Assembly: GCF_011405655.1 (NCBI RefSeq)
Contig: NZ_AP022829.1
Span: forward strand, 2,217,001 to 2,281,000
Direction: 5' to 3'
DNA length: 64,000 nt
DNA from: Adlercreutzia hattorii
GTDB lineage: Bacteria > Actinomycetota > Coriobacteriia > Coriobacteriales > Eggerthellaceae
Shown: piece by piece, positions 1 to 64,000 of the stretch
Position numbering within the stretch: the stretch's first letter is position 1
How the letters are laid out: each line of letters opens with the position of its first letter
Notes under the pieces: model-generated
Databases searched by the model: none
Told to the model about the DNA's origin: nothing
The model's input: only the letters and a program-made list of their open reading frames with translations
Program-made: the position numbers and the translations under genes

Positions 1-1161
1 GCCCCCTACTTCACCGAGCATTTCGGCAATCCTTCCTCCATTTACCCCTTGGGCCAGGAGGCCTCCGACGCCGTGGCTGCCGCCCGCGAGAGCTTGGCCA
101 GCCTCATCGGCGCGACGCCGCGCGAAATCTTCTTCTCGAGCGGCGGCACCGAATCGGACAACTGGGCCCTCAAGGGCTTCGCCCGGGCCAACGCCACCAA
201 GGGGCGCCACATCATCACGAGCGCCATCGAGCACCACGCGGTGCTTCACACCTGCGAGGCGCTGGAGCGCGAGGGCTTCGAGGTGACCTATCTTCCCGTG
301 GACGAGCACGGACTCGTGAGCGTTGAGGACTTCAAGGCGGCCATCCGCCCGGACACCATCCTGGCCTCCATCATGTTCGCCAACAACGAGATCGGCACCA
401 TCGAGCCTATTCGCGAGCTGGCGGCGGCCGCCCACGAGGCGAGCGTCGCCTTCCACACCGACGCGGTGCAGGCCTTCGGCCATGAGCCCATCGACGTGAA
501 CGAGCTGGGCATCGACATGCTGTCGGCGTCGTCCCACAAGATCTACGGCCCCAAGGGCGTCGGCCTTTTGTATGTGCGCCGTGGCGTGAAGCTTCAGAAC
601 CTCCTCGATGGCGGTCAGCAGGAACGCGGGCGGCGCGGCTCCACCGAGAACGTGCCCGGCATCGTCGGCTTCGCCCGCGCCGCCGAATTGGCCGCCGAGG
701 AAATCGTCCCCGAGCGCGACCGCCAATTGGCGCTGCGCGACCACGCTATCCGTCGCATTCTCGAGGAGATCCCCTCGGCCAAGCTCAACGGCAGCTGGGA
801 GAGCCGCCTGGCCAACAACGTGAACTTCTCCTTCGAGTTCATCGAGGGCGAAGGCATGCTGCTGCAGCTGGCCACCCGGGGCATCTGCGTGTCCTCCGGT
901 TCCGCCTGCACCTCCGGCTCGCTGGACCCGAGCCACGTGCTTTTGGCCATCGGCCTTCCCCACGAGATCGCCCACGGCTCGCTGCGCATGACGCTGGGCC
1001 GCGACACCACACGGGAAGACGTCGACTTCGCCGTGGACTCGCTTAAGGCCACGTTGCAGAACCTGCGCATGATGAGCCCCCTGTACGAGGACTTCCAGCA
1101 GGGCAAGGTGGAATCGGTCATCGAGCGCTTCAAAGCCGACGGCTTCCCCTACGCGAACTAG
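1..1161 (+). CDS. nifS: Cysteine desulfurase NifS/IscS, 5' end outside the window
   Basis: PLP enzyme that takes sulfur from L-cysteine as a persulfide and passes it to the Fe-S scaffold. The reading frame is open from base 1, so the N-terminus is missing and the internal Met at 49 is not the start. Visible class-V aminotransferase motifs are SSGGTESDN near the N-end, HTDAVQ, the PLP lysine in SSHKIYGPKG, and the catalytic-loop cysteine in SSGSACTSG. The C-terminus (SLDPSHVL, HGSLRMTLGR) is typical of the IscS/NifS class, so only about 20-30 N-terminal residues should lie off the edge. The scaffold gene follows after 44 bp on the same strand, which fits an isc/nif-type pair supplying the many Fe-S enzymes encoded nearby. 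Confidence 0.96.
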   Translation, partial: APYFTEHFGNPSSIYPLGQEASDAVAAARESLASLIGATPREIFFSSGGTESDNWALKGFARANATKGRHIITSAIEHHAVLHTCEALEREGFEVTYLPVDEHGLVSVEDFKAAIRPDTILASIMFANNEIGTIEPIRELAAAAHEASVAFHTDAVQAFGHEPIDVNELGIDMLSASSHKIYGPKGVGLLYVRRGVKLQNLLDGGQQERGRRGSTENVPGIVGFARAAELAAEEIVPERDRQLALRDHAIRRILEEIPSAKLNGSWESRLANNVNFSFEFIEGEGMLLQLATRGICVSSGSACTSGSLDPSHVLLAIGLPHEIAHGSLRMTLGRDTTREDVDFAVDSLKATLQNLRMMSPLYEDFQQGKVESVIERFKADGFPYAN

Positions 1162-1205
1162 CATCACTCATCACCTCCCCTCAATAGAAAGAGAGAACCC
1201 CCCTC

Positions 1206-1664
1206 ATGGCCATGAACTACTCCGATAAAGTGATGGAGCACTTCACCAATCCCCAGAACGTCGGCGAGATCGAAAACGCGAGCGGCTGCGGCACCGTGGG
1301 CAATGCGGTGTGCGGCGACATCATGCGCGTGTACCTCGACATCGACGAGAACAACGTCATCCGCGACGCGAAGTTCAAGACCTTCGGCTGCGGCGCCGCC
1401 ATCGCCACAAGCTCCATGGCCACCGTACTCGTGAAGGGCAAGACGGTGCAGGAGGCGCTGGAGGTCACGAACAAGGCCGTCATGGAGGCCTTAGACGGGC
1501 TGCCCCCGGTGAAGGTGCACTGCTCGCTGCTGGCCGAAGAGGCCATCCATGCGGCGCTGTGGGACTACGCCGAGAAGAACGGCATCGTCATCGAGGGCCT
1601 GGAGAAGCCCGTGAGCGACATCTCCGAGCACGACCACGGCCACGGCGACGAGGACGACGAGTAG
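1206..1664 (+). CDS. nifU: Fe-S cluster assembly scaffold NifU/IscU type
   Basis: 152-residue scaffold on which [2Fe-2S]/[4Fe-4S] clusters are built from sulfur supplied by the upstream desulfurase. The three conserved cluster cysteines are visible: GCGTVGNAVCGD (about residues 28-39), FGCGAA (about 60) and KVHCSLLAEEAI (about 103). The N-terminal YSDKVMEHFTNPQNVG is the family hallmark. The C-terminal tail is rich in His, Asp and Glu (HDHGHGDEDDE) and may bind metal. The start at 1206 follows a purine-rich stretch; an ATG two codons later (1212) is equally possible. The gene ends just before a strong terminator, so the desulfurase/scaffold unit ends here. Confidence 0.95.
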   Translation: MAMNYSDKVMEHFTNPQNVGEIENASGCGTVGNAVCGDIMRVYLDIDENNVIRDAKFKTFGCGAAIATSSMATVLVKGKTVQEALEVTNKAVMEALDGLPPVKVHCSLLAEEAIHAALWDYAEKNGIVIEGLEKPVSDISEHDHGHGDEDDE

Positions 1665-1695
1665 CCGCTGGCTCTCCGACAAGCCGCTGGTTCGA

Positions 1696-1731
1696 CCCGG
1701 AAGCCCAAGGGCTTCCGGGCTCTTCTCTTTT
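1696..1731 (+). terminator. Rho-independent terminator of nifSU
   Basis: Perfect 11-bp stem: CCCGGAAGCCC (1696-1706), a 2-nt gap, then GGGCTTCCGGG (1709-1719), followed by a T-rich run at 1721-1731. It lies 32 bp after the scaffold stop codon. Confidence 0.9.
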
Positions 1732-1763
1732 CAAGCCGGCGCGTGCCGCAAAGTCGCCCACCC

Positions 1764-2708
1764 CTACGCTGCAACGACGATGACGTTCATGCCGTCGCCC
1801 GCGCAGGTTTGCAGCACCACCGACTCGCCGTAACCGGTTACCCGCGAAGCGATGGTCTTCCACGTGGCCGTCTCCTCCACCTGGAACACATCCCTCACCG
1901 TATAAGTGCGCCGCCCTCCCGAGCGGTCGCACACGACGACGGCATCGCCCGAGGACAGCGAACGCACCGGTGCGAACGAGCCGGGGTTATGTCCGACGAA
2001 ATAGCCCCAGCTGCCGTCATCCACCGCGTCCGACCCCAACCACAGACCTCCCCCGGAACTCGGTGTCGTGCCGCCGCGCACATCGCGGTAGGGAATGGCG
2101 GTACCGTCTACCACCAGCGTGCCAGGCTTGAGCGTTCCATCGACGTTCGATCCCTCATCAGATGGCACCTCTTCGGAAGCGGAAGAGCCGGCTTCCGCCG
2201 ATGTTTCCACCGAAGGTTCGGGCCCGGGCGCGCTCGGCTGAGAGGCAAATCCCCCACCCTCCCCCGCGCTTCCGGATTCCTTCGACGCCTCCTGGCTGCC
2301 GCGTTGCTCGTCCACCCGAGCCGCCTCTTCCGAACGCGCTGCCGCGACCTCGCCCGATGAGGTACCTGAGCCCTCGGCTGAAAGATGAGCGCCCTGTGCC
2401 CCGGCGGCTTCGGCCGGTGCTTGCTCCCCTGCTTCCGTGGCGGCTTTCCGCTCCGCCGCGTCCGTTGCCCTATAGGCCGCAAGCGCCTGCCGCACTTCGG
2501 CGCGATGGGAACGGGCCGCAGCGGCCACCTTCTCCTCCAACTTCTGGCCCACCAACGGAGCCCAAGCGTCCCCGGCTCTCACACTTTCCTCAGGCACGGA
2601 CCCCTCACTTCCCCAAGCTACCGCGCCAAGCCCCAGGCCAGCGCCCAAGGTAAGCGCCAGCGCTCCTGTCACCACAGCCTTCTTTTTGCGTCCAACAACC
2701 TCTCCCAT
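1764..2708 (-). CDS. Sortase-like membrane-anchored protein
   Basis: 314 residues. The N-end is basic (GRKKK) followed by one hydrophobic segment (about residues 11-28). A long disordered Ala/Glu/Ser/Gly-rich linker runs to about 190, and a C-terminal domain has sortase features: catalytic His in YFVGHNPG and catalytic Cys in VVLQTCAGDG. Sortases cleave a sorting signal and join proteins to the wall. The conserved arginine that normally follows the Cys in the last strand is not visible: the protein ends NVIVVAA. It is therefore either a divergent sortase or a sortase-fold protein with altered chemistry. I chose the ATG at 2708 because GGTGAG precedes it and a hydrophobic segment follows; the longer open frame upstream is not protein-like. 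A promoter lies just upstream. Confidence 0.75.
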   Translation of the reverse strand: MGEVVGRKKKAVVTGALALTLGAGLGLGAVAWGSEGSVPEESVRAGDAWAPLVGQKLEEKVAAAARSHRAEVRQALAAYRATDAAERKAATEAGEQAPAEAAGAQGAHLSAEGSGTSSGEVAAARSEEAARVDEQRGSQEASKESGSAGEGGGFASQPSAPGPEPSVETSAEAGSSASEEVPSDEGSNVDGTLKPGTLVVDGTAIPYRDVRGGTTPSSGGGLWLGSDAVDDGSWGYFVGHNPGSFAPVRSLSSGDAVVVCDRSGGRRTYTVRDVFQVEETATWKTIASRVTGYGESVVLQTCAGDGMNVIVVAA

Positions 2709-2752
2709 GCTCTCACCAGGCCTTTCGCTCTCAAAACCGAATGTTTGTTCGC

Positions 2753-2781
2753 ATTGTAATGTAATACAAGCCCAATGAAAA
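2753..2781 (-). promoter_or_regulatory. Sigma-70-type promoter for the sortase-like gene
   Basis: Reading the minus strand: TTTTCA (-35, 2781-2776), 17-bp spacer, TACAAT (-10, 2758-2753), leaving a leader of about 38 nt before the ATG at 2708. This AT-rich pocket contrasts with the surrounding GC-rich DNA. Confidence 0.6.
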
Positions 2782-2832
2782 GCCCTTTTAGTACAAAAGT
2801 TCGCTTCAATTTCGCAGTGCCGAATCCCGACG

Positions 2833-3414
2833 CTAGCGCAGCTTGGCGCGGCGCTCTTTCCAGTCGGGCATGAAAGTGTCCATAAGCGCGTGGAAGCGAG
2901 GGCCGTGGCCGCGCTCAAGCAGGTGGCACAGCTCGTGGACGACCACGTATTCCAAGCACTCCGGCGGGTAGAGGGCCAAGCGCACGTTGATGCAGATGCG
3001 GCCGGTCGAGGGCTGGCAGCTGCCCCAGCGACTCGTCATGTTGCGGTAGGCGATCTTGCCCGCCTTCACGCCCATGACGGGCTCCCACGCCTCGATGAGC
3101 GCCGGCACGCAGGCCGCAACGACCGCTTTCCACTGGGCCACTTCCGTAGGCGTGGCCGCGGCGGCCTCGACACGGGGCGATTGCGCGATCTCCTGCTGCT
3201 GGCGCTCTATCCAGTCGCGCTTCTCCCCCACGAACTTCCGGATGGTGGCGAGCGGCAAGTGCAGGGGCGCCGACACCTCGATGCGCCCGTCGGGAGGCTT
3301 TACCCGCAGGTGCATATTCTTGATGGCCTTGCGGGTGAGCCAGACCTCCAGCCCGTCGATGAAGACGAGCTCGGGAGGCATCATTTTTGCCGGACGCTTT
3401 CTCGCTGCTGCCAT
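2833..3414 (-). CDS. YgjP/WSS1-like metallopeptidase (M48/DUF45 family)
   Basis: 193-residue predicted zinc metallopeptidase. The zinc motif HELCH followed by an ERGHGPRFH segment lies near residues 157-176. Upstream is the family strand motif MTSRWGSC. The N-terminal half carries the usual GLEVWLTRKAIKNMHLRV segment. Family members are cytoplasmic and their substrates are poorly known. The start is not certain: ATG 3414 has no clear Shine-Dalgarno sequence, and ATG at 3384 or 3381 are alternatives. A widespread repeat-like sequence sits directly upstream, between this gene and rsmI. Confidence 0.85.
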   Translation of the reverse strand: MAAARKRPAKMMPPELVFIDGLEVWLTRKAIKNMHLRVKPPDGRIEVSAPLHLPLATIRKFVGEKRDWIERQQQEIAQSPRVEAAAATPTEVAQWKAVVAACVPALIEAWEPVMGVKAGKIAYRNMTSRWGSCQPSTGRICINVRLALYPPECLEYVVVHELCHLLERGHGPRFHALMDTFMPDWKERRAKLR

Positions 3415-3416
3415 GA

Positions 3417-3451
3417 AATTATTCGACTCGCTTCGCTCGCTCAGAATGACA
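3417..3451. repeat. Widespread interspersed repeat-like sequence (LSERSES type)
   Basis: The 35-bp stretch between rsmI and the metallopeptidase gene reads, on the minus strand, TGTCATTCTGAGCGAGCGAA then GCGAGTCGAATAATT. Sequences of this form recur between genes in many unrelated bacteria and translate spuriously as LSERSES. Recognition is from memory; only one copy is seen in this window. Confidence 0.4.
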
Positions 3452-3457
3452 CCGAAG

Positions 3458-4330
3458 TCATCGCGCGGCCTCCATGGCCAGGTTGTAGGCGTCGTTGCGG
3501 GAAATGCCGAACTCGGCGACAAGGTGCTTGGTGACCTCCTTGGTGCGCAGGCCCTCCGCCACCAGCTCGACAGCGCGCTCGGCAGCCGATGCCGCGGCCT
3601 CCTCGGCACCGACGGCCGCCTCCGTCTCGCCCGGGGCGTCTATCACGAGCGCGATCTCGCCGCGAACGCCGCCGGGCTCCTCGGCACGGGCCGCGAACCG
3701 CTCGCGCAGCTCGGCGGCACTCCCCCGGGCCACCTCCTCGTGCAGCTTCGTCAGCTCGCGGCAGACCGCCACCTCGCGCCACGGCAGCACCTCGGCGATG
3801 ACCGAAAGCGCCGCCACCAGCCGGTTCGGGCTCTCGTAGAACACGAGAGCCGCGTCCAACCCGGAAAGCTCTGCGAGCACCGTCCGTTGCTCGGTCGCCT
3901 TGCGTGGGAAGAAGCCGCCGAAGTAGAAGCGCGGGCACACCGTTCCCGAGGCCACGTAGGCGCAGGCCGCCGCCGAGGCGCCGGGCAGCACCTCCACGGC
4001 CACACCGGCCTCGCGCGCCGCGGCCACAAGTCGCAGCCCCGGGTCGGACACGCCGGGCATGCCGGCGTCCGAGCAGTAGGCCACCACCTCGCCGGCTGCC
4101 ACGCGCTCCACCACGCCCGCAGCCCGCGAGCCGATCATCGCCTCGTCCAGCCGCGCGAGCCGCTTCTCGATCCCGAAATGCGCGAGCAGCTTCCCCGTTA
4201 CCCGGGTGTCCTCCGCGCACACCACGTCGGCCTCGCGCAGCGCCTCCAGCGAGCGCAGCGTCATATCGCCCAAATTCCCAATGGGCGTCGGCACGATGAC
4301 GAGTTTTCCCGAAGCGTTGGCGGATTCCAC
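3458..4330 (-). CDS. rsmI: 16S rRNA (cytidine(1402)-2'-O)-methyltransferase RsmI
   Basis: 290-residue SAM-dependent enzyme that 2'-O-methylates C1402 of 16S rRNA at the decoding centre. Motifs of the tetrapyrrole-methylase fold are clear: IVPTPIGNLGDMTLRS at the N-end, CAEDTRVTGKLL, the SAM loop SDAGMPGVSDPG, LPGASAA, and FGGFFPRK. Length fits the family (about 280-290). The start codon is GTG at 4330, and its first base is the last base of the TAG stop of the upstream activase gene, so the two are translationally coupled. No housekeeping partner gene is adjacent; it is simply the last gene of the TetR-activase operon. Confidence 0.95.
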   Translation of the reverse strand: MESANASGKLVIVPTPIGNLGDMTLRSLEALREADVVCAEDTRVTGKLLAHFGIEKRLARLDEAMIGSRAAGVVERVAAGEVVAYCSDAGMPGVSDPGLRLVAAAREAGVAVEVLPGASAAACAYVASGTVCPRFYFGGFFPRKATEQRTVLAELSGLDAALVFYESPNRLVAALSVIAEVLPWREVAVCRELTKLHEEVARGSAAELRERFAARAEEPGGVRGEIALVIDAPGETEAAVGAEEAAASAAERAVELVAEGLRTKEVTKHLVAEFGISRNDAYNLAMEAAR

Positions 4331-7300
4331 TACCCCACGACCTCGGTGGTCTCCACCTCTACGGATGCCGCCACGGTCTCGGGTTCCTCAGGCGCTCCGT
4401 CGCGGGCCACCGCCCGGGCGGCACGGGCCTCGGCCTCCTTCTCGGCCAAATTCGCCTTGGCCACGGCGATCATGAGCTTGATGCGGTTGAGCTGGTTCAC
4501 CTCGCTCGCACCGGGGTCGTAGTCCACGGCCACGATGTTGCTCTCCGGGTAGCGGCGGCGCAGCTCCTTAATGGTGGCCTTGCCCACCACGTGGTTCGGC
4601 AAACAGGCGAAGGGCTGGGTGCACACCACGTTCGGGCAGCCGGAGCGAATGAGCTCCACCATCTCAGCGGTGAGCAGCCACCCCTCGCCCATGGAGTTGC
4701 ACAGGGAAAGGATCTCGCTCGCGTAGTCGGCCAGCTCGTAGATGTCCGCCGGCGGGTGGAAGCGACTCGACTTCTCCAGCGCGTCGTTCACGGGCTTGCG
4801 CAGCTTCTTGATGGCGGCCAGGCCGATCTTGCTCCCGAGCGCGCTCTTCTTCGACTTGCCGATAGGCTGCTGGAAGATGCCGCCGGCGATGCCGAACAGG
4901 AAGAACTCGATAAGCCCGGGCACCACGGCCTCGCAGCCCTCGCGCTCGATGACGTCCACGATCTGGTTGTTGGCCGTCGGGTGGAACTTCACGAGGATCT
5001 CGCCCACCACGCCCACGCGGGGTTTCGTGCCCTCGCCGGCCAGGGGCAGCGCGTCGAAGTCCTCCACGATGCGGCGCACCGTGCGGCGGAACTCCGACTG
5101 GCGCACGCCGCGCTCGAGCTGGTGCTTGCAGGCGTCCATCCAGTACTGGAACAGGCGGTTCGCGCTGCCCGGCTCCACCTCGTAGGGGCGCGTGCGATAC
5201 AAGCACATCATGAGCAAATCGCCGTACTGCAGCGCGTAAATGGCCTGGTAGAGCATCTTCGGCGTGATCTTGAAGCCAGGGTTCTCCTCGCCCAGGTCCT
5301 TGAAGGAGATGGCGATGACCGGGATGTGCCCGAGCCCCACGGACTTCAGCGCCTTGCGGATGAGCGAGATGTAGTTGGTGGCGCAGCAGCCGCCGCCGGT
5401 CTGGGTGATGAGCACGGCCAGCTTGTCGGTGTCGTACTTGCCCGACAGCACCGCTTCCATAATCTGGCCCGTGACCAGGATGGACGGGTAGCAGATGTCG
5501 TTGTTCACGTACTTCAGGCCCGCGTCCACCGCGCCGTGGTCCACCGAGGGCAGAAGCGCCACGTTGTAGCCGGCGCGCTTGAAGATGGGCACCAGAAGCT
5601 CGAAGTGGTAGGGGGCCATCTGGGGCGCCAGAATCGTCCAGCCCCCATCGCGCATCTGCTCGGTGAACTGGGGGCGCGCGAACTCGGTGGAGGCGCCCTC
5701 GCGCTGCTCGATCTCGGCCGCGGCCACCACGCCATCGGCCTTCTCGGTGAAGCTGGCGGGCACGAGCTTATCCAGGTTGTCCAAGTCGATGCACGCAGCC
5801 GGACAGCCCCTCTTCTCGGCGGCGGCGTCGGCTTCCGCCTCGGCCTCGCGGTCGGCCTGGTCCTTCAAGGCCGCCAAAAGACTGCGCACGCGAATGCGCG
5901 CCGCGCCCAAGTTCGACACCTCGTCGATCTTCAGCACCGTGTACACCTTGCCGGCCGCTTCCAACACCTCCTGCACCTGATCGGTGGTGAGGGCATCCAG
6001 GCCGCATCCGAAGGAGTTCAGCTGAATGAGATCGAGATCCTTACGCTGGGTGACCACCTTGGCCGCCGCGTACAGGCGCGTGTGGTACATCCACTGATCC
6101 ACCACGCGAATGGGCCGCTCCAGCTGGCCCAAGTGCGCCACGGAGTCCTCGGTGAGCACGGCCAAACCGAAGCTCGTGAGCAGCTCGGGGATGGCGTGGT
6201 TGATCTCGGGATCCTGATGGTAGGGGCGCCCGGCCAACACGATGCCGCGCGTGCCGGTCTTCTCCATCCACGCGAGGGTTTCCACACCCTTCGTGCGAAT
6301 ATCGCGTTTGAACGCCTCGTCCTCGGCCCAGGCCGCCTCCACCGCCGCCCGGATCTCGTCAGCCGTGAGCGCGGGGCCGCACCCGTTCGTCTCTTTCGCA
6401 AAGTTCTCGGTCAGCTCCACCACCAGGCGCTCGGCCAGCTTGTCCTTGTCGTGGTAGGGCACCCACGGCGACACGAAGGCCACATCGGTCTCGCGCAGCT
6501 CGTCGATGTTCAGGCGCAGCGCCTCGGGGTAACTCGCCACAATGGGGCAGTTGAAGTGGTTGCCGGCGGTCTCGTCCTCCTGGCGCTCCCACTTCGAACA
6601 CGGCATCCAGATGAAGTCCGGGTGCTTGTCGAGCAGGTTCATGATGTGGCCGTGCGAAAGCTTCGCCGGATAGCACACGCTCTCGGAGGGCATCGATTCG
6701 ATGCCGGCCTCGTAGGTCTTCTTCGTGGACGGGTCGGACAGCACCACCCGGTACCCCAGCTTCGTGAAGAAGGTGAACCAGAACGGGTAGTTCTCGTACA
6801 TGTTGAGCGCGCGCGGGATGCCCACGGTGCCGCGGGGCGCCTCCTCGGGCGCCAGGGGCTCGTAGCCGAAGGTGCGCTCGGCCTTGTACTCGAACAGGTT
6901 CGGCACGGCCGACTTCTCGGTGCCGGTGCCCAAACTCTCGCCCTTCTCGCAGCGGTTGCCGGTGATGAAGCGGCGGTGCTTGCCCGTCGCCGCATCGATG
7001 CCGAAATCGTTCACTGTGAGCAGGCAGGCGTTCGAGCAGCCCTTGCAGCGCACGGTGCGATGCGTCGGCGCGAGCGCCTCGATCTCCTCAAGGGACAAAA
7101 GCCCACTCAGGGGCACCTTCGGGCCCAGATCCGGCGACAGCGGCACGTTCTCGGTGCGCCGACGCGTCTCCTCAAAGCGGTCGCGGGCCAACAATGCCGC
7201 GCCGAAGGCGCCCATGTTGCCGGCGATGTCGGGACGGATGGCGTTCACTTCGGAGAGCTGCTCGAAGGCGCGCAGCACCGCATCGTTCAAGAAGGTGCCG

Positions 7301-9096
7301 CCCTGCACGATGACCTTCGTGCCCACATCGTGCGGGTCGCGAATCTTGATGACCTTGAACAGGGCGTTCTTGATAACGGAAATCGCCAGACCCGCGGCGA
7401 TGTCGCCTACGGTGGCGCCCTCCTTCTGGGCCTGTTTCACGCGGCTGTTCATGAACACGGTGCAGCGGCTGCCCAGATCCACCGGGTTCTCGGCGGAGAT
7501 GGCCGTGGCGGCGAACTCGGCCACGTCCAGGTTCAGGCCGCTCGCGAAGGACTCGATGAAGCTGCCGCAGCCCGAGGAACAGGCCTCGTTCAGCATGATG
7601 TGGTCGATGACGCCGTCCTTCACGCGCAAGCACTTCATGTCCTGGCCGCCGATGTCCAGGATGAACTCCACGCCGGGCAGCATCTCCTGGGCGCCGCGCA
7701 AATGGGCCACCGTCTCAATCTCGCCGGAGTCGACCCGCAGGGCCTCCAGCAGAAGCCCCTCGCCGTAGCCGGTCACCGTGGCGTGGCCTATCTGCACGAG
7801 CGGCTCATCCGTTTCCGGGTCGCGGGGCAGCGCCTGGTACAGCTCGGCCACGGCCGCCTTGGCGCAGCCCAGCACGTCGCCCTTGTTCGAGGCGTAGGTG
7901 GACCACAGAAGCGCCCCGTCCTCGCCGATGAGCGCCGCCTTGAACGTGGTGGAGCCGGCGTCGATGCCGAGGAAGGCCACGCCCCGGTAGTCCTCAAGCG
8001 ACGCGCGACGCACGCGCTCGGCGTCGTGGCGAGCGTGGAACTCCGCCAGCTCCGCCTCGTCGGCGAACAGCGGCGCCAGGCGTACCACCTCCGAGCCCTG
8101 CATGTCGCCCAGGCCCTCCAGGCGCGTCAGCACATCGAAAAGCTTCTCGGGCCGCGCGCCCTCTGCCACACCGGCGATGGCGCAGCCGGCAGCCACGAAC
8201 AGGTGCGCGTTCTCGGGCACGATGATGGCCTCGTCGGTCAATTCCAAGGTTTCGTAGAAGCGCTTGCGCAGTTCGGGCAGGTACTGCAAGGGGCCGCCGA
8301 GGAAGGCCACATGCCCCCGGATGGGCCGGCCGCAGGCGAGACCGGAGATGGTCTGAGTCACCACCGACTGGAAGATGGAGGCGGCGATGTCCTCCTTGCG
8401 CGCGCCCTCGTTCAGAAGCGGCTGAACATCGGTCTTGGCGAACACGCCGCAGCGGCTCGCGATGGGGTAGATGGTCTCATGATCGGCCGCCAGCTCGTTC
8501 AGGCCGCCGGCATCCGTGTCCAGAAGGGCCGCCATCTGGTCGATGAAGGCGCCCGTGCCGCCGGCGCAGGTGCCGTTCATGCGCTGCTCGATACCGTTGT
8601 CGAAGTAGATGATCTTCGCGTCCTCGCCGCCCAACTCGATGGCGACGTCGGTTTTGGGGATGAAGGTCTCCACCGCCGTCTTCGACGCGATGACCTCCTG
8701 CACGAAAGTGACATCGAGCCACTGGGACAGAAGCAGGCCGCCCGATCCGGTGATGGCGATGGTCATGGTCTCGTCCGGATAGGCCGCGGCGGCCTCGCGC
8801 AGCACCTCCACGATGGTGGCGCGCACGTCGGCGTGATGGCGGCGGTACACCGCCCACAGGATTTCGTTGTCGTTGTTCAGCACCGCCAGCTTCACCGTGG
8901 TCGATCCCACGTCGATGCCGATATGGAAGGGGCACGCCTCCGCAGCGGCGCTGGCCTCGGCGGAAGTCTGGGCCGTCTCCACCGTGGTCACCCGCGGCGC
9001 GCAAGAGGCGCACGCCGCAGATGCCAGCTCTTTCGCCGAGGTTGAGGCCTCGGTGATGATCTCAGTGTACTTGCTGTTCTTGGTGTTTTTCTTCAT
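4330..9096 (-). CDS. Giant 2-hydroxyacyl-CoA dehydratase activase-like protein (BcrA/HgdC family, duplicated)
   Basis: 1588 residues. Two ASKHA-type ATPase domains of the activator family occur in tandem: the first from about residue 57 ([11 protein letters not shown]; cluster cysteines in NGTCAGGTG and SRCGVF), the second from about residue 375 ([27 protein letters not shown]). A cysteine motif ([10 protein letters not shown]) and a DUF2229-like region ([12 protein letters not shown]) follow, then a HgdB-like C-terminal part ([23 protein letters not shown]). Known activators use ATP to push an electron into a dehydratase or benzoyl-CoA-reductase-type enzyme. The substrate of these fused proteins is unknown to me, and no dehydratase subunit genes lie nearby. 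The start (ATG 9096) lies inside the 3' end of the TetR gene (35-bp overlap), and the stop overlaps the rsmI start. Confidence 0.9.
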
Positions 9097-9817
9097 CGGA
9101 CTTTCTCCCAACTTGCAGCTCGATGGATTCGCCGGGTTTGATGAACAGAAGGCGCATGGCGATGCGCGCCATGGTCTCAGAGGATTCGGGGCAGCCGCGC
9201 TCGATCCAGTGGGCGATGATGCCCAGGTAGGCGGCGGCGTAGAAGGCCACATAGTACTCCACGAAAACCGTAGGGTTGTCGCGATACTTCTCATGCAGGA
9301 TGTTCTGCACCAGGTTCTCGCAGACCGCCTCGCGCAGCCGCGGCCCGAAGCGCACATCGCCCCCGGGGCCGAGCACCGCGTGCAAAAAATCGCTCTGCTC
9401 GCGCAGGTAGTCGAAGAGCTCCACGAGAAACGGCAGCGGCCGGCCCGTCGCGCGGAAGGCCAGCATATCCGCCAAGGTGATGGACTGCATGCGTCCCTGC
9501 AGGGCATCGAGGTCGGCCATGACCTCGTCCTCCAGCACGGCGAGCAGCCCGTCCTTGTCGCGGAAGTGGTTGTAGAAGGTGCCACGGGACGTATCGGCCC
9601 GCTCGCACAGATCGTTCACGGTGAGCGCATCGTAGCCGCGCTCCTCCATGAGCTCGATGAGGGCGCCGCGCAGGGCCCGCCTCGATTTCGCGATGCGCCG
9701 ATCCTCGCAGGGGGCGGCCGGCGCGCAGGTTGCCGTGGCTATGACGGTCTCCTTCGTTCGGTTGCGATACAGCGGTCGGATTTCGACAGAACGGCCAAAA
9801 TTGGACACACTGTTCAA
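9062..9817 (-). CDS. TetR/AcrR-family transcriptional regulator
   Basis: The N-terminal helix-turn-helix is recognisable in [21 protein letters not shown], preceded by [20 protein letters not shown]. The C-terminal ligand domain is unassigned. It is the first gene of an operon with the activase, so it probably controls that operon and itself. The start is doubtful. The longest frame begins with TTG at 9817, almost at the predicted transcription start. Inside the frame, an ideal AAGGAG (9754-9749) sits six bases before an ATA codon (9742-9740), where an ordinary gene would have ATG. Starting there gives 226 residues and still keeps the whole DNA-binding domain. Confidence 0.88.
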
Positions 9818-9825
9818 TAGCTCGC

Positions 9826-9854
9826 ATTATAGAGAGCGCCGCCCTTTTCGGCAA
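9826..9854 (-). promoter_or_regulatory. Near-consensus promoter of the TetR-activase-rsmI operon
   Basis: On the minus strand: TTGCCG (9854-9849), exactly 17 bp, TATAAT (9831-9826). The expected transcription start near 9819 is only a few bases before the longest possible TetR start codon. Confidence 0.75.
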
Positions 9855-9999
9855 CCCCTTCCTTCCCCTTCCACCACCCTTCCAAAAGCCTGTTTTCTTG
9901 TCGAAGGCGGCCCGCAGTTGCTCTTTTCCTGGTATCTTGGGGTTTCGCATTCGTACCACCGCGTTTATCGAGGAGGCAGGCGCCTGCGCGCCGAACCCT

Positions 10000-11376
10000 A
10001 TGGCAAACAGACCTGGCAAGCATTCCGCTCCGCTCAACTCCGGCACCTCGCGCCGGGGCGCCCACTCGGCGCCGCTCGGCTCCACGCAGGGACGCCGCGG
10101 TTCCCACTCCGCCCCCGTAACGAGCGCCGGCCGCAGCACCCGGAGCGCCCAGGCCGCCCGTTCTCGCAGCGCCCAGGCGGACGCCTCGCGGACGCCTCGC
10201 GCCTCCCGCGCCCGCTCCTCCTTCGAGGGCACCGGCTTCGCGCCGACCGCAAGCCCCGTTTCCGCCGCGGGCGGCTCCCAAAGCTTCGCTGCCACGGACA
10301 GCCTTGCCCACGCCAAAGCGGCTCGCAAGAAGTCGCGCGGTAAGAAGATCGCTCTCGGCATCGCCGCGGCCCTCGTCGTCATCCTCGCCGGTGCCGGCAC
10401 GGCGCTCGCGCTCTACCTGAACGGCATCAACGCCACCATCCAGGGCGGCCTCGATGACGCCGAGTTCAAGGAGCTCGGCGAGCAGCTGGCCCCGGCCAAG
10501 GCCGACGGCTCCTATTACGTGGGCATCTTCGGCAGCGACGCCCGCAAGGGCGAGACAGCCAGCCGCTCGGACGTGACCATGCTCGCCCGCATCGATCCCG
10601 ACAAGGGCGTGGTCGATCTCATCTCGGTGCCCCGCGACACCATGATCAATATCGAGGGTCACGGCACCCAGAAGATCAACGCCGCCTATGCCTTCGGCGG
10701 CCCGTCCGAGGCCGTGAAAACGCTCTCCACCTTCGCCGGCGTGCCCATCACCCACTACGTGGAGGTGCACTTCGAGGAGCTGAAGGACGTTGTGAACGAA
10801 CTCGGCGGTATTCAGGTGAACGTGCCCGAGAGCTTCTATTCCGACACGAGCGGCATCTCCCTTGAGGCCGGCGAGCAGACCCTCGACGGCGACCAGGCCC
10901 TCGCCTTCGCCCGCGAGCGCCACGCCACCCGCGCCGGTGACTTCTCCCGCGCCCAGGCCCAGCGCATGATCATCGAGGCCATCGTGGAGAAGGTGCTCTC
11001 GAAGTCCATCACCGAGATCCCCGGTACCGTGGAATCCCTCGCCCGCTGCGTGACCACCGACTACTCCGTGACCGATCTGGTGTCCCTCGCGCTCACCTTC
11101 AAGGACAAGGGACTCACCATGTACTCGGCCGCCTGCCCCAGCTACACCCTGAACCAGGACGGCATCAGCTACGTGGGCACCCAGTACGCCGAGTGGCAGG
11201 ACATGATGCGCCGGGTAGACGCAGGGCTTGATCCAACCGACACCTCCGCGGAAATCCCCGAGCCCCAGGCAAGCGATACCGAACTGGGCGCCGCCACCAA
11301 CGCCGCCTCCCCCGCCGAGTACCGCGACCTCATGGCCGACGCCCTCACCACCGACGACGTCGTGGACGTGGAGTAG
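10000..11376 (+). CDS. LytR-CpsA-Psr (LCP) family cell-wall glycopolymer ligase
   Basis: 458-residue type II membrane protein. It has a basic, Ser/Arg/Ala-rich cytoplasmic tail (about 1-115, with repeated RRG.HSAP units), one transmembrane helix (about 117-138), then the extracellular LCP domain. LCP landmarks are SDVTMLARID, ISVPRDTMINI, KINAAYAFGG, and RERHATRAGDFSRAQAQ near the phosphate-binding arginines. Such enzymes transfer undecaprenyl-linked glycopolymers to peptidoglycan. The start at 10000 is a choice: an AGGAGG lies 24 bp upstream with the 12-bp palindrome GCAGGCGCCTGC between it and the ATG. The gene stands alone, divergent from the TetR operon, and ends at a strong terminator. 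Confidence 0.92.
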   Translation: MANRPGKHSAPLNSGTSRRGAHSAPLGSTQGRRGSHSAPVTSAGRSTRSAQAARSRSAQADASRTPRASRARSSFEGTGFAPTASPVSAAGGSQSFAATDSLAHAKAARKKSRGKKIALGIAAALVVILAGAGTALALYLNGINATIQGGLDDAEFKELGEQLAPAKADGSYYVGIFGSDARKGETASRSDVTMLARIDPDKGVVDLISVPRDTMINIEGHGTQKINAAYAFGGPSEAVKTLSTFAGVPITHYVEVHFEELKDVVNELGGIQVNVPESFYSDTSGISLEAGEQTLDGDQALAFARERHATRAGDFSRAQAQRMIIEAIVEKVLSKSITEIPGTVESLARCVTTDYSVTDLVSLALTFKDKGLTMYSAACPSYTLNQDGISYVGTQYAEWQDMMRRVDAGLDPTDTSAEIPEPQASDTELGAATNAASPAEYRDLMADALTTDDVVDVE

Positions 11377-11400
11377 GCACGAATCCGCACCAGAAACGCC

Positions 11401-11436
11401 GAGCGGCCCGGACACTCGCCCGGGCCGCTCTTTTTT
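11401..11436 (+). terminator. Rho-independent terminator of the LCP gene
   Basis: Perfect 11-bp stem GAGCGGCCCGG (11401-11411) / CCGGGCCGCTC (11420-11430), 8-nt loop, then six T (11431-11436), 24 bp after the LCP stop. Confidence 0.92.
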
Positions 11437-11474
11437 GCAAGATCAAAGGCAACCGTCAAATAGCTGCCGAAAGT

Positions 11475-11906
11475 TCATTCATCTTCCTTCGCACGGGCGC
11501 GTTGGGCCAGACGCCACGCCGAGCCGAGATTGAGCGCCCCATGCACAACAAGAAGCGCGAGAAGCACCTTGGCGGAAGCAGCATGCAGCGGCCCCCAAAA
11601 GTAATAGCCCTCGGCATAAAAGCCAAAGGCAGGCAGAACTGTTCCCGATTCCATGAGACCCGACAGGACAACAACTGCAACGGAAAGCACCAGCGCAGCA
11701 TCGAGCAAAATTCGTCCCTTTGCTCGCCAGGCGCCCCGACTCGTCAAAAGGTGGCCGGCAAAATCAACATGCTGGGCCCCGTGCACAAGCAGGACCAACC
11801 CGATACCAAGCCCCAGCCACTCGTGCGCGCCAACGCCCGTCATCGCAGGCAGCGACACCACGATATACAAAACCAGCGCCAGCGCATCAACAACGAGCAC
11901 TCTCAT
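11475..11906 (-). CDS. Small cytochrome b-like membrane protein (DUF4405-like)
   Basis: 143 residues with four hydrophobic helices, each carrying or bordering a histidine suited to haem b: GAHEWLGLGIG, LLVHGAQH, WGPLHAASAK, LLVVHGALN. This layout resembles DUF4405/cytochrome b561-like membrane proteins. Its start overlaps the stop of the preceding gene by four bases (ATGA, 11906-11903) after a GGTGGGA sequence, so the two are coupled. It is the last gene of the molybdoenzyme operon that begins at 16846. I infer that it and its partner pass electrons between quinol and the exported reductase. Haem binding is inferred from histidine placement only. Confidence 0.75.
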   Translation of the reverse strand: MRVLVVDALALVLYIVVSLPAMTGVGAHEWLGLGIGLVLLVHGAQHVDFAGHLLTSRGAWRAKGRILLDAALVLSVAVVVLSGLMESGTVLPAFGFYAEGYYFWGPLHAASAKVLLALLVVHGALNLGSAWRLAQRARAKEDE

Positions 11907-12265
11907 GAGCGTCCCACCTTCCGCACGATGCCGACAAGCGCCACCACAAGGGCCACCGGCATAAGTATCCACAGGTTCAAGCTCGCATCCGATGCCTGGT
12001 GGTAGCGCGAGCCGAGAGTTTCCCAACCATGGCACTCCACCGATGCGCAGGAAGCTTCCGGGCACGTCATCTCGTGCACGCCATCCGGCTCGGGCACGTC
12101 GTCGAAACCGTGGCAGCTTCCTGAAGCGCATCCCACCACAGGACAGGGTGAAGTCTCCGTAATGGGTCGCACACTCAACGCCTCAGGCTGAACAAGCATC
12201 ACAGCACCGACCGAACAGACTGCGGCCAGCAGAAACACCGCCGCCGTCACGGCGATCTTTTTCAT
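11903..12265 (-). CDS. Membrane-anchored cysteine-repeat protein with two C-x4-C-x4-CH units (possible c-type haem protein)
   Basis: 120 residues: N-terminal signal or anchor (about 1-24), an exported stretch, and a C-terminal helix (about 96-112). The exported part has two matching units, CPVVGCASGSCHG and CPEASCASVECHG, spaced 27 residues apart. Each ends in C-x4-C-H. The usual haem-c motif CxxCH is absent, but CX4CH is an accepted variant in some cytochromes c3. It could therefore bind two haems; a disulfide or metal protein is the alternative. A strong ribosome site (GGAGGAGGAAGGAG) precedes ATG 12265. It overlaps the cytochrome b-like gene and follows the NrfD gene, which places it in the respiratory operon. 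Confidence 0.75.
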   Translation of the reverse strand: MKKIAVTAAVFLLAAVCSVGAVMLVQPEALSVRPITETSPCPVVGCASGSCHGFDDVPEPDGVHEMTCPEASCASVECHGWETLGSRYHQASDASLNLWILMPVALVVALVGIVRKVGRS

Positions 12266-12292
12266 AGGACTCCTTCCTCCTCCGAAAGAGAA

Positions 12293-12320
12293 GGGCCGCC
12301 CGCCCTGCGGCAGGCGGCCC
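12293..12320 (-). terminator. Intercistronic hairpin, possible attenuating terminator
   Basis: GGGCCGCC (12293-12300) pairs perfectly with GGCGGCCC (12313-12320), with a second inner GCC/GGC pairing. On the minus strand it is followed by a pyrimidine-rich TTCTCTTTC. It lies between the NrfD gene and the cysteine-repeat gene and may lower expression of the last two genes. Confidence 0.55.
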
Positions 12321-12377
12321 GCATGTCAGAAAGACGCAGGGCTGATTGGAGGGCTCGGCTCGCGTCCGCGCAACTGA

Positions 12378-13649
12378 CTACTTCTCGGAGGGACGCAACG
12401 GGAGAAACTTGAGCCCCAAGAAGAACACGAGGAACCCAAGGGCCACGACGCCCAGCGTCACGCCCGCCTCCAGCGGCGTCGGCCAGTAGACGAGGTTCGC
12501 ATAGGCATCGGCAAGCGTGCCATCGGCGTAGGTGATGCTCATGGAATTCACTGCAGGTGCCATGTCGGCCAGGTTAGTGATTTGGAATCCGCCCACCAGC
12601 AGCTGAACGCGCTTGCAGAAGATGCCGGCGATGGCCAGCAACGAAGCCGTCACCAGAAGACCGTTGCGACGCAGGGCAGGAGTCAGGCAGATGACGGCGC
12701 ACGCGACACAGCCGATGATCTCGAACCAGAAGTAGGGGGCCAGAGGACCTTGGGTCAGCATGGCCACTACCTCTGCCCCTGCGCCACCCGGGAACCCTTC
12801 GGTAAGCAGATCACAGCCAAAGAAGTACAAATCCACCAGCACAAAGGCTCCGAGCAGCTTGGCGAGACGCACGATGTTGTCTTGCTCCACGTTGAGGTAA
12901 CCGGCACGGCGCAATCCAATGACAACAGCCATCACGAGCGCCGTACCACACACCAGAGCGGAGGACACGAACCAAGGAGCCAGAAGGGCTGTATGCCACA
13001 TCTCGTGCCCCTGCTGAAGACTGAAGATCCAGGCAGTTACCGAATGGACGAGCACGGCGGTAACGAGAGCGATCACCGAGATGACGCGCAAGGCCACAGC
13101 GCTGACCTTGCCGCGCTCGGCCTGAATCTGGGCCCACAGGTATACGCACGACAGGATGAGGTAGGTGGAAAGGACAATGATATCCCACATAAGCGGGCTG
13201 CCCAGATTGGAGTAAACGAACAGCTCCCACACGCGGAAGGGCTGGCCCATATCCACCACTACAAGACCGATGGCGACCACCGTGCAGGCGATGGATGAGA
13301 ACACCGCCACTTTCGAGATACCGCCGAAGCCGCGGATGCCGAGGGCCTTGGGCACCGACGAGATGATAAGACCGCCGGCCGACAGGCCCACGAAAAACAT
13401 GAAGCCCGTGATGTAGAGGCCCCAGCTGTCGAGGTTGCGCATGGCGGTCTGCACCATGCCGCCCGACAGCTGCATAAACCACAGCACCAAGCCGACCACC
13501 ATCACCACGGCGCTCACGCCGATGGCAACATTGAGAGCAGGACTCTTGACGGCCGTCGACGCGTGCTCACTAGCACGCCCTCGATCGCTGGACGCTGAGA
13601 AATCGAGGTCATCGCTGGCAAGGGCTCCACCCTGCATATACTCGGACAT
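12378..13649 (-). CDS. NrfD/PsrC-type integral membrane subunit of molybdoenzyme I
   Basis: 423-residue quinone-interacting membrane subunit. A Ser/Ala-rich N-end is followed by about nine to ten hydrophobic helices. Family signatures include NLDSWGLYITGFMFFVGLSAGG, HSVTAWIFSLQQGHEMWH and FWFEIIGC. It would anchor the exported catalytic and Fe-S subunits and exchange electrons with menaquinol. It starts 18 bp after the Fe-S subunit gene with AGGGGAG before the ATG at 13649; a Met five codons in (13637) is possible. The paralogue at 38803-39969 is shorter at the N-end but shares the LYITxFMFFVGLSAGG segment. Confidence 0.93.
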   Translation of the reverse strand: MSEYMQGGALASDDLDFSASSDRGRASEHASTAVKSPALNVAIGVSAVVMVVGLVLWFMQLSGGMVQTAMRNLDSWGLYITGFMFFVGLSAGGLIISSVPKALGIRGFGGISKVAVFSSIACTVVAIGLVVVDMGQPFRVWELFVYSNLGSPLMWDIIVLSTYLILSCVYLWAQIQAERGKVSAVALRVISVIALVTAVLVHSVTAWIFSLQQGHEMWHTALLAPWFVSSALVCGTALVMAVVIGLRRAGYLNVEQDNIVRLAKLLGAFVLVDLYFFGCDLLTEGFPGGAGAEVVAMLTQGPLAPYFWFEIIGCVACAVICLTPALRRNGLLVTASLLAIAGIFCKRVQLLVGGFQITNLADMAPAVNSMSITYADGTLADAYANLVYWPTPLEAGVTLGVVALGFLVFFLGLKFLPLRPSEK

Positions 13650-13666
13650 AATGTCACTCCCCTCTG

Positions 13667-14299
13667 CTAGACGAGATAGTAAGTTGAAGGCTCCGTGCCA
13701 CGATCTTCCAAGAGCCGCTTGTGCGACCGTTCCGCAAGAAGACGGCTTACCTCAGAAGTCGGGTCATCTAAGTCGCCCCAAAAACGTGCTCGACCCACGC
13801 AAAGGTGCATGCAAGCCGGCTCAATGCCTTGAGACGTGCGGTGGTAGCAGAACGTGCACTTCTCCACGACGTGCTGCTGATGTTCGGGCGCATCCTTGCT
13901 GCCCATGGCATAGTCCATGTGGAATACGGGCTCTTCCCAGTTGAAAGAACGCACACCGTTGTAAGGGCAAGCACTCATGCACATGCGGCAGCCGATGCAC
14001 TTGTCGTAATCCTGGCGCACCACTCCCGTTTCGGGATCCTTGTAGGTCGCTCCCACCGGGCATACCTTCACGCAGGCGGGATTCTCGCAATGCTGGCAGG
14101 CGACGGGGATATAGCCGAACTGCAAATTGTCAGGATACGAGCCGCCCACCATGTCGAACCCCATCTCGCCACCGTTATCGGTGAAGATGCGGTTCCACCA
14201 TACATCGTTGGGCAAGTTGTTCTCCGTTTTGCACGCCATGGCACATACGTGGCAGCCAATGCACTTCTTAGTGTCGATCACCATTCCATAACGGGTCAT
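13667..14299 (-). CDS. Four-cluster Fe-S electron transfer subunit (DmsB/PsrB-like) of molybdoenzyme I
   Basis: 210 residues with four ferredoxin-type cysteine sets: CIGCHVCAMAC, CQHCENPACVKVC, CIGCRMCMSAC and CTFCYHRTSQGIEPACMHLC. This is the DmsB/NrfC/PsrB pattern for wiring electrons from the membrane subunit to the molybdenum site. There is no signal peptide, as expected for a partner that rides out with a Tat-exported catalytic subunit. ATG 14299 directly abuts the TAA of the catalytic subunit (14302-14300) and is preceded by GAGGTGAGA, so translation is coupled. Confidence 0.95.
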   Translation of the reverse strand: MTRYGMVIDTKKCIGCHVCAMACKTENNLPNDVWWNRIFTDNGGEMGFDMVGGSYPDNLQFGYIPVACQHCENPACVKVCPVGATYKDPETGVVRQDYDKCIGCRMCMSACPYNGVRSFNWEEPVFHMDYAMGSKDAPEHQQHVVEKCTFCYHRTSQGIEPACMHLCVGRARFWGDLDDPTSEVSRLLAERSHKRLLEDRGTEPSTYYLV

Positions 14300-16846
14300 T
14301 TATCTCACCTCTCCCTCGTACTTGCGCACTTCGACGAGCGTGTCGTCGAACGACGTGTTCATATGAAGCAGATTCAAATGGTCGCAGGTCAGCTCTTGAT
14401 AGCTGCCCGCCACATAGGCTCCCCGGTGCCATCCCTTGGGCGAGGAGACCATGCCCGGCCTGACGCCCATATCGAATTTCGCCTTGCACACGCAGTGGCC
14501 CCGATCGTTGTAGGCCTCGACGTAGTCGCCCTCAGCGATGCCGCGCGCTTCGGCATCAACGGGGTTCATGCGCAAATAGGGCTCCGGATCAAGCTCGCGC
14601 AGCACAGGAGCATGGTTGTACTGGGTATGCAAGTGCCATCTTGTGCGCTCGCAATAATGGTACAGGGGATATTTTTCGTGCTGCTCGCTCTCATCGTAGG
14701 CCTCGAAGGGCGTATGGTAGGTGGGCATATGGTAAAAGTCCTTGTCGATGGGCTTGCCGATGTCGATGCGAGCGCCGGGATTCTCCACGTAGAATTCCAG
14801 ACGGCCGGAAAGCGTAGGCCAGCGCTGTTCTTCCCAGTGAATCCAGTTCTCGTCTCGGTCGGCCAGCACGCCCTTCTCCTTGAGGTTGTCGAAGGTAATG
14901 CCCACCGGCTCGCCCTTCTCGGTATCGACCACCATGCGCATCATTTCCTCGTTGGACTTGGCGTAGAACGCCTTGGCCGCCTCGTTGTCCATGCGCTCGG
15001 CAATGGCCCGGAAGATCTCCACGTCCTCCTTCGCCTCACCGATGGGGTCGGCCACCTTGTTCGCCATGTACAGGAAGGGAGTGTGCGAGCTGGCCTGAAT
15101 CCAGTCGTACTCGAAGTAGTGGGCGCAGGGCAGCACAATGTCGCTGTACTCGCAGGTTTCGGAGAACTCCATGTCGTTCGTCACGATGCAGGGGATCTTC
15201 GGCAAGATCTCCTCGATGGTCTTGCGCTGGGCCGCATAGCTGCCGACCGGGTTCGCCCCTATGTTGTAGAGAAGGCGCACGGGGAAATCCTCGCCCTTCA
15301 GCTTGCCCGTTTCCAAGACCTCGGGCAGATGAAGCCACGGCAGCTCGTCGTGAAGGCCCTTGAGTCCCGCCGGGAAGGCGAGGCCGGCCATGTTGATCGT
15401 CGGCTTGCTCTTCCCCAAATGCCCGATAGAGGCGCCGCGCTTGCCGATATTGCCCGTAAGGGCGGCGAGGCAGGCCCAGGTCATGCCCATCTCCTCGCAG
15501 TTATCGTACAGGTGGTAGCCCGCATAGATGGTCGAGGGCGTGTCCTGGGAGTACATGCGGGCAAGCTCCACGATGGTATCCGCCGACACCTCGGTGATGC
15601 CCTCAGCCCACTCTGGCGTGCACTCGGCCATATGCTCCTTGAACAGCGACCAGGCCGTGGTAACTTTCACGCCGTTTACCTCGAAGCTGCCCTCGAGTGC
15701 GGGGTTGGCCACGTCATTGATGAGGCCCCAGGCGTCCTTGTCGGCGTCCCATACCACATAGTGGGCCGACTCCTCCAACGTGGGCACCTTGCCGGCCTTC
15801 ACGCCCTGGAGTAGCAGTGTGCCGAAGAACGGGTACTCGGGCAGCTGTGCCGGGCCCTCCTCGCCGAAATCCGTCGCGCGGAGGAAATGGCCGTTGTCCT
15901 CGCGCACGAGCAGGGGAGCGCAGGTCTTCTCGCGCATGAAGTCCAGGTCGTACCATTCGTTGGCGATGATAGCGTTGAGCATAGCCATGCCGAGCGCCGG
16001 ATCGGTACCGGGTTTGATGGGCACCCATTTTGTGGCCTGTTGGGCCGCGATGGTGTAGGTAGGGTCGATGACGACCAGATTGGCGCCAGCGTCCTTGGCC
16101 TCCATGCAGAAGTGCCAACTATGGGGCTGGGAGTTGGGCGGGTTCGTATCCCAGATCAAAAGCGTTTTGGCAAAACGGTAGTCGCCAGCCATGTTACGCT
16201 GGTTGAAGTCCCAACCGCTGCCGGTCACCTCTCCGATGCCGACCAGATCGCCGTAGTCCAGGCACACGTCAAGCCCCTGGAACCCAAAGGCATTCGCGAA
16301 ACCAAGACCGGCGATCAAGCCGCCGTAGGCGGCGAAAGAGTTGCCGGCAGACACAAGCACGCAGTTCGAGCGCACGCCGTAGTTCTCCGTGTTGTAGGTG
16401 AGCGTATCGGCGACAAGCTGGGTAGCCTCGTCCCACGACAGGCGCTCCCACTCGTCGGTGCCGCGGTTCTCGACATGGGGCTCTTCCAAGCTCCACGTCT
16501 TCCGCTTCATGGGATACAGCACGCGGTTGAAGTCGTACATGCGGTTCGCATGGCTAAAACCACGCATACAGATTCGCTCGTAAGCGGGATACGGAAGATC
16601 CTCATTAGATCGTATGTTTACCATTTTGCCTTCGCGAACCGTGGCAACCATCGAACAATTGCCTTGGCAGTTGCAACCGCAGACGCAAACGACCTCATGC
16701 TCCTCGTCGCCCGCAGTCTCCTCATCGGTTGCAGCAAGAGCCGTCATCGTGGCTCCGCTCACTGCAGCGGCTCCGGCTACAGCAGCTGTAGTTTTGAGAA
16801 AGCTTCGGCGCGAAATGCCTTTGACCGGTACGTTCAGTTCCGACAT
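14300..16846 (-). CDS. Molybdopterin (bis-MGD) oxidoreductase catalytic subunit I, Tat-exported
   Basis: 848-residue DMSO-reductase-family enzyme. The twin-arginine signal SRRSFLKTTAAVAGAAA sits at about residues 12-28. The N-terminal 4Fe-4S site is unusually cysteine-rich (CVCGCNCQGNC) with the fourth ligand in ERICMRGFSH. Downstream are typical molybdopterin segments (GSGWDFNQRNMAGD, WDTNPPNSQPHS, PIKPGTDPALG, TGNIGKRGASIG) and a C-terminal dinucleotide-binding domain (HYCERTRWHLHTQYNH, RMNPVDAEARGI). The substrate cannot be read from sequence. ATG 16846 has a GGAGGAG site; codons upstream are not protein-like. It heads a five-gene operon ABC plus two putative cytochromes. A 22-bp palindrome lies 129 bp upstream. 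Confidence 0.95.
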   Translation of the reverse strand: MSELNVPVKGISRRSFLKTTAAVAGAAAVSGATMTALAATDEETAGDEEHEVVCVCGCNCQGNCSMVATVREGKMVNIRSNEDLPYPAYERICMRGFSHANRMYDFNRVLYPMKRKTWSLEEPHVENRGTDEWERLSWDEATQLVADTLTYNTENYGVRSNCVLVSAGNSFAAYGGLIAGLGFANAFGFQGLDVCLDYGDLVGIGEVTGSGWDFNQRNMAGDYRFAKTLLIWDTNPPNSQPHSWHFCMEAKDAGANLVVIDPTYTIAAQQATKWVPIKPGTDPALGMAMLNAIIANEWYDLDFMREKTCAPLLVREDNGHFLRATDFGEEGPAQLPEYPFFGTLLLQGVKAGKVPTLEESAHYVVWDADKDAWGLINDVANPALEGSFEVNGVKVTTAWSLFKEHMAECTPEWAEGITEVSADTIVELARMYSQDTPSTIYAGYHLYDNCEEMGMTWACLAALTGNIGKRGASIGHLGKSKPTINMAGLAFPAGLKGLHDELPWLHLPEVLETGKLKGEDFPVRLLYNIGANPVGSYAAQRKTIEEILPKIPCIVTNDMEFSETCEYSDIVLPCAHYFEYDWIQASSHTPFLYMANKVADPIGEAKEDVEIFRAIAERMDNEAAKAFYAKSNEEMMRMVVDTEKGEPVGITFDNLKEKGVLADRDENWIHWEEQRWPTLSGRLEFYVENPGARIDIGKPIDKDFYHMPTYHTPFEAYDESEQHEKYPLYHYCERTRWHLHTQYNHAPVLRELDPEPYLRMNPVDAEARGIAEGDYVEAYNDRGHCVCKAKFDMGVRPGMVSSPKGWHRGAYVAGSYQELTCDHLNLLHMNTSFDDTLVEVRKYEGEVR

Positions 16847-16974
16847 TTCTCCTCCTATCTCCAAATGCAGCGGAATCTCTCCGCTCTCCATTCGGGCGCC
16901 ATGCATAAGCGCCCGCCCTCGCGCGGGGTCGGCCCCTCCCCGCTCTCAGTGCGCAGTATAAACCCTTTGTTACT

Positions 16975-16996
16975 TTGTCGCAATACATTGTGACAA
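16975..16996. promoter_or_regulatory. Putative GntR-type operator, site A
   Basis: TTGTCGCAA-TACA-TTGTGACAA, half-sites matching at 8 of 9 positions. It lies between the molybdoenzyme I start (16846) and the end of the radical SAM gene (17021). The same layout occurs at 18471-18492 and 21129-21150. The core GT-N-AC inside each half is the usual GntR-family form. Confidence 0.6.
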
Positions 16997-17020
16997 TAAA
17001 TTTGAGCCTATTTTCTCTGT

Positions 17021-18406
17021 TTAGCGATTCCAGCTCTTTTCAAACCCCTGGAGGCAAGGCTCACACGCATCGGCAGATCCTGTACTGTCGGTAAGCTGCA
17101 CAGAAAGTTCGCCTGCGGGTACCACTTTCAGCTCCCGCAGGGAACGCCCCTCGTCCACCGCGACGTTGAAAGACACGCACAGCCGCCCGGGTTCCGGCAC
17201 AGCACGACGAGCAACGGAGAGCCAGCGAGGATGAAAGGCCAACGACCCCCCTTCGGCGTCTTCGAGAACCTGGCGGCAGCCCTCCCTCTCTAGGGCTCGT
17301 CTCACCAGATCGCGATCGCCGTCGAAAGCCAGCGCGGTCTTTAGGAAGAAGTCGTCGTAGTCGAAGGCATAGCAGGCGTGAATGTCGGCGAAGGGCTCGT
17401 TCATGTTTCGCACTTGAGCTCGATGCTTGTTCTCCAATGAGCAATAATGCAGCGCCAGTCCCAAGCCTTGCTCGCGCGCCCACAGCATCAGACGCAAGCA
17501 GTCCTCCTCGCTATCCTGCACCGCCAAAGCACCCGCATAGGTGTAGTCGAACATCACCTGCTGGGGAGGGTTGCGCAGCGTAAGGCCCAAGGACTCAAAC
17601 ACGGGCCAGTTCCACATGGCATAGGCAAACTCCAGCAAATTAACGCCGTCAACGCCTAGGGCATCGAGCTTCGCCAAAAGCTCTTTCATGAACGAGTCGG
17701 TTCCCGGAATGACGGGCATCTCCACCATGACCGTGGGCACTTGCTCGCGCGCCCAAGCCATACGTTCCAGCACCTTTTCCAAAAGCTCCGGCTTGTCATC
17801 CTGCTTGACAGAGAATCGAATCTCATGAAGGCCCGCCCGCACGAGACGATCGATCAGCTCGCGGCTCAGCAGGTCCCCGGACGTGTACAGGCGCAGATGA
17901 GCCGCGGGAAACAGCTCGGAGGCACGGGAGAAGAAAGCCACAGCCTCGTCTGCCATCAAAAGAGGCTCACCGCCAGTAAGCGCAATGCAGGCCGGGGAGC
18001 CGGGCTCTGCAGCCAAATCGTCCAGCTGGCGACGCCATGGAAAAGGTCGCTCGCACCAGTAGGCAAAATCCTCCTGATTGGGATTGAAGCAGAAGAAACA
18101 GTCGCGATGGCAGTTGTTCGTCAAGGCAAAACTGCGGCTCACGCAGGAGCCGGTGCACGCCTCGCAGGCAACGCTCATGGGGCCGATGGCCACACTCGCT
18201 CCTCCATTGCGGATGCGAGCCCCCCGCTCGCGCAACTGGCGAAGCAGTCCCTCGCGTTCAAGTCGTTCGCTATCGTACGGGGCGAACGCTATGCCAGTCG
18301 CCTCCAGGGCGGCCATGTGCTCGGCCTCGATGTCCTCGTACAGGGCGAGGGCCGAACGGCGCCCCTCGTCGCCCGCTCCCTTTTCGGTTTCCTTCCCGAC
18401 CGCCAT
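17021..18406 (-). CDS. Radical SAM protein of unknown substrate
   Basis: 461 residues. The radical SAM cluster motif CHRDCFFC (CxxxCxxC) lies near residue 99 and is preceded by an extra cysteine group (CEACTGSCVSR). The SAM-binding ALTGGEPLL follows, and a cysteine pair CEPC lies near the C-terminus, so auxiliary Fe-S ligands are likely. The order of elements (glycine-rich TGGEP, then LYTSGD, then IRFSVK) is that of SPASM/twitch-like enzymes, but I cannot name the reaction. It lies between two copies of the 22-bp palindrome, upstream of the molybdoenzyme I operon and downstream of a GntR gene. Joint control with the reductase is therefore likely, and a role in maturing or modifying a component of it is possible. 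Confidence 0.88.
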   Translation of the reverse strand: MAVGKETEKGAGDEGRRSALALYEDIEAEHMAALEATGIAFAPYDSERLEREGLLRQLRERGARIRNGGASVAIGPMSVACEACTGSCVSRSFALTNNCHRDCFFCFNPNQEDFAYWCERPFPWRRQLDDLAAEPGSPACIALTGGEPLLMADEAVAFFSRASELFPAAHLRLYTSGDLLSRELIDRLVRAGLHEIRFSVKQDDKPELLEKVLERMAWAREQVPTVMVEMPVIPGTDSFMKELLAKLDALGVDGVNLLEFAYAMWNWPVFESLGLTLRNPPQQVMFDYTYAGALAVQDSEEDCLRLMLWAREQGLGLALHYCSLENKHRAQVRNMNEPFADIHACYAFDYDDFFLKTALAFDGDRDLVRRALEREGCRQVLEDAEGGSLAFHPRWLSVARRAVPEPGRLCVSFNVAVDEGRSLRELKVVPAGELSVQLTDSTGSADACEPCLQGFEKSWNR

Positions 18407-18470
18407 CTTTCCCCCTGGATAGCATCGATACGAAAGCTCGATGTAGTCGTCTTAACGTCACAGTGTCACA

Positions 18471-18492
18471 TTATCACAATATCTTGCGACAA
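18471..18492. promoter_or_regulatory. Putative GntR-type operator, site B
   Basis: TTATCACAA-TATC-TTGCGACAA, half-sites matching at 7 of 9 positions, both mismatches purine for purine. It lies 65 bp upstream of the radical SAM start (18406), between that gene and the GntR gene. Confidence 0.6.
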
Positions 18493-18584
18493 TAAAGACT
18501 TGACTTGTCCCTCTTTGCCCAGGCATGTTTCCTGCGCACGTTGACGCGCCGTTCCGCGCCCTGGCCCCTGAAGGCAAATGGGGC

Positions 18585-18983
18585 CTATCGCATGAAATCC
18601 CGGTGAGCAAGGCGAGCCTGTACCATGGCGACAATGTCGTCATCGGCGAGCCCTGCGTTCGAACATACGCGGATCATGTCGTCGATTACTAGCTCGATGG
18701 GAGAATCTGAAGCCGTATGAGCACCCAAATCGTGGCGCTCGGCCACGAAAGTGCCCCGCCCCTTGCGAGTAGAAATGTAGCCCTCGCGTTCCAAATCCAT
18801 ATAGGCGCGATTCACCGTGTTGTAGCTGATATCCAGATCCACCGCCAAGGCGCGCACCGTAGGAAGCCTATCGCCGGGGACAAAGGCTCCCGAGCCAATA
18901 AGATAGGCAATGCGGTTCTTAATCTGTATCCACACCGGAAGGCCGGAGTTGTGGTCTATAGCGAAAGATTCAAGGACGCCCAT
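18585..18983 (-). CDS. GntR-family regulator, short YtrA-like type
   Basis: 132 residues. The winged-helix GntR domain fills most of the protein: PVWIQIKNRIAYLIGSG, PGDRLPTVRALAVDLDISYNTVNRAYMDLEREGYISTRKGRGTFV. A short C-terminal dimerisation tail of about 45 residues follows, too small for the FadR/HutC ligand domains; this is the YtrA subfamily layout. It sits in the middle of the region holding three related palindromes, 93 bp from site B, so it is the obvious candidate to bind them. An SPFH gene lies 36 bp upstream on the same strand. Confidence 0.93.
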   Translation of the reverse strand: MGVLESFAIDHNSGLPVWIQIKNRIAYLIGSGAFVPGDRLPTVRALAVDLDISYNTVNRAYMDLEREGYISTRKGRGTFVAERHDLGAHTASDSPIELVIDDMIRVCSNAGLADDDIVAMVQARLAHRDFMR

Positions 18984-19019
18984 GATGCTTCTTTCTCGCG
19001 AAACGGTACTTATATCCTA

Positions 19020-19994
19020 TCAGAGCCCTCGCCCCTCGCGTTGGACGCCTTCAGCAAAACCATCGCTTACGGCCGTGGGCACCGTGACAACAGCGCTACC
19101 GGATCCCTTCACCGTCTCGTATTGCATGAGCATGGTACGCAGCTTCAGGGCCGCGTCCTCATCCCCGTAGATGCGGGCAGCCTCAGAAAGCATCTCCGCC
19201 AAATCGGCTTCGACACTCGCCACCGTCATGCGAGCATTGCGTTCGCGGTCGGCCTGAGCCTCCAAGGACATGACGTTTTGCAACTCCGCCGGGATCACGA
19301 TGTCGCGGACCTTTACGGAGATGATGTCAACGCCCCACCCCGAGGCCTCTTTCTCGATATCGGCCTTGATCTCCTCATCCAGCTGATCGCGACGCAAGGC
19401 CACCTCCCCTACCGTTGAGCGCCCCACTGCCTCGCGCAGCGACGTCTGAGCAAGATACGATATGGCCGCGTAATAGTCCTCCACTTCCACGCAGGCCTTT
19501 TCCGCATCCCACACCACCCAGAACAGCACCGCGTCGATGTTCACAGGCACAAGATCGGCCGTCAACGTACGCTCAGCACGGAAGGGGGTGGCGATAATGC
19601 GCTGATCGACGCGAATGGTCCCATGCTCCAAAATGGGAATGGTGGCATAGAAACCAGGTCCCACCACGCGGTTCAACTTGCCGAGCCGCAGCACGACCAC
19701 CTTTTCCCACCCCAGAGCAATATGCAACGAAGAAGAGGCCGCAAGTGCCGCGAGCAGAGCCGCAAGAATGCCCACGAGCGAGATGCGCCCCTCCAAAAGA
19801 AGATCGCAGACAAGCGCCGCAGCGGCCGCGGCCATGAACACGGCGACGCTGAATACGAGAGCGCCGTTGCGCGACGATTTCTTGGGCACATAGGAGGTTG
19901 CCGCCAGCATTTCCGCTTCGCTGTCGCTCCACGGGCCCGGCGCAGCTTCCCATTCAGTGCGGCGCGCTTTGCGACCCCTTGCGCTTTTCGTCAT
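19020..19994 (-). CDS. SPFH/Band 7 (stomatin-like) membrane protein
   Basis: 324 residues. A basic cytoplasmic N-end, two hydrophobic segments (about 44-66 and 72-92), then the Band 7 domain: GWEKVVVLRLGKLNRVVGPGFYATIPILE, VDQRIIATPF, VNIDAVLFWVVWD and SLREAVGRSTVGEV. It ends in a charged helical part (LEAQADRERNARM). Stomatin-like proteins form membrane scaffolds. GGAAGG precedes ATG 19994. It lies between a lone NrfD-type gene and the GntR regulator; the spacings (36 and 82 bp) suit one operon, which suggests that its job is to organise or protect a membrane respiratory complex. Confidence 0.9.
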   Translation of the reverse strand: MTKSARGRKARRTEWEAAPGPWSDSEAEMLAATSYVPKKSSRNGALVFSVAVFMAAAAAALVCDLLLEGRISLVGILAALLAALAASSSLHIALGWEKVVVLRLGKLNRVVGPGFYATIPILEHGTIRVDQRIIATPFRAERTLTADLVPVNIDAVLFWVVWDAEKACVEVEDYYAAISYLAQTSLREAVGRSTVGEVALRRDQLDEEIKADIEKEASGWGVDIISVKVRDIVIPAELQNVMSLEAQADRERNARMTVASVEADLAEMLSEAARIYGDEDAALKLRTMLMQYETVKGSGSAVVTVPTAVSDGFAEGVQREGRGL

Positions 19995-20076
19995 CGGTCG
20001 ATCCTTCCTCTCATCTTGCTTAGCAAGTTGCCTTATTGTTCATCGTATTCCAGCGTTCCCGCTGCGAGGGCACAGC

Positions 20077-21057
20077 TCAGCCTCCAGCTACCGCGAACGC
20101 CATACGCATCGCGAGCTCGGGGTTCTGGGAAACGTCGAAAGAGGCGAGCCCTGTCACGCAGACCCTCAGGGCCGCCCCGCCAAGGAGCACACAGACGGCA
20201 ATCCAGAGGCCCTTTGTGCGCCGATCTCCTCCAGGGTAACGACACTCCAAGATAAAGGGCGCGACCAAACCGGCTAGCACGAGCACCACCCAAAACATAA
20301 TCGCCTCATCACCCGTCAGAAGGGCGCGGCCCCCCGCCTCTGTTCGGATATCAGTCAGCAAAAACGTCGCAAAGAGGGCCAGAGCCACTGCCTCTGCGAT
20401 GATTATCGCACGGTCCATGTGGCTTAAGCATCGCAGCGCTGAACCGAACGGCACGCGAGAATCAACGAAAGACGCAACGCCGAAGGCCACGGCCACCCCG
20501 CATGACAGCGACGAGAGACAAAAGAGTGCCGGCACAAGCCACGACCCAAAGGCGACAACCGAGGGCAGCTGCATGAGGAGCACTCCCGTGTAGACCGCTG
20601 TGATAACTCCTGCGATCACAGCGGCAACGGAGGCGACGAGCACTACGAAGAGAGGCAATCGCGCGCCAATACCATTCGAGGCAAGAGCGAAGAAAGTCGC
20701 CAAAGCGCCCGAGGCCAAAAGTGCCCACGCACCCACCGTCACGACCGTGAAGCGAGGGGCCAGCCACAGAGAGAGCACCCGCTCGGGACGGCCGGCATCG
20801 GCCATGAGGCAAAGCGATCCCACCGCCAGCAGCACCAGGCAGAGCACCCAGCCGCGGGATAACAGCTCATGGGGCACTCGCAAGTTTCTTCGCACCCACC
20901 GAATCAAACGGGGCTGCGATTTCTTTGTAGTGCGATAGGTCGCTCTCGTACCGTAGCGTCCTAAATTGGCGCATTCCAATACGCCCATAACAGCACAGGT
21001 GCCAGCCCCCGCTCCCCCGAAAAACAAGTAGGCTACGGCAAGTTCGCTGAACAACAT
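20077..21057 (-). CDS. Stand-alone NrfD-like polytopic membrane protein
   Basis: 326 residues with about eight hydrophobic helices. NrfD/DmsC-like features include AYLFFGGAGAGTCAVMG at the N-end and the LSRGWVLCLVLLAVGSLCLMADAGRP segment. It is diverged from the other two NrfD proteins in the window. No catalytic or Fe-S subunit gene is adjacent, so either it serves another complex or the radical SAM/SPFH genes replace the usual partners. It begins at ATG 21057 and is preceded by palindrome site C. Confidence 0.8.
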   Translation of the reverse strand: MLFSELAVAYLFFGGAGAGTCAVMGVLECANLGRYGTRATYRTTKKSQPRLIRWVRRNLRVPHELLSRGWVLCLVLLAVGSLCLMADAGRPERVLSLWLAPRFTVVTVGAWALLASGALATFFALASNGIGARLPLFVVLVASVAAVIAGVITAVYTGVLLMQLPSVVAFGSWLVPALFCLSSLSCGVAVAFGVASFVDSRVPFGSALRCLSHMDRAIIIAEAVALALFATFLLTDIRTEAGGRALLTGDEAIMFWVVLVLAGLVAPFILECRYPGGDRRTKGLWIAVCVLLGGAALRVCVTGLASFDVSQNPELAMRMAFAVAGG

Positions 21058-21128
21058 TCTCCCCTGCCTTCCAACGCCGCCCCTACATTTCGCGAATCAT
21101 CACGTGCAAGTGTATCCCCTCAATCACT

Positions 21129-21150
21129 TTATCGCAAGTTATTACGATAA
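21129..21150. promoter_or_regulatory. Putative GntR-type operator, site C
   Basis: TTATCGCAA-GTTA-TTACGATAA, half-sites matching at 8 of 9 positions, 72 bp upstream of the NrfD-like gene (21057) and touching the stop codon of the carbonic anhydrase gene (21151). Confidence 0.6.
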
Positions 21151-21825
21151 TCATTTCAAGAGCGGAATCTCCCCGTCAAACGTCAGGATCTCAGAGCCGC
21201 GCTGCAGAAAGTCGACGACGCCGCAGTGGGTGTGGTAGATGGCGACGCGGATGTCCAGGTCGTGCTCGGCGGCAAGGCGCGCCAGCTCCGGCGAGGCGGC
21301 CAGCTCGGCTGCCGCGGCCCGGGCGTTCGCCACGCTGGCCTCGTAGGGGTCGCGCACGTCGCCCAGGGCCGCGACGATGCGCTCGGTGATGGCGGCCACC
21401 GGCCCCGCTTCCCCATCGAGGGCCGCCTTGATGGCGCCGCAGTGGGTGTGCCCCAGCACCAGCAGAAGACGGGTGTGCAAGTGCTCGCAGGCATACACGG
21501 CGCTGGCCAGTTCGATGGGCCCCACCACATTGCCCGCCACGCGGATGACGAACAGCTCGCCCAACCCGGTCATGAAGACGTGCTCGGGCACCACCCGCGA
21601 GTCGGCGCACGTGATGACGCAGGCGAAGGGGCGCTGACCGTTCTCGAACAGGTCGGCAATGCGCTCCTGGGACAGATCGCGCTCATGGTCGAGCGCCTCC
21701 ACGTAGATGCGGTTGCCCTCCACAAGCCGCCGCAGCGCCTCCTCGGCTGGCACATGGGCATCCCCGTCGTAGTCGTCAGCGGTATAGCCCGCCGTCGTCA
21801 ATTTCACAGCTTCATCCTCGCTCAT
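21151..21825 (-). CDS. Beta-class carbonic anhydrase
   Basis: 224 residues. It interconverts CO2 and bicarbonate. Zinc-site motifs are present in order: CADSR (Cys and the Asp-Arg dyad), then GHTHCGA (His and Cys), with the VIRVAGN segment between them. A second GHTHCG-like element (YHTHCGV) near the C-terminus is unusual but may be incidental. I chose the Met at 21825, because GGGAG lies six bases before it; the Met at 21837 has almost no spacing to its GGGAAG. The gene stops exactly where palindrome site C begins. Confidence 0.94.
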   Translation of the reverse strand: MSEDEAVKLTTAGYTADDYDGDAHVPAEEALRRLVEGNRIYVEALDHERDLSQERIADLFENGQRPFACVITCADSRVVPEHVFMTGLGELFVIRVAGNVVGPIELASAVYACEHLHTRLLLVLGHTHCGAIKAALDGEAGPVAAITERIVAALGDVRDPYEASVANARAAAAELAASPELARLAAEHDLDIRVAIYHTHCGVVDFLQRGSEILTFDGEIPLLK

Positions 21826-21907
21826 ACCGTCTCCCATCTTCCCGCGCGATTCTTTCTGATGGCTCTATAATGGCCCGAAGAGAGAATTTGGGCAAAGGGG
21901 CACATCC

Positions 21908-23443
21908 ATGAGCGGGCCGAAGACGAGTCAATTGGAAATCGAGCGGATGATCCGGGCGCAGCTTGAGGCGCTGCGCTCCGACGTGGATCACAGTCGGGCC
22001 CGGGCGCGGCGGCGCATCGCGGCGCTCCTGAACGAGCTTCTGAACGAGGCCGAAGGTTGTGCCGAAGCCGAGGAAGCCGCTGCCTCCCTGCGGCAGCTCG
22101 CCGAGGCGGCCCTCGCGCAGCTGACAGCGGAATGCGCTTTTACGCCGGCAACGGCCATGGCGGAATCCGTCGCCCGGACCGAGCGCTGCTCGTCGCGAGC
22201 CGTAGCCATCGCTGATGCCTTCGAGCGCGAGGCGCACCCCCTGGCCGAACGCATCCAGCGAGCCCGCGCCCAAGCCGCAGCCGCGTCCGAAGCACGCGAC
22301 TTCACCGCCGTGCTGGCCAAGGCCGCCAAAGAGAGCGCCACAGCGGCCGCTGTGGAGGCCGCCCGCTCTTTCATGGCCGATGAGCATTGTCTGCCGTCGG
22401 AATCATCGGCCGTCGAAGCCCAGGGCGGATCAAGATCCGCCCCTATGGAGAAGGCTGCTGCAGAGGGGACGGCCATGCAGGTTGAGCCCGTAGGGGGCAA
22501 CCTCGGTCGCCCCTCGCCCGCTGCTGTGGACGAAAGCGGGACATTGATCGCCCGCAACCATGTGCAAGAGGTCGCCCGTCGGGCGCTCGCGCTCATCGCC
22601 TCCCCCTGCACCCTACCTGCCGATCGCGCCCTGCTCCTGGAAACGACGCGCGAGCTGGGCCCGCAGGCCGCCGCGCAGCTGGCGCTTCTGCTCCCCACCA
22701 TGGAACCGAACGCCGCAGCCATGGCCGATCTTATCGCCCTCATCGAGGACGCCGAGGCCGACCTGCGCGCCCAGAGCGTCCCCTTCGCGGAAGCGTTCGG
22801 CACCTTCGCTACCTTGGAGGAGGCCGTCGGCCGCCTGGAGACGCTGCGGGCCCTCCAGCTTCAAGTCGATCGCAACGCCTACCTGAAGGCCTGCATCGAC
22901 ACCGTTATGGCACGCCACGGCTACACCATCGCCCGCTCGGTCACTATGGGGCGCGACCTCATGGGCACCCATCGGCTCTTCGGCCGAGAAGACGCCACCG
23001 AGGGGCTGCACGCCTTCGTGTCGGATGCGGGCGACCTCATGCTGCAGGTGGCAGGGCTGCCTGGCGGCATCGAGGCAGTGGAAGACGGCGAGGTCGTGAC
23101 CATGGAGGCGGCTCCTGGCGGGGCGCGCACCGAGCGACTCCTCGCCGACCAGCACGACTTCTGCGCCGTCTACGACGAGATCGCGGAGGATCTGGCCGCC
23201 TTCGGCATCACCAACACTGTGCGCTACAAGGCCGCACCCGATACCGCCTTCTGCCGCGAGATGCGAGCCGTCGCAGACGTCGAGGCGCGGGCGGGAATGG
23301 CGGAGCGCGACGGAATCCGCGCCTCCAACGAATCTCGCGGGCCAGGGCTGACCGAGGTCAGCCCCTACGGAGAAGATGCGGCGGCGAGGCGCGAAGCGCG
23401 GAAGCGCAGGCGCAGCGGCAACGCGACAAGGGAGATGAGATAG
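21908..23443 (+). CDS. Alanine/glutamate-rich helical protein, first gene of the kinase/AAA+ cluster
   Basis: 511 residues, no family recognised. The first third is Ala/Arg/Glu-rich, with long predicted helices or coiled coil (IERMIRAQLEALRSDVDHSRARARRRIAALLNEL, split by short turns). A linker of low complexity spans about 160-215. The C-terminal part (about 300-455) looks globular: HGYTIARSVTMGRDLMGTHRLFG, LMLQVAGLPGG, FCAVYDEIAEDLAAFG. The tail is very basic (RREARKRRRSGN). No signal or membrane segment is seen, so it is probably cytoplasmic. It is followed by the FHA gene after a single base. The Thr/Ser-containing linkers could be kinase targets, which is inference only. Confidence 0.8.
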   Translation: MSGPKTSQLEIERMIRAQLEALRSDVDHSRARARRRIAALLNELLNEAEGCAEAEEAAASLRQLAEAALAQLTAECAFTPATAMAESVARTERCSSRAVAIADAFEREAHPLAERIQRARAQAAAASEARDFTAVLAKAAKESATAAAVEAARSFMADEHCLPSESSAVEAQGGSRSAPMEKAAAEGTAMQVEPVGGNLGRPSPAAVDESGTLIARNHVQEVARRALALIASPCTLPADRALLLETTRELGPQAAAQLALLLPTMEPNAAAMADLIALIEDAEADLRAQSVPFAEAFGTFATLEEAVGRLETLRALQLQVDRNAYLKACIDTVMARHGYTIARSVTMGRDLMGTHRLFGREDATEGLHAFVSDAGDLMLQVAGLPGGIEAVEDGEVVTMEAAPGGARTERLLADQHDFCAVYDEIAEDLAAFGITNTVRYKAAPDTAFCREMRAVADVEARAGMAERDGIRASNESRGPGLTEVSPYGEDAAARREARKRRRSGNATREMR

Positions 23444-23444
23444 C

Positions 23445-24047
23445 ATGCGCCTGTGCTCCTGCGGCTTCGCCAACCCCGACGATGCGATGCGCTGCGCCGC
23501 TTGCGGAGGCGCTTTTTCGCACGAAAGCGCAGGTGATACCCTGCTTTTGGAAGACGTGCGGAGCGGGGAGGTCGTCCGCATACCGGCCCCAGGCGGCATC
23601 CTTGGGCGCGCCGGCGACTTCTCGCCCGACCTCTTCTCGCCGAGGGTGTCCGGCGTCCATGCCGTGGTGGCCGTCGACAGCGAAGGGCGCTGGACCATCG
23701 AGCACACGGGCCGCAACGCGTCGGCCGTGGAGCGTGGTGGCGTCTGGTCGGATCTGCGCTGCGGCGCGCCCCAACCGCTGTTCGGCGGCGAGACGCTGAA
23801 GCTGGCCGACATGGTGTTCCGCGTGCAGGTGGGCACCCAGGCGGCCGTGGCGGACGGGGCCGCCGTGGAATCGGACGCGCAGAACGCTCCCGCCGAAACT
23901 GCCTGGTCCGTGCGATGTCCCGTGTGCGGGACCGAATATGCCGTGGAAGGCCCCGAAGGTCGCGTTGCCGCCTGCACGTTCTGCAAGGATCCGCTGGATG
24001 CCCGGCAGATCGCGCGCGTCGCGGCGCGGGCCATGTCCGGCCGGTAG
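23445..24047 (+). CDS. Zinc-ribbon/FHA-domain protein
   Basis: 200 residues in three parts. An N-terminal zinc ribbon (CSCGFANPDDAMRCAACG, residues 4-21) is followed by a central FHA-like domain: LGRAGDFSPDLFSPRVSGVHAVV gives the GR..(S)..H core, and LFGGETLKLAD the end. A C-terminal zinc ribbon follows (CPVCGTEY ... CTFC, about 161-182). FHA domains bind phosphothreonine peptides, so this is the likely reader for the Ser/Thr kinase encoded four genes on. Its start (ATG 23445) comes one base after the stop of the upstream gene, and the next gene starts six bases after its stop, so co-translation is likely. Confidence 0.88.
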   Translation: MRLCSCGFANPDDAMRCAACGGAFSHESAGDTLLLEDVRSGEVVRIPAPGGILGRAGDFSPDLFSPRVSGVHAVVAVDSEGRWTIEHTGRNASAVERGGVWSDLRCGAPQPLFGGETLKLADMVFRVQVGTQAAVADGAAVESDAQNAPAETAWSVRCPVCGTEYAVEGPEGRVAACTFCKDPLDARQIARVAARAMSGR

Positions 24048-24053
24048 GCCGCC

Positions 24054-24728
24054 ATGTTCGTCGACCGCATCTACTTCCCCGTCACCACCTTAGGTCCCGG
24101 CGAGCGCGTCGTCGTGTGGACCTGTGGCTGCACGAAGCGATGCCCCGGCTGCGCCAATCCCGAGCTGTGGGAGACGCGCCCCGAGGCCGCCATCGAGCCC
24201 GCGCGCCTCGCTGCCGTTCTGAACGACCTTGCCGGGCGCACCGGTGCCCATCGCATCACCTTCACCGGCGGCGATCCGCTGGAACAGGCGCCGGCCCTCG
24301 CCTCCGTGCTCGCGGCTATCCGCTCCGCCTTCGACGACATCCTCATCTACACCGGCTACACCTTCGGGGAGCTCACCGCCATGCCCAAATTACCGAAAGG
24401 CCTGCTTCCCCTCCCCTCCTCCCCGCAACCAAGCAGCGGCGGCCTTCCCAACGAAGGAAGCGCCGGGGCCGCCCCCAGCGCGCACCCGGAGGATGCGCCG
24501 CTCATCGACGTGCTCATCGACGGGCCCTATGTCGAGGCGGAAAACGACGGCGTCTGCGCGCTGCGCGGTTCCACCAACCAACGGGTCATCGTGCTCAATC
24601 CGGCACTGGAAACCCTGTATCACGAGGAGATGCAGAAACCGCGCTCGGTGCAGAACGCGGTGTTCGACGGCCGGGCGATATCCATCGGCATCCACGGCCG
24701 GCCCCAAACGACCCGCGAGAAGGAGTAG
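24054..24728 (+). CDS. NrdG-like radical SAM (4Fe-4S) activating-enzyme-type protein
   Basis: 224 residues. The cluster motif is CTKRCPGC (CxxxCxxC) near residue 27, and FTGGDPLEQ is the SAM-binding element; YTGYTFGEL and IDVLIDGPYV are typical of ribonucleotide-reductase and pyruvate-formate-lyase activases. About 35 low-complexity residues (Pro/Ser/Gly/Ala-rich, about 115-150) are inserted where these proteins normally have a short loop. No glycyl-radical enzyme is encoded in the window, so the substrate is unknown; a protein of this cluster is a reasonable guess. The gene is enclosed tightly by FHA and AAA+ genes. Confidence 0.9.
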   Translation: MFVDRIYFPVTTLGPGERVVVWTCGCTKRCPGCANPELWETRPEAAIEPARLAAVLNDLAGRTGAHRITFTGGDPLEQAPALASVLAAIRSAFDDILIYTGYTFGELTAMPKLPKGLLPLPSSPQPSSGGLPNEGSAGAAPSAHPEDAPLIDVLIDGPYVEAENDGVCALRGSTNQRVIVLNPALETLYHEEMQKPRSVQNAVFDGRAISIGIHGRPQTTREKE

Positions 24729-24732
24729 CCCC

Positions 24733-26622
24733 GTGAACATGCCTACCTGGCAGCGCGAGCTGGAGAACTTCATCGGCATCAAGCCGCTCTTCGTGCTGGA
24801 GGGCAACGTGTCCGACCTCTACCCGTGGGACTGCGAAGGGCAGACCCAGTTCCTTCCCCTCGCCCACATCCTGCCGGAGCTGTTCGCCGCGCCGGACGGC
24901 ACACGGCCCTACCGGTTCCTCTACGTGGATCCGCTGCGGGGCGTGCACGATCCCCTCGGCACCGGCGAGGTGCGCGCGCTCGCCCAGGCGGCCCAGCGCG
25001 AAGCGGAACGCCTCACCGCCGAGGCCGAGGCCTTGAACCCCGGCGCCGACCCGGCGAGCCGCCAGCAGCCCTTTGCCGCCAACCGCCTCGTCCACGACTC
25101 CCTGCTCGTGCGCGCGGCCCTCTCGCGGCGGCTCGGAGAGGAAGAACCCCGCTCCGTCGCCTGCGTGTTCGACTTCGCGAGCCGGCTCGCCTCCTCGCCG
25201 GAGGACCTCACTCCCGAGGAGAACGCCGTGTTCATGAACCTGCTCCTCGGCGCGAAAGACGCCATTCGCGGGGACGGCGAGCACGTGAACACCCTCGTCC
25301 TTGTCGCCAACAAGGCCACCGACCTGCCCTCCTGGCTTGTGCGCGGCAACCCCGACGTGCGCGTCATCGCACTGCCCAGCCCCGATCGCCCGGCCCGCGA
25401 GGCTTATCTCGACATCGCCTTCCCCGACCTTGCCGCGCCCGAGCTCGACCGTCCTCGCGAGAAACTCGTCGACACCACCGACCGCATGCTGCTCACCGAG
25501 CTGGACGAGCTGCGGCGTCTGTACGCCCGCGGCGGCACGGCGCCGGAGCATGTCACCGAGCTCGTGGACCTCTACAAGTACGGCATCCGCGAGAACCGCT
25601 GGAGCGCCATGATGGACAAGCTGCGCGACGACCCCGCGGCCGCCCTGCGCCGCCGCGTGAAGGGCCAAGAGCCCGCCATCGCCAAGATCGTCTCGGTGCT
25701 CAAGCGCTCGGTGCTGGGCTTCTCCGGCATGCAGCACTCATCGGGCACCAAGCCCAAAGGCGTGCTCTTCCTCGCCGGCCCTACGGGCACGGGCAAGACG
25801 GAGATCGTGAAGGCGGTCACCGAGCTTCTGTTCGGCGACGAGCGCAGCTACCTGCGCTTCGACATGTCCGAGTACGCCGCCGACGCCTCCGACCAGAAGC
25901 TCTTCGGAGCCCCGCCGGGCTACGTGGGCTACGAGGCCGGCGGCCAGCTCACCAACGCCGTGCGCGCCAACCCCTTCTCGGTGCTCCTGTTCGACGAGGT
26001 GGAGAAGGCCCATCCCTCCATCATGGACAAGTTCCTTCAAATCCTGGAGGACGGCCGCATGACCGACGGCCAGGGCCAGACGGTGTACTTCGGCGAGACC
26101 CTCATCTTCTTCACGAGCAACGTCGGCATCTCCGAAGAGCTCCTCGACGAGCACGGGCGCACCATCGGCCGCCGCAACATCGTGCAGCCCGGCGAGCCCT
26201 ACGACGTCATCTGCGCCCGGGTCCAGCAGGCCATGGCCACGCACTTCAAGCCCGAGGTCTTGAACCGCATCGGCGACAACATCGTCGTGTTCGACTACAT
26301 CTCGCCTGAGGCCTCGCGCCTCATCCTGGAATCGCAGATCCGAAAGATCAACGGAAACGTGCGGAACCGCTGCGGCATCACCGTGGCCGCCGCCCAGGCC
26401 ACACTCGACCTTCTGGCCGAGCGCGCGCTAGCCCCCGAGGTGCGCGAGAACGGCGGCCGCGGCATCGGCAACCTGGTGGAGGATGCGTACCTGAACCCGC
26501 TGTCCACCTTCATCTTCGACGAAAACGTGGAAGCTGGCGAAGCCGTAGAAGCCGTCGCCAGCGCCGGCGCTGTCACGTTCCGCAGGGCCGATGAGGGGGC
26601 CGGAGCCACTGATGGCTGCTAG
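24733..26622 (+). CDS. ClpB-like AAA+ ATPase with inactive N-terminal half
   Basis: 629 residues. The C-terminal half is a Clp/Hsp100 D2-type module: Walker A GPTGTGKT (about 349), APPGYVGYEAGGQLTNAVR pore/arginine region, Walker B LLFDEVEKAH (about 418), sensor TSNVG, and a D2-small domain (FKPEVLNRIGDNIVVFDYI). The N-terminal half (about 1-290) looks like a AAA+ fold without a P-loop (FVLEGNVSDLYP, VACVFDFASRL, TLVLVANKATDLP). No ClpP-binding loop or Clp N-domain is obvious, so unfolding or remodelling rather than proteolysis is likely. The start is GTG 24733: AAGGAG sits seven bases upstream. The 3' end overlaps the kinase gene by 11 bp. Confidence 0.93.
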   Translation: MNMPTWQRELENFIGIKPLFVLEGNVSDLYPWDCEGQTQFLPLAHILPELFAAPDGTRPYRFLYVDPLRGVHDPLGTGEVRALAQAAQREAERLTAEAEALNPGADPASRQQPFAANRLVHDSLLVRAALSRRLGEEEPRSVACVFDFASRLASSPEDLTPEENAVFMNLLLGAKDAIRGDGEHVNTLVLVANKATDLPSWLVRGNPDVRVIALPSPDRPAREAYLDIAFPDLAAPELDRPREKLVDTTDRMLLTELDELRRLYARGGTAPEHVTELVDLYKYGIRENRWSAMMDKLRDDPAAALRRRVKGQEPAIAKIVSVLKRSVLGFSGMQHSSGTKPKGVLFLAGPTGTGKTEIVKAVTELLFGDERSYLRFDMSEYAADASDQKLFGAPPGYVGYEAGGQLTNAVRANPFSVLLFDEVEKAHPSIMDKFLQILEDGRMTDGQGQTVYFGETLIFFTSNVGISEELLDEHGRTIGRRNIVQPGEPYDVICARVQQAMATHFKPEVLNRIGDNIVVFDYISPEASRLILESQIRKINGNVRNRCGITVAAAQATLDLLAERALAPEVRENGGRGIGNLVEDAYLNPLSTFIFDENVEAGEAVEAVASAGAVTFRRADEGAGATDGC

Positions 26623-29515
26623 CCCGAACATCTCGCGGGAGCCGCGGCAGGACGTGGCACCCACCATCGTGGACGCCGCTCCCACGCTCGTGGACATCGA
26701 CTCCACCGCCCCCGTCCTCTCCGGTGCCGACCTTCCCTTCCAAGGCGACGGAGACCGCACCTTCACCCTGCACACCGCCGACGTCATCGGAGCCGGCGGC
26801 CAGGGCACGGTCGTCGCCACCACCGATGAGGAGGGCCGCACCTTCGTCGCTAAGATCGCCTACCAGCCCCACGCCGTGCGCGACCGCCTCGCACGCCGGG
26901 CCGTGCTCGGCTACCTGCGGCGCCTCATGGCCGAACACCCCCTCGGTGAGGAGCACTTCCGCGAGACGCACCTCATGCCCCTGTACGCCACGGGCCAGAT
27001 CAGCGACGAGGTGCCGGGGCTCGGCGAGTCCACCTACGATGTGGTCGTCATGCCCCTGTGCGACGACGCCTTCACCCGCGACGGCGCCTCCTTCGAAGAG
27101 CTGCGCGACAGGATCATTCCACAGGCCGCCAGCGCGCTTGCGCATCTGCACGACGAGGGCATCGTGCACCGCGACGTGAAGCCGAAGAACCTCTATCTTC
27201 TAGAAGGCGAGGTGGTGCTCGGCGACTTCGGCATCTCCTCGGTGCTGGAAGAGGGCCGCGATACCGGCGCCACCAAGGTGGACCGCCGCACGCCGGGCTA
27301 CTCGCCCCATTCCTCGGTGGTGCAGCGTGAGAACGACTGGTACGCGCTCGGCTACACCATCTGGACGCTGTACAACGGCGGCCGTCACCCGCACCAGACG
27401 CTCATCGACGGCGACGACCTGTCGGCGGTGCTCGCCGGCGGCCGTCCCGTAGCCTTCGAGGCCCGCGCGCCCGAGCATGAGACGCTGGGCCAGCTCATCT
27501 ACGGGCTCACCTACGCCCATCCCCAGGGGCGCCTCGGTTACGAGGACATCCAGCGCTGGCTGGCCGACCCGGACGCGTTTCGCTACCGCGACCCGCTGGA
27601 CGCCGCCGCCATGGCGGGGCCAGCGGGCTATCAGTTCGAAGGCAAGGTCTACGAGAGTCGTGCTACCCTGGTCACGGCGCTGGCGAATAATTGGGAGAAA
27701 GCCAAGCGCCACCTGTACACCCACGGGTTGGAAGACTACTTCCGCAAACTCGGCGAGACAGATCTGGCCGTGGCCCTGAACGACATCACCGACCGCGATC
27801 CGGACACGCTGCCCGAGGACGAGAACGGCGACGAGGATCTGGGGCTTTCCCGGGCGCTTACGCTCATCGACCCGGCGCGCGGCGCTGTCTTCTGGAGGGG
27901 CGAGGCCGTCGTGCCCGGGGCCTCCGCCGTAGATGCCCTGTTCGCGCGAGCCTCGGCCACGCCGCTCGGCTTCTACCGCCTTATCGCCGACGAGGAAGCG
28001 GTGCGCGACCTTCTGGGCATCGTGGCCGTGGCCGGCTTTTCGGGCCCGGCCCGCGCCGGACTTAAGTGGCTGCGCGAGCACGAGGGCGCGAATGCGGGCG
28101 AGAAGGTGGACCGCGTGCTGGCGGTGCTGGAGGCCACGGCGGCCGACAAGCAAGCCGTGCGCGCCTTCGCCGTCCGCTACGGAAGCGACGGCTGGGCGGC
28201 GTGGGTGCAGCGGAACTTGAAGGCCTACCACGGGCGCACCGGCGCCGGAGACAGGCTCATCCGGGCCGTGGGCTCCACGGCCGTGGACGACTCCGCCCCT
28301 CTTGCCGCCACCGCCGAGGCCCGCGCCCGCCTGGTTCAGCGCGCCGACGACATGGCCGCCCACACCGAGGCGAGCCCGCACATCCACCACTTCGGCATCG
28401 TCCGCGCAAGCGAGGCGGTGGTGCCCGCCACGGCTGCCGGCTACTTCACCGCGGAGCTGTTCGGCCGCCCCGTGCCCCGAGGCTTCGTCACCGAGCTCAT
28501 GGAGGTCTCCGCTACCGATAAGGGCGCCGTGGCCTGGGCCCGCAAGCACCTGCGCGGTGCCCGCAGCGACACCCTTGCCGAGGACGCCGTCGCGGCCCTG
28601 GAGGAGGCCGCTTCCCAGATAGATGCGCTGGCCGACGCCGAGGGAAAGCACGCTCCTGTGGACGGCCTTTCCAAACCCGCCTTTTTCGGACGGCTCGTCC
28701 TCGCGGTCGCCTTCGTCCTTTTGGTGTGCTTCGTCACGCCCCGCTTCACCTTCGGAAGCTGGAAGAACGGCGTCGTGAACGCCGGCGAGCCGCTCGCCAC
28801 GGCGGCCACGGTGCTCATCTCCCCCACCGGCATGGGAGAAAACTCGGTGTACCCGGACGCGCTCTGGGACATCTCGGCCGTGCCCACGGCCACCTTCACC
28901 GGAGCGGCGCTCCTCGGTTTTCTGGCGGCGGCCGCCACCGTGCTCGCCCCCAAGTTCGCCAGCGCCGCCTTCGCCATCCGCGGCGTGCGCACCCGCGGGC
29001 AGACGCGCCGGCGCGCCACGGCCCTGCGCAAGGAGGCGGCCCGCATTGCGGAAGGCGGCGGCGAGGCCGCCTGCTGGATCACCGGCAACGAGGAAGGGCC
29101 CGTCCCGGTGGCCCGAGACACGAGCGCGTTCATCGCGAAGACCCGGGCGCGCCGGCACCCCGAGGCCACCGCCACGGCCCTTTCCAAAGGGTTTTTCTGG
29201 GGCGGGGCGCTCATCGCGGCGGCCGGCGTCACCATCGTCACCGCCTCGGGACTGGGCTATGGCGCCTGGGCCGACCTGGCCAGCGAGACCGGTTGGTACT
29301 TCCTGCAGGACCAGCTCATCTGGGGTATCGCCTACTGCGGCCTGGCCGCCCTCTCCTTCGCCGTCATCGCCGTCGCGCGGCGCGAGCATCCCACCATGGT
29401 CACGCTGACGCTTCTGACCATCGCCTGCGTCATCCCCTTCCTCGTCCTGTTCGCAGGCACCATCGGCATCTTCATCGTCGTCCTGTACTTCATCTTCTCC
29501 CTCTTCCGCCGCTAG
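26612..29515 (+). CDS. Large membrane Ser/Thr protein kinase
   Basis: 967 residues. The N-terminal kinase domain has P-loop GAGGQG (60-65), lysine in FVAK (81), catalytic HRDVKPKN (186-193), DFG (205-207), a TPGYSPHSS activation/P+1 segment and DWYALGYTIW. The middle (about 300-690) is helical and unassigned. Five hydrophobic segments follow (about 693-712, 760-780, 863-883, 905-922, 938-965). The kinase therefore faces the cytoplasm and is anchored at its C-end, unlike PknB-type kinases, and has no PASTA repeats. ATG 26612 has GGAG six bases upstream and overlaps the AAA+ gene; a Met 21 bp earlier is less well placed. The FHA protein is its probable reader. No PP2C phosphatase is encoded nearby. 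Confidence 0.93.
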   Translation: MAASPNISREPRQDVAPTIVDAAPTLVDIDSTAPVLSGADLPFQGDGDRTFTLHTADVIGAGGQGTVVATTDEEGRTFVAKIAYQPHAVRDRLARRAVLGYLRRLMAEHPLGEEHFRETHLMPLYATGQISDEVPGLGESTYDVVVMPLCDDAFTRDGASFEELRDRIIPQAASALAHLHDEGIVHRDVKPKNLYLLEGEVVLGDFGISSVLEEGRDTGATKVDRRTPGYSPHSSVVQRENDWYALGYTIWTLYNGGRHPHQTLIDGDDLSAVLAGGRPVAFEARAPEHETLGQLIYGLTYAHPQGRLGYEDIQRWLADPDAFRYRDPLDAAAMAGPAGYQFEGKVYESRATLVTALANNWEKAKRHLYTHGLEDYFRKLGETDLAVALNDITDRDPDTLPEDENGDEDLGLSRALTLIDPARGAVFWRGEAVVPGASAVDALFARASATPLGFYRLIADEEAVRDLLGIVAVAGFSGPARAGLKWLREHEGANAGEKVDRVLAVLEATAADKQAVRAFAVRYGSDGWAAWVQRNLKAYHGRTGAGDRLIRAVGSTAVDDSAPLAATAEARARLVQRADDMAAHTEASPHIHHFGIVRASEAVVPATAAGYFTAELFGRPVPRGFVTELMEVSATDKGAVAWARKHLRGARSDTLAEDAVAALEEAASQIDALADAEGKHAPVDGLSKPAFFGRLVLAVAFVLLVCFVTPRFTFGSWKNGVVNAGEPLATAATVLISPTGMGENSVYPDALWDISAVPTATFTGAALLGFLAAAATVLAPKFASAAFAIRGVRTRGQTRRRATALRKEAARIAEGGGEAACWITGNEEGPVPVARDTSAFIAKTRARRHPEATATALSKGFFWGGALIAAAGVTIVTASGLGYGAWADLASETGWYFLQDQLIWGIAYCGLAALSFAVIAVARREHPTMVTLTLLTIACVIPFLVLFAGTIGIFIVVLYFIFSLFRR

Positions 29516-29524
29516 GAGCGCCCC

Positions 29525-29935
29525 ATGAGCACCGATACGCCTTCAACCGACACTGCCGACGTAAGCTCCGCCGCCTCTCTGGCCACCCTGGTGCACCGTC
29601 GCCAGAACCTGCAGATCCTCGCCACCTTCGCCGCCCTCGTGGCGCTTGTGCTGCTGCTCAACCTCACGCCGGTGCCGGGCTGGGTGTGCTCGTTCATCGA
29701 GCTGGAGCCCGACGTTCCCGCCGACCTGCTCGGCGAGGCCTACTGGGACGACTGCTTCGGCGGCCCTCTGGGCGATTTCGCCGCCGGGTCGCTTCCCCGC
29801 CCCGAGCATTTGAGCTACGCCCCCGAGGCCGACCAGTTCCTCGCCGAACTGGAAAAGCTCGCCGCCCAAGAAGAGGTCATCGAAGCCGCAGAAGCCGAGC
29901 AAGCGGAGGCGGAACAGAGTGAAAAGGAGTCTTGA
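29525..29935 (+). CDS. Small single-pass membrane protein, last gene of the kinase/AAA+ cluster
   Basis: 136 residues, no family recognised. A Ser/Thr-rich N-end (STDTPSTDTADVSS) suits phosphorylation and FHA binding, though this is inference. One transmembrane helix follows (about 31-49), then an acidic region with two cysteines (WVCSF, DDCFGG), then a Glu/Ala-rich helical tail. TAGGAG, made partly from the kinase stop codon, lies just before ATG 29525. The spacing of 9 bp from the kinase gene shows it belongs to the same operon. Confidence 0.8.
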   Translation: MSTDTPSTDTADVSSAASLATLVHRRQNLQILATFAALVALVLLLNLTPVPGWVCSFIELEPDVPADLLGEAYWDDCFGGPLGDFAAGSLPRPEHLSYAPEADQFLAELEKLAAQEEVIEAAEAEQAEAEQSEKES

Positions 29936-30372
29936 GAGATTCGCCCTAGTTACGCGCCTTTTATGCCCAGCCGATCAATCTGCGCCCGCGCGAACACCTC
30001 GATATCTCGCAGCTTCGAAAGGGTCGCTCCCAGAGCGTCTTCCGTAATCTCACAACAAGCGCAACCAGAACGGCGAAAAGGATATAGGGAATCACCTTGA
30101 TGAATTCATCCTAGCACGCAGGCGGCAGAGCACCAGCAACTATTGCGCACTTATAGGTTGCCCTTGGTGCGGATCAGTGTAATAGAGACGCTCCGGCGGC
30201 AAAAAACCAACGACTGACCTCTTCGAACCTGACATTGCGAATGGTCACAGACAATCTGACCCGTCCACGCCCGTACGGCGACGGGAACGGGCGTGATTTG
30301 GTAGACTGAGCCGGAACAATTACCAGGGCGCGAAGTGCGCGCCCTGCCGACCGTCGCGAGCGAGGAGCCGCC
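29936..30372. other. 437-bp gap between the kinase cluster and the PFL gene
   Basis: No confident gene. The left part holds the minus-strand fragment listed at 29961-30095. The right part has a 9-bp hairpin, CACGCCCGT (30266-30274) / ACGGGCGTG (30287-30295), 77 bp before the PFL start, which may be a leader or terminator structure. Base composition is less GC-rich than the flanking genes. No tRNA or known riboswitch was seen. Confidence 0.5.
29961..30095 (-). pseudogene. Possible small membrane ORF or decayed gene remnant
   Basis: A GTG-started 44-codon frame encodes one hydrophobic helix (IPYILFAVLVALVVRL) and a basic tail. The frame also stays open for a few codons upstream of the GTG. In another frame the same DNA ends with a natural-looking C-terminus (ALGATLSKLRDIEVFARAQ, then IDRLGIKGA and a stop at 29951-29953). 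Two protein-like frames in succession suggest a frameshifted remnant of a larger gene, but a true small membrane protein cannot be excluded. Confidence 0.3.
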
Positions 30373-31737
30373 ATGCAGATCACCCCTGCCGAAGTTGCCG
30401 AGACCCTAGCCATGGTGTCCAAGCAGAACTTGGACATCCGCACCATCACGTTGGGCATCAACCTGCGTGGCTGCGTGGACGCCGACGTCAATGCGCTGGC
30501 CTCGAAGGTTTACGACCGCATGACCTCGGCCGCCGAGAAGCTCGTACCCACCGCCGAGCAGCTCGAGCGCGAGTTCGGCATCCCCATCGTGAATAAGCGC
30601 ATCTCGGTCACCCCCATCGCGGAGATCTGCGCCGCGGTGACCGCCGACGACCTCACGCCCGTGGCCGTGGCCATGGACCGCGCCGGCAAGGAGGTGGGCG
30701 TCGATTTCGTCGGTGGCTTCTCGGCGCTCGTGCACAAGGGCGCCACCCGGGCCGATCACAAGCTCATGGACTCCATCCCCACCGCGCTCGCCGCTACCGA
30801 CCGCGTCTGCGCCTCCGTGAACGTGGGCAGCACGCGTGCCGGCATCAACATGGACGCCGCCTTCAAGATGGCCGGCGTCATCAAGCGCGCCGCCGAGCTC
30901 ACCGCCGACCGGCAGTGCATCGGAGCCGGCAAGCTCGTCGTGTTCTGCAACGCCGTGGAGGACAACCCCTTTATGGCCGGCGCCTTCCACGGCTCCGGCG
31001 AGGCCGACGAAGTGGTGAACGTGGGCGTGTCCGGCCCCGGCGTCGTGCGCGCCGTGCTCGCCGACCTGCCGAAGGAAGCGGACCTCACCACTGTGGCCGA
31101 GGCCATTAAGGCCACGGCCTTCAAGATCACCCGCGCCGGCGAGCTCATGGCCCGCGAGGCCTCGCGCCGCCTCGGTGTGCAGCAGGGCATCCTGGATCTG
31201 TCGCTCGCCCCCACCCCGGCCGAGGGGGACTCCGTGGCCGAGATTCTGGAGGCCATCGGCGTGGGTCAGTGCGGAGGCCCCGGCACCACGGCGGCGCTCG
31301 CCATGCTGAACGACGCCGTGAAGAAGGGCGGCGTCATGGCGTCGTCTTCGGTGGGCGGCCTGTCCGGCGCCTTCATCCCCGTGTCTGAGGACGCCGGCAT
31401 GATCCGCGCCGCTGAGGACGGGGCGCTTTCCATCGAGAAGCTGGAGGCCATGACCTGCGTGTGCTCCGTGGGCCTCGACATGATCGCCGTGCCGGGCGAC
31501 ACCACCCAGGAGGCCATCTTTGGCATCATCGCCGACGAGTGCGCCATCGGCATGATCAACAGCAAGACCACGGCCGTGCGCCTCATCCCCGCCATCGGCT
31601 GCCAAGTCGGCGACCAGCTGGACTTCGGCGGCCTTCTCGGCTACGCCCCGGTCATGCCCGTGAACCCCTACGCCGGCACCGTCTTCGCCCACCGCGGCGG
31701 CCGCATGCCCGCCCCCTTGAACTCGCTGAAGAACTAG
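30373..31737 (+). CDS. PFL (UPF0210/DUF711) family protein
   Basis: 454 residues over the full length of the UPF0210/DUF711 family, whose members have a pyruvate-formate-lyase-like barrel fold but unproven activity. Recognisable stretches are [56 protein letters not shown], and [12 protein letters not shown]. Cysteines are conserved in GQCGGPG and [15 protein letters not shown] lies six bases before ATG 30373. In many genomes this gene follows a small ACT-domain gene (UPF0237); that partner is not present here. No link to the radical SAM protein of the upstream cluster is evident. Confidence 0.93.
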
Positions 31738-31888
31738 CGGCTCGAAAACCATGATCTGCGCTTCCCTCGCGTCAAAATGCACCACGAATCGAGAACGGAA
31801 AATCGCCTAACCGGGGTGCGTGATTTTGTTGCCGACTATTTCCCGGTAGGTAGTTCCAAAAGACTAGCCGTGCAACTATAATAGAGGC

Positions 31889-31992
31889 ATACCAGCAAAG
31901 CCCGCTTCCTTCGTCATCCAAAACTCAGGTAGCACGGGCGGCGCAGGTGCAGTTGAATTAGAAGGGCCAGTTAGCGCTGGCCCTTTCTCTTT
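31889..31992 (+). ncRNA. Candidate small RNA with own promoter and terminator
   Basis: In the 364-bp gap 31738-32101, which holds no gene, a promoter-like TTCCAA (31854-31859), 17 bp, TATAAT (31877-31882) precedes about 75 unassigned bases and a terminator: AGGGCCAG (31963-31970) / CTGGCCCT (31977-31984) with a pyrimidine-rich tail TTCTCTTTA. The next gene begins 110 bp later and has its own TATAAT and AAGGAGG. The unit would make a transcript of about 100 nt. No start codon with a good ribosome site was seen in it. No known RNA family was recognised. Confidence 0.4.
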
Positions 31993-32008
31993 ATCAACCT
32001 CAAACTGT

Positions 32009-32063
32009 CACTTTTTCATTTTCGTCGCAAAGTACCCTGGACACTTTCTCATTTTCGTCGCAT
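32009..32063. repeat. Two copies of a 22-bp motif upstream of the DUF4143 ATPase gene
   Basis: CACTTTTTCATTTTCGTCGC+AA (32009-32030) and CACTTTCTCATTTTCGTCGC+AT (32042-32063), 33 bp apart. Related copies lie at 33572-33593 and 50002-50023. They sit immediately before the promoter TATAAT (32077-32082) of the ATPase gene, the usual place for an operator. Confidence 0.7.
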
Positions 32064-32101
32064 ACTAACGATAAGCTATAATCAGCGGCGAAGGAGGCAT
32101 C

Positions 32102-33469
32102 ATGCTGAAGCGAGCTGCCTACGAGCGACTTGTAAGTTGGAAGAAAGATCCCCACCACCGCGCTCTGCTTGTGGACGGTGCGCGACAGGTGGGAAAGACC
32201 TACCTCGTCCGCGCCTTCGCCCAGAGGCACTACGGCACCACCATTGAGATCAACTTCGTTGAGTCCCCCGAAGCGAAAGCCATCTTCGCGGGGAACCTCG
32301 ATGCCGATACCCTCATCCCCCAGCTCTCCGCATTCAGCGGCACCGCCCTCACGCCGGGAGACACGCTCATTTTCCTCGACGAGATCCAGGAGTGCCCGCG
32401 GGCGCGCACGGCCATCAAGTTCCTCGTGGAGGACGGCCGTTTCGATTACATCGAGTCCGGCTCTCTCCTCGGCGTCACCTACGAAAACGTACCCTCCCTC
32501 CCCGTCGGCTACGAGAGCGAGCTGACGCTTTATCCCCTTTCCTTCGAGGAATTCTGCTGGGCCCTCGGAGAAAACGAGACAGCCCTCGAGATGGCGCGCG
32601 CGTGTTTCAAGGAAGAAGCCGCCGTGCCCGCCGTCATCCACCAGAAGCTCATGGAGCTGCTCAAGTACTACTTGATAGTGGGCGGCATGCCGGCCGCCGT
32701 GGCCCGATTCGCCCAGACCCGCGACATCGCCCAAGTGCAGAGCGTCCAGAAGGACATCTTAAAGCTGTACCGGGCCGACATCGTGAAGTACGCCCGCAAC
32801 AAGGCCCACGTCGGCGCTATCTTCGACGCTATCCCTGCTGAGCTCAGCAAGAAGAACAAGCGCTTCAAGCTCTCCGACCTCGCAAAGTCGGCACGCAGCG
32901 AGCGCTACGAGAGCGACTTCATCTGGCTGGCCGACGCCGGCGTGGCGATCCCCTGTTACAACGTGACCGAGCTCGTGGCACCGCTGCGCCTCAACCGCCA
33001 GCACAGCGTCTTCAAGCTGTTTTTGTGCGACACGGGACTCCTCGTCGCCATGCTCGGCGACGGCGTGCCGTTCAAGGTACTCCAGGGAGAGCTTGACATC
33101 AACTGGGGCGCCATATTGGAGAACGCCTTCGCCCAAATGCTCACAGCCAACGGATTCGACGCGCTCTACTACGAGAAGGCCAAGCACGGAGAGATCGATT
33201 TCGTCGTGCAGAAGAGCGGTAAGGTGGTGCCCATCGAGGCGAAATCCGGCCGGATATTCCGCGCCCACGTCGCCCTCGACAACGTCCTGCGTGTCAAGGA
33301 GTGGGGGCTCGATTTCGCCTACGTCTTCTGCCGTGAGAACACGACGGTGGAAGTGGAAATTCCCGAGGGGCGCGACATCCAATGCGCCATCGCCTACATG
33401 CCCTGGTATATGCTCGCTTTCCTCAAACCCGACGCCCTTCCCGATTCCTTCGTCGTGGAGCTTCCCTGA
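32102..33469 (+). CDS. AAA ATPase with DUF4143 (archaeal-ATPase-like family)
   Basis: 455 residues. The N-terminal ATPase has the P-loop DGARQVGKTYL (Walker A) and LIFLDEIQECPRA (Walker B); ESGSLLG follows as a sensor element. The C-terminal DUF4143 part ends in a PD-(D/E)XK-like core: E-N-A-F, then GEIDFVVQ and VPIEAKSG, the pattern of a restriction-type nuclease fold. Proteins of this family are abundant in gut anaerobes and their role is unknown. AAGGAGG lies four bases before ATG 32102. Short repeats occur on both sides, and an unrelated AAA ATPase at 51388-52479 is likewise preceded by repeats. Confidence 0.9.
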   Translation: MLKRAAYERLVSWKKDPHHRALLVDGARQVGKTYLVRAFAQRHYGTTIEINFVESPEAKAIFAGNLDADTLIPQLSAFSGTALTPGDTLIFLDEIQECPRARTAIKFLVEDGRFDYIESGSLLGVTYENVPSLPVGYESELTLYPLSFEEFCWALGENETALEMARACFKEEAAVPAVIHQKLMELLKYYLIVGGMPAAVARFAQTRDIAQVQSVQKDILKLYRADIVKYARNKAHVGAIFDAIPAELSKKNKRFKLSDLAKSARSERYESDFIWLADAGVAIPCYNVTELVAPLRLNRQHSVFKLFLCDTGLLVAMLGDGVPFKVLQGELDINWGAILENAFAQMLTANGFDALYYEKAKHGEIDFVVQKSGKVVPIEAKSGRIFRAHVALDNVLRVKEWGLDFAYVFCRENTTVEVEIPEGRDIQCAIAYMPWYMLAFLKPDALPDSFVVELP

Positions 33470-33508
33470 CGGAAGGCGACCTAGGTGCTGCGCCCATTGC
33501 AGCTTCAG

Positions 33509-33558
33509 AACTTTGCATTTTTGCCATTTCGCCTCTTTTCAACTTTGCATTTTTGCCA
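33509..33558. repeat. Direct repeat downstream of the DUF4143 ATPase gene
   Basis: AACTTTGCATTTTTGCCA occurs at 33509-33526 and again at 33541-33558, 32 bp apart. The core TTGCATTTTTG is close to the complement of the 18-bp tandem repeat in front of the AAA gene at 51388. Confidence 0.65.
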
Positions 33559-33571
33559 TATTGGCCATATC

Positions 33572-33593
33572 CACTTTGTCAGTTTCATCGCAA
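33572..33593. repeat. Third copy of the 22-bp CACTTT-TCA motif
   Basis: CACTTTGTCAGTTTCATCGC+AA. It lies 123 bp upstream of the first mutarotase gene, in the same relative position as the fourth copy (50002-50023) before the second mutarotase gene. Confidence 0.7.
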
Positions 33594-33694
33594 GGCACGC
33601 TCGCCCTCGGTTTTCCCGGAGCAACGCGCTAGCATAGCCCCCAGAAAGCGCCCGCTGCATGCGGGCCCAACCCCCTTCGCCCAAGGAGCAAACG

Positions 33695-34006
33695 ATGACC
33701 AAGACGTTCAAGATGAAGCTGTACCCCGGCATGGAAGAGGAGTACGAGCGGCGGCACAACGAGCTGTGGCCCGAGATGATCGACATGATCCACGCCCACG
33801 GCGGCCGCAACTACACCATCGCGCTGGACCCGGACACGCTGACGCTGTTCGGCTACATCGAGATCGACGACCCCGAGCGGTGGGCCGCCGGCGCCGATAC
33901 GGCCATCAACCGGAAGTGGTGGGACTTCATGGCCGACATCATGGAGACCAACGAGGACAACTCGCCCGTTTCCATCGACCTGCCCGTGTTGTTCCACTTG
34001 GACTAG
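33695..34006 (+). CDS. rhaM: L-rhamnose mutarotase family protein, copy 1
   Basis: 103 residues. Family signatures are KMKLYPGMEEEYERRHNELWPEM, HAHGGRNYTIALD, LFGYIEIDDPERW and WWDFMADIMETN. The enzyme interconverts the anomers of L-rhamnose. No other rhamnose gene is in the window, so it may act on another sugar. AAGGAG precedes ATG 33695; an upstream Met in frame has no ribosome site. DNA from 33611 to 33966 differs at only three positions from 50042-50397, and the last 12 codons then differ sharply while the protein stays nearly the same. Confidence 0.9.
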   Translation: MTKTFKMKLYPGMEEEYERRHNELWPEMIDMIHAHGGRNYTIALDPDTLTLFGYIEIDDPERWAAGADTAINRKWWDFMADIMETNEDNSPVSIDLPVLFHLD

Positions 34007-34057
34007 GCGCAGAGAGCGCATGTGCGAGCAGGCGCTCCGCCCGGGCCATCCAACCGC

Positions 34058-34726
34058 CTAGATTTCTCCCAAATTCTGCAAAGCAACCGCATCTGCAGCG
34101 CGCAACGCCGCCTCACACGGCTCGATCGCGTAGTTCGGCTGCGTTATGACCGGATCGGGCATCGTGGCCACACGCTCGACCATGAGCGGATGATCGGCGA
34201 TGTCGTCGTAGATGCCGAAGTCCAAGGCCCGCTGGGGGCACGCCTCCACGCAAATCGGCCCGAGGCCGGCGGCGACGCGATCGAAGCACCCGTCGCACTT
34301 CTCGATGTGCGCACTCGCCTCGCTGAAACGCGGGGCGTGATAGGGGCACGACAGGGCGCACACCTGACATCCCGTGCAACGCGCGGCATCGACCCTCACG
34401 AACCCGAAATCGTCCTTGGCAATGGCATCGGAGGCGCAAAAGCGCAGGCAGACGGGATTCGTGCAATGGTTGCAGGACATGGAGACGTAGAAGGCGAACA
34501 CGTCGTGCTCCCACGCGCCCTCGTCGTTTTGGATCCAGGTTCCCCCCGCATACTCGTGCACAGTGCGGAAAGCCGGACCTGTGCCCAGATCATGGTAGTC
34601 CCGGCAGGCCATCTCGCAGGTCTTGCAGCCCGTGCAGCGCCGCTGGTCGAACGAGAAGCCGAACTGATGATGCGGGTCGCCCGAGGAACCCGCGCCAGAT
34701 ACGATCGGCATCTTCGCGCGCGTCAT
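34058..34726 (-). CDS. Four-cluster Fe-S electron transfer subunit of molybdoenzyme II
   Basis: 222 residues, DmsB/PsrB-like. The four cysteine sets are CTGCKTCEMAC, CNHCTNPVCLRFC, CTGCQVCALSC and CDGCFDRVAAGLGPICVEAC. No signal peptide. ATG 34726 overlaps the stop of the catalytic subunit by four bases (ATGA), so the pair is translated together. No NrfD or DmsC membrane gene follows; the minus-strand unit ends here. Confidence 0.93.
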   Translation of the reverse strand: MTRAKMPIVSGAGSSGDPHHQFGFSFDQRRCTGCKTCEMACRDYHDLGTGPAFRTVHEYAGGTWIQNDEGAWEHDVFAFYVSMSCNHCTNPVCLRFCASDAIAKDDFGFVRVDAARCTGCQVCALSCPYHAPRFSEASAHIEKCDGCFDRVAAGLGPICVEACPQRALDFGIYDDIADHPLMVERVATMPDPVITQPNYAIEPCEAALRAADAVALQNLGEI

Positions 34727-37086
34727 CGCGCCACCTCCCCTCGTCCCGCTGCCTCACGCCGCGCCGCTTCCGCCCGCTCGGCATCGGTCAAGGGGCGCAG
34801 ACGGACCAAGCACGAGTTGTGGGGGTTGCCGTGCGACCACGCCGTCGGCTCGTCGGAGGAGACCGTGTTGGCGCAGCCGCCCCAGTCGAGACGATCCCCC
34901 CACATGTCCGCATCGTGCCACGCGCCCTCCGGCAGCGCTACCACGCCCGGCATGATGCGCGGCGTCACCCGCACTCGGCATACGAGGGCGCCCCGATCGT
35001 TTTCGACGACCACCAAGCCGCCCGAGACAAGCTGAAGTCGTTCGGCATCGACGGGATTCACCGACAGGCGCCGGGGCGCCACGACCGCAAGCTCAGGTAC
35101 GTTGGCGAACGACGAGTGTGCGCTCTGGCGCCCGTGGCAGCTGATCATCTGGAAGGGATAGGGGCCGACAAGCGCCGCCTCGGCGCCCTCGGGCGCGGCG
35201 ATATACGCCGGAATCGAGCTTACGGGAAGACCCGGGTCGGCCGCCAAGAGCTCCGCGATCTTTTGGTCGTATATCTCGATCTTCCCCGAGGGCGTGGGCA
35301 AGGGGCACCCCTCCGGATCGCGTCGGAAAGCGGCATAGGCCACCGTCTCGCCCTCGTAGGGACGCCGCACGATTCCCCGTTCGGCCAGCTCGCGCAATGC
35401 CTCGTCATCATGGGCGAAGCGGCTCTCGCGCAACCGCAGCCCATCCATCTCGCCCAACGTGGAGGCACCTTCGCAAAAGGCCTCTTCCACCCCAAGCCGC
35501 CGCGCAAGATCGCGAGCCACGTCCCACGCGCACCGGCGATCGAACGCATTGCCGCCCCATGATGCGGCCACGATGACGCCGCGCACGCCGTCGGAGTTCC
35601 CCGACGACACGAGCACGTCGCGCTCGGCCTGAGCCACATCGGGCAGTACGATGTCGGCATATCTCATGGAATCGGTCATCATCACGTCGATGCCCACGAT
35701 GAACTCGCACAGGCTCTCGTCGGCGAGGATCTCGTGAGTCCGATTGACGTCGGCGTGCTGGTTGGTGAGCGCGTTTCCCGCATGGTTGATGATCAACTTC
35801 ACCGGCGAGGGCAGACGCGCGGCGCCACGCACGCCGTCGGAAGCCGTAAGAGCGCGCCCCCGCTCGACCGCGCGCGACCAGAGAAACGCGGGGATGGCCA
35901 CATCAACCGGGTTCTCCCCCACTGGATCATCGGGAAGGACAGGCCGGAAAAGCCGCTCGCGGGCGCCGCTGTTCGTGCCGGGAAGACCGAAGTTGCCCGT
36001 AAGCAGGGAAAGCAGGCAGATCGCTCGGGCCGATTGCTCGCCGAGGGCCGTGCGCTGCGGGCCCCATCCCTGCATGATGAACGCCCGCCTTGCGCCGGCC
36101 AGCTCGCGCGCGAAAGAGGCGATGCGCGCCGAGGGGCACCCGGTGATGCGCGCGGCCCACTGCGGCGTTTTCGCCACTCCGTCCGGGCCCTCCCCCAGCA
36201 CGTAAGCGCGGTAGCTCTCCGAGGCGGGTGCGCCCGCGGGCATCGTCGCGCCGTCGTAGCCGATACAGTACCGATGAAGGAATTCCTCATCGGCAAGGCC
36301 CTCGGTGATGAGCACCCAGGCCACGCCGGCCACGAAGGCCGCATCGGTGCCGGGGCGGACGGGGATCCACGCATCGCTCTCGCCTGTCGCCGCATCGCTC
36401 TGGCACGGATCGATCGCGATTACCCTGAAAGGGCGCCCCTCCCTCGCGGCCTCCTCGCGCGCCTGCGCGAGACGATGCGCTCCGCTCGCCCCGCCCATGC
36501 GCGTGAGCGCCGGGTTGGCGCCGAAAAACACCACCAGATCGGCATGGGACGCTTCGGAAAGCAGCGAGCCGGTGTAGTAGCCGTCATCGCCGTACAGCGA
36601 CATGCACGCCGTCTGCAGCTGCATGCAGCTGTAGTCGCCATAGATGCCCAAGTGTCCGCCGTAACAGTTCATCAGCCGTTCGAACGGCGAGCCGGAGCCC
36701 GACCATATCGCCGTCGCATAGGGAAGGAGCACCGCCTCGTTGCCCCACTGCGCCACCGTGTCGCGGATGCGCTCCGCAATCTCATCGAGGGCCTCATCCC
36801 AACTGATAGGCTCGAACTGGCCCGACCCTCTCGGCCCCACCCGGCGCAGCGGCTCATTCAGGCGATCGGGGCTGCCCAGCCAATAGCGCAGGGCCCGACC
36901 ACGCAGGCACGCGCGCATCTGCAGATTGCCGGGCTCCTCGTCGCCGCAGTCGGTTTCCGTCCAGAGGATCTCGCCCTCGCGCGCCCGAAGGCGCAGCGCG
37001 CAGCGGGATCCGCAGTTCACCGCGCAGGTCTGCCACACCTCGCGCGACCCGTCCCGCCCAGACGACCAACCCTCGCGCCTCACCAT
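34723..37086 (-). CDS. Molybdopterin oxidoreductase catalytic subunit II, no Tat signal
   Basis: 787-residue DMSO-reductase-family enzyme. The 4Fe-4S site is CAVNCGSRC plus MRACLRGRAL, and the protein continues with ISWDEALDEIAERI, PVRPGTDAAFVAG, WGPQRTALGEQSAR, LLTGNFGLPGTNSG and a C-terminal cap (ISCHGRQSAHSSF, VNPVDAERL). Unlike the other two catalytic subunits here, it begins directly with MVRREGWSSGRDG and the Fe-S site, with no twin-arginine signal, so it should stay in the cytoplasm. ATG 37086 overlaps the MarR-like regulator stop by 7 bp and has GGGGGAG upstream. The electron donor is unknown. Confidence 0.94.
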   Translation of the reverse strand: MVRREGWSSGRDGSREVWQTCAVNCGSRCALRLRAREGEILWTETDCGDEEPGNLQMRACLRGRALRYWLGSPDRLNEPLRRVGPRGSGQFEPISWDEALDEIAERIRDTVAQWGNEAVLLPYATAIWSGSGSPFERLMNCYGGHLGIYGDYSCMQLQTACMSLYGDDGYYTGSLLSEASHADLVVFFGANPALTRMGGASGAHRLAQAREEAAREGRPFRVIAIDPCQSDAATGESDAWIPVRPGTDAAFVAGVAWVLITEGLADEEFLHRYCIGYDGATMPAGAPASESYRAYVLGEGPDGVAKTPQWAARITGCPSARIASFARELAGARRAFIMQGWGPQRTALGEQSARAICLLSLLTGNFGLPGTNSGARERLFRPVLPDDPVGENPVDVAIPAFLWSRAVERGRALTASDGVRGAARLPSPVKLIINHAGNALTNQHADVNRTHEILADESLCEFIVGIDVMMTDSMRYADIVLPDVAQAERDVLVSSGNSDGVRGVIVAASWGGNAFDRRCAWDVARDLARRLGVEEAFCEGASTLGEMDGLRLRESRFAHDDEALRELAERGIVRRPYEGETVAYAAFRRDPEGCPLPTPSGKIEIYDQKIAELLAADPGLPVSSIPAYIAAPEGAEAALVGPYPFQMISCHGRQSAHSSFANVPELAVVAPRRLSVNPVDAERLQLVSGGLVVVENDRGALVCRVRVTPRIMPGVVALPEGAWHDADMWGDRLDWGGCANTVSSDEPTAWSHGNPHNSCLVRLRPLTDAERAEAARREAAGRGEVAR

Positions 37087-37979
37087 GAAAGCTCCCCCAG
37101 CTCGTCGAGGGCCGCGTCCTCCAGCTCGAGCAGGTGCTTGAGGGCACGCTGCACCGCCCGCTCTTCCACTGCCTCGCCGAACATCGACACGAGCACGGCG
37201 TACAAGTCGTCGGCCACATCCTGCACGCAGAGCATCCCCTGCGGCGTGAGCTTGAACAGGATGCCGCGCGCATCGCGGTCGTCGGGAACGCGCACGAGGT
37301 AGCCCTGCTCCTCCAGGCGAACCGAGGCGGTGGTCACATAGGCCCGGCCCGTCCGCAGGAAGGCCACCACATCGCGGGCGCGCAGCATCCTCGTCGCCGT
37401 GCGGCGCTTCGGGTAGAGCTCCAACAGGAAACGGAAATCGGTGAACGACAGCGACGTCGCCTTCTTGATCGCGACCAGCACGGCGCCGTGGAGCATGGCC
37501 GTCGCCGCCAGCCCGCGCCGGGCGTCGAACACCCCGACGGACTCGCCCGCACGAGAACCGCTCGCGTAGTAACTCCCCGGGAGGGAGAACGCCCTCCGGA
37601 GCAAGTCAGCCAAAACGGCGCGCTCCTCATCGGCCAGTCCGCCCACGCACAGCGCGAAGAACACATTCAAGCGCTTGGTCAGCTCCATCGTTCTCTCACG
37701 GCCGGCCCGCGTCAATTCGATGCAGCCGTCCTCGCAGGGCCTGACGAGCCCCTGATCGGCAAGAACGGCCACTGCCTCATCGATATCGGAAGGCTTCAGT
37801 ACCAAGAGCCGCGCGACGCGCACCGGGCGCACATGCTCGGACTCGGGCAGCGTCAGCTGCTCCAGAAGGCGAAATTGAAGTTGGGTCATCTGCTTGGGAA
37901 GGAGTTTGGCCACGCCCCGGTTCGCCTTGGCGAGCACGGCGCACCACAAGGTGACGCTATGGGCCTTCGCGTAGTCCAC
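37080..37979 (-). CDS. Tandem MarR-like winged-helix regulator
   Basis: 299 residues, about twice a normal MarR protein. Two winged-helix units are visible: the first at about 30-95 (QFRLLEQLTL, RVARLLVLKPSDIDEAVAVLADQGLV), the second at about 190-265 (DFRFLLELYP, RDVVAFLRTGRAYVTTASVRLEEQGYLVRVPDDRDARGILFKLTPQG). The second is the better MarR match, with the DxRD wing. A single chain could thus replace a homodimer. The start is GTG 37979 behind a G-rich site. It is the first gene of the molybdoenzyme II operon and overlaps it, so it probably controls that enzyme. Confidence 0.85.
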   Translation of the reverse strand: MDYAKAHSVTLWCAVLAKANRGVAKLLPKQMTQLQFRLLEQLTLPESEHVRPVRVARLLVLKPSDIDEAVAVLADQGLVRPCEDGCIELTRAGRERTMELTKRLNVFFALCVGGLADEERAVLADLLRRAFSLPGSYYASGSRAGESVGVFDARRGLAATAMLHGAVLVAIKKATSLSFTDFRFLLELYPKRRTATRMLRARDVVAFLRTGRAYVTTASVRLEEQGYLVRVPDDRDARGILFKLTPQGMLCVQDVADDLYAVLVSMFGEAVEERAVQRALKHLLELEDAALDELGELSW

Positions 37980-38088
37980 CCGTGCCGCCCCCTTCCGCCT
38001 TCGTGTCCGATCGGCGCAAAGAAAGCGCCTGCGTCTGCGGCATTATAGCGCACGCAGGCACAGGCGCTCGGCGAGAAAGCGCTCTTCT

Positions 38089-38775
38089 TTAGGCTGCACA
38101 GGTTGATGCGCTCGGCGAGAAGGCCCGCACAACGCCAAGCAGACCCTCGGCGAGATCGGCCAGCAGACCGTAGTAGGTCGCCCCCTCCTCATAGAGTGCC
38201 GTCGTAAACCGCCCGAGCCAGGGGAGCAGGTCGGCCTCCACGAACGATTCCAGCAAAGCCGCCTCTTCCGTCCCCGCAGGGCCGCCCGAGGCCGCCCGCC
38301 GCGCAAGCTCGCTGCAGTAGAGAAGCTCGATACCGACATGATCGGCGTACTGGTTGTTCTCGTTCGACACCTCGAGGGCCGCCTGGCGAAGGCGCTCCCG
38401 CATGCGAAACGTCGGCTCGCCGAACCCGTTCGTCACGCCCTCCTGCACGTAGAAGGACTCCCACGGCGCCACCGCCGGCTCCGGCGGCCCGATGAACAGG
38501 CGCGCGTACTCCACCGAGACAGCGCGCACGCGCTCGGCGCGCGGCACGTTCTCGCCCTCGGCCGCCCAGGCGAACAGCCCATCGAGGGCACACGCCGCCT
38601 CCTCGCTCCCGAAATCGGGGAAGGCCGCCCAGAAGGCCCGGTCGAGCGCCGCATCGGACGTCTGGCTCATCGGGGCGAGAAACGAATTTCCCACAAAGGC
38701 CAGGGCACGTGCCAGCTCATCGGCGGCGGCCTCCGCATGTTGCGCGGCCTTTTCACGCTCCAAAGTGCACTCCAT
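38089..38775 (-). CDS. TorD/DmsD-family molybdoenzyme chaperone
   Basis: 228 residues. All-helical TorD family: VSVEYARLFIGPPEPAVAPWESFYV is the conserved core, followed by NENNQYADHVGIELLYCSEL and a helical C-end. These cytoplasmic proteins bind the Tat signal and the immature catalytic subunit while cofactor is inserted. It is the last gene of the molybdoenzyme III operon, 27 bp after the membrane subunit, so its client is most likely the enzyme encoded at 40607-43027. AGGGAA precedes ATG 38775. Confidence 0.92.
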   Translation of the reverse strand: MECTLEREKAAQHAEAAADELARALAFVGNSFLAPMSQTSDAALDRAFWAAFPDFGSEEAACALDGLFAWAAEGENVPRAERVRAVSVEYARLFIGPPEPAVAPWESFYVQEGVTNGFGEPTFRMRERLRQAALEVSNENNQYADHVGIELLYCSELARRAASGGPAGTEEAALLESFVEADLLPWLGRFTTALYEEGATYYGLLADLAEGLLGVVRAFSPSASTCAA

Positions 38776-38802
38776 GACGCATTCCCTTCCTTCTCCTCGA
38801 TC

Positions 38803-39969
38803 CTACTTCTCGCGACGCTCCACGATCAGCTTGCTCGCGAGCACCATGAACGCCAGGATCACCAGCGAGATCACGCCGGCGGCCACGAGGATCTCGATCG
38901 GCGTGGGGGCATACGAGCTCAGCACCGCGAACGACGCCGTGCCCGTCGCGTGCGCCGCCTCGCTCGAGCCGGAGATGATGCCCGGCGCTCCCATCACGTT
39001 GGGAACGATGAAGGCAGTGAACAAGAGCCACACGCGCTTGCAGAACACACCCACCACGATGAGCACGCAGGCCACGTTGATCAGCACGGCGCTCTGGCGG
39101 TTCTTCGCGAACACGAGGATGCAGAACGGAATCACCAGACCGCAGATGATCTCGAACCAGAAGAAGGGAGCGGTGGGCCCGGTCGTCAAAAGCGCCAAGG
39201 TCTCCGCTCCAGCCGCTCCGGGATAGGCCATAGTGAGCACTTCGCAGAAGATGAAGAACGCGTCCACCGCCACGCACGTGCACAGAAGGCCGGCGAGCAT
39301 GGCCATAAGCTCGCGAGAGGTGTCGTAGATGCCGGCCTTCTTCAGAACGCCGAGCACGACGAGCAGAAGCGCAAGACCCGAGTCCATGGCGCTTGCCACG
39401 AAGATGGGGGCCATGATGGCCGTATACCAGCCCTCCTTGGCAGCCTCGAGGCCGAAGATCCACGCCGTTACCGAGTGCACCAGGATGGCGCAGGGAAGCG
39501 CGAAGCGCGACACGATGGACACGGCGTGCTGGTTGCCGCGCGTCATGAACACGAGGTAGAGCACGTTGATGATGAGGTAGCAGGTGATGACGCACACGTC
39601 CCACAGAAGCGGGGAGGTCGGATTGGGGCCGGTCAGGATGCGCCACACGCGCTGGATGCCGCCCAAATCGATGAGCACGAACATGCCCGCCGCGCAGATG
39701 CACACCGTGGAGAGGATGATGGCGGGAAGCGCCACCGCCTTGAACTTCGTGATGTGGAATACGCTCGCCGAGGAGGCCACGATGAGGCCGCCGGCGGAAA
39801 GACCCACGAAGAACATGAAGTTGGTGATGTAGAGGCCCCACGAGGTGCCGTTGTTCATGCCCGTCACCGTCAGGCCGAAGATGAGCTGGTACACCCAGCA
39901 CCCCACGCCCACGGCCACCACCACGGCCAGGATGGCCGCCAGGACTTTGTATCGCTTGATCAGTTCCAT
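38803..39969 (-). CDS. NrfD/PsrC-type membrane subunit of molybdoenzyme III
   Basis: 388 residues with about ten hydrophobic helices. NrfD signatures: GTSWGLYITNFMFFVGLSAGG, HSVTAWIFGLEAAKEGWYTA, FWFEIICGL and CKRVWLLFTAF. Quinol-oxidising anchor for the Fe-S and catalytic subunits. It starts 9 bp after the Fe-S subunit stop. The sequence and helix order match the subunit at 12378-13649, so islands I and III descend from one ancestral ABC operon. Confidence 0.95.
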   Translation of the reverse strand: MELIKRYKVLAAILAVVVAVGVGCWVYQLIFGLTVTGMNNGTSWGLYITNFMFFVGLSAGGLIVASSASVFHITKFKAVALPAIILSTVCICAAGMFVLIDLGGIQRVWRILTGPNPTSPLLWDVCVITCYLIINVLYLVFMTRGNQHAVSIVSRFALPCAILVHSVTAWIFGLEAAKEGWYTAIMAPIFVASAMDSGLALLLVVLGVLKKAGIYDTSRELMAMLAGLLCTCVAVDAFFIFCEVLTMAYPGAAGAETLALLTTGPTAPFFWFEIICGLVIPFCILVFAKNRQSAVLINVACVLIVVGVFCKRVWLLFTAFIVPNVMGAPGIISGSSEAAHATGTASFAVLSSYAPTPIEILVAAGVISLVILAFMVLASKLIVERREK

Positions 39970-39978
39970 GAGAGCCTC

Positions 39979-40596
39979 CTATTCGAAGTAGTGAACGGAC
40001 GGACGGGTGCCCTGGCCTTCCAGGAGCGTCCACGCCTTGCGGTTCAGGATGGTCTGGGAGATCTCGCTGTCCGGATCGTCCAAGTCGCCGAAGATGCGCG
40101 CATGGGCCGGGCAGCACACGACGCACATGGGCTCCTCGCCGCGGTCGGTGCGCTCCTTGCACAAGGTGCACTTCTCGGCCACGCCCTTGGGACGCACCGG
40201 CACCTCGGCATCGCCGTAGTTGGCGCCCGTCACGCGCACCGGCGTCTGCCAGTTGAAGTTGCGCGCGTTGTAGGGGCAGGCGGCCATGCACATGCGGCAG
40301 CCGATGCACTTGTCGTAGTCGATCTCCACGCGGCCCTTGTCGTCCTTGTAGGTGGCGCCGGTGGGGCACACGCGCTGGCACGCCGCGTTCTGGCAGTGCT
40401 GGCAGGCCACGGGCAGAAACGTGCGCGTCACGTTGGGATAGGTGCCGAGCGCGCCGTCCATAACGTCGCAGTCCTCGGTGAGCACGCGGTTCCAGAGCAT
40501 CCCCTCGGGCACGTTGTTCTGCATCTTGCACGACAGGGCGCAGGTGTGGCAACCGACGCAGCGGTCGAGATTGATAGCAATGGCTAGTCTGGTCAT
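39979..40596 (-). CDS. Four-cluster Fe-S electron transfer subunit of molybdoenzyme III
   Basis: 205 residues with cysteine sets CVGCHTCALSC, CQHCQNAACQRVC, CIGCRMCMAAC and CTLCKERTDRGEEPMCVVCC. DmsB/NrfC/PsrB family; passes electrons from the NrfD subunit to the catalytic subunit on the outer face of the membrane. No signal of its own. It starts 10 bp after the catalytic subunit. The paralogue at 13667-14299 shares the same order and spacing of motifs. Confidence 0.95.
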   Translation of the reverse strand: MTRLAIAINLDRCVGCHTCALSCKMQNNVPEGMLWNRVLTEDCDVMDGALGTYPNVTRTFLPVACQHCQNAACQRVCPTGATYKDDKGRVEIDYDKCIGCRMCMAACPYNARNFNWQTPVRVTGANYGDAEVPVRPKGVAEKCTLCKERTDRGEEPMCVVCCPAHARIFGDLDDPDSEISQTILNRKAWTLLEGQGTRPSVHYFE

Positions 40597-40606
40597 GATG
40601 TCCCTC

Positions 40607-43027
40607 CTACGCTTTCTCGATCTCGACGAGCGTGTCGGAGAACGGGATCACCGGACCGCACATGAGGTCGTAGCCGCGCTCGATCATCGTGTTGTTCGTA
40701 ACATTCTGCAGGTTGCCCGCGACGGTGTAATCGGCCGTGGCCGCCTCGTAGATGCGCACCGAGCCGGGACGAATGGCGTTGTTCGCGGCCGCGTGCACCT
40801 TAAATTCGCCGCGATCGTTGAACACGCGCACCACATCGCCCGTCTCAAGGCCGCGGCTGGCCATATCGGCCGGGTTCAGCATGACGAGGGGCTCATACAT
40901 CAGCTGGAGCCAGTCTGAATCGTAGAACTGGTTGTGGATGCGGAAGCGCGTGCGCGTGTTGGTGAGCTGTAGCGGGAACTGCGCGCGCAAAGACTCGTCG
41001 GCGATCTCGGTGCAGGGCTCCCACTGGGGCAGCTGCTGATCGAAGGGGACCATGCCGTCGTAGTACAGCTCCATGCGGCCCGTCGGCGTCGGGAACACCT
41101 GATCGGGCACAACCTCGCGGATGACCTCGCGATCGGGCACGGGCCACACGGCGCCGTTCTCCGAGATCTTCTCCACCGTAAGCTCCGACACCCACGGCTC
41201 AGTCGAGGTGGACAGAATCGCGTTGCAGCGATCGACCGAGCTTTCGGGGATGCCGGCCTTAAGACCGAGGCGGCTCGCCAACTCGCGCTGGATCCACAGG
41301 TCGGTGCGCGCCTCGAAGAGCGGGTCGATGATCTTCTCCTGGATGACGATCTGGCTGTAGCCCGCCTTCACATTGCCGAACGGCTCGTCGTACTCGAAGC
41401 GCGACGTGCACGGCAAGATGTAGTCGGACCATTTCGCGCCCTCGGTGAAGTAGGGGTCCATGGTCACGATGAAGTCGAGCGTATCGGCCCAGTCGCACGT
41501 CACATTCATGTTGGCCAGATGCTGCGCCACGATGTCGCCGCAGAAGATGGCCGCATGGCAGTTGTTCTCCCGGTAGGGCATGTCGTAGATGCTCACCTCG
41601 GACGCCGCGGCGGCCCAGTCCTCCGGCAGCGCCCACGCGCCGAGCGCCGGAGCGTAGCTGTTGTAGGACTGGCCCACGTAGACGCCCACGCCCGCGCCCG
41701 GCTTGCCCACGTTGCCCGTAATGGCCACGAGCACGGCGGCGGCATGCCCGGCGATATCGGCGTTGGTCATCTTGTCGTTGCCGCCCCACCCGAGCGCCAG
41801 CGACGAGGGGCCCTCGGCGTACTCCTCGGCCAAGCTGGCGATGCGCTCGGCGGGAATGCCCGTGATCTCGGCCGCCCAATCGACCGTGTAGGGCTTCTGG
41901 CCCTCCACGAGCACATCCCACACCGTGACCGCGTTGCGACCGCGCACCTGAGTCGTGCCGGAGATCGCCGGCGTGTCGCACTGGGTGTGGTGGACGGGGT
42001 TGCCGGTGACCGGATCGATGACGAAGTAGGGGTTCTGCTCGGGCGTCTCCGGCTCAGCTTCCGCCGCCTCATCGACCGGCGCGATCTCCTCGTGATCGCG
42101 GATGAGCAGACCCGTCTCGGCATCGACGAGGAACGGCATCGTCGAGTGCTGCGCCATGAAGTCCTCGTCGGCAAGATCGTTGTCGATGATGTGCGAGATC
42201 ATGCCCAAAAACAGCGCCGCATCGGTGCCGGGCTCGATGGGAATCCACTCGTCGGACTTCGAGGCCGTCGTGGAGTAGTGCGGATCGACCGTCACCATGT
42301 GCGCGCCGGCTTCCTTGGCGTCGAAGAACGTGAACACGTTGGGCAGGCTCGACTCGCAGTAGTTCGACCCCACGGTGAGCACGAGCTTCGAGCGCTGCCA
42401 GTCGCGCGCCTCGGGGGCGCACATCGCGTATCCCGCGCCGAAGCCCATGGCCGGGTCGAGCCCGTTGCCGGTGCCAACATCGATGCCGTCGAAACCGCCG
42501 GTCTGCGCGCCCAGCATGGGGGCAAGGAAACCGAAGTCGGCCTCGGCGGTGGCCAGCACCATGATGGAGTCGCGGCCGTAGGCGTCCTGCGTGGTCTTGA
42601 TGAGCTCGGCGACCTCGTCGAGCGCCTCATCCCAGCTGATCGGCTCGAACTGTCCGCTTCCGCGCTCGCCGACGCGCTTGAGCGGCGTCTGCACGCGGCC
42701 CTTTCCGTAGATGTGCGCGACCTCCGAGATGCCCTTCAGGCAGATGGTCTGGAAGTCGGGGTTGCCCACGCCGTTGGGCTGGACCTTCACCATGCGCCCG
42801 TCGCGCACCGTGCACGCCAGCGAGCACATGCCCCCGCAATGGCTCTGATGGTAGGTGCGCGCCACATGCTCCTCGGGCGCGGCCTCGGCCGAAGCGGGCG
42901 CCAGCCAACCGTCGGCAGTCGCCATGCTCGCCACGCCGGCGAGCCCCGCAACGCCGGCCGCAGCGCCGGCGGTCTTCAGGAAACCGCGACGCGTCAGCCG
43001 TCCGCGCGTGCTTGAAGACTCGGTCAT
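40607..43027 (-). CDS. Molybdopterin oxidoreductase catalytic subunit III, Tat-exported
   Basis: 806 residues. Tat signal TRRGFLKTAGAAAGVAG (about 12-28). The 4Fe-4S site is CGGMCSLAC plus TICLKGISEV, then ISWDEALDEVAELI, TVGSNYCESSLPN, PIEPGTDAALFLG, GNVGKPGAGVGVYVGQ, and a C-terminal cap with RFRIHNQFYDSDWLQ and MLNPADMASRGL. General DMSO-reductase family; the substrate cannot be told from sequence. First gene of an ABC-TorD operon (43027 to 38089). The upstream gap 43028-43246 is AT-rich and shared with a divergent thioesterase gene. Confidence 0.95.
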   Translation of the reverse strand: MTESSSTRGRLTRRGFLKTAGAAAGVAGLAGVASMATADGWLAPASAEAAPEEHVARTYHQSHCGGMCSLACTVRDGRMVKVQPNGVGNPDFQTICLKGISEVAHIYGKGRVQTPLKRVGERGSGQFEPISWDEALDEVAELIKTTQDAYGRDSIMVLATAEADFGFLAPMLGAQTGGFDGIDVGTGNGLDPAMGFGAGYAMCAPEARDWQRSKLVLTVGSNYCESSLPNVFTFFDAKEAGAHMVTVDPHYSTTASKSDEWIPIEPGTDAALFLGMISHIIDNDLADEDFMAQHSTMPFLVDAETGLLIRDHEEIAPVDEAAEAEPETPEQNPYFVIDPVTGNPVHHTQCDTPAISGTTQVRGRNAVTVWDVLVEGQKPYTVDWAAEITGIPAERIASLAEEYAEGPSSLALGWGGNDKMTNADIAGHAAAVLVAITGNVGKPGAGVGVYVGQSYNSYAPALGAWALPEDWAAAASEVSIYDMPYRENNCHAAIFCGDIVAQHLANMNVTCDWADTLDFIVTMDPYFTEGAKWSDYILPCTSRFEYDEPFGNVKAGYSQIVIQEKIIDPLFEARTDLWIQRELASRLGLKAGIPESSVDRCNAILSTSTEPWVSELTVEKISENGAVWPVPDREVIREVVPDQVFPTPTGRMELYYDGMVPFDQQLPQWEPCTEIADESLRAQFPLQLTNTRTRFRIHNQFYDSDWLQLMYEPLVMLNPADMASRGLETGDVVRVFNDRGEFKVHAAANNAIRPGSVRIYEAATADYTVAGNLQNVTNNTMIERGYDLMCGPVIPFSDTLVEIEKA

Positions 43028-43195
43028 CTCTCCTCCTTGCTCTCGCTTTCAAACAGGTTTTGGAACCGCGCAAAAGTATAGGAGCGAAGGGCGCGAAATT
43101 CTAGGAAACAAGTTTTTTACTTATAGGATTTGACCTGGATTTTTACAAAAAATTGAAGGTATTTTGGTAAACAAAAGGAGGCGATGCGCTTTCGC

Positions 43196-43201
43196 TATAA
43201 T
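43196..43201 (+). promoter_or_regulatory. TATAAT -10 element of thioesterase copy 1
   Basis: Part of a stretch (ACAAAAGGAGGCG, then CTTTCGCTATAAT) that resembles the one before thioesterase copy 2 (CCAAAAGAGGGCG, then CTTCACTATAAT at 50613-50618). The shared layout suggests a duplicated promoter. No good -35 is seen at 17 bp. Confidence 0.45.
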
Positions 43202-43246
43202 CTAGTGAAACCCACGAGCGCATTTGACGAGAGAGCGAGCGCGAGC

Positions 43247-43768
43247 ATGCACAGGCACACCCCCATCAAAGTGAGGTACGGCGAGACGGACATGATGGGG
43301 GTGGTCTACCATGCGAACTACCTGCTGTACTTCGAGGACGCCCGCATCGACTTCCTGGACGCGCTGGGCTTCTCCTATGCGGAGCGCATCGAGGGGGCCG
43401 GCTACATGAGCCCCATCCACGACATCGAGATCCACTACAAGGCGCCGCTGCGCTACGGCGAGGCGGGCGTCGTGCGCACGTCGGTCGCGAAGAACCTGCC
43501 CATGCGCACGGTCTACCGCCAGCAGGTGTACCGGGCGGAAGATGTTTCGGAAGGCGAGGCGGCTGACGGGATCGAGGGCGATCCGGGCACGGAGGGCACT
43601 GCGGCAGCTTCCTGCCACGAGCCCCACCTGCGCGAGGGCGCGACCCCGCTCGTGGACGCGCTCGTCACCGTGTGCGTCGTCGAGCGCGACACCTTCAAGC
43701 CCGTGAGTCTGCGCCGCACCTTCCCCGACCTCTACGCCAAGTACGAGGACATCGTGGAAGAGGCCTGA
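43247..43768 (+). CDS. YbgC/FadM-like hotdog acyl-CoA thioesterase, copy 1
   Basis: 173 residues. Hotdog thioesterase motifs: KVRYGETDMMGVVYHANYLLYFEDARIDFL contains the catalytic-Asp region (TDMMGVVYHANY), and IHYKAPLRYGEAGVV is the central-helix strand. A 43-residue Glu/Gly-rich insertion separates YRQQVY from LVDALVTVCVVE. I start at ATG 43247 because the paralogue at 50661 begins with the same MHRHTPI. An ATG at 43184 has AGGAGG only two bases away and would lie upstream of the TATAAT, so it is unlikely. The gene is convergent with ornithine carbamoyltransferase and shares its terminator. Confidence 0.88.
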   Translation: MHRHTPIKVRYGETDMMGVVYHANYLLYFEDARIDFLDALGFSYAERIEGAGYMSPIHDIEIHYKAPLRYGEAGVVRTSVAKNLPMRTVYRQQVYRAEDVSEGEAADGIEGDPGTEGTAAASCHEPHLREGATPLVDALVTVCVVERDTFKPVSLRRTFPDLYAKYEDIVEEA

Positions 43769-43777
43769 TTGCAGCGC

Positions 43778-43812
43778 GGGGCCGCTCCCCCACGAGGGAG
43801 AACGGCCCCTTT
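43778..43812. terminator. Bidirectional terminator between thioesterase and ornithine carbamoyltransferase
   Basis: GGGGCCG (43778-43784) / CGGCCCC (43803-43809) with an inner CTCCC/GGGAG pair, followed by TTT. It lies between two convergent genes. Confidence 0.75.
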
Positions 43813-43830
43813 CGTATTGGCAGTATGCCT

Positions 43831-44838
43831 CTAGCGCAACGTAGCGTACATGACGGCCTTAATGGTGTGCATGCGATTTTCCGCTTCTTGGAAAACACGG
43901 GACTGCTCGGATTCGAACACCGCGTCCTCCACTTCCATCTCCGTCACGCCAAACTGCTCGGCAATCTCAGCGCCGATCGTCGTGTTCGTGTCATGGAACG
44001 AGGGGAGGCAGTGCATGAAAATTGCCCCGGGATTCGCCTTCGCCATAACCTCCTCAGTTACGCGGTAGGGCTCCAAAAGCGCAATGCGATCGCACCACAA
44101 ATCGGCCGACTGACCCATGCCGACCCACACATCGGTGTAAACGGCATCCACGCCCTGAATGCCCTCGTCGATATCGTCAGTCATGGTGAGGGTCGCCCCG
44201 CTTACCGCTGCCAATTCCTGGCAAGCTTTCCACAGCTCGGGACGGTACGTGCGATTGCCCGGAACGTCGGCCTGGGGCCCTACCTGCACAAAATCGATGC
44301 CGAGCTTGGCGCAAATAACCAAGAGAGACGAGGCGGTATTGCCCACCTGGCCGAAGAAGGCCAGCTTGCGGCCGCGCAGATCGTCCCCGAACTCCTCCCG
44401 CATGGTCAAAATATCGGCCAGAGCCTGGGTGGGGTGAAACTGGGCGGTAAGTCCGTTCCACACGGGAACGCCGGCATTCGCCGCTAAATCCTCCACGACC
44501 GACTGCTCAAAGCCGCGATACTCGATGCCGTCGTACATGCGGCCGAGCACGCGGGCGGTGTCCTCGATGGACTCCTTCTTGCCCATTTGGGAGGAACCGG
44601 GATCCAGGTAGGTCACGCCCATGCCGAGATCCATGGCGCCCACCTCGAAGGCGCAGCGGGTGCGCGTGGAGGTCTTCTCGAACAGCAGCACAATGTTCTT
44701 GCCCTCGAGGTAGCGGTGCGGGGTGCCGGCGCGCTTCACGTTCTTGAAGTCGCGAGAAAGGTCGAGCAGGTAATTGATTTGCTCGGGAGTGAAATCGAGC
44801 AACGTGAGAAAATTCTTCCCAGAGAGATTGAGCGGCAT
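43831..44838 (-). CDS. argF: Ornithine carbamoyltransferase (catabolic, arginine deiminase pathway)
   Basis: 335 residues. In the deiminase pathway it converts citrulline and phosphate to ornithine and carbamoyl phosphate. Motifs: carbamoyl-phosphate site KTSTRTRCAFEV, FHPTQALADILT, ornithine-site FMHCLPSFHD, and WVGMGQ. Full length. A catabolic role (arcB type) is inferred because it lies directly behind the arginine deiminase gene, with a 137-bp spacer holding strong hairpins. No carbamate kinase gene is in the window; that step must be encoded elsewhere. AAAGGGTGA precedes ATG 44838. Confidence 0.96.
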   Translation of the reverse strand: MPLNLSGKNFLTLLDFTPEQINYLLDLSRDFKNVKRAGTPHRYLEGKNIVLLFEKTSTRTRCAFEVGAMDLGMGVTYLDPGSSQMGKKESIEDTARVLGRMYDGIEYRGFEQSVVEDLAANAGVPVWNGLTAQFHPTQALADILTMREEFGDDLRGRKLAFFGQVGNTASSLLVICAKLGIDFVQVGPQADVPGNRTYRPELWKACQELAAVSGATLTMTDDIDEGIQGVDAVYTDVWVGMGQSADLWCDRIALLEPYRVTEEVMAKANPGAIFMHCLPSFHDTNTTIGAEIAEQFGVTEMEVEDAVFESEQSRVFQEAENRMHTIKAVMYATLR

Positions 44839-44908
44839 AGTGAATCACCCTTTCAGATTCTTCAATAGCGAAAGTCGAATTGTCGAACGGCGATAAGCCG
44901 AAATGGTC

Positions 44909-44959
44909 GGGGGCACACTCGGCGCAGCGCCGGCACAACGATCGCCCGATTGCGCCCCC
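44909..44959 (-). promoter_or_regulatory. Structured spacer between arginine deiminase and ornithine carbamoyltransferase
   Basis: GGGGGCACA (44909-44917) pairs with TGCGCCCCC (44951-44959) with one mismatch, enclosing a tight GGCGC-A-GCGCC hairpin (44921-44931). No T-run follows. It may be a processing or stability element that sets the ratio of the two enzymes. Confidence 0.45.
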
Positions 44960-44975
44960 GCTTCATCCGCACGCG

Positions 44976-46223
44976 CTAGATATCGGCGCGGGCGAAAGGC
45001 ATGGACATGCAGCGAGGGCCGCCGCGTCCACGGGAAAGCTCCTCGGAGGGCACCACGCACAGCTCGATGCCCGCCTTGTACAGCTCGTCGTTGGTCACGA
45101 CATTGCGCTCGTAGACGCACACCTTGCCCGGAGCGATAGCCAACGTGTTGGATCCGTCGTTCCATTGCTCGCGCGAAGCCTCGACCGGATCTCCCCCGCC
45201 GCACTCGATCAGCATGATGTCATCGACGCCCGTGGCCATTTGCAGGATGTCTTTCAGGGAGCCGTCCAGCTCGTCCACAGCCACCTCGCCCGCATTGTCG
45301 CCCTTGCGCAGACGATACGCATGCAACTCGTCGTACATACCCGGGTATACCGTGAACTTGTCGTAGTCGATCTGCGTGCACACCGTATCCAAGTGCATGG
45401 TCTCATAGCCGAAGGGGATCTTAATGGCGTACACCGTCTCGATGGCGGAAGGCTCCTCGCCCCAGAACAAGTTCTGAGCCAACGCATCGATCGCCGCAGC
45501 CTCAGTACGCTCCGAAATACCGACAGCCAAGGTAGTCTCGTTGATGTTCAGCACATCACCGCCCTCGATATGGGCCTCGCTATGGTTGTCGTACCAGAAC
45601 GGCGTTCCCGCAAAATCGGGATGATAGGTAAGGAAGGTCTTATAGAAGGGCACCTCGCGATTGCGCTGATTGTGGTACATGCGATGCAGCGCCACTCCCG
45701 TGCCGATGGAGGCAATGGGATCGCGGGAGAAATAGCTCGACGGCATCGAGAACACCACGAAGTCGTCGAATGCGAGGCCGTCTCCCTCCAAACGGGACAA
45801 CGTGAGCGGGCCGGTCGCCAGATCAAGCTCGTTCACACGCATGCCGGCAAGCGCCTTGTCCACCAACTCGCGATTGTTCTCAATAGCATCGAGCTTCTCG
45901 CGAACAAGGGGCACCAATGCCGGATCGGGAATGGGAGCCTGGACCATATATTCATCCAGAAACGCCGCGCGCGCCGCCGGGTTTACATCCATCGCCTCAG
46001 CCAGCAGCTCCTCCATATAGAGCACCTCGGCACCGGCATCGCGCAAAATGCCCGCGAAGACGTCATGCTCCTTTTGGGCGTATTCCAAATAGAAGGCATC
46101 GTGAATCCAGCATTTTTCAAACTCGGCTGCCTTCATATTGGCAAGCTCGCGTCCCGGTCGGTGCAGCACGACGCGCTGCAGGTTTCCAATTTCGCTCGTA
46201 ACGTGAATGGGCTTGTTCGCCAT
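44976..46223 (-). CDS. arcA: Arginine deiminase
   Basis: 415 residues. Hydrolyses L-arginine to citrulline and ammonia, the first step of the ATP-yielding deiminase pathway. All active-site elements are present: FSRDPIAS (Asp), HIEGGDV (Glu and His region), MHLDTVCTQID (catalytic His and Asp), EQWNDGSNTLAIAPG, and the nucleophilic cysteine in GRGGPRCMSMPF. Normal length. The YfcC-type carrier gene lies 106 bp upstream on the same strand, and the spacer has the palindrome TGCCCTAGGGCA close to the start. This intact enzyme serves as the reference for the altered homologue at 48015-49265. Confidence 0.97.
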   Translation of the reverse strand: MANKPIHVTSEIGNLQRVVLHRPGRELANMKAAEFEKCWIHDAFYLEYAQKEHDVFAGILRDAGAEVLYMEELLAEAMDVNPAARAAFLDEYMVQAPIPDPALVPLVREKLDAIENNRELVDKALAGMRVNELDLATGPLTLSRLEGDGLAFDDFVVFSMPSSYFSRDPIASIGTGVALHRMYHNQRNREVPFYKTFLTYHPDFAGTPFWYDNHSEAHIEGGDVLNINETTLAVGISERTEAAAIDALAQNLFWGEEPSAIETVYAIKIPFGYETMHLDTVCTQIDYDKFTVYPGMYDELHAYRLRKGDNAGEVAVDELDGSLKDILQMATGVDDIMLIECGGGDPVEASREQWNDGSNTLAIAPGKVCVYERNVVTNDELYKAGIELCVVPSEELSRGRGGPRCMSMPFARADI

Positions 46224-46239
46224 CTCTCGCTCCTTTCAC

Positions 46240-46251
46240 TGCCCTAGGGCA
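46240..46251. promoter_or_regulatory. 12-bp perfect palindrome before the arginine deiminase gene
   Basis: TGCCCTAGGGCA, 16 bp upstream of the start codon, just before the ribosome site. It could be an operator or a small leader hairpin. A longer hairpin (CGCGAGGCC ... GGCCCCGCG on the minus strand) lies further upstream in the same spacer. Confidence 0.35.
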
Positions 46252-46329
46252 ACATACTACTTTTCCAGATCGCGGGGCCACCGCATCCAACATTCGACGG
46301 CCTCGCGAAAAAGGTCGCTGCACCGCGGC

Positions 46330-47760
46330 CTACGCCACAGGCAGCATGGCCGACACCGTCGTGAAACCGATGCACACCACGCTCATGAGCAGCCACCATT
46401 TCCAACAAGTCTTCCACCACTGCTCGAGGCTGATTTTGCATACGGCAAGACCCGCAACAAGAATGGCGCTGGTGGGAGCTATGATGGTCATCATCGGCTC
46501 GGCCAGGCAAAGCGCCGTGACGGCTCCTTCGGGGTTAAGGCCCACCAGCTCCGTCAGCGGCCCGAAAATCGGCATGGTCAGCGCCGCCAAGCTGGAAGAG
46601 CTCGGCACCAAGATGGTCAGCAGGTTCTCCACCACGTAAAGGATGGTGGTGTATACCGCCGGCGCCACATCGGACAAACCTGTAGCCATGGCATTCAGGA
46701 TCGTATCGATGATCATGCCGTTATCGGCAATAACGAGCACGCCGCGGGCAAGGCCGATCACGATGGCCGAGAACGCGAAGTCCTTCAGGCCGACGACGAA
46801 CTCCTGGGCGATTTTCTGCTGAGAGAATCGCGCCACAATGCCCGAGATGAGGCCCATAGCAAGAAACACCGCAGACAGTTCGGTCATGTACCAACCCTGC
46901 GTGACAAGCCCCCACACGATAAGCGCCATGCCAGCAAGGAACACCACGAGAACCCACTTCTGAGCCATCGTGAACGGCGCGTCGTCATCTACGGTTCCCA
47001 TCTCCAGGCGCTTTTGCTTGTCGTCTTTGTAGGTGAGCGACAGCTCGGGATTCTTGCGAATCTTGCGCGCATAGAGAACAACCCAGCCGATGGAAAGCCC
47101 CACGATCACCACGAACATGATAGCGCGCAGCCAAAGCTGAGGATTGCCCGTGATGCCGATAACGCCCTGAGCGATGAGCACGCTGAAGGGGTTTACCGTC
47201 GAGGCGATGTAGCCTGCCTTCGCGCCGATGAACACGATCATGAACGCCGTGAGCGAATCGAAGCCCATGGCGATCATGATGGGCAGGAATATGGCGAAGA
47301 ACGGCAGGGTCTCCTCGGCCATGCCGAAGGTGGAGCCGCCGAGGGCGAACAGGAGCATGGCGATGGGGATAACCAGAATGTCCTTGCTCTTGAACCTCCT
47401 CACTACCCGGCGCATGCCGGCGTCGATGGCGCCGGTAGCCGTGATGATCTGGAACGCGCCACCGACGATGAACACGAAGGCCACCACCTCGGCCGCGGCC
47501 ATGATGCCCGCGATGGGCGCCTCCAGCACCGCTCCGGGACCCTGGCGCAGATCGACCTGCTTGCCCGTCTCGCCATCGACGAACGTCTTGTCCATCTGCT
47601 CGTAGGTACCCGCCACCGTCACCTCGCGCCCGTCGATCTCCGTCGTCGCGAACGTTCCCGACGGAACGACCCACGTCATGACCGCCACGATGATCATCAA
47701 GATAAAGATGATCGTGTAGGTATGCGGCACCTGGAACGTGCGCTTTGCCTTTTCCCTCAT
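46330..47760 (-). CDS. YfcC/ArcD-like carrier, probable arginine-ornithine antiporter
   Basis: 476 residues with about twelve hydrophobic segments. YfcC-family (C4-dicarboxylate anaerobic carrier-like) features: FQVPHTYTIIFILMIIVAVMTWVVPSG at the N-end, GGSTFGMAEETLPFF, STVNPFSVLIAQGV, LARGVLVIADNG, and LVPSSSSLAALTMPI. Several family members sit in arginine deiminase operons and exchange arginine for ornithine. That function is inferred here from position directly upstream of arcA. First gene of the carrier-deiminase-transferase operon, divergent from the deiminase-like gene at 48015. Confidence 0.88.
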   Translation of the reverse strand: MREKAKRTFQVPHTYTIIFILMIIVAVMTWVVPSGTFATTEIDGREVTVAGTYEQMDKTFVDGETGKQVDLRQGPGAVLEAPIAGIMAAAEVVAFVFIVGGAFQIITATGAIDAGMRRVVRRFKSKDILVIPIAMLLFALGGSTFGMAEETLPFFAIFLPIMIAMGFDSLTAFMIVFIGAKAGYIASTVNPFSVLIAQGVIGITGNPQLWLRAIMFVVIVGLSIGWVVLYARKIRKNPELSLTYKDDKQKRLEMGTVDDDAPFTMAQKWVLVVFLAGMALIVWGLVTQGWYMTELSAVFLAMGLISGIVARFSQQKIAQEFVVGLKDFAFSAIVIGLARGVLVIADNGMIIDTILNAMATGLSDVAPAVYTTILYVVENLLTILVPSSSSLAALTMPIFGPLTELVGLNPEGAVTALCLAEPMMTIIAPTSAILVAGLAVCKISLEQWWKTCWKWWLLMSVVCIGFTTVSAMLPVA

Positions 47761-47909
47761 TGCACCTCTCCTTTCTCACTCGCTGCGTGCGGGATTCGCG
47801 AGGCCATCATCGCGGGGCGACACCTCCCGTCCGGCCGTCGCATCGCAAGCGGGAACGCAGCTCGGAGAAGCGGCATCCGCAGTGACCTTTCCCGTCGCCT
47901 GAGCAGTAG

Positions 47910-47932
47910 AAGGTGACGTTAAAAGTCACTTT
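47910..47932. promoter_or_regulatory. Inverted repeat in the divergent arginine promoter region
   Basis: AAGGTGAC-GTTAAAA-GTCACTTT, with a run of T at 47931-47937. A further AGTGACCTTT lies at 47881-47890. It is placed between the arginine operon (minus) and the deiminase-like/XRE operon (plus), the natural site for a shared operator. The T-run also allows a terminator reading. Confidence 0.45.
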
Positions 47933-48014
47933 TTTTCCTCAGTGCCTTTTCTCAGGCTCGAAAATTCCCTATGCTTTGGAAGGACAACGAGAGAAGAAAC
48001 GGAGCGAAACAGCC

Positions 48015-49265
48015 ATGGATACCGTGCGAGTGAACAACGAAGTGGGCCGCCTCAAGCGAGTGCTCGTCCACCGGCCGGGCCCAGAGACGCGACGCTTCCC
48101 TCACGGGGAATTTGCTCTGGCCTTCCCCTTGCGGCCCACGAGCAGCGACTTCGATCTGGCACGGGCCCAGGACGAGCACGATGCCCTCACGGCGATCCTT
48201 CGCGCCGAAGGCGCCGAGGTTGTCGAGCTGACTGAGCTGGTCGGGGAGACCCTCGCCTTCGCGCCCGAGGCCAAAGACGAGCTGCTCGATCGCTTCCTGG
48301 CCAACTGCCGCATCGAGGGCTCCGAGCTGACCGAGGCGGCGACCCGGTACATGTCCGAGGCCGCTGACGCCGAGCAGTTCGTCACCCGCCTCTTCAACGG
48401 CATACGCTACGGCGACACCGACCTCGACGCCTCCGATCGCTTTCCGCTAGCCGCCCTCACCGACAGCGCTTTCGATCCCGATACCTTCCTCTCGAGCCCG
48501 CTGAACACGGCGTTTTTCACGCGCGACCCCTTAAGCGTGATCGGCGGCGGCATCAGTCTCAACCATATGTACTGGCACGACCGCAACCGCGAGGTAGACC
48601 TGCTCCAGACCGTCGCGGAGCATCACCCGTGCTTCGCGGACACGCCCCAATGGTTCGGCCACGACAGCTCTTTCCACCTGGAAGGCGGAGATATCGTCAA
48701 CTTGAGCGGGCACGCCGTGGCCATCGGGCTCTCGAGTCGCACGGAGAGCCTGGCCATCGACCGTCTGAGTCAGGGGCTGCTGTGGGGCGACGGGTCGTCT
48801 GTCACCGATGTGTACGTGATCGAAGTGCCCCAGAGCGGCAACCGCCTGCATCTGGACGCCTACCTCTCTCCCATCGACGGGGACACCTTTGTGGTGGATC
48901 CCCTCCTGGCCCGCGAGCCCCGCGTCTACCGCCTGCGGCGGGCCCGGCGGCGGGGCGGCGTGCGCATCGAGCCCTGTAGCGAGGGCCTCGCTCGTATCCT
49001 GGGGGCGGCCACGAGAGGCGGCCCGGTGCGGCTCATCGACTTCGGCGACGGCGGCGGCCCTATGGCCTTCGAGTACGGCAACGGAGCAGCGGGCATCCTG
49101 CCCCTTGCGCCCGGCAACCTCTGCGTGTGCGCGGAGAATCTCGCCGCCAACGAGGCGCTCGTCGATGCGGGCATGACCGTGCACCCAGTATCTATCCAGG
49201 AGATGACGGTCGGGTTCGGCGGTCCCAACAGCCTGTGTTTGCCCCTCGTGCGCGAGGATCTCTAG
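48015..49265 (+). CDS. Arginine-deiminase-like protein lacking the catalytic cysteine
   Basis: 416 residues, same length and fold elements as arginine deiminase: VNNEVGRLKRVLVHRPGPE at the N-end, FTRDPLS, HLEGGDI, LHLDAYLSPID (catalytic His and Asp kept). At the nucleophile the intact enzyme reads GRGGPRCMSMPF and this one GFGGPNSLCLPL: the Arg-Cys pair is replaced by Asn-Ser, with a Cys two positions later. The WNDGSNT loop is also lost (YGNGAAG). The protein is therefore probably inactive as a deiminase, or chemically altered. It is followed after four bases by an XRE/S24-like regulator, which suggests a sensory role. ATG 48015 gives an N-terminus aligned with ArcA. Confidence 0.9.
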   Translation: MDTVRVNNEVGRLKRVLVHRPGPETRRFPHGEFALAFPLRPTSSDFDLARAQDEHDALTAILRAEGAEVVELTELVGETLAFAPEAKDELLDRFLANCRIEGSELTEAATRYMSEAADAEQFVTRLFNGIRYGDTDLDASDRFPLAALTDSAFDPDTFLSSPLNTAFFTRDPLSVIGGGISLNHMYWHDRNREVDLLQTVAEHHPCFADTPQWFGHDSSFHLEGGDIVNLSGHAVAIGLSSRTESLAIDRLSQGLLWGDGSSVTDVYVIEVPQSGNRLHLDAYLSPIDGDTFVVDPLLAREPRVYRLRRARRRGGVRIEPCSEGLARILGAATRGGPVRLIDFGDGGGPMAFEYGNGAAGILPLAPGNLCVCAENLAANEALVDAGMTVHPVSIQEMTVGFGGPNSLCLPLVREDL

Positions 49266-49269
49266 CGTT

Positions 49270-49956
49270 GTGAGCATCGGCGAGAACATACGGCGCCTGC
49301 GCGAGCGGGAGGGACTGTCGCAGACCGCCTTCGCAGGCAGGCTCGGCGTCACCAAGGAGACGGTGGGCCGTTGGGAAAGCGGCCGCACCTTCCCCCGGCG
49401 CACCCATCTGGACAAGATGATCGCCGACTTCGCCGTCTGCGCTGACGACATCATGAGCGAGGAGCGCGGGCTGGGCACGGCGCCGAGTGCCCAGCCCGCA
49501 GACAACTGGCCGGGCCCGGAGACGCGAAACGACGGCACGGGTGCCGCTGAGGGGGCGGGAGATGCGATCCTTCCCGTGTACAAGACGGATCGCTCGGGCA
49601 ACGGCACGACGCTGCGCCATACCGGCTACGCCTGCGCGCCGTCCGACGTGGCGGCCCGTCACGTGGCCAGCATCTTCGTGCGCATGGACTATCGAGAGAT
49701 GACGCGCCTCTACCCCGTCGGCAGTCTCCTACTCGTCGACCAGCGGGCCCGGCCCTACAACGGGTGCACCGTCGTGGCTCTGGTGGACAACGCCACTATC
49801 GTCGTGCGCCGTTACACGGCGGGCAACAACACCGTCGTGCTTTCCTCATGGTCCTACGATGCACCCTCGCCCGACCTCATCCTAGACAAGCGCCGAGTGC
49901 GCATCATCGGCGTGGTGGTCTTCTTCCAGGCCAGCCACGACACGGAAGCGCTCTGA
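49270..49956 (+). CDS. XRE-type regulator with S24/LexA-like C-terminal domain
   Basis: 228 residues. The helix-turn-helix is clear at about 4-58 (IGENIRRLREREGLSQTAFAGRLGVTKETVGRWESGRTFP). A flexible linker follows, then a LexA/CI-like fold (MTRLYPVGSLLLVDQ, YNGCTVVALVD, RIIGVVVFF). The serine expected in the usual GDSM motif is replaced by MDYREM, so self-cleavage is unlikely. The start is GTG 49270, four bases after the stop of the deiminase-like gene. The two are surely co-expressed and divergent from the arginine operon, the obvious target. Confidence 0.88.
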   Translation: MSIGENIRRLREREGLSQTAFAGRLGVTKETVGRWESGRTFPRRTHLDKMIADFAVCADDIMSEERGLGTAPSAQPADNWPGPETRNDGTGAAEGAGDAILPVYKTDRSGNGTTLRHTGYACAPSDVAARHVASIFVRMDYREMTRLYPVGSLLLVDQRARPYNGCTVVALVDNATIVVRRYTAGNNTVVLSSWSYDAPSPDLILDKRRVRIIGVVVFFQASHDTEAL

Positions 49957-50001
49957 GCCGGCTTTCCGACTCCACGCAATCGCCCCCATGCGCACGATCT
50001 G

Positions 50002-50023
50002 CACTTTGTCAGTTTCGTCGCAA
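50002..50023. repeat. Fourth copy of the 22-bp CACTTT-TCA motif
   Basis: CACTTTGTCAGTTTCGTCGC+AA, 124 bp upstream of the second mutarotase gene. With the trailing GTG it forms CACTT ... AAGTG, a short inverted repeat. Confidence 0.7.
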
Positions 50024-50125
50024 GTGCCATGGGGACGCGCTTTTTCCCGGAGCAACGCGCTAGCATAGCCCCCAGAAAGCGCCCGCTGCATGCGGGCCCA
50101 ACCCCCTTCGCCCAAGGAGCACCCG

Positions 50126-50437
50126 ATGATCAAGACGTTCAAGATGAAGCTGTACCCCGGCATGGAAGAGGAGTACGAGCGGCGGCACAACGAGCTGTGG
50201 CCCGAGATGATCGACATGATCCACGCCCACGGCGGCCGCAACTACACCATCGCGCTGGACCCGGACACGCTGACGCTGTTCGGCTACATCGAGATCGACG
50301 ACCCCGAGCGGTGGGCCGCCGGCGCCGATACGGCCATCAACCGGAAGTGGTGGGACTTCATGGCCGACATCATGGAGACCAACGAGGACAACTCGCCGGT
50401 CTCGATGGACTTGCCCGTGCTCTTCCATTTGGACTAG
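50126..50437 (+). CDS. rhaM: L-rhamnose mutarotase family protein, copy 2
   Basis: 103 residues, differing from copy 1 at two positions only (Thr to Ile at residue 2, Ile to Met near the C-end). AAGGAGCACCCG leads into ATG 50126. The gene lies between the XRE regulator and thioesterase copy 2. The near-identical DNA tract (50042-50397) stops inside the gene; the final 39 bases carry about eight differences, nearly all silent, so the copies are old and a recent gene conversion has made most of the gene uniform. Confidence 0.9.
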   Translation: MIKTFKMKLYPGMEEEYERRHNELWPEMIDMIHAHGGRNYTIALDPDTLTLFGYIEIDDPERWAAGADTAINRKWWDFMADIMETNEDNSPVSMDLPVLFHLD

Positions 50438-50452
50438 CCTGTCGCGGGAAAT

Positions 50453-50593
50453 GGCCAAAAGAGGGCGGTTCTCGTAGCTCGCGCGCCACTCCGAAGCAGC
50501 CTCGAAGCCGTTTCGGTGCCGTTTTCCCAAGTCGCGCATTGTCGCTTTTCGGCGCGACCCGCTAAGAGGTACGAGAACCGCGTCGTTTTGGCC
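50453..50593. mobile_element. 141-bp inverted-repeat element, possibly MITE-like
   Basis: 24-bp ends: GGCCAAAAGAGGGCGGTTCT+CGTA (50453-50476), and 50570-50593, whose complement is GGCCAAAACGACGCGGTTCT+CGTA (19 of 24 identical). The inner 93 bp hold no ORF but have more weak dyad symmetry (CTCGCGCGCC / GGCGCGACC). The 15-mer GGCCAAAAGAGGGCG also recurs directly at 50590-50604. Only one element is seen in the window; an RNA hairpin or attenuator is the alternative. Confidence 0.45.
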
Positions 50594-50612
50594 AAAAGAG
50601 GGCGACCTTCAC

Positions 50613-50618
50613 TATAAT
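50613..50618 (+). promoter_or_regulatory. TATAAT -10 element of thioesterase copy 2
   Basis: Perfect TATAAT 42 bp before ATG 50661, at the right edge of the inverted-repeat element. The preceding bases match those at the copy 1 promoter (43196-43201). Confidence 0.5.
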
Positions 50619-50660
50619 GAGTGCTGGAACCTAAGCGAAACGGCGAAAGCGAGCGAAGAG

Positions 50661-51131
50661 ATGCACAGGCACACCCCCATAACCGTGCGGTACGGCGAGA
50701 CGGACATGATGGGGGTGGTCTACCACGCGAACTACCTGCTGTATTTCGAAGACGCCCGGGTGGACTTCTTGAACGCGCTCGGCTTCTCCTACAACGAGCG
50801 CCTTGAAGCGGCCGGCTACATGAGTCCCATCTACGATTTGGAAGTGCACTACAAGGCCCCGCTGCGCTACGGCGAGGCCGGCTTCGTGCGCACCTCGGTG
50901 GCGAAAAACCTGCCCATGCGCACTGTGTACCGCCAGCAGGTCTACCATGGCGACGATGCTGCGGGCACCGGTGCCGCGGGCGAGCCGCTTCTGCGCGAGG
51001 GCGCCACCCCGCTCGTGGACGCGCTCGTCACCGTCTGCGTGGTGGAGCGCGACACTTTCAAGCCGACAAGCCTGCGCCGCACCTTCCCCGACCTGTACGC
51101 CCACTACGAGAAGATCGCGGAAGAGGCATAA
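50661..51131 (+). CDS. YbgC/FadM-like hotdog acyl-CoA thioesterase, copy 2
   Basis: 156 residues. Same motifs as copy 1 (VRYGETDMMGVVYHANYLLYFEDAR, VHYKAPLRYGEAG, RTVYRQQVY, LVDALVTVCVVERDTFKP). Identity is very high at both ends, but the acidic loop between YRQQVY and LREGATPL is shorter by about 17 residues and unrelated in sequence. Predicted to hydrolyse small or medium acyl-CoA esters. The two copies lie 7.4 kb apart on the same strand, on either side of the arginine genes. Confidence 0.88.
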   Translation: MHRHTPITVRYGETDMMGVVYHANYLLYFEDARVDFLNALGFSYNERLEAAGYMSPIYDLEVHYKAPLRYGEAGFVRTSVAKNLPMRTVYRQQVYHGDDAAGTGAAGEPLLREGATPLVDALVTVCVVERDTFKPTSLRRTFPDLYAHYEKIAEEA

Positions 51132-51331
51132 GGCTACACCCGCGAAAGTGAACACCGATCGCGGATAGACGGCCGAAGCCGTCCTCTCCGGATGGGCGGC
51201 CGCATCGGCCTACGCGATTGCGGAGGGGCAGCCGAAGCCGCTCCCTGCGACCCGACGGCGGCACTGGGGGCGCAGCGGGGGCGCCGGCCTCAGTGCCAGC
51301 CAAAGCCATCTCTTCTACCGCTTGGCAAAAG

Positions 51332-51367
51332 TTGCAAAAGATGCAAAAATTGCAAAAGATGCAAAAA
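51332..51367. repeat. 18-bp tandem repeat directly before an AAA ATPase gene
   Basis: TTGCAAAAGATGCAAAAA occurs twice, perfectly and without gap (51332-51349, 51350-51367), with degenerate partial copies on both sides (TTGGCAAAAG, TTGTCAAGG). The ribosome site AAGGAGG begins six bases later. As 18 is divisible by three, the frame stays open through it, giving the spurious-looking AKDAKIAKDAKIVKEA. Confidence 0.85.
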
Positions 51368-51387
51368 TTGTCAAGGAGGCCTCTGAA

Positions 51388-52479
51388 ATGACCAATCCCT
51401 TCACCCCGACGTTCGGCGTCATTCCCGCTCACATGGCGGGGCGCGAACATATCATTTCGGAACTCATCCGCGCTCTGGAGGCCGGCCCGGGCGACCCGGG
51501 CCTCACGACCATCCTGACGGGCGCTCGCGGCACGGGAAAGACCGCACTCCTCTCGTATCTGGCCGATGAGGCCTCCTCCCGGGGCTGGGTCGCAGTCAAC
51601 GTGTCGGCGCTTCCCGGCATGCTCGACGAAATCCTTCAGCAAACGCTCAGGAACTCCTCTCATCTTATTGAAAGAAAGGGCGCTTTCAAACTGTCGGGCA
51701 TCAAGGTGGCCGATCTCGCTGAGATCCAGTTCCAAAGTGCCGACAACGACCATCCCACCTGGCGCATACGCATGGAAGAGGCCTTGGGTCAACTGGCCGA
51801 AGCGGATGCGGGGCTTCTCATTACCGTCGATGAGGTACGCGAAGACCTCGATGAAATGGTCCAGCTTGCATCCGTTTTCCAACATTTCGTCCGCGATCGT
51901 CGCCGCGTCGCTCTCTTCATGGCAGGCCTTCCGACTCACGTAAACGGGCTTTTGCAAAACAAGTCCGTATCGTTTCTGAGAAGGGCCAACTTCCATGAAC
52001 TGGGAGTTGTAAGCGACTTCGATATCGAGCAGGCCATGCGAAAGACTATCGAGGACGGAGGCCGCGGCGTGTCCCCGGAGGCGCTTTCGCGGGCCGTGCA
52101 GCTGACGGCGGGCTTCCCCTACATGATGCAGCTCGTAGGCTACCGCGCCTGGAACGAATCGCCTGAACGAGACGATGTTACCCTCGAGGACGTGGACAGC
52201 GGAGGACTTTACGCCCGTAACGACCTGCAGCGAAAGGTCTTCGACACCACGTTCTGCGAGCTCTCGAAAGGGGATGTGCGCTTTCTCGCCGCTATGCTCG
52301 ACGACGAGGGTCCAAGTGCGCTTGCCGATATCGCGAGACGCATGGAAAAGAAGAGCAACTACGCCTCGCAATACAAAAGGCGTCTCATGGAGCAAGGCCT
52401 CCTTGTCGACAACGGCCAAGGAACGGTGCGCATCGCCCTGCCCATGTTCAAAGACTATCTTCGGGAAAGACTGGGGTAA
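51388..52479 (+). CDS. AAA ATPase (AAA_16/ORC-like) with C-terminal winged helix
   Basis: 363 residues. Near the N-end HMAGREHIISEL precedes a P-loop TGARGTGKTALL (about 46), then LLITVDEV (Walker B) and LFMAGLP (sensor). Helical lid elements follow (LTAGFPYMMQLVGYRAW), and a C-terminal winged-helix-like domain (DVRFLAAMLDDEG, IARRMEKKSNYASQYKRRLMEQGLL) ends the protein. This resembles stand-alone ORC/Cdc6-like or archaeal-ATPase proteins; the function is unknown. I start at ATG 51388, eight bases after AAGGAGG. An in-frame extension through the tandem repeat is possible from an ATG at 51322. Confidence 0.88.
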   Translation: MTNPFTPTFGVIPAHMAGREHIISELIRALEAGPGDPGLTTILTGARGTGKTALLSYLADEASSRGWVAVNVSALPGMLDEILQQTLRNSSHLIERKGAFKLSGIKVADLAEIQFQSADNDHPTWRIRMEEALGQLAEADAGLLITVDEVREDLDEMVQLASVFQHFVRDRRRVALFMAGLPTHVNGLLQNKSVSFLRRANFHELGVVSDFDIEQAMRKTIEDGGRGVSPEALSRAVQLTAGFPYMMQLVGYRAWNESPERDDVTLEDVDSGGLYARNDLQRKVFDTTFCELSKGDVRFLAAMLDDEGPSALADIARRMEKKSNYASQYKRRLMEQGLLVDNGQGTVRIALPMFKDYLRERLG

Positions 52480-52526
52480 CCAGACTGGAAGGCCCAGAGC
52501 TCGGTCCATATTCTCAGCACAGCACA

Positions 52527-52561
52527 AAAGCCAGCCGCAGGGAGGGAAAGCGGCTGGCTTT
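52527..52561. terminator. Terminator following flavoprotein 1 (and the convergent AAA gene)
   Basis: AAAGCCAGCCGC (52527-52538) / GCGGCTGGCTTT (52550-52561), perfect 12-bp stem, 11-nt loop AGGGAGGGAAA. It works in both directions, with T runs on each strand. It is homologous to the terminator at 56070-56102. Confidence 0.88.
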
Positions 52562-52604
52562 GAGCTAGGGGTATTGCGCGGTTGCGAGATGGTCGGGGGA
52601 CGCC

Positions 52605-54245
52605 TTACGCCAGGCAGCTGCGGGCGCTGATGCGGCCGAAGGCCATGGCCTCACCCACGTTGCCGTTGCCCTGGTAGAGGTAGCCCCACACGCTACCGAA
52701 CTCGCCGGCGGCATAAAGACCCGGAATTTTCTCCCCGTTGCAATCGAGGATGGCACCGTCGGCCGCGCGCTTCGGGCCGCCATCGGTGTTCAGCATAGCT
52801 GGATTGCAGCGCTGGGCGTAGAAGGGAGCGGTCTTGATGGGCGTGAGCGTGTCGGCCGGCCGATAGAAGGCCATATCAGCGCCGCGCTCGCAGAACTCGT
52901 TCCACTGGGCCACCGTGGCAGTCAGCTCCTCGGGGGGCACCTCCATCTGGGCGGCCAAGTCCTCCAAGGTGTCAGCCTTGTACAGCCAGCCATCGGCCAC
53001 GGGATCCGTGGTCTTGGTGGCCTCGAAATCGAAGGCGCGCTCGTAGTTGTCGCTGTCGAACACGAACCAGCCAACGGAGGGCATGGGCAGATGGTTCCAC
53101 TCGCCGCCGAACTGCATGACGCCGTGGCGGCTGCCCACATGGCGGCTCAGGTCGTCACGAGGAATGTCCGCCGCATCGTTGGATACGTCCAGGGACTTAT
53201 GCCCGTCCCAATCCATGTAGAAGCGGCGGCCGTTCTTGCCCACGGTGATGCCATAGCACTTGTACTTGTGGCTGGCGAGGGCCCCGTTGGAGAACGCGGT
53301 GTTGTCCAGGTTGCGCCCAGCCATCCAGAAACCGGCGGCGTTGTGCATATGCCAGAAGTCGGCACCGTGACGGGCGCAGATCTTGTGGCCGTCGCCGGTG
53401 TTGCCCTCCATGGCGAAGGATATCGCGTTCCCCACCCCGCAGAAGCCCTCGAGGAACTCCTCGTTGTGCTCGTAGCCGCCACAGCACATGATGACGCCCT
53501 TGTTCGCCTTGATCGCATGGCCGTCGGCGATGACGCCCACGACGCGGCCGTCCCCATCGCGCACCAAGTCTTCCAGCGGGGTGTTGAAGCGCAGCTCCAC
53601 CGCCTCGGTGCACTCGTCGACGCAGATGTGGGTAAGGAAGTTGTGCAGGTGGTTGAAGGGCGGCTGGGCGTTGTCGTCGAAGCTGTACTCGGGAGCCACG
53701 GCGCTGGCGAACTCGCGGTACTCGGCTTTGTCCAAGTCCTCCATGAGCGTGCGCTTGGTGTCCAGCATGTCCATGGTGGCGCCGAGCGAGAGCACCCATT
53801 CCAGGTTCTCGTTGATGCCGGCAGCGAAGGCCTCCAGCACGTCGTCGGGAATGGTCTGGCCCGAGGCGGTGGTGGCCATGTCCTTCAGGTACTGCACCGG
53901 GTACTCGTACTCGTCGTCGCGGCCGAGGAAGTCGCCGGCGCACACCGGCGAGCAACCGGCAGCCGCAGCCTCCTTCTCGATGACGAGGCAGGAAGCGCCG
54001 GCGCCCTCGCGGCTCACGGTGATGGCCGAGGTGATGCCCGCAATGCCCGCGCCGACGACCACTACGTCGTACTCCTCCTCGAAGTCCACATCGGCGGCGC
54101 TCGTTCCCGTTCCCGTGCCCGAGAGCTTCTTATCGGCGGCCGTCTGAGGCGCGCAACCGGCCAGCGCCGCCGCGCCGCCGAGCGCGGTCAGGCCGCCCAG
54201 GGTGAGAAAGCCGCGGCGGGAGATGTTCGTAGTCTGCTGAGTCAT
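52605..54245 (-). CDS. Tat-exported FAD flavoprotein reductase 1 (fumarate/urocanate-reductase-like)
   Basis: 546 residues. The N-end is a twin-arginine signal with lipobox: SRRGFLTLGGLTALGGAAALAGC, so a Tat lipoprotein anchored outside the membrane. A Rossmann FAD motif follows (VVVVGAGIAGITSAI), then the capping domain with GNTGDGH and the FAD-closing LNTDGGP ... GLYAAGEFGSVWG. Family members reduce an activated C=C or related bond (fumarate, urocanate, other organic acceptors). The substrate is unknown. No CxxCH haem site or FMN-binding domain is present, so electrons must come from a separate carrier. It sits just behind a membrane LuxR gene (54406-56028), its probable regulator. GAAGGAGG precedes ATG 54245. 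Confidence 0.94.
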   Translation of the reverse strand: MTQQTTNISRRGFLTLGGLTALGGAAALAGCAPQTAADKKLSGTGTGTSAADVDFEEEYDVVVVGAGIAGITSAITVSREGAGASCLVIEKEAAAAGCSPVCAGDFLGRDDEYEYPVQYLKDMATTASGQTIPDDVLEAFAAGINENLEWVLSLGATMDMLDTKRTLMEDLDKAEYREFASAVAPEYSFDDNAQPPFNHLHNFLTHICVDECTEAVELRFNTPLEDLVRDGDGRVVGVIADGHAIKANKGVIMCCGGYEHNEEFLEGFCGVGNAISFAMEGNTGDGHKICARHGADFWHMHNAAGFWMAGRNLDNTAFSNGALASHKYKCYGITVGKNGRRFYMDWDGHKSLDVSNDAADIPRDDLSRHVGSRHGVMQFGGEWNHLPMPSVGWFVFDSDNYERAFDFEATKTTDPVADGWLYKADTLEDLAAQMEVPPEELTATVAQWNEFCERGADMAFYRPADTLTPIKTAPFYAQRCNPAMLNTDGGPKRAADGAILDCNGEKIPGLYAAGEFGSVWGYLYQGNGNVGEAMAFGRISARSCLA

Positions 54246-54405
54246 GGGGTCCTCCTTCTCCGGATTGGTCTGTCTCCGTTGAGACGCCCCGCATCCTAGA
54301 CCCCGGCGGCATTCCCGCCATCCCCCCAAGCAGACATTTCTGGCGCGCCTGCCCGTCCCCATTTATGGGGTACCCCTGCATGAACTGGGAAAACTATGAG
54401 TTGCC

Positions 54406-56028
54406 TTAGCCCTCGTAGCGATCGATGAACGCAATGAGCTCCTGCTTGCCGCCCACGCCCACCTTCGCGTACACCCGGCGCAGGTGCGTCTTCACCGTCT
54501 CGCGGGACACGAACAGCTTCTTGCCGATGTTCTCCATGCTGTAGCCGTGGATGGTCTCGGTGAGCACCTCGACCTCCCGCGGCGTGAGCCCGTAACGCTC
54601 GCACACGAGCGCCAGCTTGTCGGGAAACACGAGGGTCCGCCGCGCCTCGGGCACCAGCCGCACGGGAACCTCCTCCCCACCCACGGCCGCCTCGCTCGCG
54701 CCGCCTCCGCCTGCGGGTCCCTCGACGTCCGGAACCGGCGCGTCCGCAGAGCGGCCACCTCCTTGGCGCCCCCGCGCCACGCGTTTCGCCAGCGCGAAGA
54801 ACAGCACGCCATAGCAGGCGATGAGCCACAGCGCCACCAAAGCCACGTATACCATGAAGGTGAAATCGATGCCGCCTTCGGCGTACAGGGCCGAGGTGGT
54901 GAGTCGCGCCGCGGCGGTCGTCAGCTCGTAGATGCCGTAGAACAGGCCAAAGAACAGGTAGGTATGGCGCAGGTCGCGATAGCTCTCCTGGGCCAGAAGC
55001 ACCCAGAACAGCACTTGGTTCACCGTGTAGCCGCACTTCACGAGCATGCCGGCATAGGGGGCGTCCGCCAGCCAGAAGGCCGGTAGCAGCAGGCACCCCG
55101 TGGCGAACAGGGGCACCGAGAAGTACAGCAACTCGTCGAAGGTGAGGCGTCCGGCGCGCCAGACGCCGTAGAAGACCAGCAGGGCGATGGTGCCCAAGGC
55201 GACAATCTCGTTGAACCCGTCGTAGAGCCCCGAGTTGGTGGAAAGCCGCGAGCACGCCTGGGCCACGAAACCGAAAATGAGCGGGAACAGCGTGGAGCCG
55301 GCGATGATGAGCGCCCAACTGCGATGGGTGGCGAACAGCGTGATGGCGCGCTCGCCGGCGCTCTTGATGGAAATGCCGTACTGGAGCGGGTACTCGTTGT
55401 CGGCCAGGGGCAGCCGCTCCTTGCGGCGCAGGCACAGCCCCAAAAGCACTACGCCGAGCAGCTTCCCCGCCGGACGCAGCGCCATGATGGCCTCCGTGGG
55501 CAGGTACAGCGTGGAGAAGTATAGCGCCTCGTTCAGCAGGTAGGCCACCGGAATGGCCACGGCACTCACCCTCGGCGCATAGGTGGAGAACAGATGCGCG
55601 AACAACACAATGACGCAGGCCTCGCCGATGCCGCTGAAGGCCCCGGAAATGACGGAGGCGGCCAAATATTCGGCTACGCCCGCGGGCATAAGCGCGCCGA
55701 GACCGTATGCGACAAGGTGCATACCCACGAACCCCGCGCCCAACGCGAAGAACTTCCCCACCGAGGGAATGTGGCTGCGCAGGGTGAAAGCGATGGCGAA
55801 GCAGGCGACGGCCTTCACGAAGCGTGCGGTGTAGAGCGCTCCGTCGGGCACGAGCGCCGCCTCGTTGCGAGCCGTCCACACTGCCGACAGGAACAACGCG
55901 AACCCCATCACGGCCATACCCGCGGTCAGCAGGGAGTCGCGGTCAAGACGGGTGCCCGCCGTCGTCCCCGATGCGGCCGCCTCCTCAGCTGCCTCGGTCA
56001 TCGCCGGTATGTTCGCCATGCTCTTCAC
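54406..56028 (-). CDS. Membrane-embedded LuxR-type regulator 1
   Basis: 540 residues: about twelve hydrophobic helices (about 30-420), then a linker rich in Gly, Ala and Glu, then a LuxR helix-turn-helix at the C-end (YGLTPREVEVLTETIHGYSMENIGKKLFVSRETVKTHLRRVYAKVGV). Regulators of this plan are a known expanded family in Eggerthella-type bacteria and control neighbouring reductase genes in response to the substrate. Here the target should be flavoprotein 1, whose gene begins 160 bp downstream on the same strand. The nearest upstream flavoprotein gene (56124) is insulated by a terminator. Confidence 0.93.
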   Translation of the reverse strand: MKSMANIPAMTEAAEEAAASGTTAGTRLDRDSLLTAGMAVMGFALFLSAVWTARNEAALVPDGALYTARFVKAVACFAIAFTLRSHIPSVGKFFALGAGFVGMHLVAYGLGALMPAGVAEYLAASVISGAFSGIGEACVIVLFAHLFSTYAPRVSAVAIPVAYLLNEALYFSTLYLPTEAIMALRPAGKLLGVVLLGLCLRRKERLPLADNEYPLQYGISIKSAGERAITLFATHRSWALIIAGSTLFPLIFGFVAQACSRLSTNSGLYDGFNEIVALGTIALLVFYGVWRAGRLTFDELLYFSVPLFATGCLLLPAFWLADAPYAGMLVKCGYTVNQVLFWVLLAQESYRDLRHTYLFFGLFYGIYELTTAAARLTTSALYAEGGIDFTFMVYVALVALWLIACYGVLFFALAKRVARGRQGGGRSADAPVPDVEGPAGGGGASEAAVGGEEVPVRLVPEARRTLVFPDKLALVCERYGLTPREVEVLTETIHGYSMENIGKKLFVSRETVKTHLRRVYAKVGVGGKQELIAFIDRYEG

Positions 56029-56069
56029 GCCTCCATTCTACCGTACTTCTCGCCGGAAACCGAAAGGCA

Positions 56070-56102
56070 AAGCCAGCCGCGGGGAGGGAGGGCGGCTGGC
56101 TT
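56070..56102 (-). terminator. Terminator following flavoprotein 2
   Basis: AAGCCAGCCGC (56070-56080) / GCGGCTGGCTT (56092-56102) around a GGGGAGGGAGG loop. Nearly the same sequence as 52527-52561; each stands directly after a flavoprotein gene, a trace of module duplication. Confidence 0.85.
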
Positions 56103-56123
56103 GCTTGAAAGAAGACGCGCTCT

Positions 56124-57806
56124 CTACTGATAGGCCACCTCGCACCCCATGGCGCTCTCGGCGGCGATGCGGCCGTAGATGAGGCATTCGGCGATGTTAC
56201 CGGAACCCTGGTAGAAGTGGCCCCAGAGGCTGCCGAACTCGCCGGCCGAGAACAGGCCGGGGATGGGCTTGCCATAGGGATCCAGAATCTCACCCAGGTG
56301 GCTGCGCACCGGGCCGCCGTCGGTGTTCAGCAGCGTGGGAGCGCAGAACTGGGCGTAGAAAGGTGCCTTGGCCACCGGGGTGAGCGTCTCGGGCGGCCGA
56401 TGGAAGGCGGCATCCTCGCCCTCGGCGCAGAACTTGTTCCACTCGGCCACCGTGCGTTCCAGTTCCTCGGCCGGCACGTTGATCTGGGCAGCCAGATCGG
56501 CCAGGGTGTCGGCGGTCAGGGCTAGCTTGTCGGCCACAGGGTCGGCGGACGTCTCGGCGGGAATGGCACCGGCCGCCAAGCCATCGGCGTCGAAGATAAA
56601 CCAGCCGCCGTCAGCGGGCATGGCCTGCCAGGGCCACGCGCCCCCGAAGTTGGTGTGACCGTAGCGCATGCCCACATCGGTGCGCAGGTCGGCCAGATAG
56701 CCCGGTTTCGGATCGGGCCACGAGGTCAGCGCGTCGTAATCCATGTAGAAGCGGTGCCCATTGGAACCCACGGTGATGCCGTACTTCTTCACGCGCGGGC
56801 CGCCGACGACCACCGATGTGAAGGCGGTGTTGTCCAGGTTGCGCGGCTGCAGCCACATGCCCGCCAGCCCGCTCATATGCCAGAAGTCGGCCCCCACCTT
56901 CATGCAGGCGCGGTGCCCGTCGCCGGTGTTGCCCTGGCCCGCGGCCGGCACGATGGTGGACACGCCGAAGGTGTTCTCCTTCAGGGCCGGATCGTTCTCG
57001 AAACCGCCGCAGCACATGATGACGCCGTCGCGGGCCTTGATGTTCTTGCCGTCGATCACGGCACCCACTATGCGGCCCGCGGCATCCTGAATCAGCTCCT
57101 CCATGGCGAAGTTCGTGCGGTAGTCCACCACATCGGTGTGCTCGTTCACTCGGTTGGTGAGGAAGGTGAAGATGTGGGGCTCGCCCTTCAGGTCGTACTC
57201 CGGGTCGTCGCGCACGATGCCGCCGATGGTGCACATGGCGTGGGCGTAGGAGCATTCCAGCTCGGGCCACACCACATCGATGTTGAGATAGGGATCCTCG
57301 GCCGTGCCGTTGGGCAGAATCTGCATCTCCTCCTCGCGGGCGCCCAGCTCCACCACCCAGTCCTTCACCTGGCCGAGGCCGTTGGCGAACACGCGCAGCA
57401 CCTCGTCGGGGGTAGTGGTGTGCTCGCCGGCCAGCTCCTTCAAGTAGGTGTAGTAGTCGTCGGGCACCGTGGTCCAACTGAAGTCGCCGGCGCAGAAGGG
57501 CGAGTTGCCGTTGGGCTGCGGTTCCTTCTCGGCCAGAAGGCAGGTCTTGCCGTTGCCTTCGCGGGCCACGGTGATGGCGGCGGTCATGCCCGCAGCGCCG
57601 GCGCCGATGATGACGACGTCGAACTCCTCGTCCCAGGCGATGTTGGCCGCATCGGCGGGAGCCGCCCCGCCGGCGCTGGCGCCGGCGCCGGCGTCCGAGC
57701 CCTGGGGCGCGCACCCTGCCAGACCCGCCACCCCGGCGCCAGCCACGGCCAAAGCCGCGCCCTTCAGAAACCCGCGTCGCGTCGTCTCGATTCCGTTGTT
57801 CTCCAT
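56124..57806 (-). CDS. Tat-exported FAD flavoprotein reductase 2
   Basis: 560 residues. Tat signal and lipobox TRRGFLKGAALAVAGAGVAGLAGC, FAD motif VVIIGAGAAGMTAAI, GNTGDGHRA, and C-terminal LNTDGGPVRS ... GLFSAGEFGSLWGHFYQGSGN. Clearly a paralogue of flavoprotein 1 with the same architecture, but diverged throughout, so a different substrate is likely. It lies 158 bp downstream of LuxR gene 57965-59407. AAGGGGAA precedes ATG 57806; the open frame upstream is not protein-like. Confidence 0.94.
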   Translation of the reverse strand: MENNGIETTRRGFLKGAALAVAGAGVAGLAGCAPQGSDAGAGASAGGAAPADAANIAWDEEFDVVIIGAGAAGMTAAITVAREGNGKTCLLAEKEPQPNGNSPFCAGDFSWTTVPDDYYTYLKELAGEHTTTPDEVLRVFANGLGQVKDWVVELGAREEEMQILPNGTAEDPYLNIDVVWPELECSYAHAMCTIGGIVRDDPEYDLKGEPHIFTFLTNRVNEHTDVVDYRTNFAMEELIQDAAGRIVGAVIDGKNIKARDGVIMCCGGFENDPALKENTFGVSTIVPAAGQGNTGDGHRACMKVGADFWHMSGLAGMWLQPRNLDNTAFTSVVVGGPRVKKYGITVGSNGHRFYMDYDALTSWPDPKPGYLADLRTDVGMRYGHTNFGGAWPWQAMPADGGWFIFDADGLAAGAIPAETSADPVADKLALTADTLADLAAQINVPAEELERTVAEWNKFCAEGEDAAFHRPPETLTPVAKAPFYAQFCAPTLLNTDGGPVRSHLGEILDPYGKPIPGLFSAGEFGSLWGHFYQGSGNIAECLIYGRIAAESAMGCEVAYQ

Positions 57807-57964
57807 GATCGTTCCCCTTCCAGAGATGATGACATTGCGCCCGGCGCCGCGGCGGCGCCAGACGAGGGGGACTCTACGGCGCCACGGGCCTGCCGCCATC
57901 TTCCAAAGGGGATGAAAGCCATCGCCCAAAAGACATTATTTCGAAGTTTTACCTGATGAGAGAC

Positions 57965-59407
57965 TTACGAATTCTGAATAAGCGAGATGAGCTCCTGCTT
58001 GGAATGCACGTCGAGCTTCTGGTAGATATGGCGAATATGGGTCTTCACGGTGCCGTCGGAAAGGTACAGTTCGCTTTGGATGAACGTGCGCGAGCGGCCC
58101 TGGGCCAGAAGGTACAGCACCTCCGTCTCGCGCGGGGACAGGCCGCGCTGGGCGGCCACGACTTCGCAGGTGCCCTTAAGGGGATCCTCCCCCGGCAACA
58201 CCGGGGCGCAGGCCTCACTGATGGACTGCGTGCGCCGCAGCAGGTACCACACGACGAAGAGCGTCCCGTAGGTAGCCGCAGCAGCCACCACCCCCTGCTG
58301 GGGCCCGCGCCCGAACAGCGCCACACCCAGAAGGAGCGCCGCCGCGCTCATGCAGCCCTCAGCCACGCCGACGGCCCGGTAGGGACTCACACCGCCCAGG
58401 CGCATGGCGGCTATCATGGCCACCCAGAACAAGAACTGGGAGAACAACTCGGTGGCGATGGAGGCCTGGGCGGCCACCACCGACGGCAGGCCGAGGGCGT
58501 TCACCAAGGCGCCGTCCTGCAGGAACAAACCTCCCAGCACAATGAGGAACAGCACCACCAACTGCGACAGCATCGCCGATTCGCGCAACCGGAAGAACGC
58601 CACGTACACGGCGATGGCCAAGGCTATACCCACGGGTAGTACCAGCGTCACGTACTGGGCCCCAATCACGTTCTCGCGGCCCCAGAACCCCAGGTCGCTC
58701 ACCGAGCGGGCCACGGCCGAGAGCACCGCCGCGGCAACGAGGAACACGTAGGCAGTTCGCGTGTCGGAAAGCGCCGACCAACGCGCGAAGGGAAGCCCGG
58801 CCATGCCGCGCAGCAACGTGACCCGGGCTGCCCGGTCAGCCAGGGCCGAGGCGACGATCACCGATGCGCCCGTCAGCACGGGCGAAAGACAGGTGCCCAC
58901 CACCTGGAAGCTCTCGGGAAGCACACCGGTCACCGTCACGAAAACCATCTTCAGTATGCGGCTCGCCGCCAGCACGAGCACGATAGTGGAGAACTGAGGG
59001 ATGCGACCGACCATGGCAATGAGCCGCACTTCGAGCCAGCCGTAGCCGGCGGCCGTAAGCACCGCGCACAGGGCCGCGCCGGCAAAGCCGAGCCCCGAAG
59101 CCTCGCTGTTCACGTACAGAATCGTGGCGAGCAGGCCTGTCACGGGAACCACCACGGCCAACGGCCGATCCAACTTTCGCGTGAAGGCGGGGAAGGCCGC
59201 GATGAGGAAGGCGCCGACCGCCAATCCGAGCGACCAGAAGAACCGTCCGTTGAGACCGAGCGCCGCGAACAAGTCGTTCACACCCACCAGCCCCGCGGCG
59301 TGCCCGAGCATATCGGGCCACATGTCCATGCAGGCGAGTCCCACGACAAGCGCGGCCACGAACCCGATCTCAAAGCTATGGGAAGCTGACTTTTCCATGG
59401 CCGACAT
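57965..59407 (-). CDS. Membrane-embedded LuxR-type regulator 2
   Basis: About 480 residues: about twelve hydrophobic helices and a C-terminal LuxR domain (RGLSPRETEVLYLLAQGRSRTFIQSELYLSDGTVKTHIRHIYQKLDV). Same plan as the proteins at 54406 and 61525, with little similarity in the membrane part, as expected if this part binds different ligands. It probably controls flavoprotein 2. The start is uncertain: ATG 59407 or 59398, neither with a good ribosome site; a TTG at 59437 is a weaker option. Confidence 0.9.
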   Translation of the reverse strand: MSAMEKSASHSFEIGFVAALVVGLACMDMWPDMLGHAAGLVGVNDLFAALGLNGRFFWSLGLAVGAFLIAAFPAFTRKLDRPLAVVVPVTGLLATILYVNSEASGLGFAGAALCAVLTAAGYGWLEVRLIAMVGRIPQFSTIVLVLAASRILKMVFVTVTGVLPESFQVVGTCLSPVLTGASVIVASALADRAARVTLLRGMAGLPFARWSALSDTRTAYVFLVAAAVLSAVARSVSDLGFWGRENVIGAQYVTLVLPVGIALAIAVYVAFFRLRESAMLSQLVVLFLIVLGGLFLQDGALVNALGLPSVVAAQASIATELFSQFLFWVAMIAAMRLGGVSPYRAVGVAEGCMSAAALLLGVALFGRGPQQGVVAAAATYGTLFVVWYLLRRTQSISEACAPVLPGEDPLKGTCEVVAAQRGLSPRETEVLYLLAQGRSRTFIQSELYLSDGTVKTHIRHIYQKLDVHSKQELISLIQNS

Positions 59408-59491
59408 GATAGCGCAACGATCCAACACGGACGACAACCAATACGCGGCATATCGGGAATGGCCGCCGCTTCCCGTCAGTGTTCCACACCC

Positions 59492-60379
59492 TCACTTCCC
59501 TGCCAGAGCCTGGCTTTGGGCGGAGAGGCGCGGGAGGGCGAAGTCTTCGAAGGCGGCCAGGGCCGGGGAGAGGGCGCTGGCCGGCGTGGCGACGCCGATT
59601 TCGATGTCGGTGCGGGGGGCCAGGGGCATGAACGCGATGGCCGAGCGGGTGTCGCGGGCGTAGATGTCGTTCATGAGCGTGATGCCGAGGCCGGCTTCCA
59701 CCAGGGCGAAGGCGGCGTGGGTGTCGCGCACCGTGTAGCGCGGGCGGGGCTTCACGCCGCAGGCCGCCAGGGTGCGCGCGTTGTCGCAGTCCTCGCCGGG
59801 GTACACCTCGATGAAGGGCTCCTCGGCGTAGCGCTCGATGGGGAACGTCTTGCGGCCGGCCCAGGGATGGTCGGCCGGCAGCACGGCCACCATGGGATCG
59901 CGCAGAAGCGGCGTCCAACGGTGATCGCCCTCGCGGCGGCTCATGATGGCGAAATCCAGCTCGCGGCGCTCGAGGCTGGCGAGGAGAATGGAGCTGTTCG
60001 CCTCCACGAGGTTCACCGCGATGCCGGGGTGCTCGTCGTGGAAGGCGGCGATGATGCCGGCCAGCTGGCGGTAGAACTGGCGGTAGGCGCTGCCCACGGT
60101 GATGCTGCCGCACACCGCGCCCCGGATGGCCGCCGCCTGCTCATCGCAGGCCCGCTGGGCGGCGACGAGCTCGCTGAGCGCCGGCAGCATCGCCCGGCCG
60201 TCGGGCGTGAGCGTCACCCCGGCCTTACTGCGCGTGAATAGGGGGAATCCCAGCTCGGCCTCCAGAGAGGCCACGGCGCGGCTCATACCCGACGCGGTGT
60301 AGCCCAGCGCCTCGGCGGCAGCGGTCAGATTGCCGAGCTCCACGGTCTTCAGCACGGCGGCGCACTTCGCGGTATCCAT
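59492..60379 (-). CDS. LysR-family transcriptional regulator
   Basis: 295 residues. N-terminal winged helix-turn-helix (VLKTVELGNLTAAAEALGYTASGMSRAVASLEAELGFPLFTR) and a periplasmic-binding-like effector domain (SITVGSAYRQFYRQLAGIIAAFHDEHPGIAVNL, LDFAIMSRREGDHRW). ATG 60379 with GGGGGG upstream. Divergent from the DMT-family transporter at 60504; the 124-bp spacer has a direct repeat fit for a LysR operator. Control of that transporter and of itself is the standard arrangement. Confidence 0.94.
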   Translation of the reverse strand: MDTAKCAAVLKTVELGNLTAAAEALGYTASGMSRAVASLEAELGFPLFTRSKAGVTLTPDGRAMLPALSELVAAQRACDEQAAAIRGAVCGSITVGSAYRQFYRQLAGIIAAFHDEHPGIAVNLVEANSSILLASLERRELDFAIMSRREGDHRWTPLLRDPMVAVLPADHPWAGRKTFPIERYAEEPFIEVYPGEDCDNARTLAACGVKPRPRYTVRDTHAAFALVEAGLGITLMNDIYARDTRSAIAFMPLAPRTDIEIGVATPASALSPALAAFEDFALPRLSAQSQALAGK

Positions 60380-60403
60380 GGCAAGCCCCCCCTTCTTTGC
60401 GAA

Positions 60404-60452
60404 TTTCACAATGATGATATGCCACAGTGTCGCTTTTCGCAATGATACGCCA
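60404..60452. promoter_or_regulatory. Direct repeat in the LysR/DMT divergent promoter
   Basis: TTTCACAATGATGATATGCC+A (60404-60424) and TTTCGCAATGATACGCCA (60435-60452). Repeated TTTC-CAATGAT blocks about 31 bp apart, centrally placed between the divergent genes, would suit a LysR tetramer. Confidence 0.45.
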
Positions 60453-60503
60453 TCGCTAAGATGACCGCAACAGGGCACTACCCGGCAGAGAAGGGAACCG
60501 GCG

Positions 60504-61541
60504 ATGACGGCACGACATGCGGCATGGCTCCTCGCGGCGGTGATCGCCGCCCGGGCCACCTCGTTTCTGTTCAGCACGATCCTCTTGGCGGATATGGGGC
60601 CGCTTACCCTGCTGGGCGTGCGCTTCACCCTCGCCTTCGCCGTGCTGGTGCTGCTGTTCTGGTGGCACCTGCGCGGCCTATCGCGCCGCGCCGTGCTTCA
60701 CGGCTGCCTCATGGGCGCGGCCTTCTTCGCCACCATGGCCTTCGAGCTGCACGCCCTCACCCGCGCGCCCTCCTCCACCGTGTCGCTGCTGGAGAACCTG
60801 GCTATCGTCATCGTGCCCCTCGCCGAGGCGCTGCTGCTGCGTCGCGCGCCCCGGTCGACCGTGGCCGTGGCCGCCACCCTCGCCGTGGGAGGCGTGGCCT
60901 GCCTCACTGTGGGGAACAACCTCGCAGGCACGGCGCCCTTCGGGCCCGGCGAGGGACTCGCGCTGCTGGCCGCCCTCTGCTACAGCGCCGCCATCCTCGT
61001 CACGGCGCGGTTCTCCCGCGAAGGGGACGCGCTGGCCCTCGGCATCGTCCAGATCGGCGTCATGGGGGCGCTCGGACTGGCGGCCGCCTTCCTGTTCGAG
61101 CAGCCGACGCTGCCCGCCGGCCCGTTGCAATGGGAGGCGCTGGCCGTGCTCGTCGTGGTGTGCACCGGGTTCGGCTTCACCCTGCAGCCGGTGGCCCAGC
61201 GCCACCTGTCCGCCGAGCGCGCGAGCCTGTTCTGCGCCACCACGCCGCTCGTGGCCAGCCTGCTCGGCATCACGCTCCTCGGCGAGCCGGCCGGCCCCGC
61301 CACCTTCGTCGGCCTCGGCCTCATCATATCCGCCATGGTCGTGGCGAACCTGCCCATGCGGAAGCGAACCGGAGTAACGCAGGCAGATGCGAAGGCGGGC
61401 GCAGCGAGGCAATGGGGAGCGGGCGCCGACGCAAGATCAGGCAGAACCCGCGGCGGCATCAAGTCGGACGGCACCCACGGCGGCGCGCGGACGGACGGTG
61501 CCCACGGAGGAGTTCTTCGCTGGGCTATTCGCCGTCGATGA
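60504..61541 (+). CDS. EamA/DMT-family transporter
   Basis: 345 residues. Ten hydrophobic helices in two EamA halves (AAWLLAAVIAARATSFLF at the N-end; GEGLALLAALCYSAAILVTARF starts the second), ending LGLIISAMVVANL. Probable exporter of metabolites or amino acids, cargo unknown. The C-terminal tail of about 55 residues has two DG.HGG units, is Gly/Arg/Ala-rich and looks like read-through into former spacer. It runs 17 bp into the end of the convergent LuxR gene. AGGGAACC precedes ATG 60504. Confidence 0.9.
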   Translation: MTARHAAWLLAAVIAARATSFLFSTILLADMGPLTLLGVRFTLAFAVLVLLFWWHLRGLSRRAVLHGCLMGAAFFATMAFELHALTRAPSSTVSLLENLAIVIVPLAEALLLRRAPRSTVAVAATLAVGGVACLTVGNNLAGTAPFGPGEGLALLAALCYSAAILVTARFSREGDALALGIVQIGVMGALGLAAAFLFEQPTLPAGPLQWEALAVLVVVCTGFGFTLQPVAQRHLSAERASLFCATTPLVASLLGITLLGEPAGPATFVGLGLIISAMVVANLPMRKRTGVTQADAKAGAARQWGAGADARSGRTRGGIKSDGTHGGARTDGAHGGVLRWAIRRR

Positions 61542-63102
61542 GGTGGATGAGCTCCTCGCGCTTGTTCACGCCGAGCTTGCGGTAGATGTTGCGGACGTGG
61601 GTGCGCACCGTTGAGATGGAGAGCACCAGGGACTTCGCGATATAGGCCGGCGTGAAGCCGCGGGCCAGAAACACGAGCACCTCGGCCTCGCGGGGAGAGA
61701 GGCCGCGGGCCGCGGCCACCTCGGCGCAGCGGGCCTCCAGGGTGTTCTGCATGCTCGGCTCGGCCAGCTCGAAAGCATCGCCGGACGCGTTCGGACGGAC
61801 GGGGGGCTCGGAACCGTCGGGGGCGCCTGCGCCTTCGAACTCTTCTCCGTGCGCCGCGCCGACGGCACCCCCGCCAGGGGCGTCGCCGGTGCCCGATCTT
61901 GCGGCCAGGGCCGGCTCCTCCGCGGCGGCCGACTCGTGGGGCGCCACCAGCTCGTTCCACGACGTGCGGCCGAGAAACACCAGGAGCACCGCCACGAACG
62001 CGCCGGTGAGCACCGCGAGCCACGGGGCGAAGTCGTCGGTCACCGTAAGCACCTGGGAGAGGATCTGCCCCAAAAGCGCCGCAGCTGCGGCCACGCCGCA
62101 GGCGAAGCCCGACGCCACGTTCGCCGGCAATTCGCGGTTGCGCACCACGGCGAGCAGCACCGCGCACCCCAGCAGGGCGAGGACGATGTAGAACACGTAG
62201 AGGGCCACCACCGAGGCATCCCGCGGGAACGTGCCTGCGGGAAACGCGCCCAGCACTACGAACGCCGCCGCCATAAGGGGCACGAGGATGCGGTAGGACC
62301 AGGGCAGCAGGGGCGTGCGCCCCCACAAAAAGCAGACGCCGAACATCACGAGCGCCGCAACCGCTCCCCCGAGAAACGACGCCTGCACGACGCCGAAAGC
62401 GCTATGGGCCATCACGTCGGTCATGAACGCGTACACGGCGAACCCCAGAAGGGGCAGCCAGGTCACCGACACGAGGCGGCGCATCGTGTCGGCGGGACGG
62501 GCGAGAGGAAGCGCAGGGTCGCCCATGCGGGCGGCCACCGGCGGCACGACGACTCCCGCCACGAGCAGCAGGCAGAACACGGGGACGAGCGCCGAGGGCG
62601 GCAGCAGCGCGAGAATCCAGCCGACAAAGGAGGCCGTCAGCACGACGAAAGCGCACAGGACGAGGGCCTGGTCGATGGGGACGGCCACGGCTCGGGCCCA
62701 TTCCGCCACCAGCAGGGGCAGCGCCGCCCCCGCCAAAAGCCCCGCGCCTACGGCCGCCGCCGGCAGCGGCATCGGGGCGAACAGAAGGCCCACGGCGCCC
62801 ATCGTGCCGAGCAGGTAGGCTGCGGCCGCGATGGCAGTGACCCGGGCGCGTGCGAACACTTTGCGCGGGCGCTGCAAGCCGCGCAGGAGCACCACGACCG
62901 ACGAGGTGACGGCGGCGAGAAGCAGCGCGAACAGAAACGTGTCGGCGATTGCCTCGAACTGAGGGGCCTCGGCGAACGCCCCGATAGTCGGTGCATGGGC
63001 GGGCAGCGTGGCCACAAAAGCAACGAGAGCGAGATGAATAGGGCGCAGGGCGAGCGGGGCGCGTCCATCGTCGCCGGCATCGCGCAACGCGAAACCCTCC
63101 AT
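61525..63102 (-). CDS. Membrane-embedded LuxR-type regulator 3
   Basis: 525 residues: about twelve hydrophobic helices (about 20-400), a Gly/Ala/Glu-rich linker of about 60 residues, then the LuxR domain at the C-end (RGLSPREAEVLVFLARGFTPAYIAKSLVLSISTVRTHVRNIYRKLGV). It has no flavoprotein neighbour; the next gene is the convergent transporter, so its target is unclear. ATG 63102 is preceded by GGAGACGGAAAGG. The open frame continues upstream for 120 codons without protein-like content. Confidence 0.92.
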   Translation of the reverse strand: MEGFALRDAGDDGRAPLALRPIHLALVAFVATLPAHAPTIGAFAEAPQFEAIADTFLFALLLAAVTSSVVVLLRGLQRPRKVFARARVTAIAAAAYLLGTMGAVGLLFAPMPLPAAAVGAGLLAGAALPLLVAEWARAVAVPIDQALVLCAFVVLTASFVGWILALLPPSALVPVFCLLLVAGVVVPPVAARMGDPALPLARPADTMRRLVSVTWLPLLGFAVYAFMTDVMAHSAFGVVQASFLGGAVAALVMFGVCFLWGRTPLLPWSYRILVPLMAAAFVVLGAFPAGTFPRDASVVALYVFYIVLALLGCAVLLAVVRNRELPANVASGFACGVAAAAALLGQILSQVLTVTDDFAPWLAVLTGAFVAVLLVFLGRTSWNELVAPHESAAAEEPALAARSGTGDAPGGGAVGAAHGEEFEGAGAPDGSEPPVRPNASGDAFELAEPSMQNTLEARCAEVAAARGLSPREAEVLVFLARGFTPAYIAKSLVLSISTVRTHVRNIYRKLGVNKREELIHLIDGE

Positions 63103-63375
63103 GGCCTTTCCGTCTCCTTTCTTCGCTCCGGTACCTAAACGAGATGTCCGCACATCGCCGGGCGATCGCGCGACACAGCGCACCGAGCCGGCGCGCTCCC
63201 TTCCAAACGCCGATTCTAGCATCGCCGCGGGATAGCGCCCGTCGATCCGGGAACTCGTGGCCGACCTGTGATAATGCAGCCGGACGCATCTGTTTCCGAC
63301 TGCGTTTTCCACAATACCCAAAAAGTGCGATGTCCTTACCCATAAGCGGCGATGGCGCCCGACGGCCGCACTCCC

Positions 63376-63543
63376 TATAGTGGACGTCGTTCCTCTTGGA
63401 GGCGGACTCCCACGGCTTGGTCTTCTGGGGCCATTGAGGCCAGGCCGCTCCGCCTTCACCAAGGGCTATGCGGGAACCTGGCGCAGCGCGCCGGGAACTC
63501 GAGGGGCGGCGGTTCTCCTTTCTGGCCGCCGCCCGCTTTCTTT
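63376..63543 (+). ncRNA. Candidate structured RNA with three hairpins and terminator
   Basis: It lies in the 554-bp gap 63103-63656, which holds no convincing gene. After TATAGT (63376-63381) come three hairpins. The first is a long rod: AGGCGGA (63400-63406) / TCCGCCT (63449-63455), enclosing GGCTTGGTC (63414-63422) / GGCCAGGCC (63438-63446, two G-T pairs). The second is CCTGGCGC (63477-63484) / GCGCCGGG (63488-63495, one G-T pair). The third is a terminator, GGGCGGCGG (63504-63512) / CCGCCGCCC (63526-63534), followed by GCTTTCTTT. No clear -35. The length (about 155 nt) and the rod with an internal bulge are 6S-like in outline, but no known family was recognised. Confidence 0.45.
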
Positions 63544-63546
63544 ACC

Positions 63547-63643
63547 TTGTGCTAACTCGGAACGGCCGCGTATCATCAGGGGGACCACGGCCGGAATCGC
63601 AGGGCCGCCGCGTCGGAGAGAGACGCAGCGGCCCTTCTTTTTT
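63547..63643 (+). ncRNA. Second candidate small transcript with strong terminator
   Basis: TTGTGC (63547-63552), 18 bp, TATCAT (63571-63576), then about 20 bases and a strong hairpin GGGCCGCCGCGTC (63602-63614) / GACGCAGCGGCCC (63622-63634, one mismatch), followed by TTCTTTTTT. The T-run fits plus-strand transcription, yet both flanking genes run minus, so a separate small plus-strand RNA is implied. It may also act as a back-up terminator for the RNA before it. Confidence 0.4.
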
Positions 63644-63656
63644 CGGCGAGGCCGCT

Positions 63657-64000
63657 CTAGAACGGGCTCGTATAGAGGCGCAGGCCGTCGGGGAGGCGCA
63701 CGAGACCGGCATCCTGGAGCCACGAAGCGGCCGGAGTGGCCAGAACATCGCGGCCGTTGAAGTGCTCGACGACGATCTTGCGTCGCGCGGCAGAGGCGCC
63801 CTCGCGCTTGAGGGCGGCGCGCACCGAGGCGACCAGGGCGGCGACGGCCGCCTCCAGCAGTTTTTCGTCGCCTGAAAACGCCAGCAGCGATTTCAGACGC
63901 GGCGCGGCCCAGAGCACCGGCACACCGTCGGCGATGACCACCATCGCCCCCTCGCGGCGGGACGGCCGCGCGGCCACGACGGCGGAATCGACCGCAGGGG
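63657..64000 (-). CDS. Lhr-type ATP-dependent helicase, C-terminal end (partial)
   Basis: The frame stays open to the end of the window, so the gene's start lies outside it and about 113 residues are visible. They match the end of Lhr-family helicases: GVPVLWAAPRLKSLLAF, then ALVASVRAALKREG, IVVEHFNGRDVLATPAASWLQDAGL and GLRLY. Lhr proteins are large (about 1500 residues) 3'-5' helicases in DNA repair. The helicase motifs themselves are not in the window, so the assignment rests on the C-terminal domain only. Confidence 0.7.
   Translation of the reverse strand, partial: PAVDSAVVAARPSRREGAMVVIADGVPVLWAAPRLKSLLAFSGDEKLLEAAVAALVASVRAALKREGASAARRKIVVEHFNGRDVLATPAASWLQDAGLVRLPDGLRLYTSPF

Follow-up and report, generated by a model that had tools for sequence, protein, structure and literature searches.

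What brings a membrane Ser/Thr kinase, a zinc-ribbon/FHA protein, a Clp-type AAA+ protein and an NrdG-like radical SAM protein together in one gene cluster of Adlercreutzia hattorii, and what might they do there? Our best explanation, to which we give not quite an even chance, is that a Clp/ClpV-type AAA+ remodeller, acting on the product of the first gene (g1), is under the control of a phosphothreonine switch tethered to the membrane, with the radical SAM protein modifying a partner. Its basis is what the sequence shows directly: which genes occur together, how patchily they are distributed, that the catalytic motifs are intact, and that there are threonine repeats and conserved tags. From this we infer every binding and modification step and the physiological output.

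Layout of the cluster and distribution of its genes

The cluster lies in a window of 64,000 nucleotides, the whole stretch of DNA that was analyzed, whose open reading frame (ORF) list contains six co-directed plus-strand ORFs at positions 21908-29935 (Table 1). An initial annotation of this DNA had described them as one tight unit, and the ORF coordinates confirm this: the intergenic gaps are +1, +6, +4 or +10, -32 or -11, and +9, the ranges arising from alternative starts of g4 and g5. The g4 gene ends at 26622 and starts at GTG 24733 or ATG 24739, with AAGGAG immediately 5'; for g5, ATG 26591 is also open, and ATG 26612 agrees with the N-termini of relatives. Across the window we found no tRNA and no Rfam match over threshold. 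Promoter-like sites were not found, and terminator-like sites were not in excess over shuffles.

Table 1. Features of the cluster, in window positions
Feature	Position	Strand	Description and basis
g1	21908..23443	+	511 aa; coiled coil and C-terminal alpha/beta domain, residues about 303-455; AlphaFold model
MSGPK N-terminal tag, g1	21908..21922	+	Family alignment
Invariant Phe418-Cys419, g1	23159..23164	+	Alignment A1
g2	23445..24047	+	200 aa; predicted zinc-ribbon and FHA adaptor; conserved residues, FHA matches
g3	24054..24728	+	224 aa; NrdG-like radical SAM protein; Pfam and alignment with 56 homologues
CxxxCxxC cluster motif, g3	24129..24152	+	C26, C30 and C33 kept at 100% (g3 and 56 homologues)
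NrdG-type RGSxNQ motif, g3	24564..24581	+	Residue conservation
g4 N-half	24733..25614	+	AAA+ module without P-loop; invariant GN-x-x-D
g4 C-half	25615..26622	+	Clp D2-type AAA+ module; GYVGY pore loop, GGRGIGN sensor 2
g5	26612..29515	+	Predicted membrane Ser/Thr kinase; Pkinase, HRD, DFG, hydrophobic segments
Threonine repeats APTIVD, APTLVD, (D)STAP, kinase N-terminus	26657..26707	+	Repeat test by shuffling
g6	29525..29935	+	136 aa; small single-TM, lineage-specific accessory protein

Comparison with other genomes indicates that these genes form a genuine, sparsely distributed module and not a group of chance neighbors; they recur together in bacteria that are only distant relatives. A search of 396 genomes from the phylum gave the AAA+ N-half in five, and a second, independent draw of 291 genomes from a Clostridia-type class also gave it in five; in this second draw FHA and radical SAM genes lay beside the AAA+ gene in all four matches other than the query genome. 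In 35 loci with at least 4.5 kb on each side of the AAA+ gene, searched with profiles built from the same loci, the neighborhood held an NrdG-like radical SAM gene in 31, a kinase in 29, FHA in 26, a PP2C phosphatase in 22 and g1 in 22. This count leaves out L104-L107, which have another AAA+ architecture, and L080, identical to L079, was left out throughout. The radical SAM threshold of 100 bits would also admit true NrdG (the NrdG-like protein of the same genome scores 133), so the assignment of loci at 155-185 bits draws on gene position too; in L100 some 5 kb separate the match from the AAA+ gene. Divergence is parallel in all 15 core gene pairs (r 0.77-0.92, shared species history included in r). 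Within Adlercreutzia a single site either carries the module as a block or lacks it, by a flank comparison queried without g3, whose presence there comes from L045, L046 and L048. The loci L063 (Muribaculaceae) and L066 (Blautia) are very similar, and binning errors in metagenome-assembled genomes (MAGs) may affect their taxon names.

The initial annotation had proposed testing whether all six genes co-occur in this order, and had named their occurrence apart in relatives as evidence against a unit. For g1 to g5 the content does recur and as a whole stays together, although the order is shuffled in L072, L074, L092 and L159, and L070, L076 and L077 encode AAA+ proteins 40-42% identical with none of the partner genes; L088 has neither radical SAM, FHA nor g1 in the stretch examined. 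The exception is g6, which has no Pfam match and occurs apart from the others: its five occurrences in related loci are confined to Adlercreutzia, Enterorhabdus and Slackia (one at 20 bits only), and it is a lineage-specific accessory. Conversely, PP2C belongs to the set in most relatives and is missing from the window cluster.

Sparse presence and a single site that is either occupied or empty would also suit a conflict or anti-invader system, in which the conserved core senses and switches and variable neighbors kill. The module is found on plasmids too, with AAA+ N-half matches in 9 of 72,556 records; of three plasmid records examined, that of Aristaeella lactis encodes the complete core next to DUF4011, and those of Rhizobium sp. 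C104 and Caballeronia have the AAA+, radical SAM and kinase genes. Effector-like neighbors include an SbcCD-like pair (L065), CHAT (L079), an SF1 helicase with PIN (L095) and FtsK (L040), and a pooled neighbor scan (59 proteins, mostly out of 144 listed; 25 of 81 families shown) gave, among the matches listed, TIR (2), PADLOC HerA (2), mad8 (4), MkoA (1) and MkoC (1). However, no effector family is widely common to the loci, many neighbors are ordinary or without an assigned function, and no effector is recognizable in the window cluster. Nothing matched in 50,697 phage records, viral contigs held no relative, and the core matches PADLOC (2023) models only in shared kinase/AAA+ regions or weakly (g3 with pVip, 0.0046). 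We regard a conflict role, which is compatible with the phosphothreonine switch, as somewhat unlikely. Among described conflict systems, the GAP1-N2 GTPase systems, in the passage of Kaur et al. 2020 that treats them (PMC7159879), resemble the module in pairing an active kinase bearing a zinc ribbon or TM helices with PP2C. That passage mentions neither AAA+ nor radical SAM proteins, and GTPase/vWA is not among our core proteins, the singly listed neighbors or the 25 of 81 pooled families listed.

Kinase, FHA protein and AAA+ protein

By its domain and motifs, g5 is predicted to be a Hanks-type Ser/Thr kinase: Pkinase matches at 9.4e-17 with HRD and DFG conserved, and the same domain was found at E<=0.01 in 30/30 kinase members scanned. 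Hydropathy alone gives four hydrophobic segments in its last 282 residues and one in g6. Where relatives have a kinase without TM segments, a gene with at least five hydrophobic segments stands next or next but one for 15 of 23 such kinases; kinases with TM segments have such a neighbor in 0/15. Since these multi-segment neighbors occur beside TM-less kinases only, membrane linkage appears to be kept either way in those loci.

The N-terminus of the window kinase carries threonine repeats (p=0.008 by shuffling). At p<=0.01 the kinase N-termini passed in 24/39 cases for threonine and 8/39 for serine, compared with 0/39 for the downstream region of the same kinases (2/39 at p<=0.05), this control comparison (n=39) having one kinase fewer. 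The repeat test, from which two kinase fragments of L057 were left out, was failed at p<=0.01 by 15 of 40 kinases, with a score of zero in three. These patterns suggest that the repeats are likely docking arrays for FHA. A putative reader is encoded by g2, where the Pfam FHA match (E 0.0017) falls slightly below cut-off (19.2 versus 20.7 bits); 30 of the 33 g2 proteins scanned have an FHA match with E<=0.01. Residues C4, C6, C17 and C20 and the FHA residues G54, R55, S69, H72 and N91 are 88-100% conserved, and the G-R, S-x-x-H and N residues among them predict that the g2 family binds phosphothreonine.

The g4 protein matches AAA_2 at 4.1e-47 (residues 345-518), and its structural model resembles chains of ClpC and ClpB with their two modules. 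It keeps the D2 Walker A, Walker B, pore loop and sensors. It shares the two-module fold and D2 motifs with ClpB, ClpC and ClpV but differs in its N-module, which lacks one of the two expected P-loops and has an invariant GN-x-x-D, in its GGRGIGN sensor 2 and in having no Clp N domain in the Pfam scan. The P-loop motif is missing from the N-half in 60/65 full-length proteins, that of the window among them, and present in the C-half of 64/65; the five with an N-half P-loop all come from L104-L107. The comparative data agree with what had first been read from the window alone, namely, a kinase with complete catalytic motifs and a C-terminal membrane anchor, a zinc-ribbon/FHA protein and an AAA+ protein with one intact Clp D2-type module and one P-loop-less half. 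They likewise favor the roles proposed for them, phosphothreonine signaling (from the gene sets and threonine repeats) and remodelling.

The T6SS threonine phosphorylation pathway includes PpkA, PppA, Fha and ClpV. The module has the same regulatory parts (membrane kinase, FHA reader, PP2C in relatives and a Clp-type two-module AAA+ protein), with kinase, FHA and PP2C together in many relatives and PP2C missing from the window cluster, and could be what regulates a contractile apparatus, either type VI-like or of another kind. In Agrobacterium, Fha is reported to bind TssL, an inner-membrane protein, through phosphorylated Thr 14 (PMC3953482). In line with a contractile role, g4 reaches 207 bits against ClpV1, and g2 matches TagH weakly; against ClpB, however, the g4 score is higher (241.5 bits). 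The VipB sheath (PF05943) gave 0 matches in the same genome, the E. coli control being positive, and a T6SS relict was rejected on the same ground. The P-loop-less N-module and the partners, an NrdG-like radical SAM protein and an MSGPK coiled-coil protein, also set the module apart, and we know of no T6SS counterpart of either partner. A contractile apparatus seems very improbable to us.

The radical SAM protein, g1 and the proposed mechanism

By sequence, g3 belongs to the radical SAM superfamily, with CxxxCxxC kept and Radical_SAM above cut-off (2.5e-8; 34.7 versus 29.5 bits), beside Fer4_12 at 3.2e-27; it had no sequence relative in the PDB at E<=0.01. Like NrdG, it has CxxxCxxC, GGxP (kept almost fully) and a C-terminal DGxY...RGSxNQ, in which G172, S173, N175 and Q176 are at 98% and R171 at 72%. 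These motifs and a score of 90.6 bits with the NCBIfam NrdG equivalog model would fit a second NrdG, the cluster then serving anaerobic dNTP synthesis. That score, however, does not reach the cut-off of 126.1 bits, g3 differs in its LGPG...W start motif, and outside the cluster the genome already has NrdD (C1:78075-80024) and another NrdG-like protein (C1:60139-60546; 133 bits, motif CGSSNQR). Moreover, NrdD was not found in the assemblies of three of eight module-bearing genomes searched, those of Nocardioides immobilis (L091), a Beijerinckiaceae MAG (L089) and Actinoplanes sp. NBRC 103695 (L099), all with a radical SAM gene near the AAA+ gene; PF01228 likewise matched in 0/3, a model that also misses the NrdD of the L086 genome. 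Because the module occurs in genomes without NrdD, its radical SAM protein does not appear to be a spare NrdG, and we rejected this reading as scarcely credible. The initial view that the protein does not serve ribonucleotide reductase gains support from these genomes, and its premise that no such reductase is present holds for the cluster but not for the genome. Orphan NrdD-like glycyl-radical tails (NrdD C-terminal-end matches apart from the full gene) were rejected as targets, being present in 7/7 genomes searched in this genus, whether or not the genome carries the cluster.

A further alternative is that g3 is a sensor whose Fe-S cluster reports the oxygen or redox state, with no enzyme action on a protein. 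The cluster motif is invariant, and outside the core no dedicated substrate gene is fixed next to g3, as a sensor would allow. But GGxP and RGSxNQ, with which NrdG-type enzymes bind SAM and their partner, are nearly fully conserved as well, and we consider a pure sensor improbable.

In the phosphothreonine switch that we favor, the kinase would autophosphorylate its own N-terminal threonine repeats, and the FHA/zinc-ribbon protein would bind the phosphorylated repeats, several copies at once, so that the AAA+ ring, g1 and the radical SAM protein are recruited to the kinase. In most lineages, though not in the window cluster, which is without it, PP2C would reset the switch. The AAA+ protein, whose N-ring would be structural and whose D2 ring would be active, would pull on g1, most likely via its conserved disordered MSGPK N-terminus, and this action would assemble or dismantle a g1 complex. 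The NrdG-like protein would make a radical-dependent change on a partner, for which g1 is the best candidate.

The whole gene set was not described in the open literature searched, consistent with the initial annotation, which did not recognize it as a named system; within that literature the set is categorically new, each recognized domain family being already known. We also found there no named precedent for a radical SAM protein this tightly tied to a remodelling motor and a phosphothreonine switch. Possibly, though we judge it unlikely, the set represents an undescribed class of machine, in which the kinase, through its multivalent array of phosphothreonines, recruits three partners: an FHA adaptor, an AAA+ motor of two rings (one P-loop-less) and an NrdG-like radical SAM enzyme. 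This enzyme would place a radical-dependent modification on the MSGPK coiled-coil protein, which in its modified form would be the motor substrate. If so, NrdG-type enzymes would do more than serve ribonucleotide reductase, even in organisms that have no NrdD, and Ser/Thr kinases would use repeat arrays as FHA platforms. The initial interpretation is supported in part: one functional unit, phosphothreonine signaling, remodelling and a radical SAM protein outside ribonucleotide reduction gain support, the linkage of g6 does not, and the suggested stress, envelope or conflict role is conjectural. New here are PP2C in relatives, the threonine repeats of the kinase and two features of g1, its MSGPK start and its invariant Cys.

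The g1 protein forms one family across 32 related loci, with weaker matches to its C-terminal domain in additional loci. MSGPK begins 27 of the 32 members (one from a TTG start) and also the g1-like proteins of L043, L089, L091, L098, L137, L139, L159 and L160. Phe-Cys is kept in 34/34 sequences of alignment A1, where mean column identity is 22%. Among distant candidates, Phe, Trp or Leu precedes Cys in 8/18; in seven of these the pair sits at the corresponding alignment position, and L043 is counted on its motif only. For example, L079 and L095 have the radical SAM gene without MSGPK or Phe-Cys, and L085 and L098 are without Phe-Cys. Since neither feature is universal where the radical SAM gene is present, neither is a proven target, and the MSGPK glycine and the g1 Cys were both rejected as obligatory sites. 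The AlphaFold model (mean pLDDT 83.2; residues 1-4 below 50) had no Foldseek match at E<=0.001, and in Pfam g1 matched RecC_C alone, below cut-off. Its VIA-align matches were all below Z 8 and covered chiefly the helical part, the C-terminal domain hardly, and a profile search of PDB sequences returned mostly coiled-coil proteins (best E 0.0014).

Recurrence and order of the gene set

The six genes (g1, coiled-coil protein; g2, zinc-ribbon/FHA protein; g3, NrdG-like radical SAM protein; g4, AAA+ protein; g5, membrane Ser/Thr kinase; g6, small single-TM protein) lie on a single strand where the initial annotation had placed them. Given ATG starts for g4 at 24739 and g5 at 26612, the spacing between neighbours ranges from -11 to +10 bp. 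Domain-model scans bore out the domain assignments of the initial annotation. The DUF711 gene flanking the unit is present in eight of nine genomes of the genus, and the site between the flanking genes was read in seven. The cluster lies between this same pair of genes in its own genome and in G555, G556 and G557 (assemblies of loci L045, L046 and L048, not additional loci), with additional genes adjoining it in G555. Just ∼0.35 and 0.6 kb separate the flanking-gene matches in G560 and G036; some 5.3 kb in G052 were unmatched by any cluster gene used as query.

Coordinates of the cluster, its surroundings and features of related loci
Feature	Sequence	Positions	Strand	Remark
Six-gene cluster	window	21908-29935
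Carbonic anhydrase gene	window	21151-21837		flank, divergent from cluster
DUF711 gene	window	30373-31737		other flank
Larger radical SAM protein, 461 aa	window	17021-18406	minus	second radical SAM, ∼3.5 kb ahead of cluster
Molybdopterin oxidoreductase genes (three)	window	14300-16906, 34723-37086, 40607-43027	minus
NrfD-like gene	window	20077-21057
Two kinases	L050	11723-17767
Two kinases	L137	4624-6357, 13180-16038
121-aa protein as called	L112	5426-5791		own contig, about 617.4-617.8 kb
79-aa protein as called	L110	1480-1719		own contig, about 68.8 kb

The own genome, one 2.9 Mb contig, carries a full-length g4-type protein once. Among matches listed in 197 genomes of the class, near-whole-length ones occur there, in G030 (53%) and in G088 (41%) only, the remainder being Clp D2-type modules; across the phylum, the AAA+ N-half alone matched in 5 of 396 genomes. 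Scanning named genomes yielded 64 loci. Profile searches of loci L039-L107, counting weak matches, hit g1 in 33, g2 in 49, g3 in 57, g4 in 69, g5 in 47 and g6 in 5.

Recurrence of the set in relatives supports the initial annotation's single unit for g1-g5. The order g1, FHA, radical SAM, AAA+, a PP2C phosphatase, kinase was uninterrupted in 19 of 68 listed same-strand runs, including Oscillospiraceae, Collinsella, Fibrimonadales and Ruminococcus records. Adlercreutzia-type runs keep this order without PP2C, and others are differently ordered. PP2C exceeded the Pfam cut-off in L065, L039, L086 and L087. Under strict thresholds, with 4.5 kb of room required, the AAA+ gene was accompanied in 35 loci by radical SAM (31), kinase (29), FHA (26), PP2C (22) and g1 (22), and by none of these in L070, L076 and L077. 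The AAA+ proteins of these three loci are 40-42% identical to g4. The profiles had been built from these very loci, which makes an independent draw important: with the AAA+ N-half of Bacterium C-53 as query, 5 of 291 genomes of its class (taken to be Clostridia) matched, the query genome included. FHA and radical SAM genes accompanied all four others, and where the contig sufficed g1 and kinase were present in 3/3 and PP2C in 2/3. Existing annotation of an Aristaeella lactis plasmid reads kinase, hypothetical protein (g1 with MSGPK), FHA, 4Fe-4S single cluster, AAA, phosphatase (PP2C), DUF6273, kinase. In L063-L065, SbcD-like and SbcC-like genes lie past the module's membrane gene (L065 by Pfam; all three by family membership).

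A putative phosphothreonine switch and AAA+ remodeller

The g4 model (mean pLDDT 87.6, pTM 0.56) resembles two-module ClpC and ClpB chains across nearly its full length. The P-loop-less half described for g4 recurs in most relatives, GxxxxGK[ST] being absent from the N-half in 60 of 65 full-length proteins; this half keeps an invariant GN-x-x-D. The D2 half retains Walker A, Walker B, the GYVGY pore loop and sensor 1, with GGRGIGN at sensor 2 in most proteins. In ClpA and ClpC, an IG[FL] loop is relevant to feeding ClpP. No conserved IG[FL] loop was found in the family consensus, which argues that g4 would remodel proteins rather than feed ClpP. Unlike two-P-loop Clp proteins, g4 lacks the defining feature tested.

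Kinase N-termini bear threonine repeats that differ by lineage: APTIVD and APTLVD in the window, ERIPTMPQ in Ruminococcus records (eight copies in L069), GETVTV in one Collinsella record, DTLLDM in Slackia, KTxAMGVG in one Oscillospiraceae record and, from two more genomes of the phylum, PTQRDQRP (L043) and ATxLDPGR (L042). By a shuffle test, 25 of 40 kinases were significant at p<=0.01 and 30 at p<=0.05. At p<=0.01, a run with controls gave 24/39 for N-terminal Thr, 0/39 for Thr in a downstream region of the same kinases (two at p<=0.05) and 8/39 for N-terminal Ser. The FHA residues that contact phosphothreonine are conserved in the g2 family, and the FHA protein may dock on the kinase repeats. 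Such docking would resemble Fha binding to phosphothreonine 14 of TssL in T6SS, as described in PMC3953482. The module lacks the T6SS-defining feature tested. Hydropathy places TM segments in 15 of 38 last-in-run kinases; of the 23 others, 15 have a gene with at least five hydrophobic segments one or two genes away. Both kinases of L050 and of L137 carry N-terminal Thr repeats, and the pairing suggests a duplicated input arm.

A phosphothreonine switch and an AAA+ remodeller may form a joint mechanism, to which we give slightly less than an even chance. A conflict purpose would be compatible with it, and patchy occurrence, plasmid carriage and effector-like neighbours at some loci all allow one; yet no constant effector recurs across loci and none is recognisable in the window cluster. 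We consider this purpose rather doubtful. We found no description of the gene set in the open-access literature searched.

The radical SAM protein and its candidate target

g3 retains the cluster motif, GGxP and an NrdG-type C-terminus, and scores under the NrdG cut-off; the module lacks the tested defining features of NrdG/NrdD. The own genome encodes NrdD, its only PF01228 match, and another NrdG-like protein, both away from the cluster. In three of eight module-bearing genomes searched (Nocardioides immobilis, a Beijerinckiaceae MAG and Actinoplanes sp. NBRC 103695; assemblies of unestablished completeness), neither NrdD nor a PF01228 match was found, so NrdD is not the g3 substrate, at least there.

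Our best guess for the target is g1, since every core protein apart from it and g3 is a motor or a regulator. The predicted structure of g1 (pLDDT 83.2) consists of an extended helical region (residues 8-288) and, at 303-455, an alpha/beta domain, and structure searches returned no significant match. MSGPK opens 27 of 32 family members, at a mean column identity of 22%. It reappears in g1-like proteins that have diverged beyond the reach of the initial profile search (a Planctomycetales MAG, the Beijerinckiaceae MAG, N. immobilis, genome G266 and a Caballeronia plasmid). A hydrophobic N-terminal segment replaces it in L041, L042 and L058 (hydropathy) and in L079, L086 and L096 (by eye). A Phe-Cys is invariant (34/34 aligned), and 8 of 18 distant candidates have a counterpart. 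Neither feature is strictly tied to the radical SAM gene. The full reading, switch and remodeller with g1 as the radical SAM target, we regard as improbable.

The small proteins of L112 and L110 each have an NrdD-like C-terminal stretch with RITGYLVG, a glycyl-radical-type motif, but no other part of NrdD. All seven genus genomes searched have a match to the NrdD C-terminal end.
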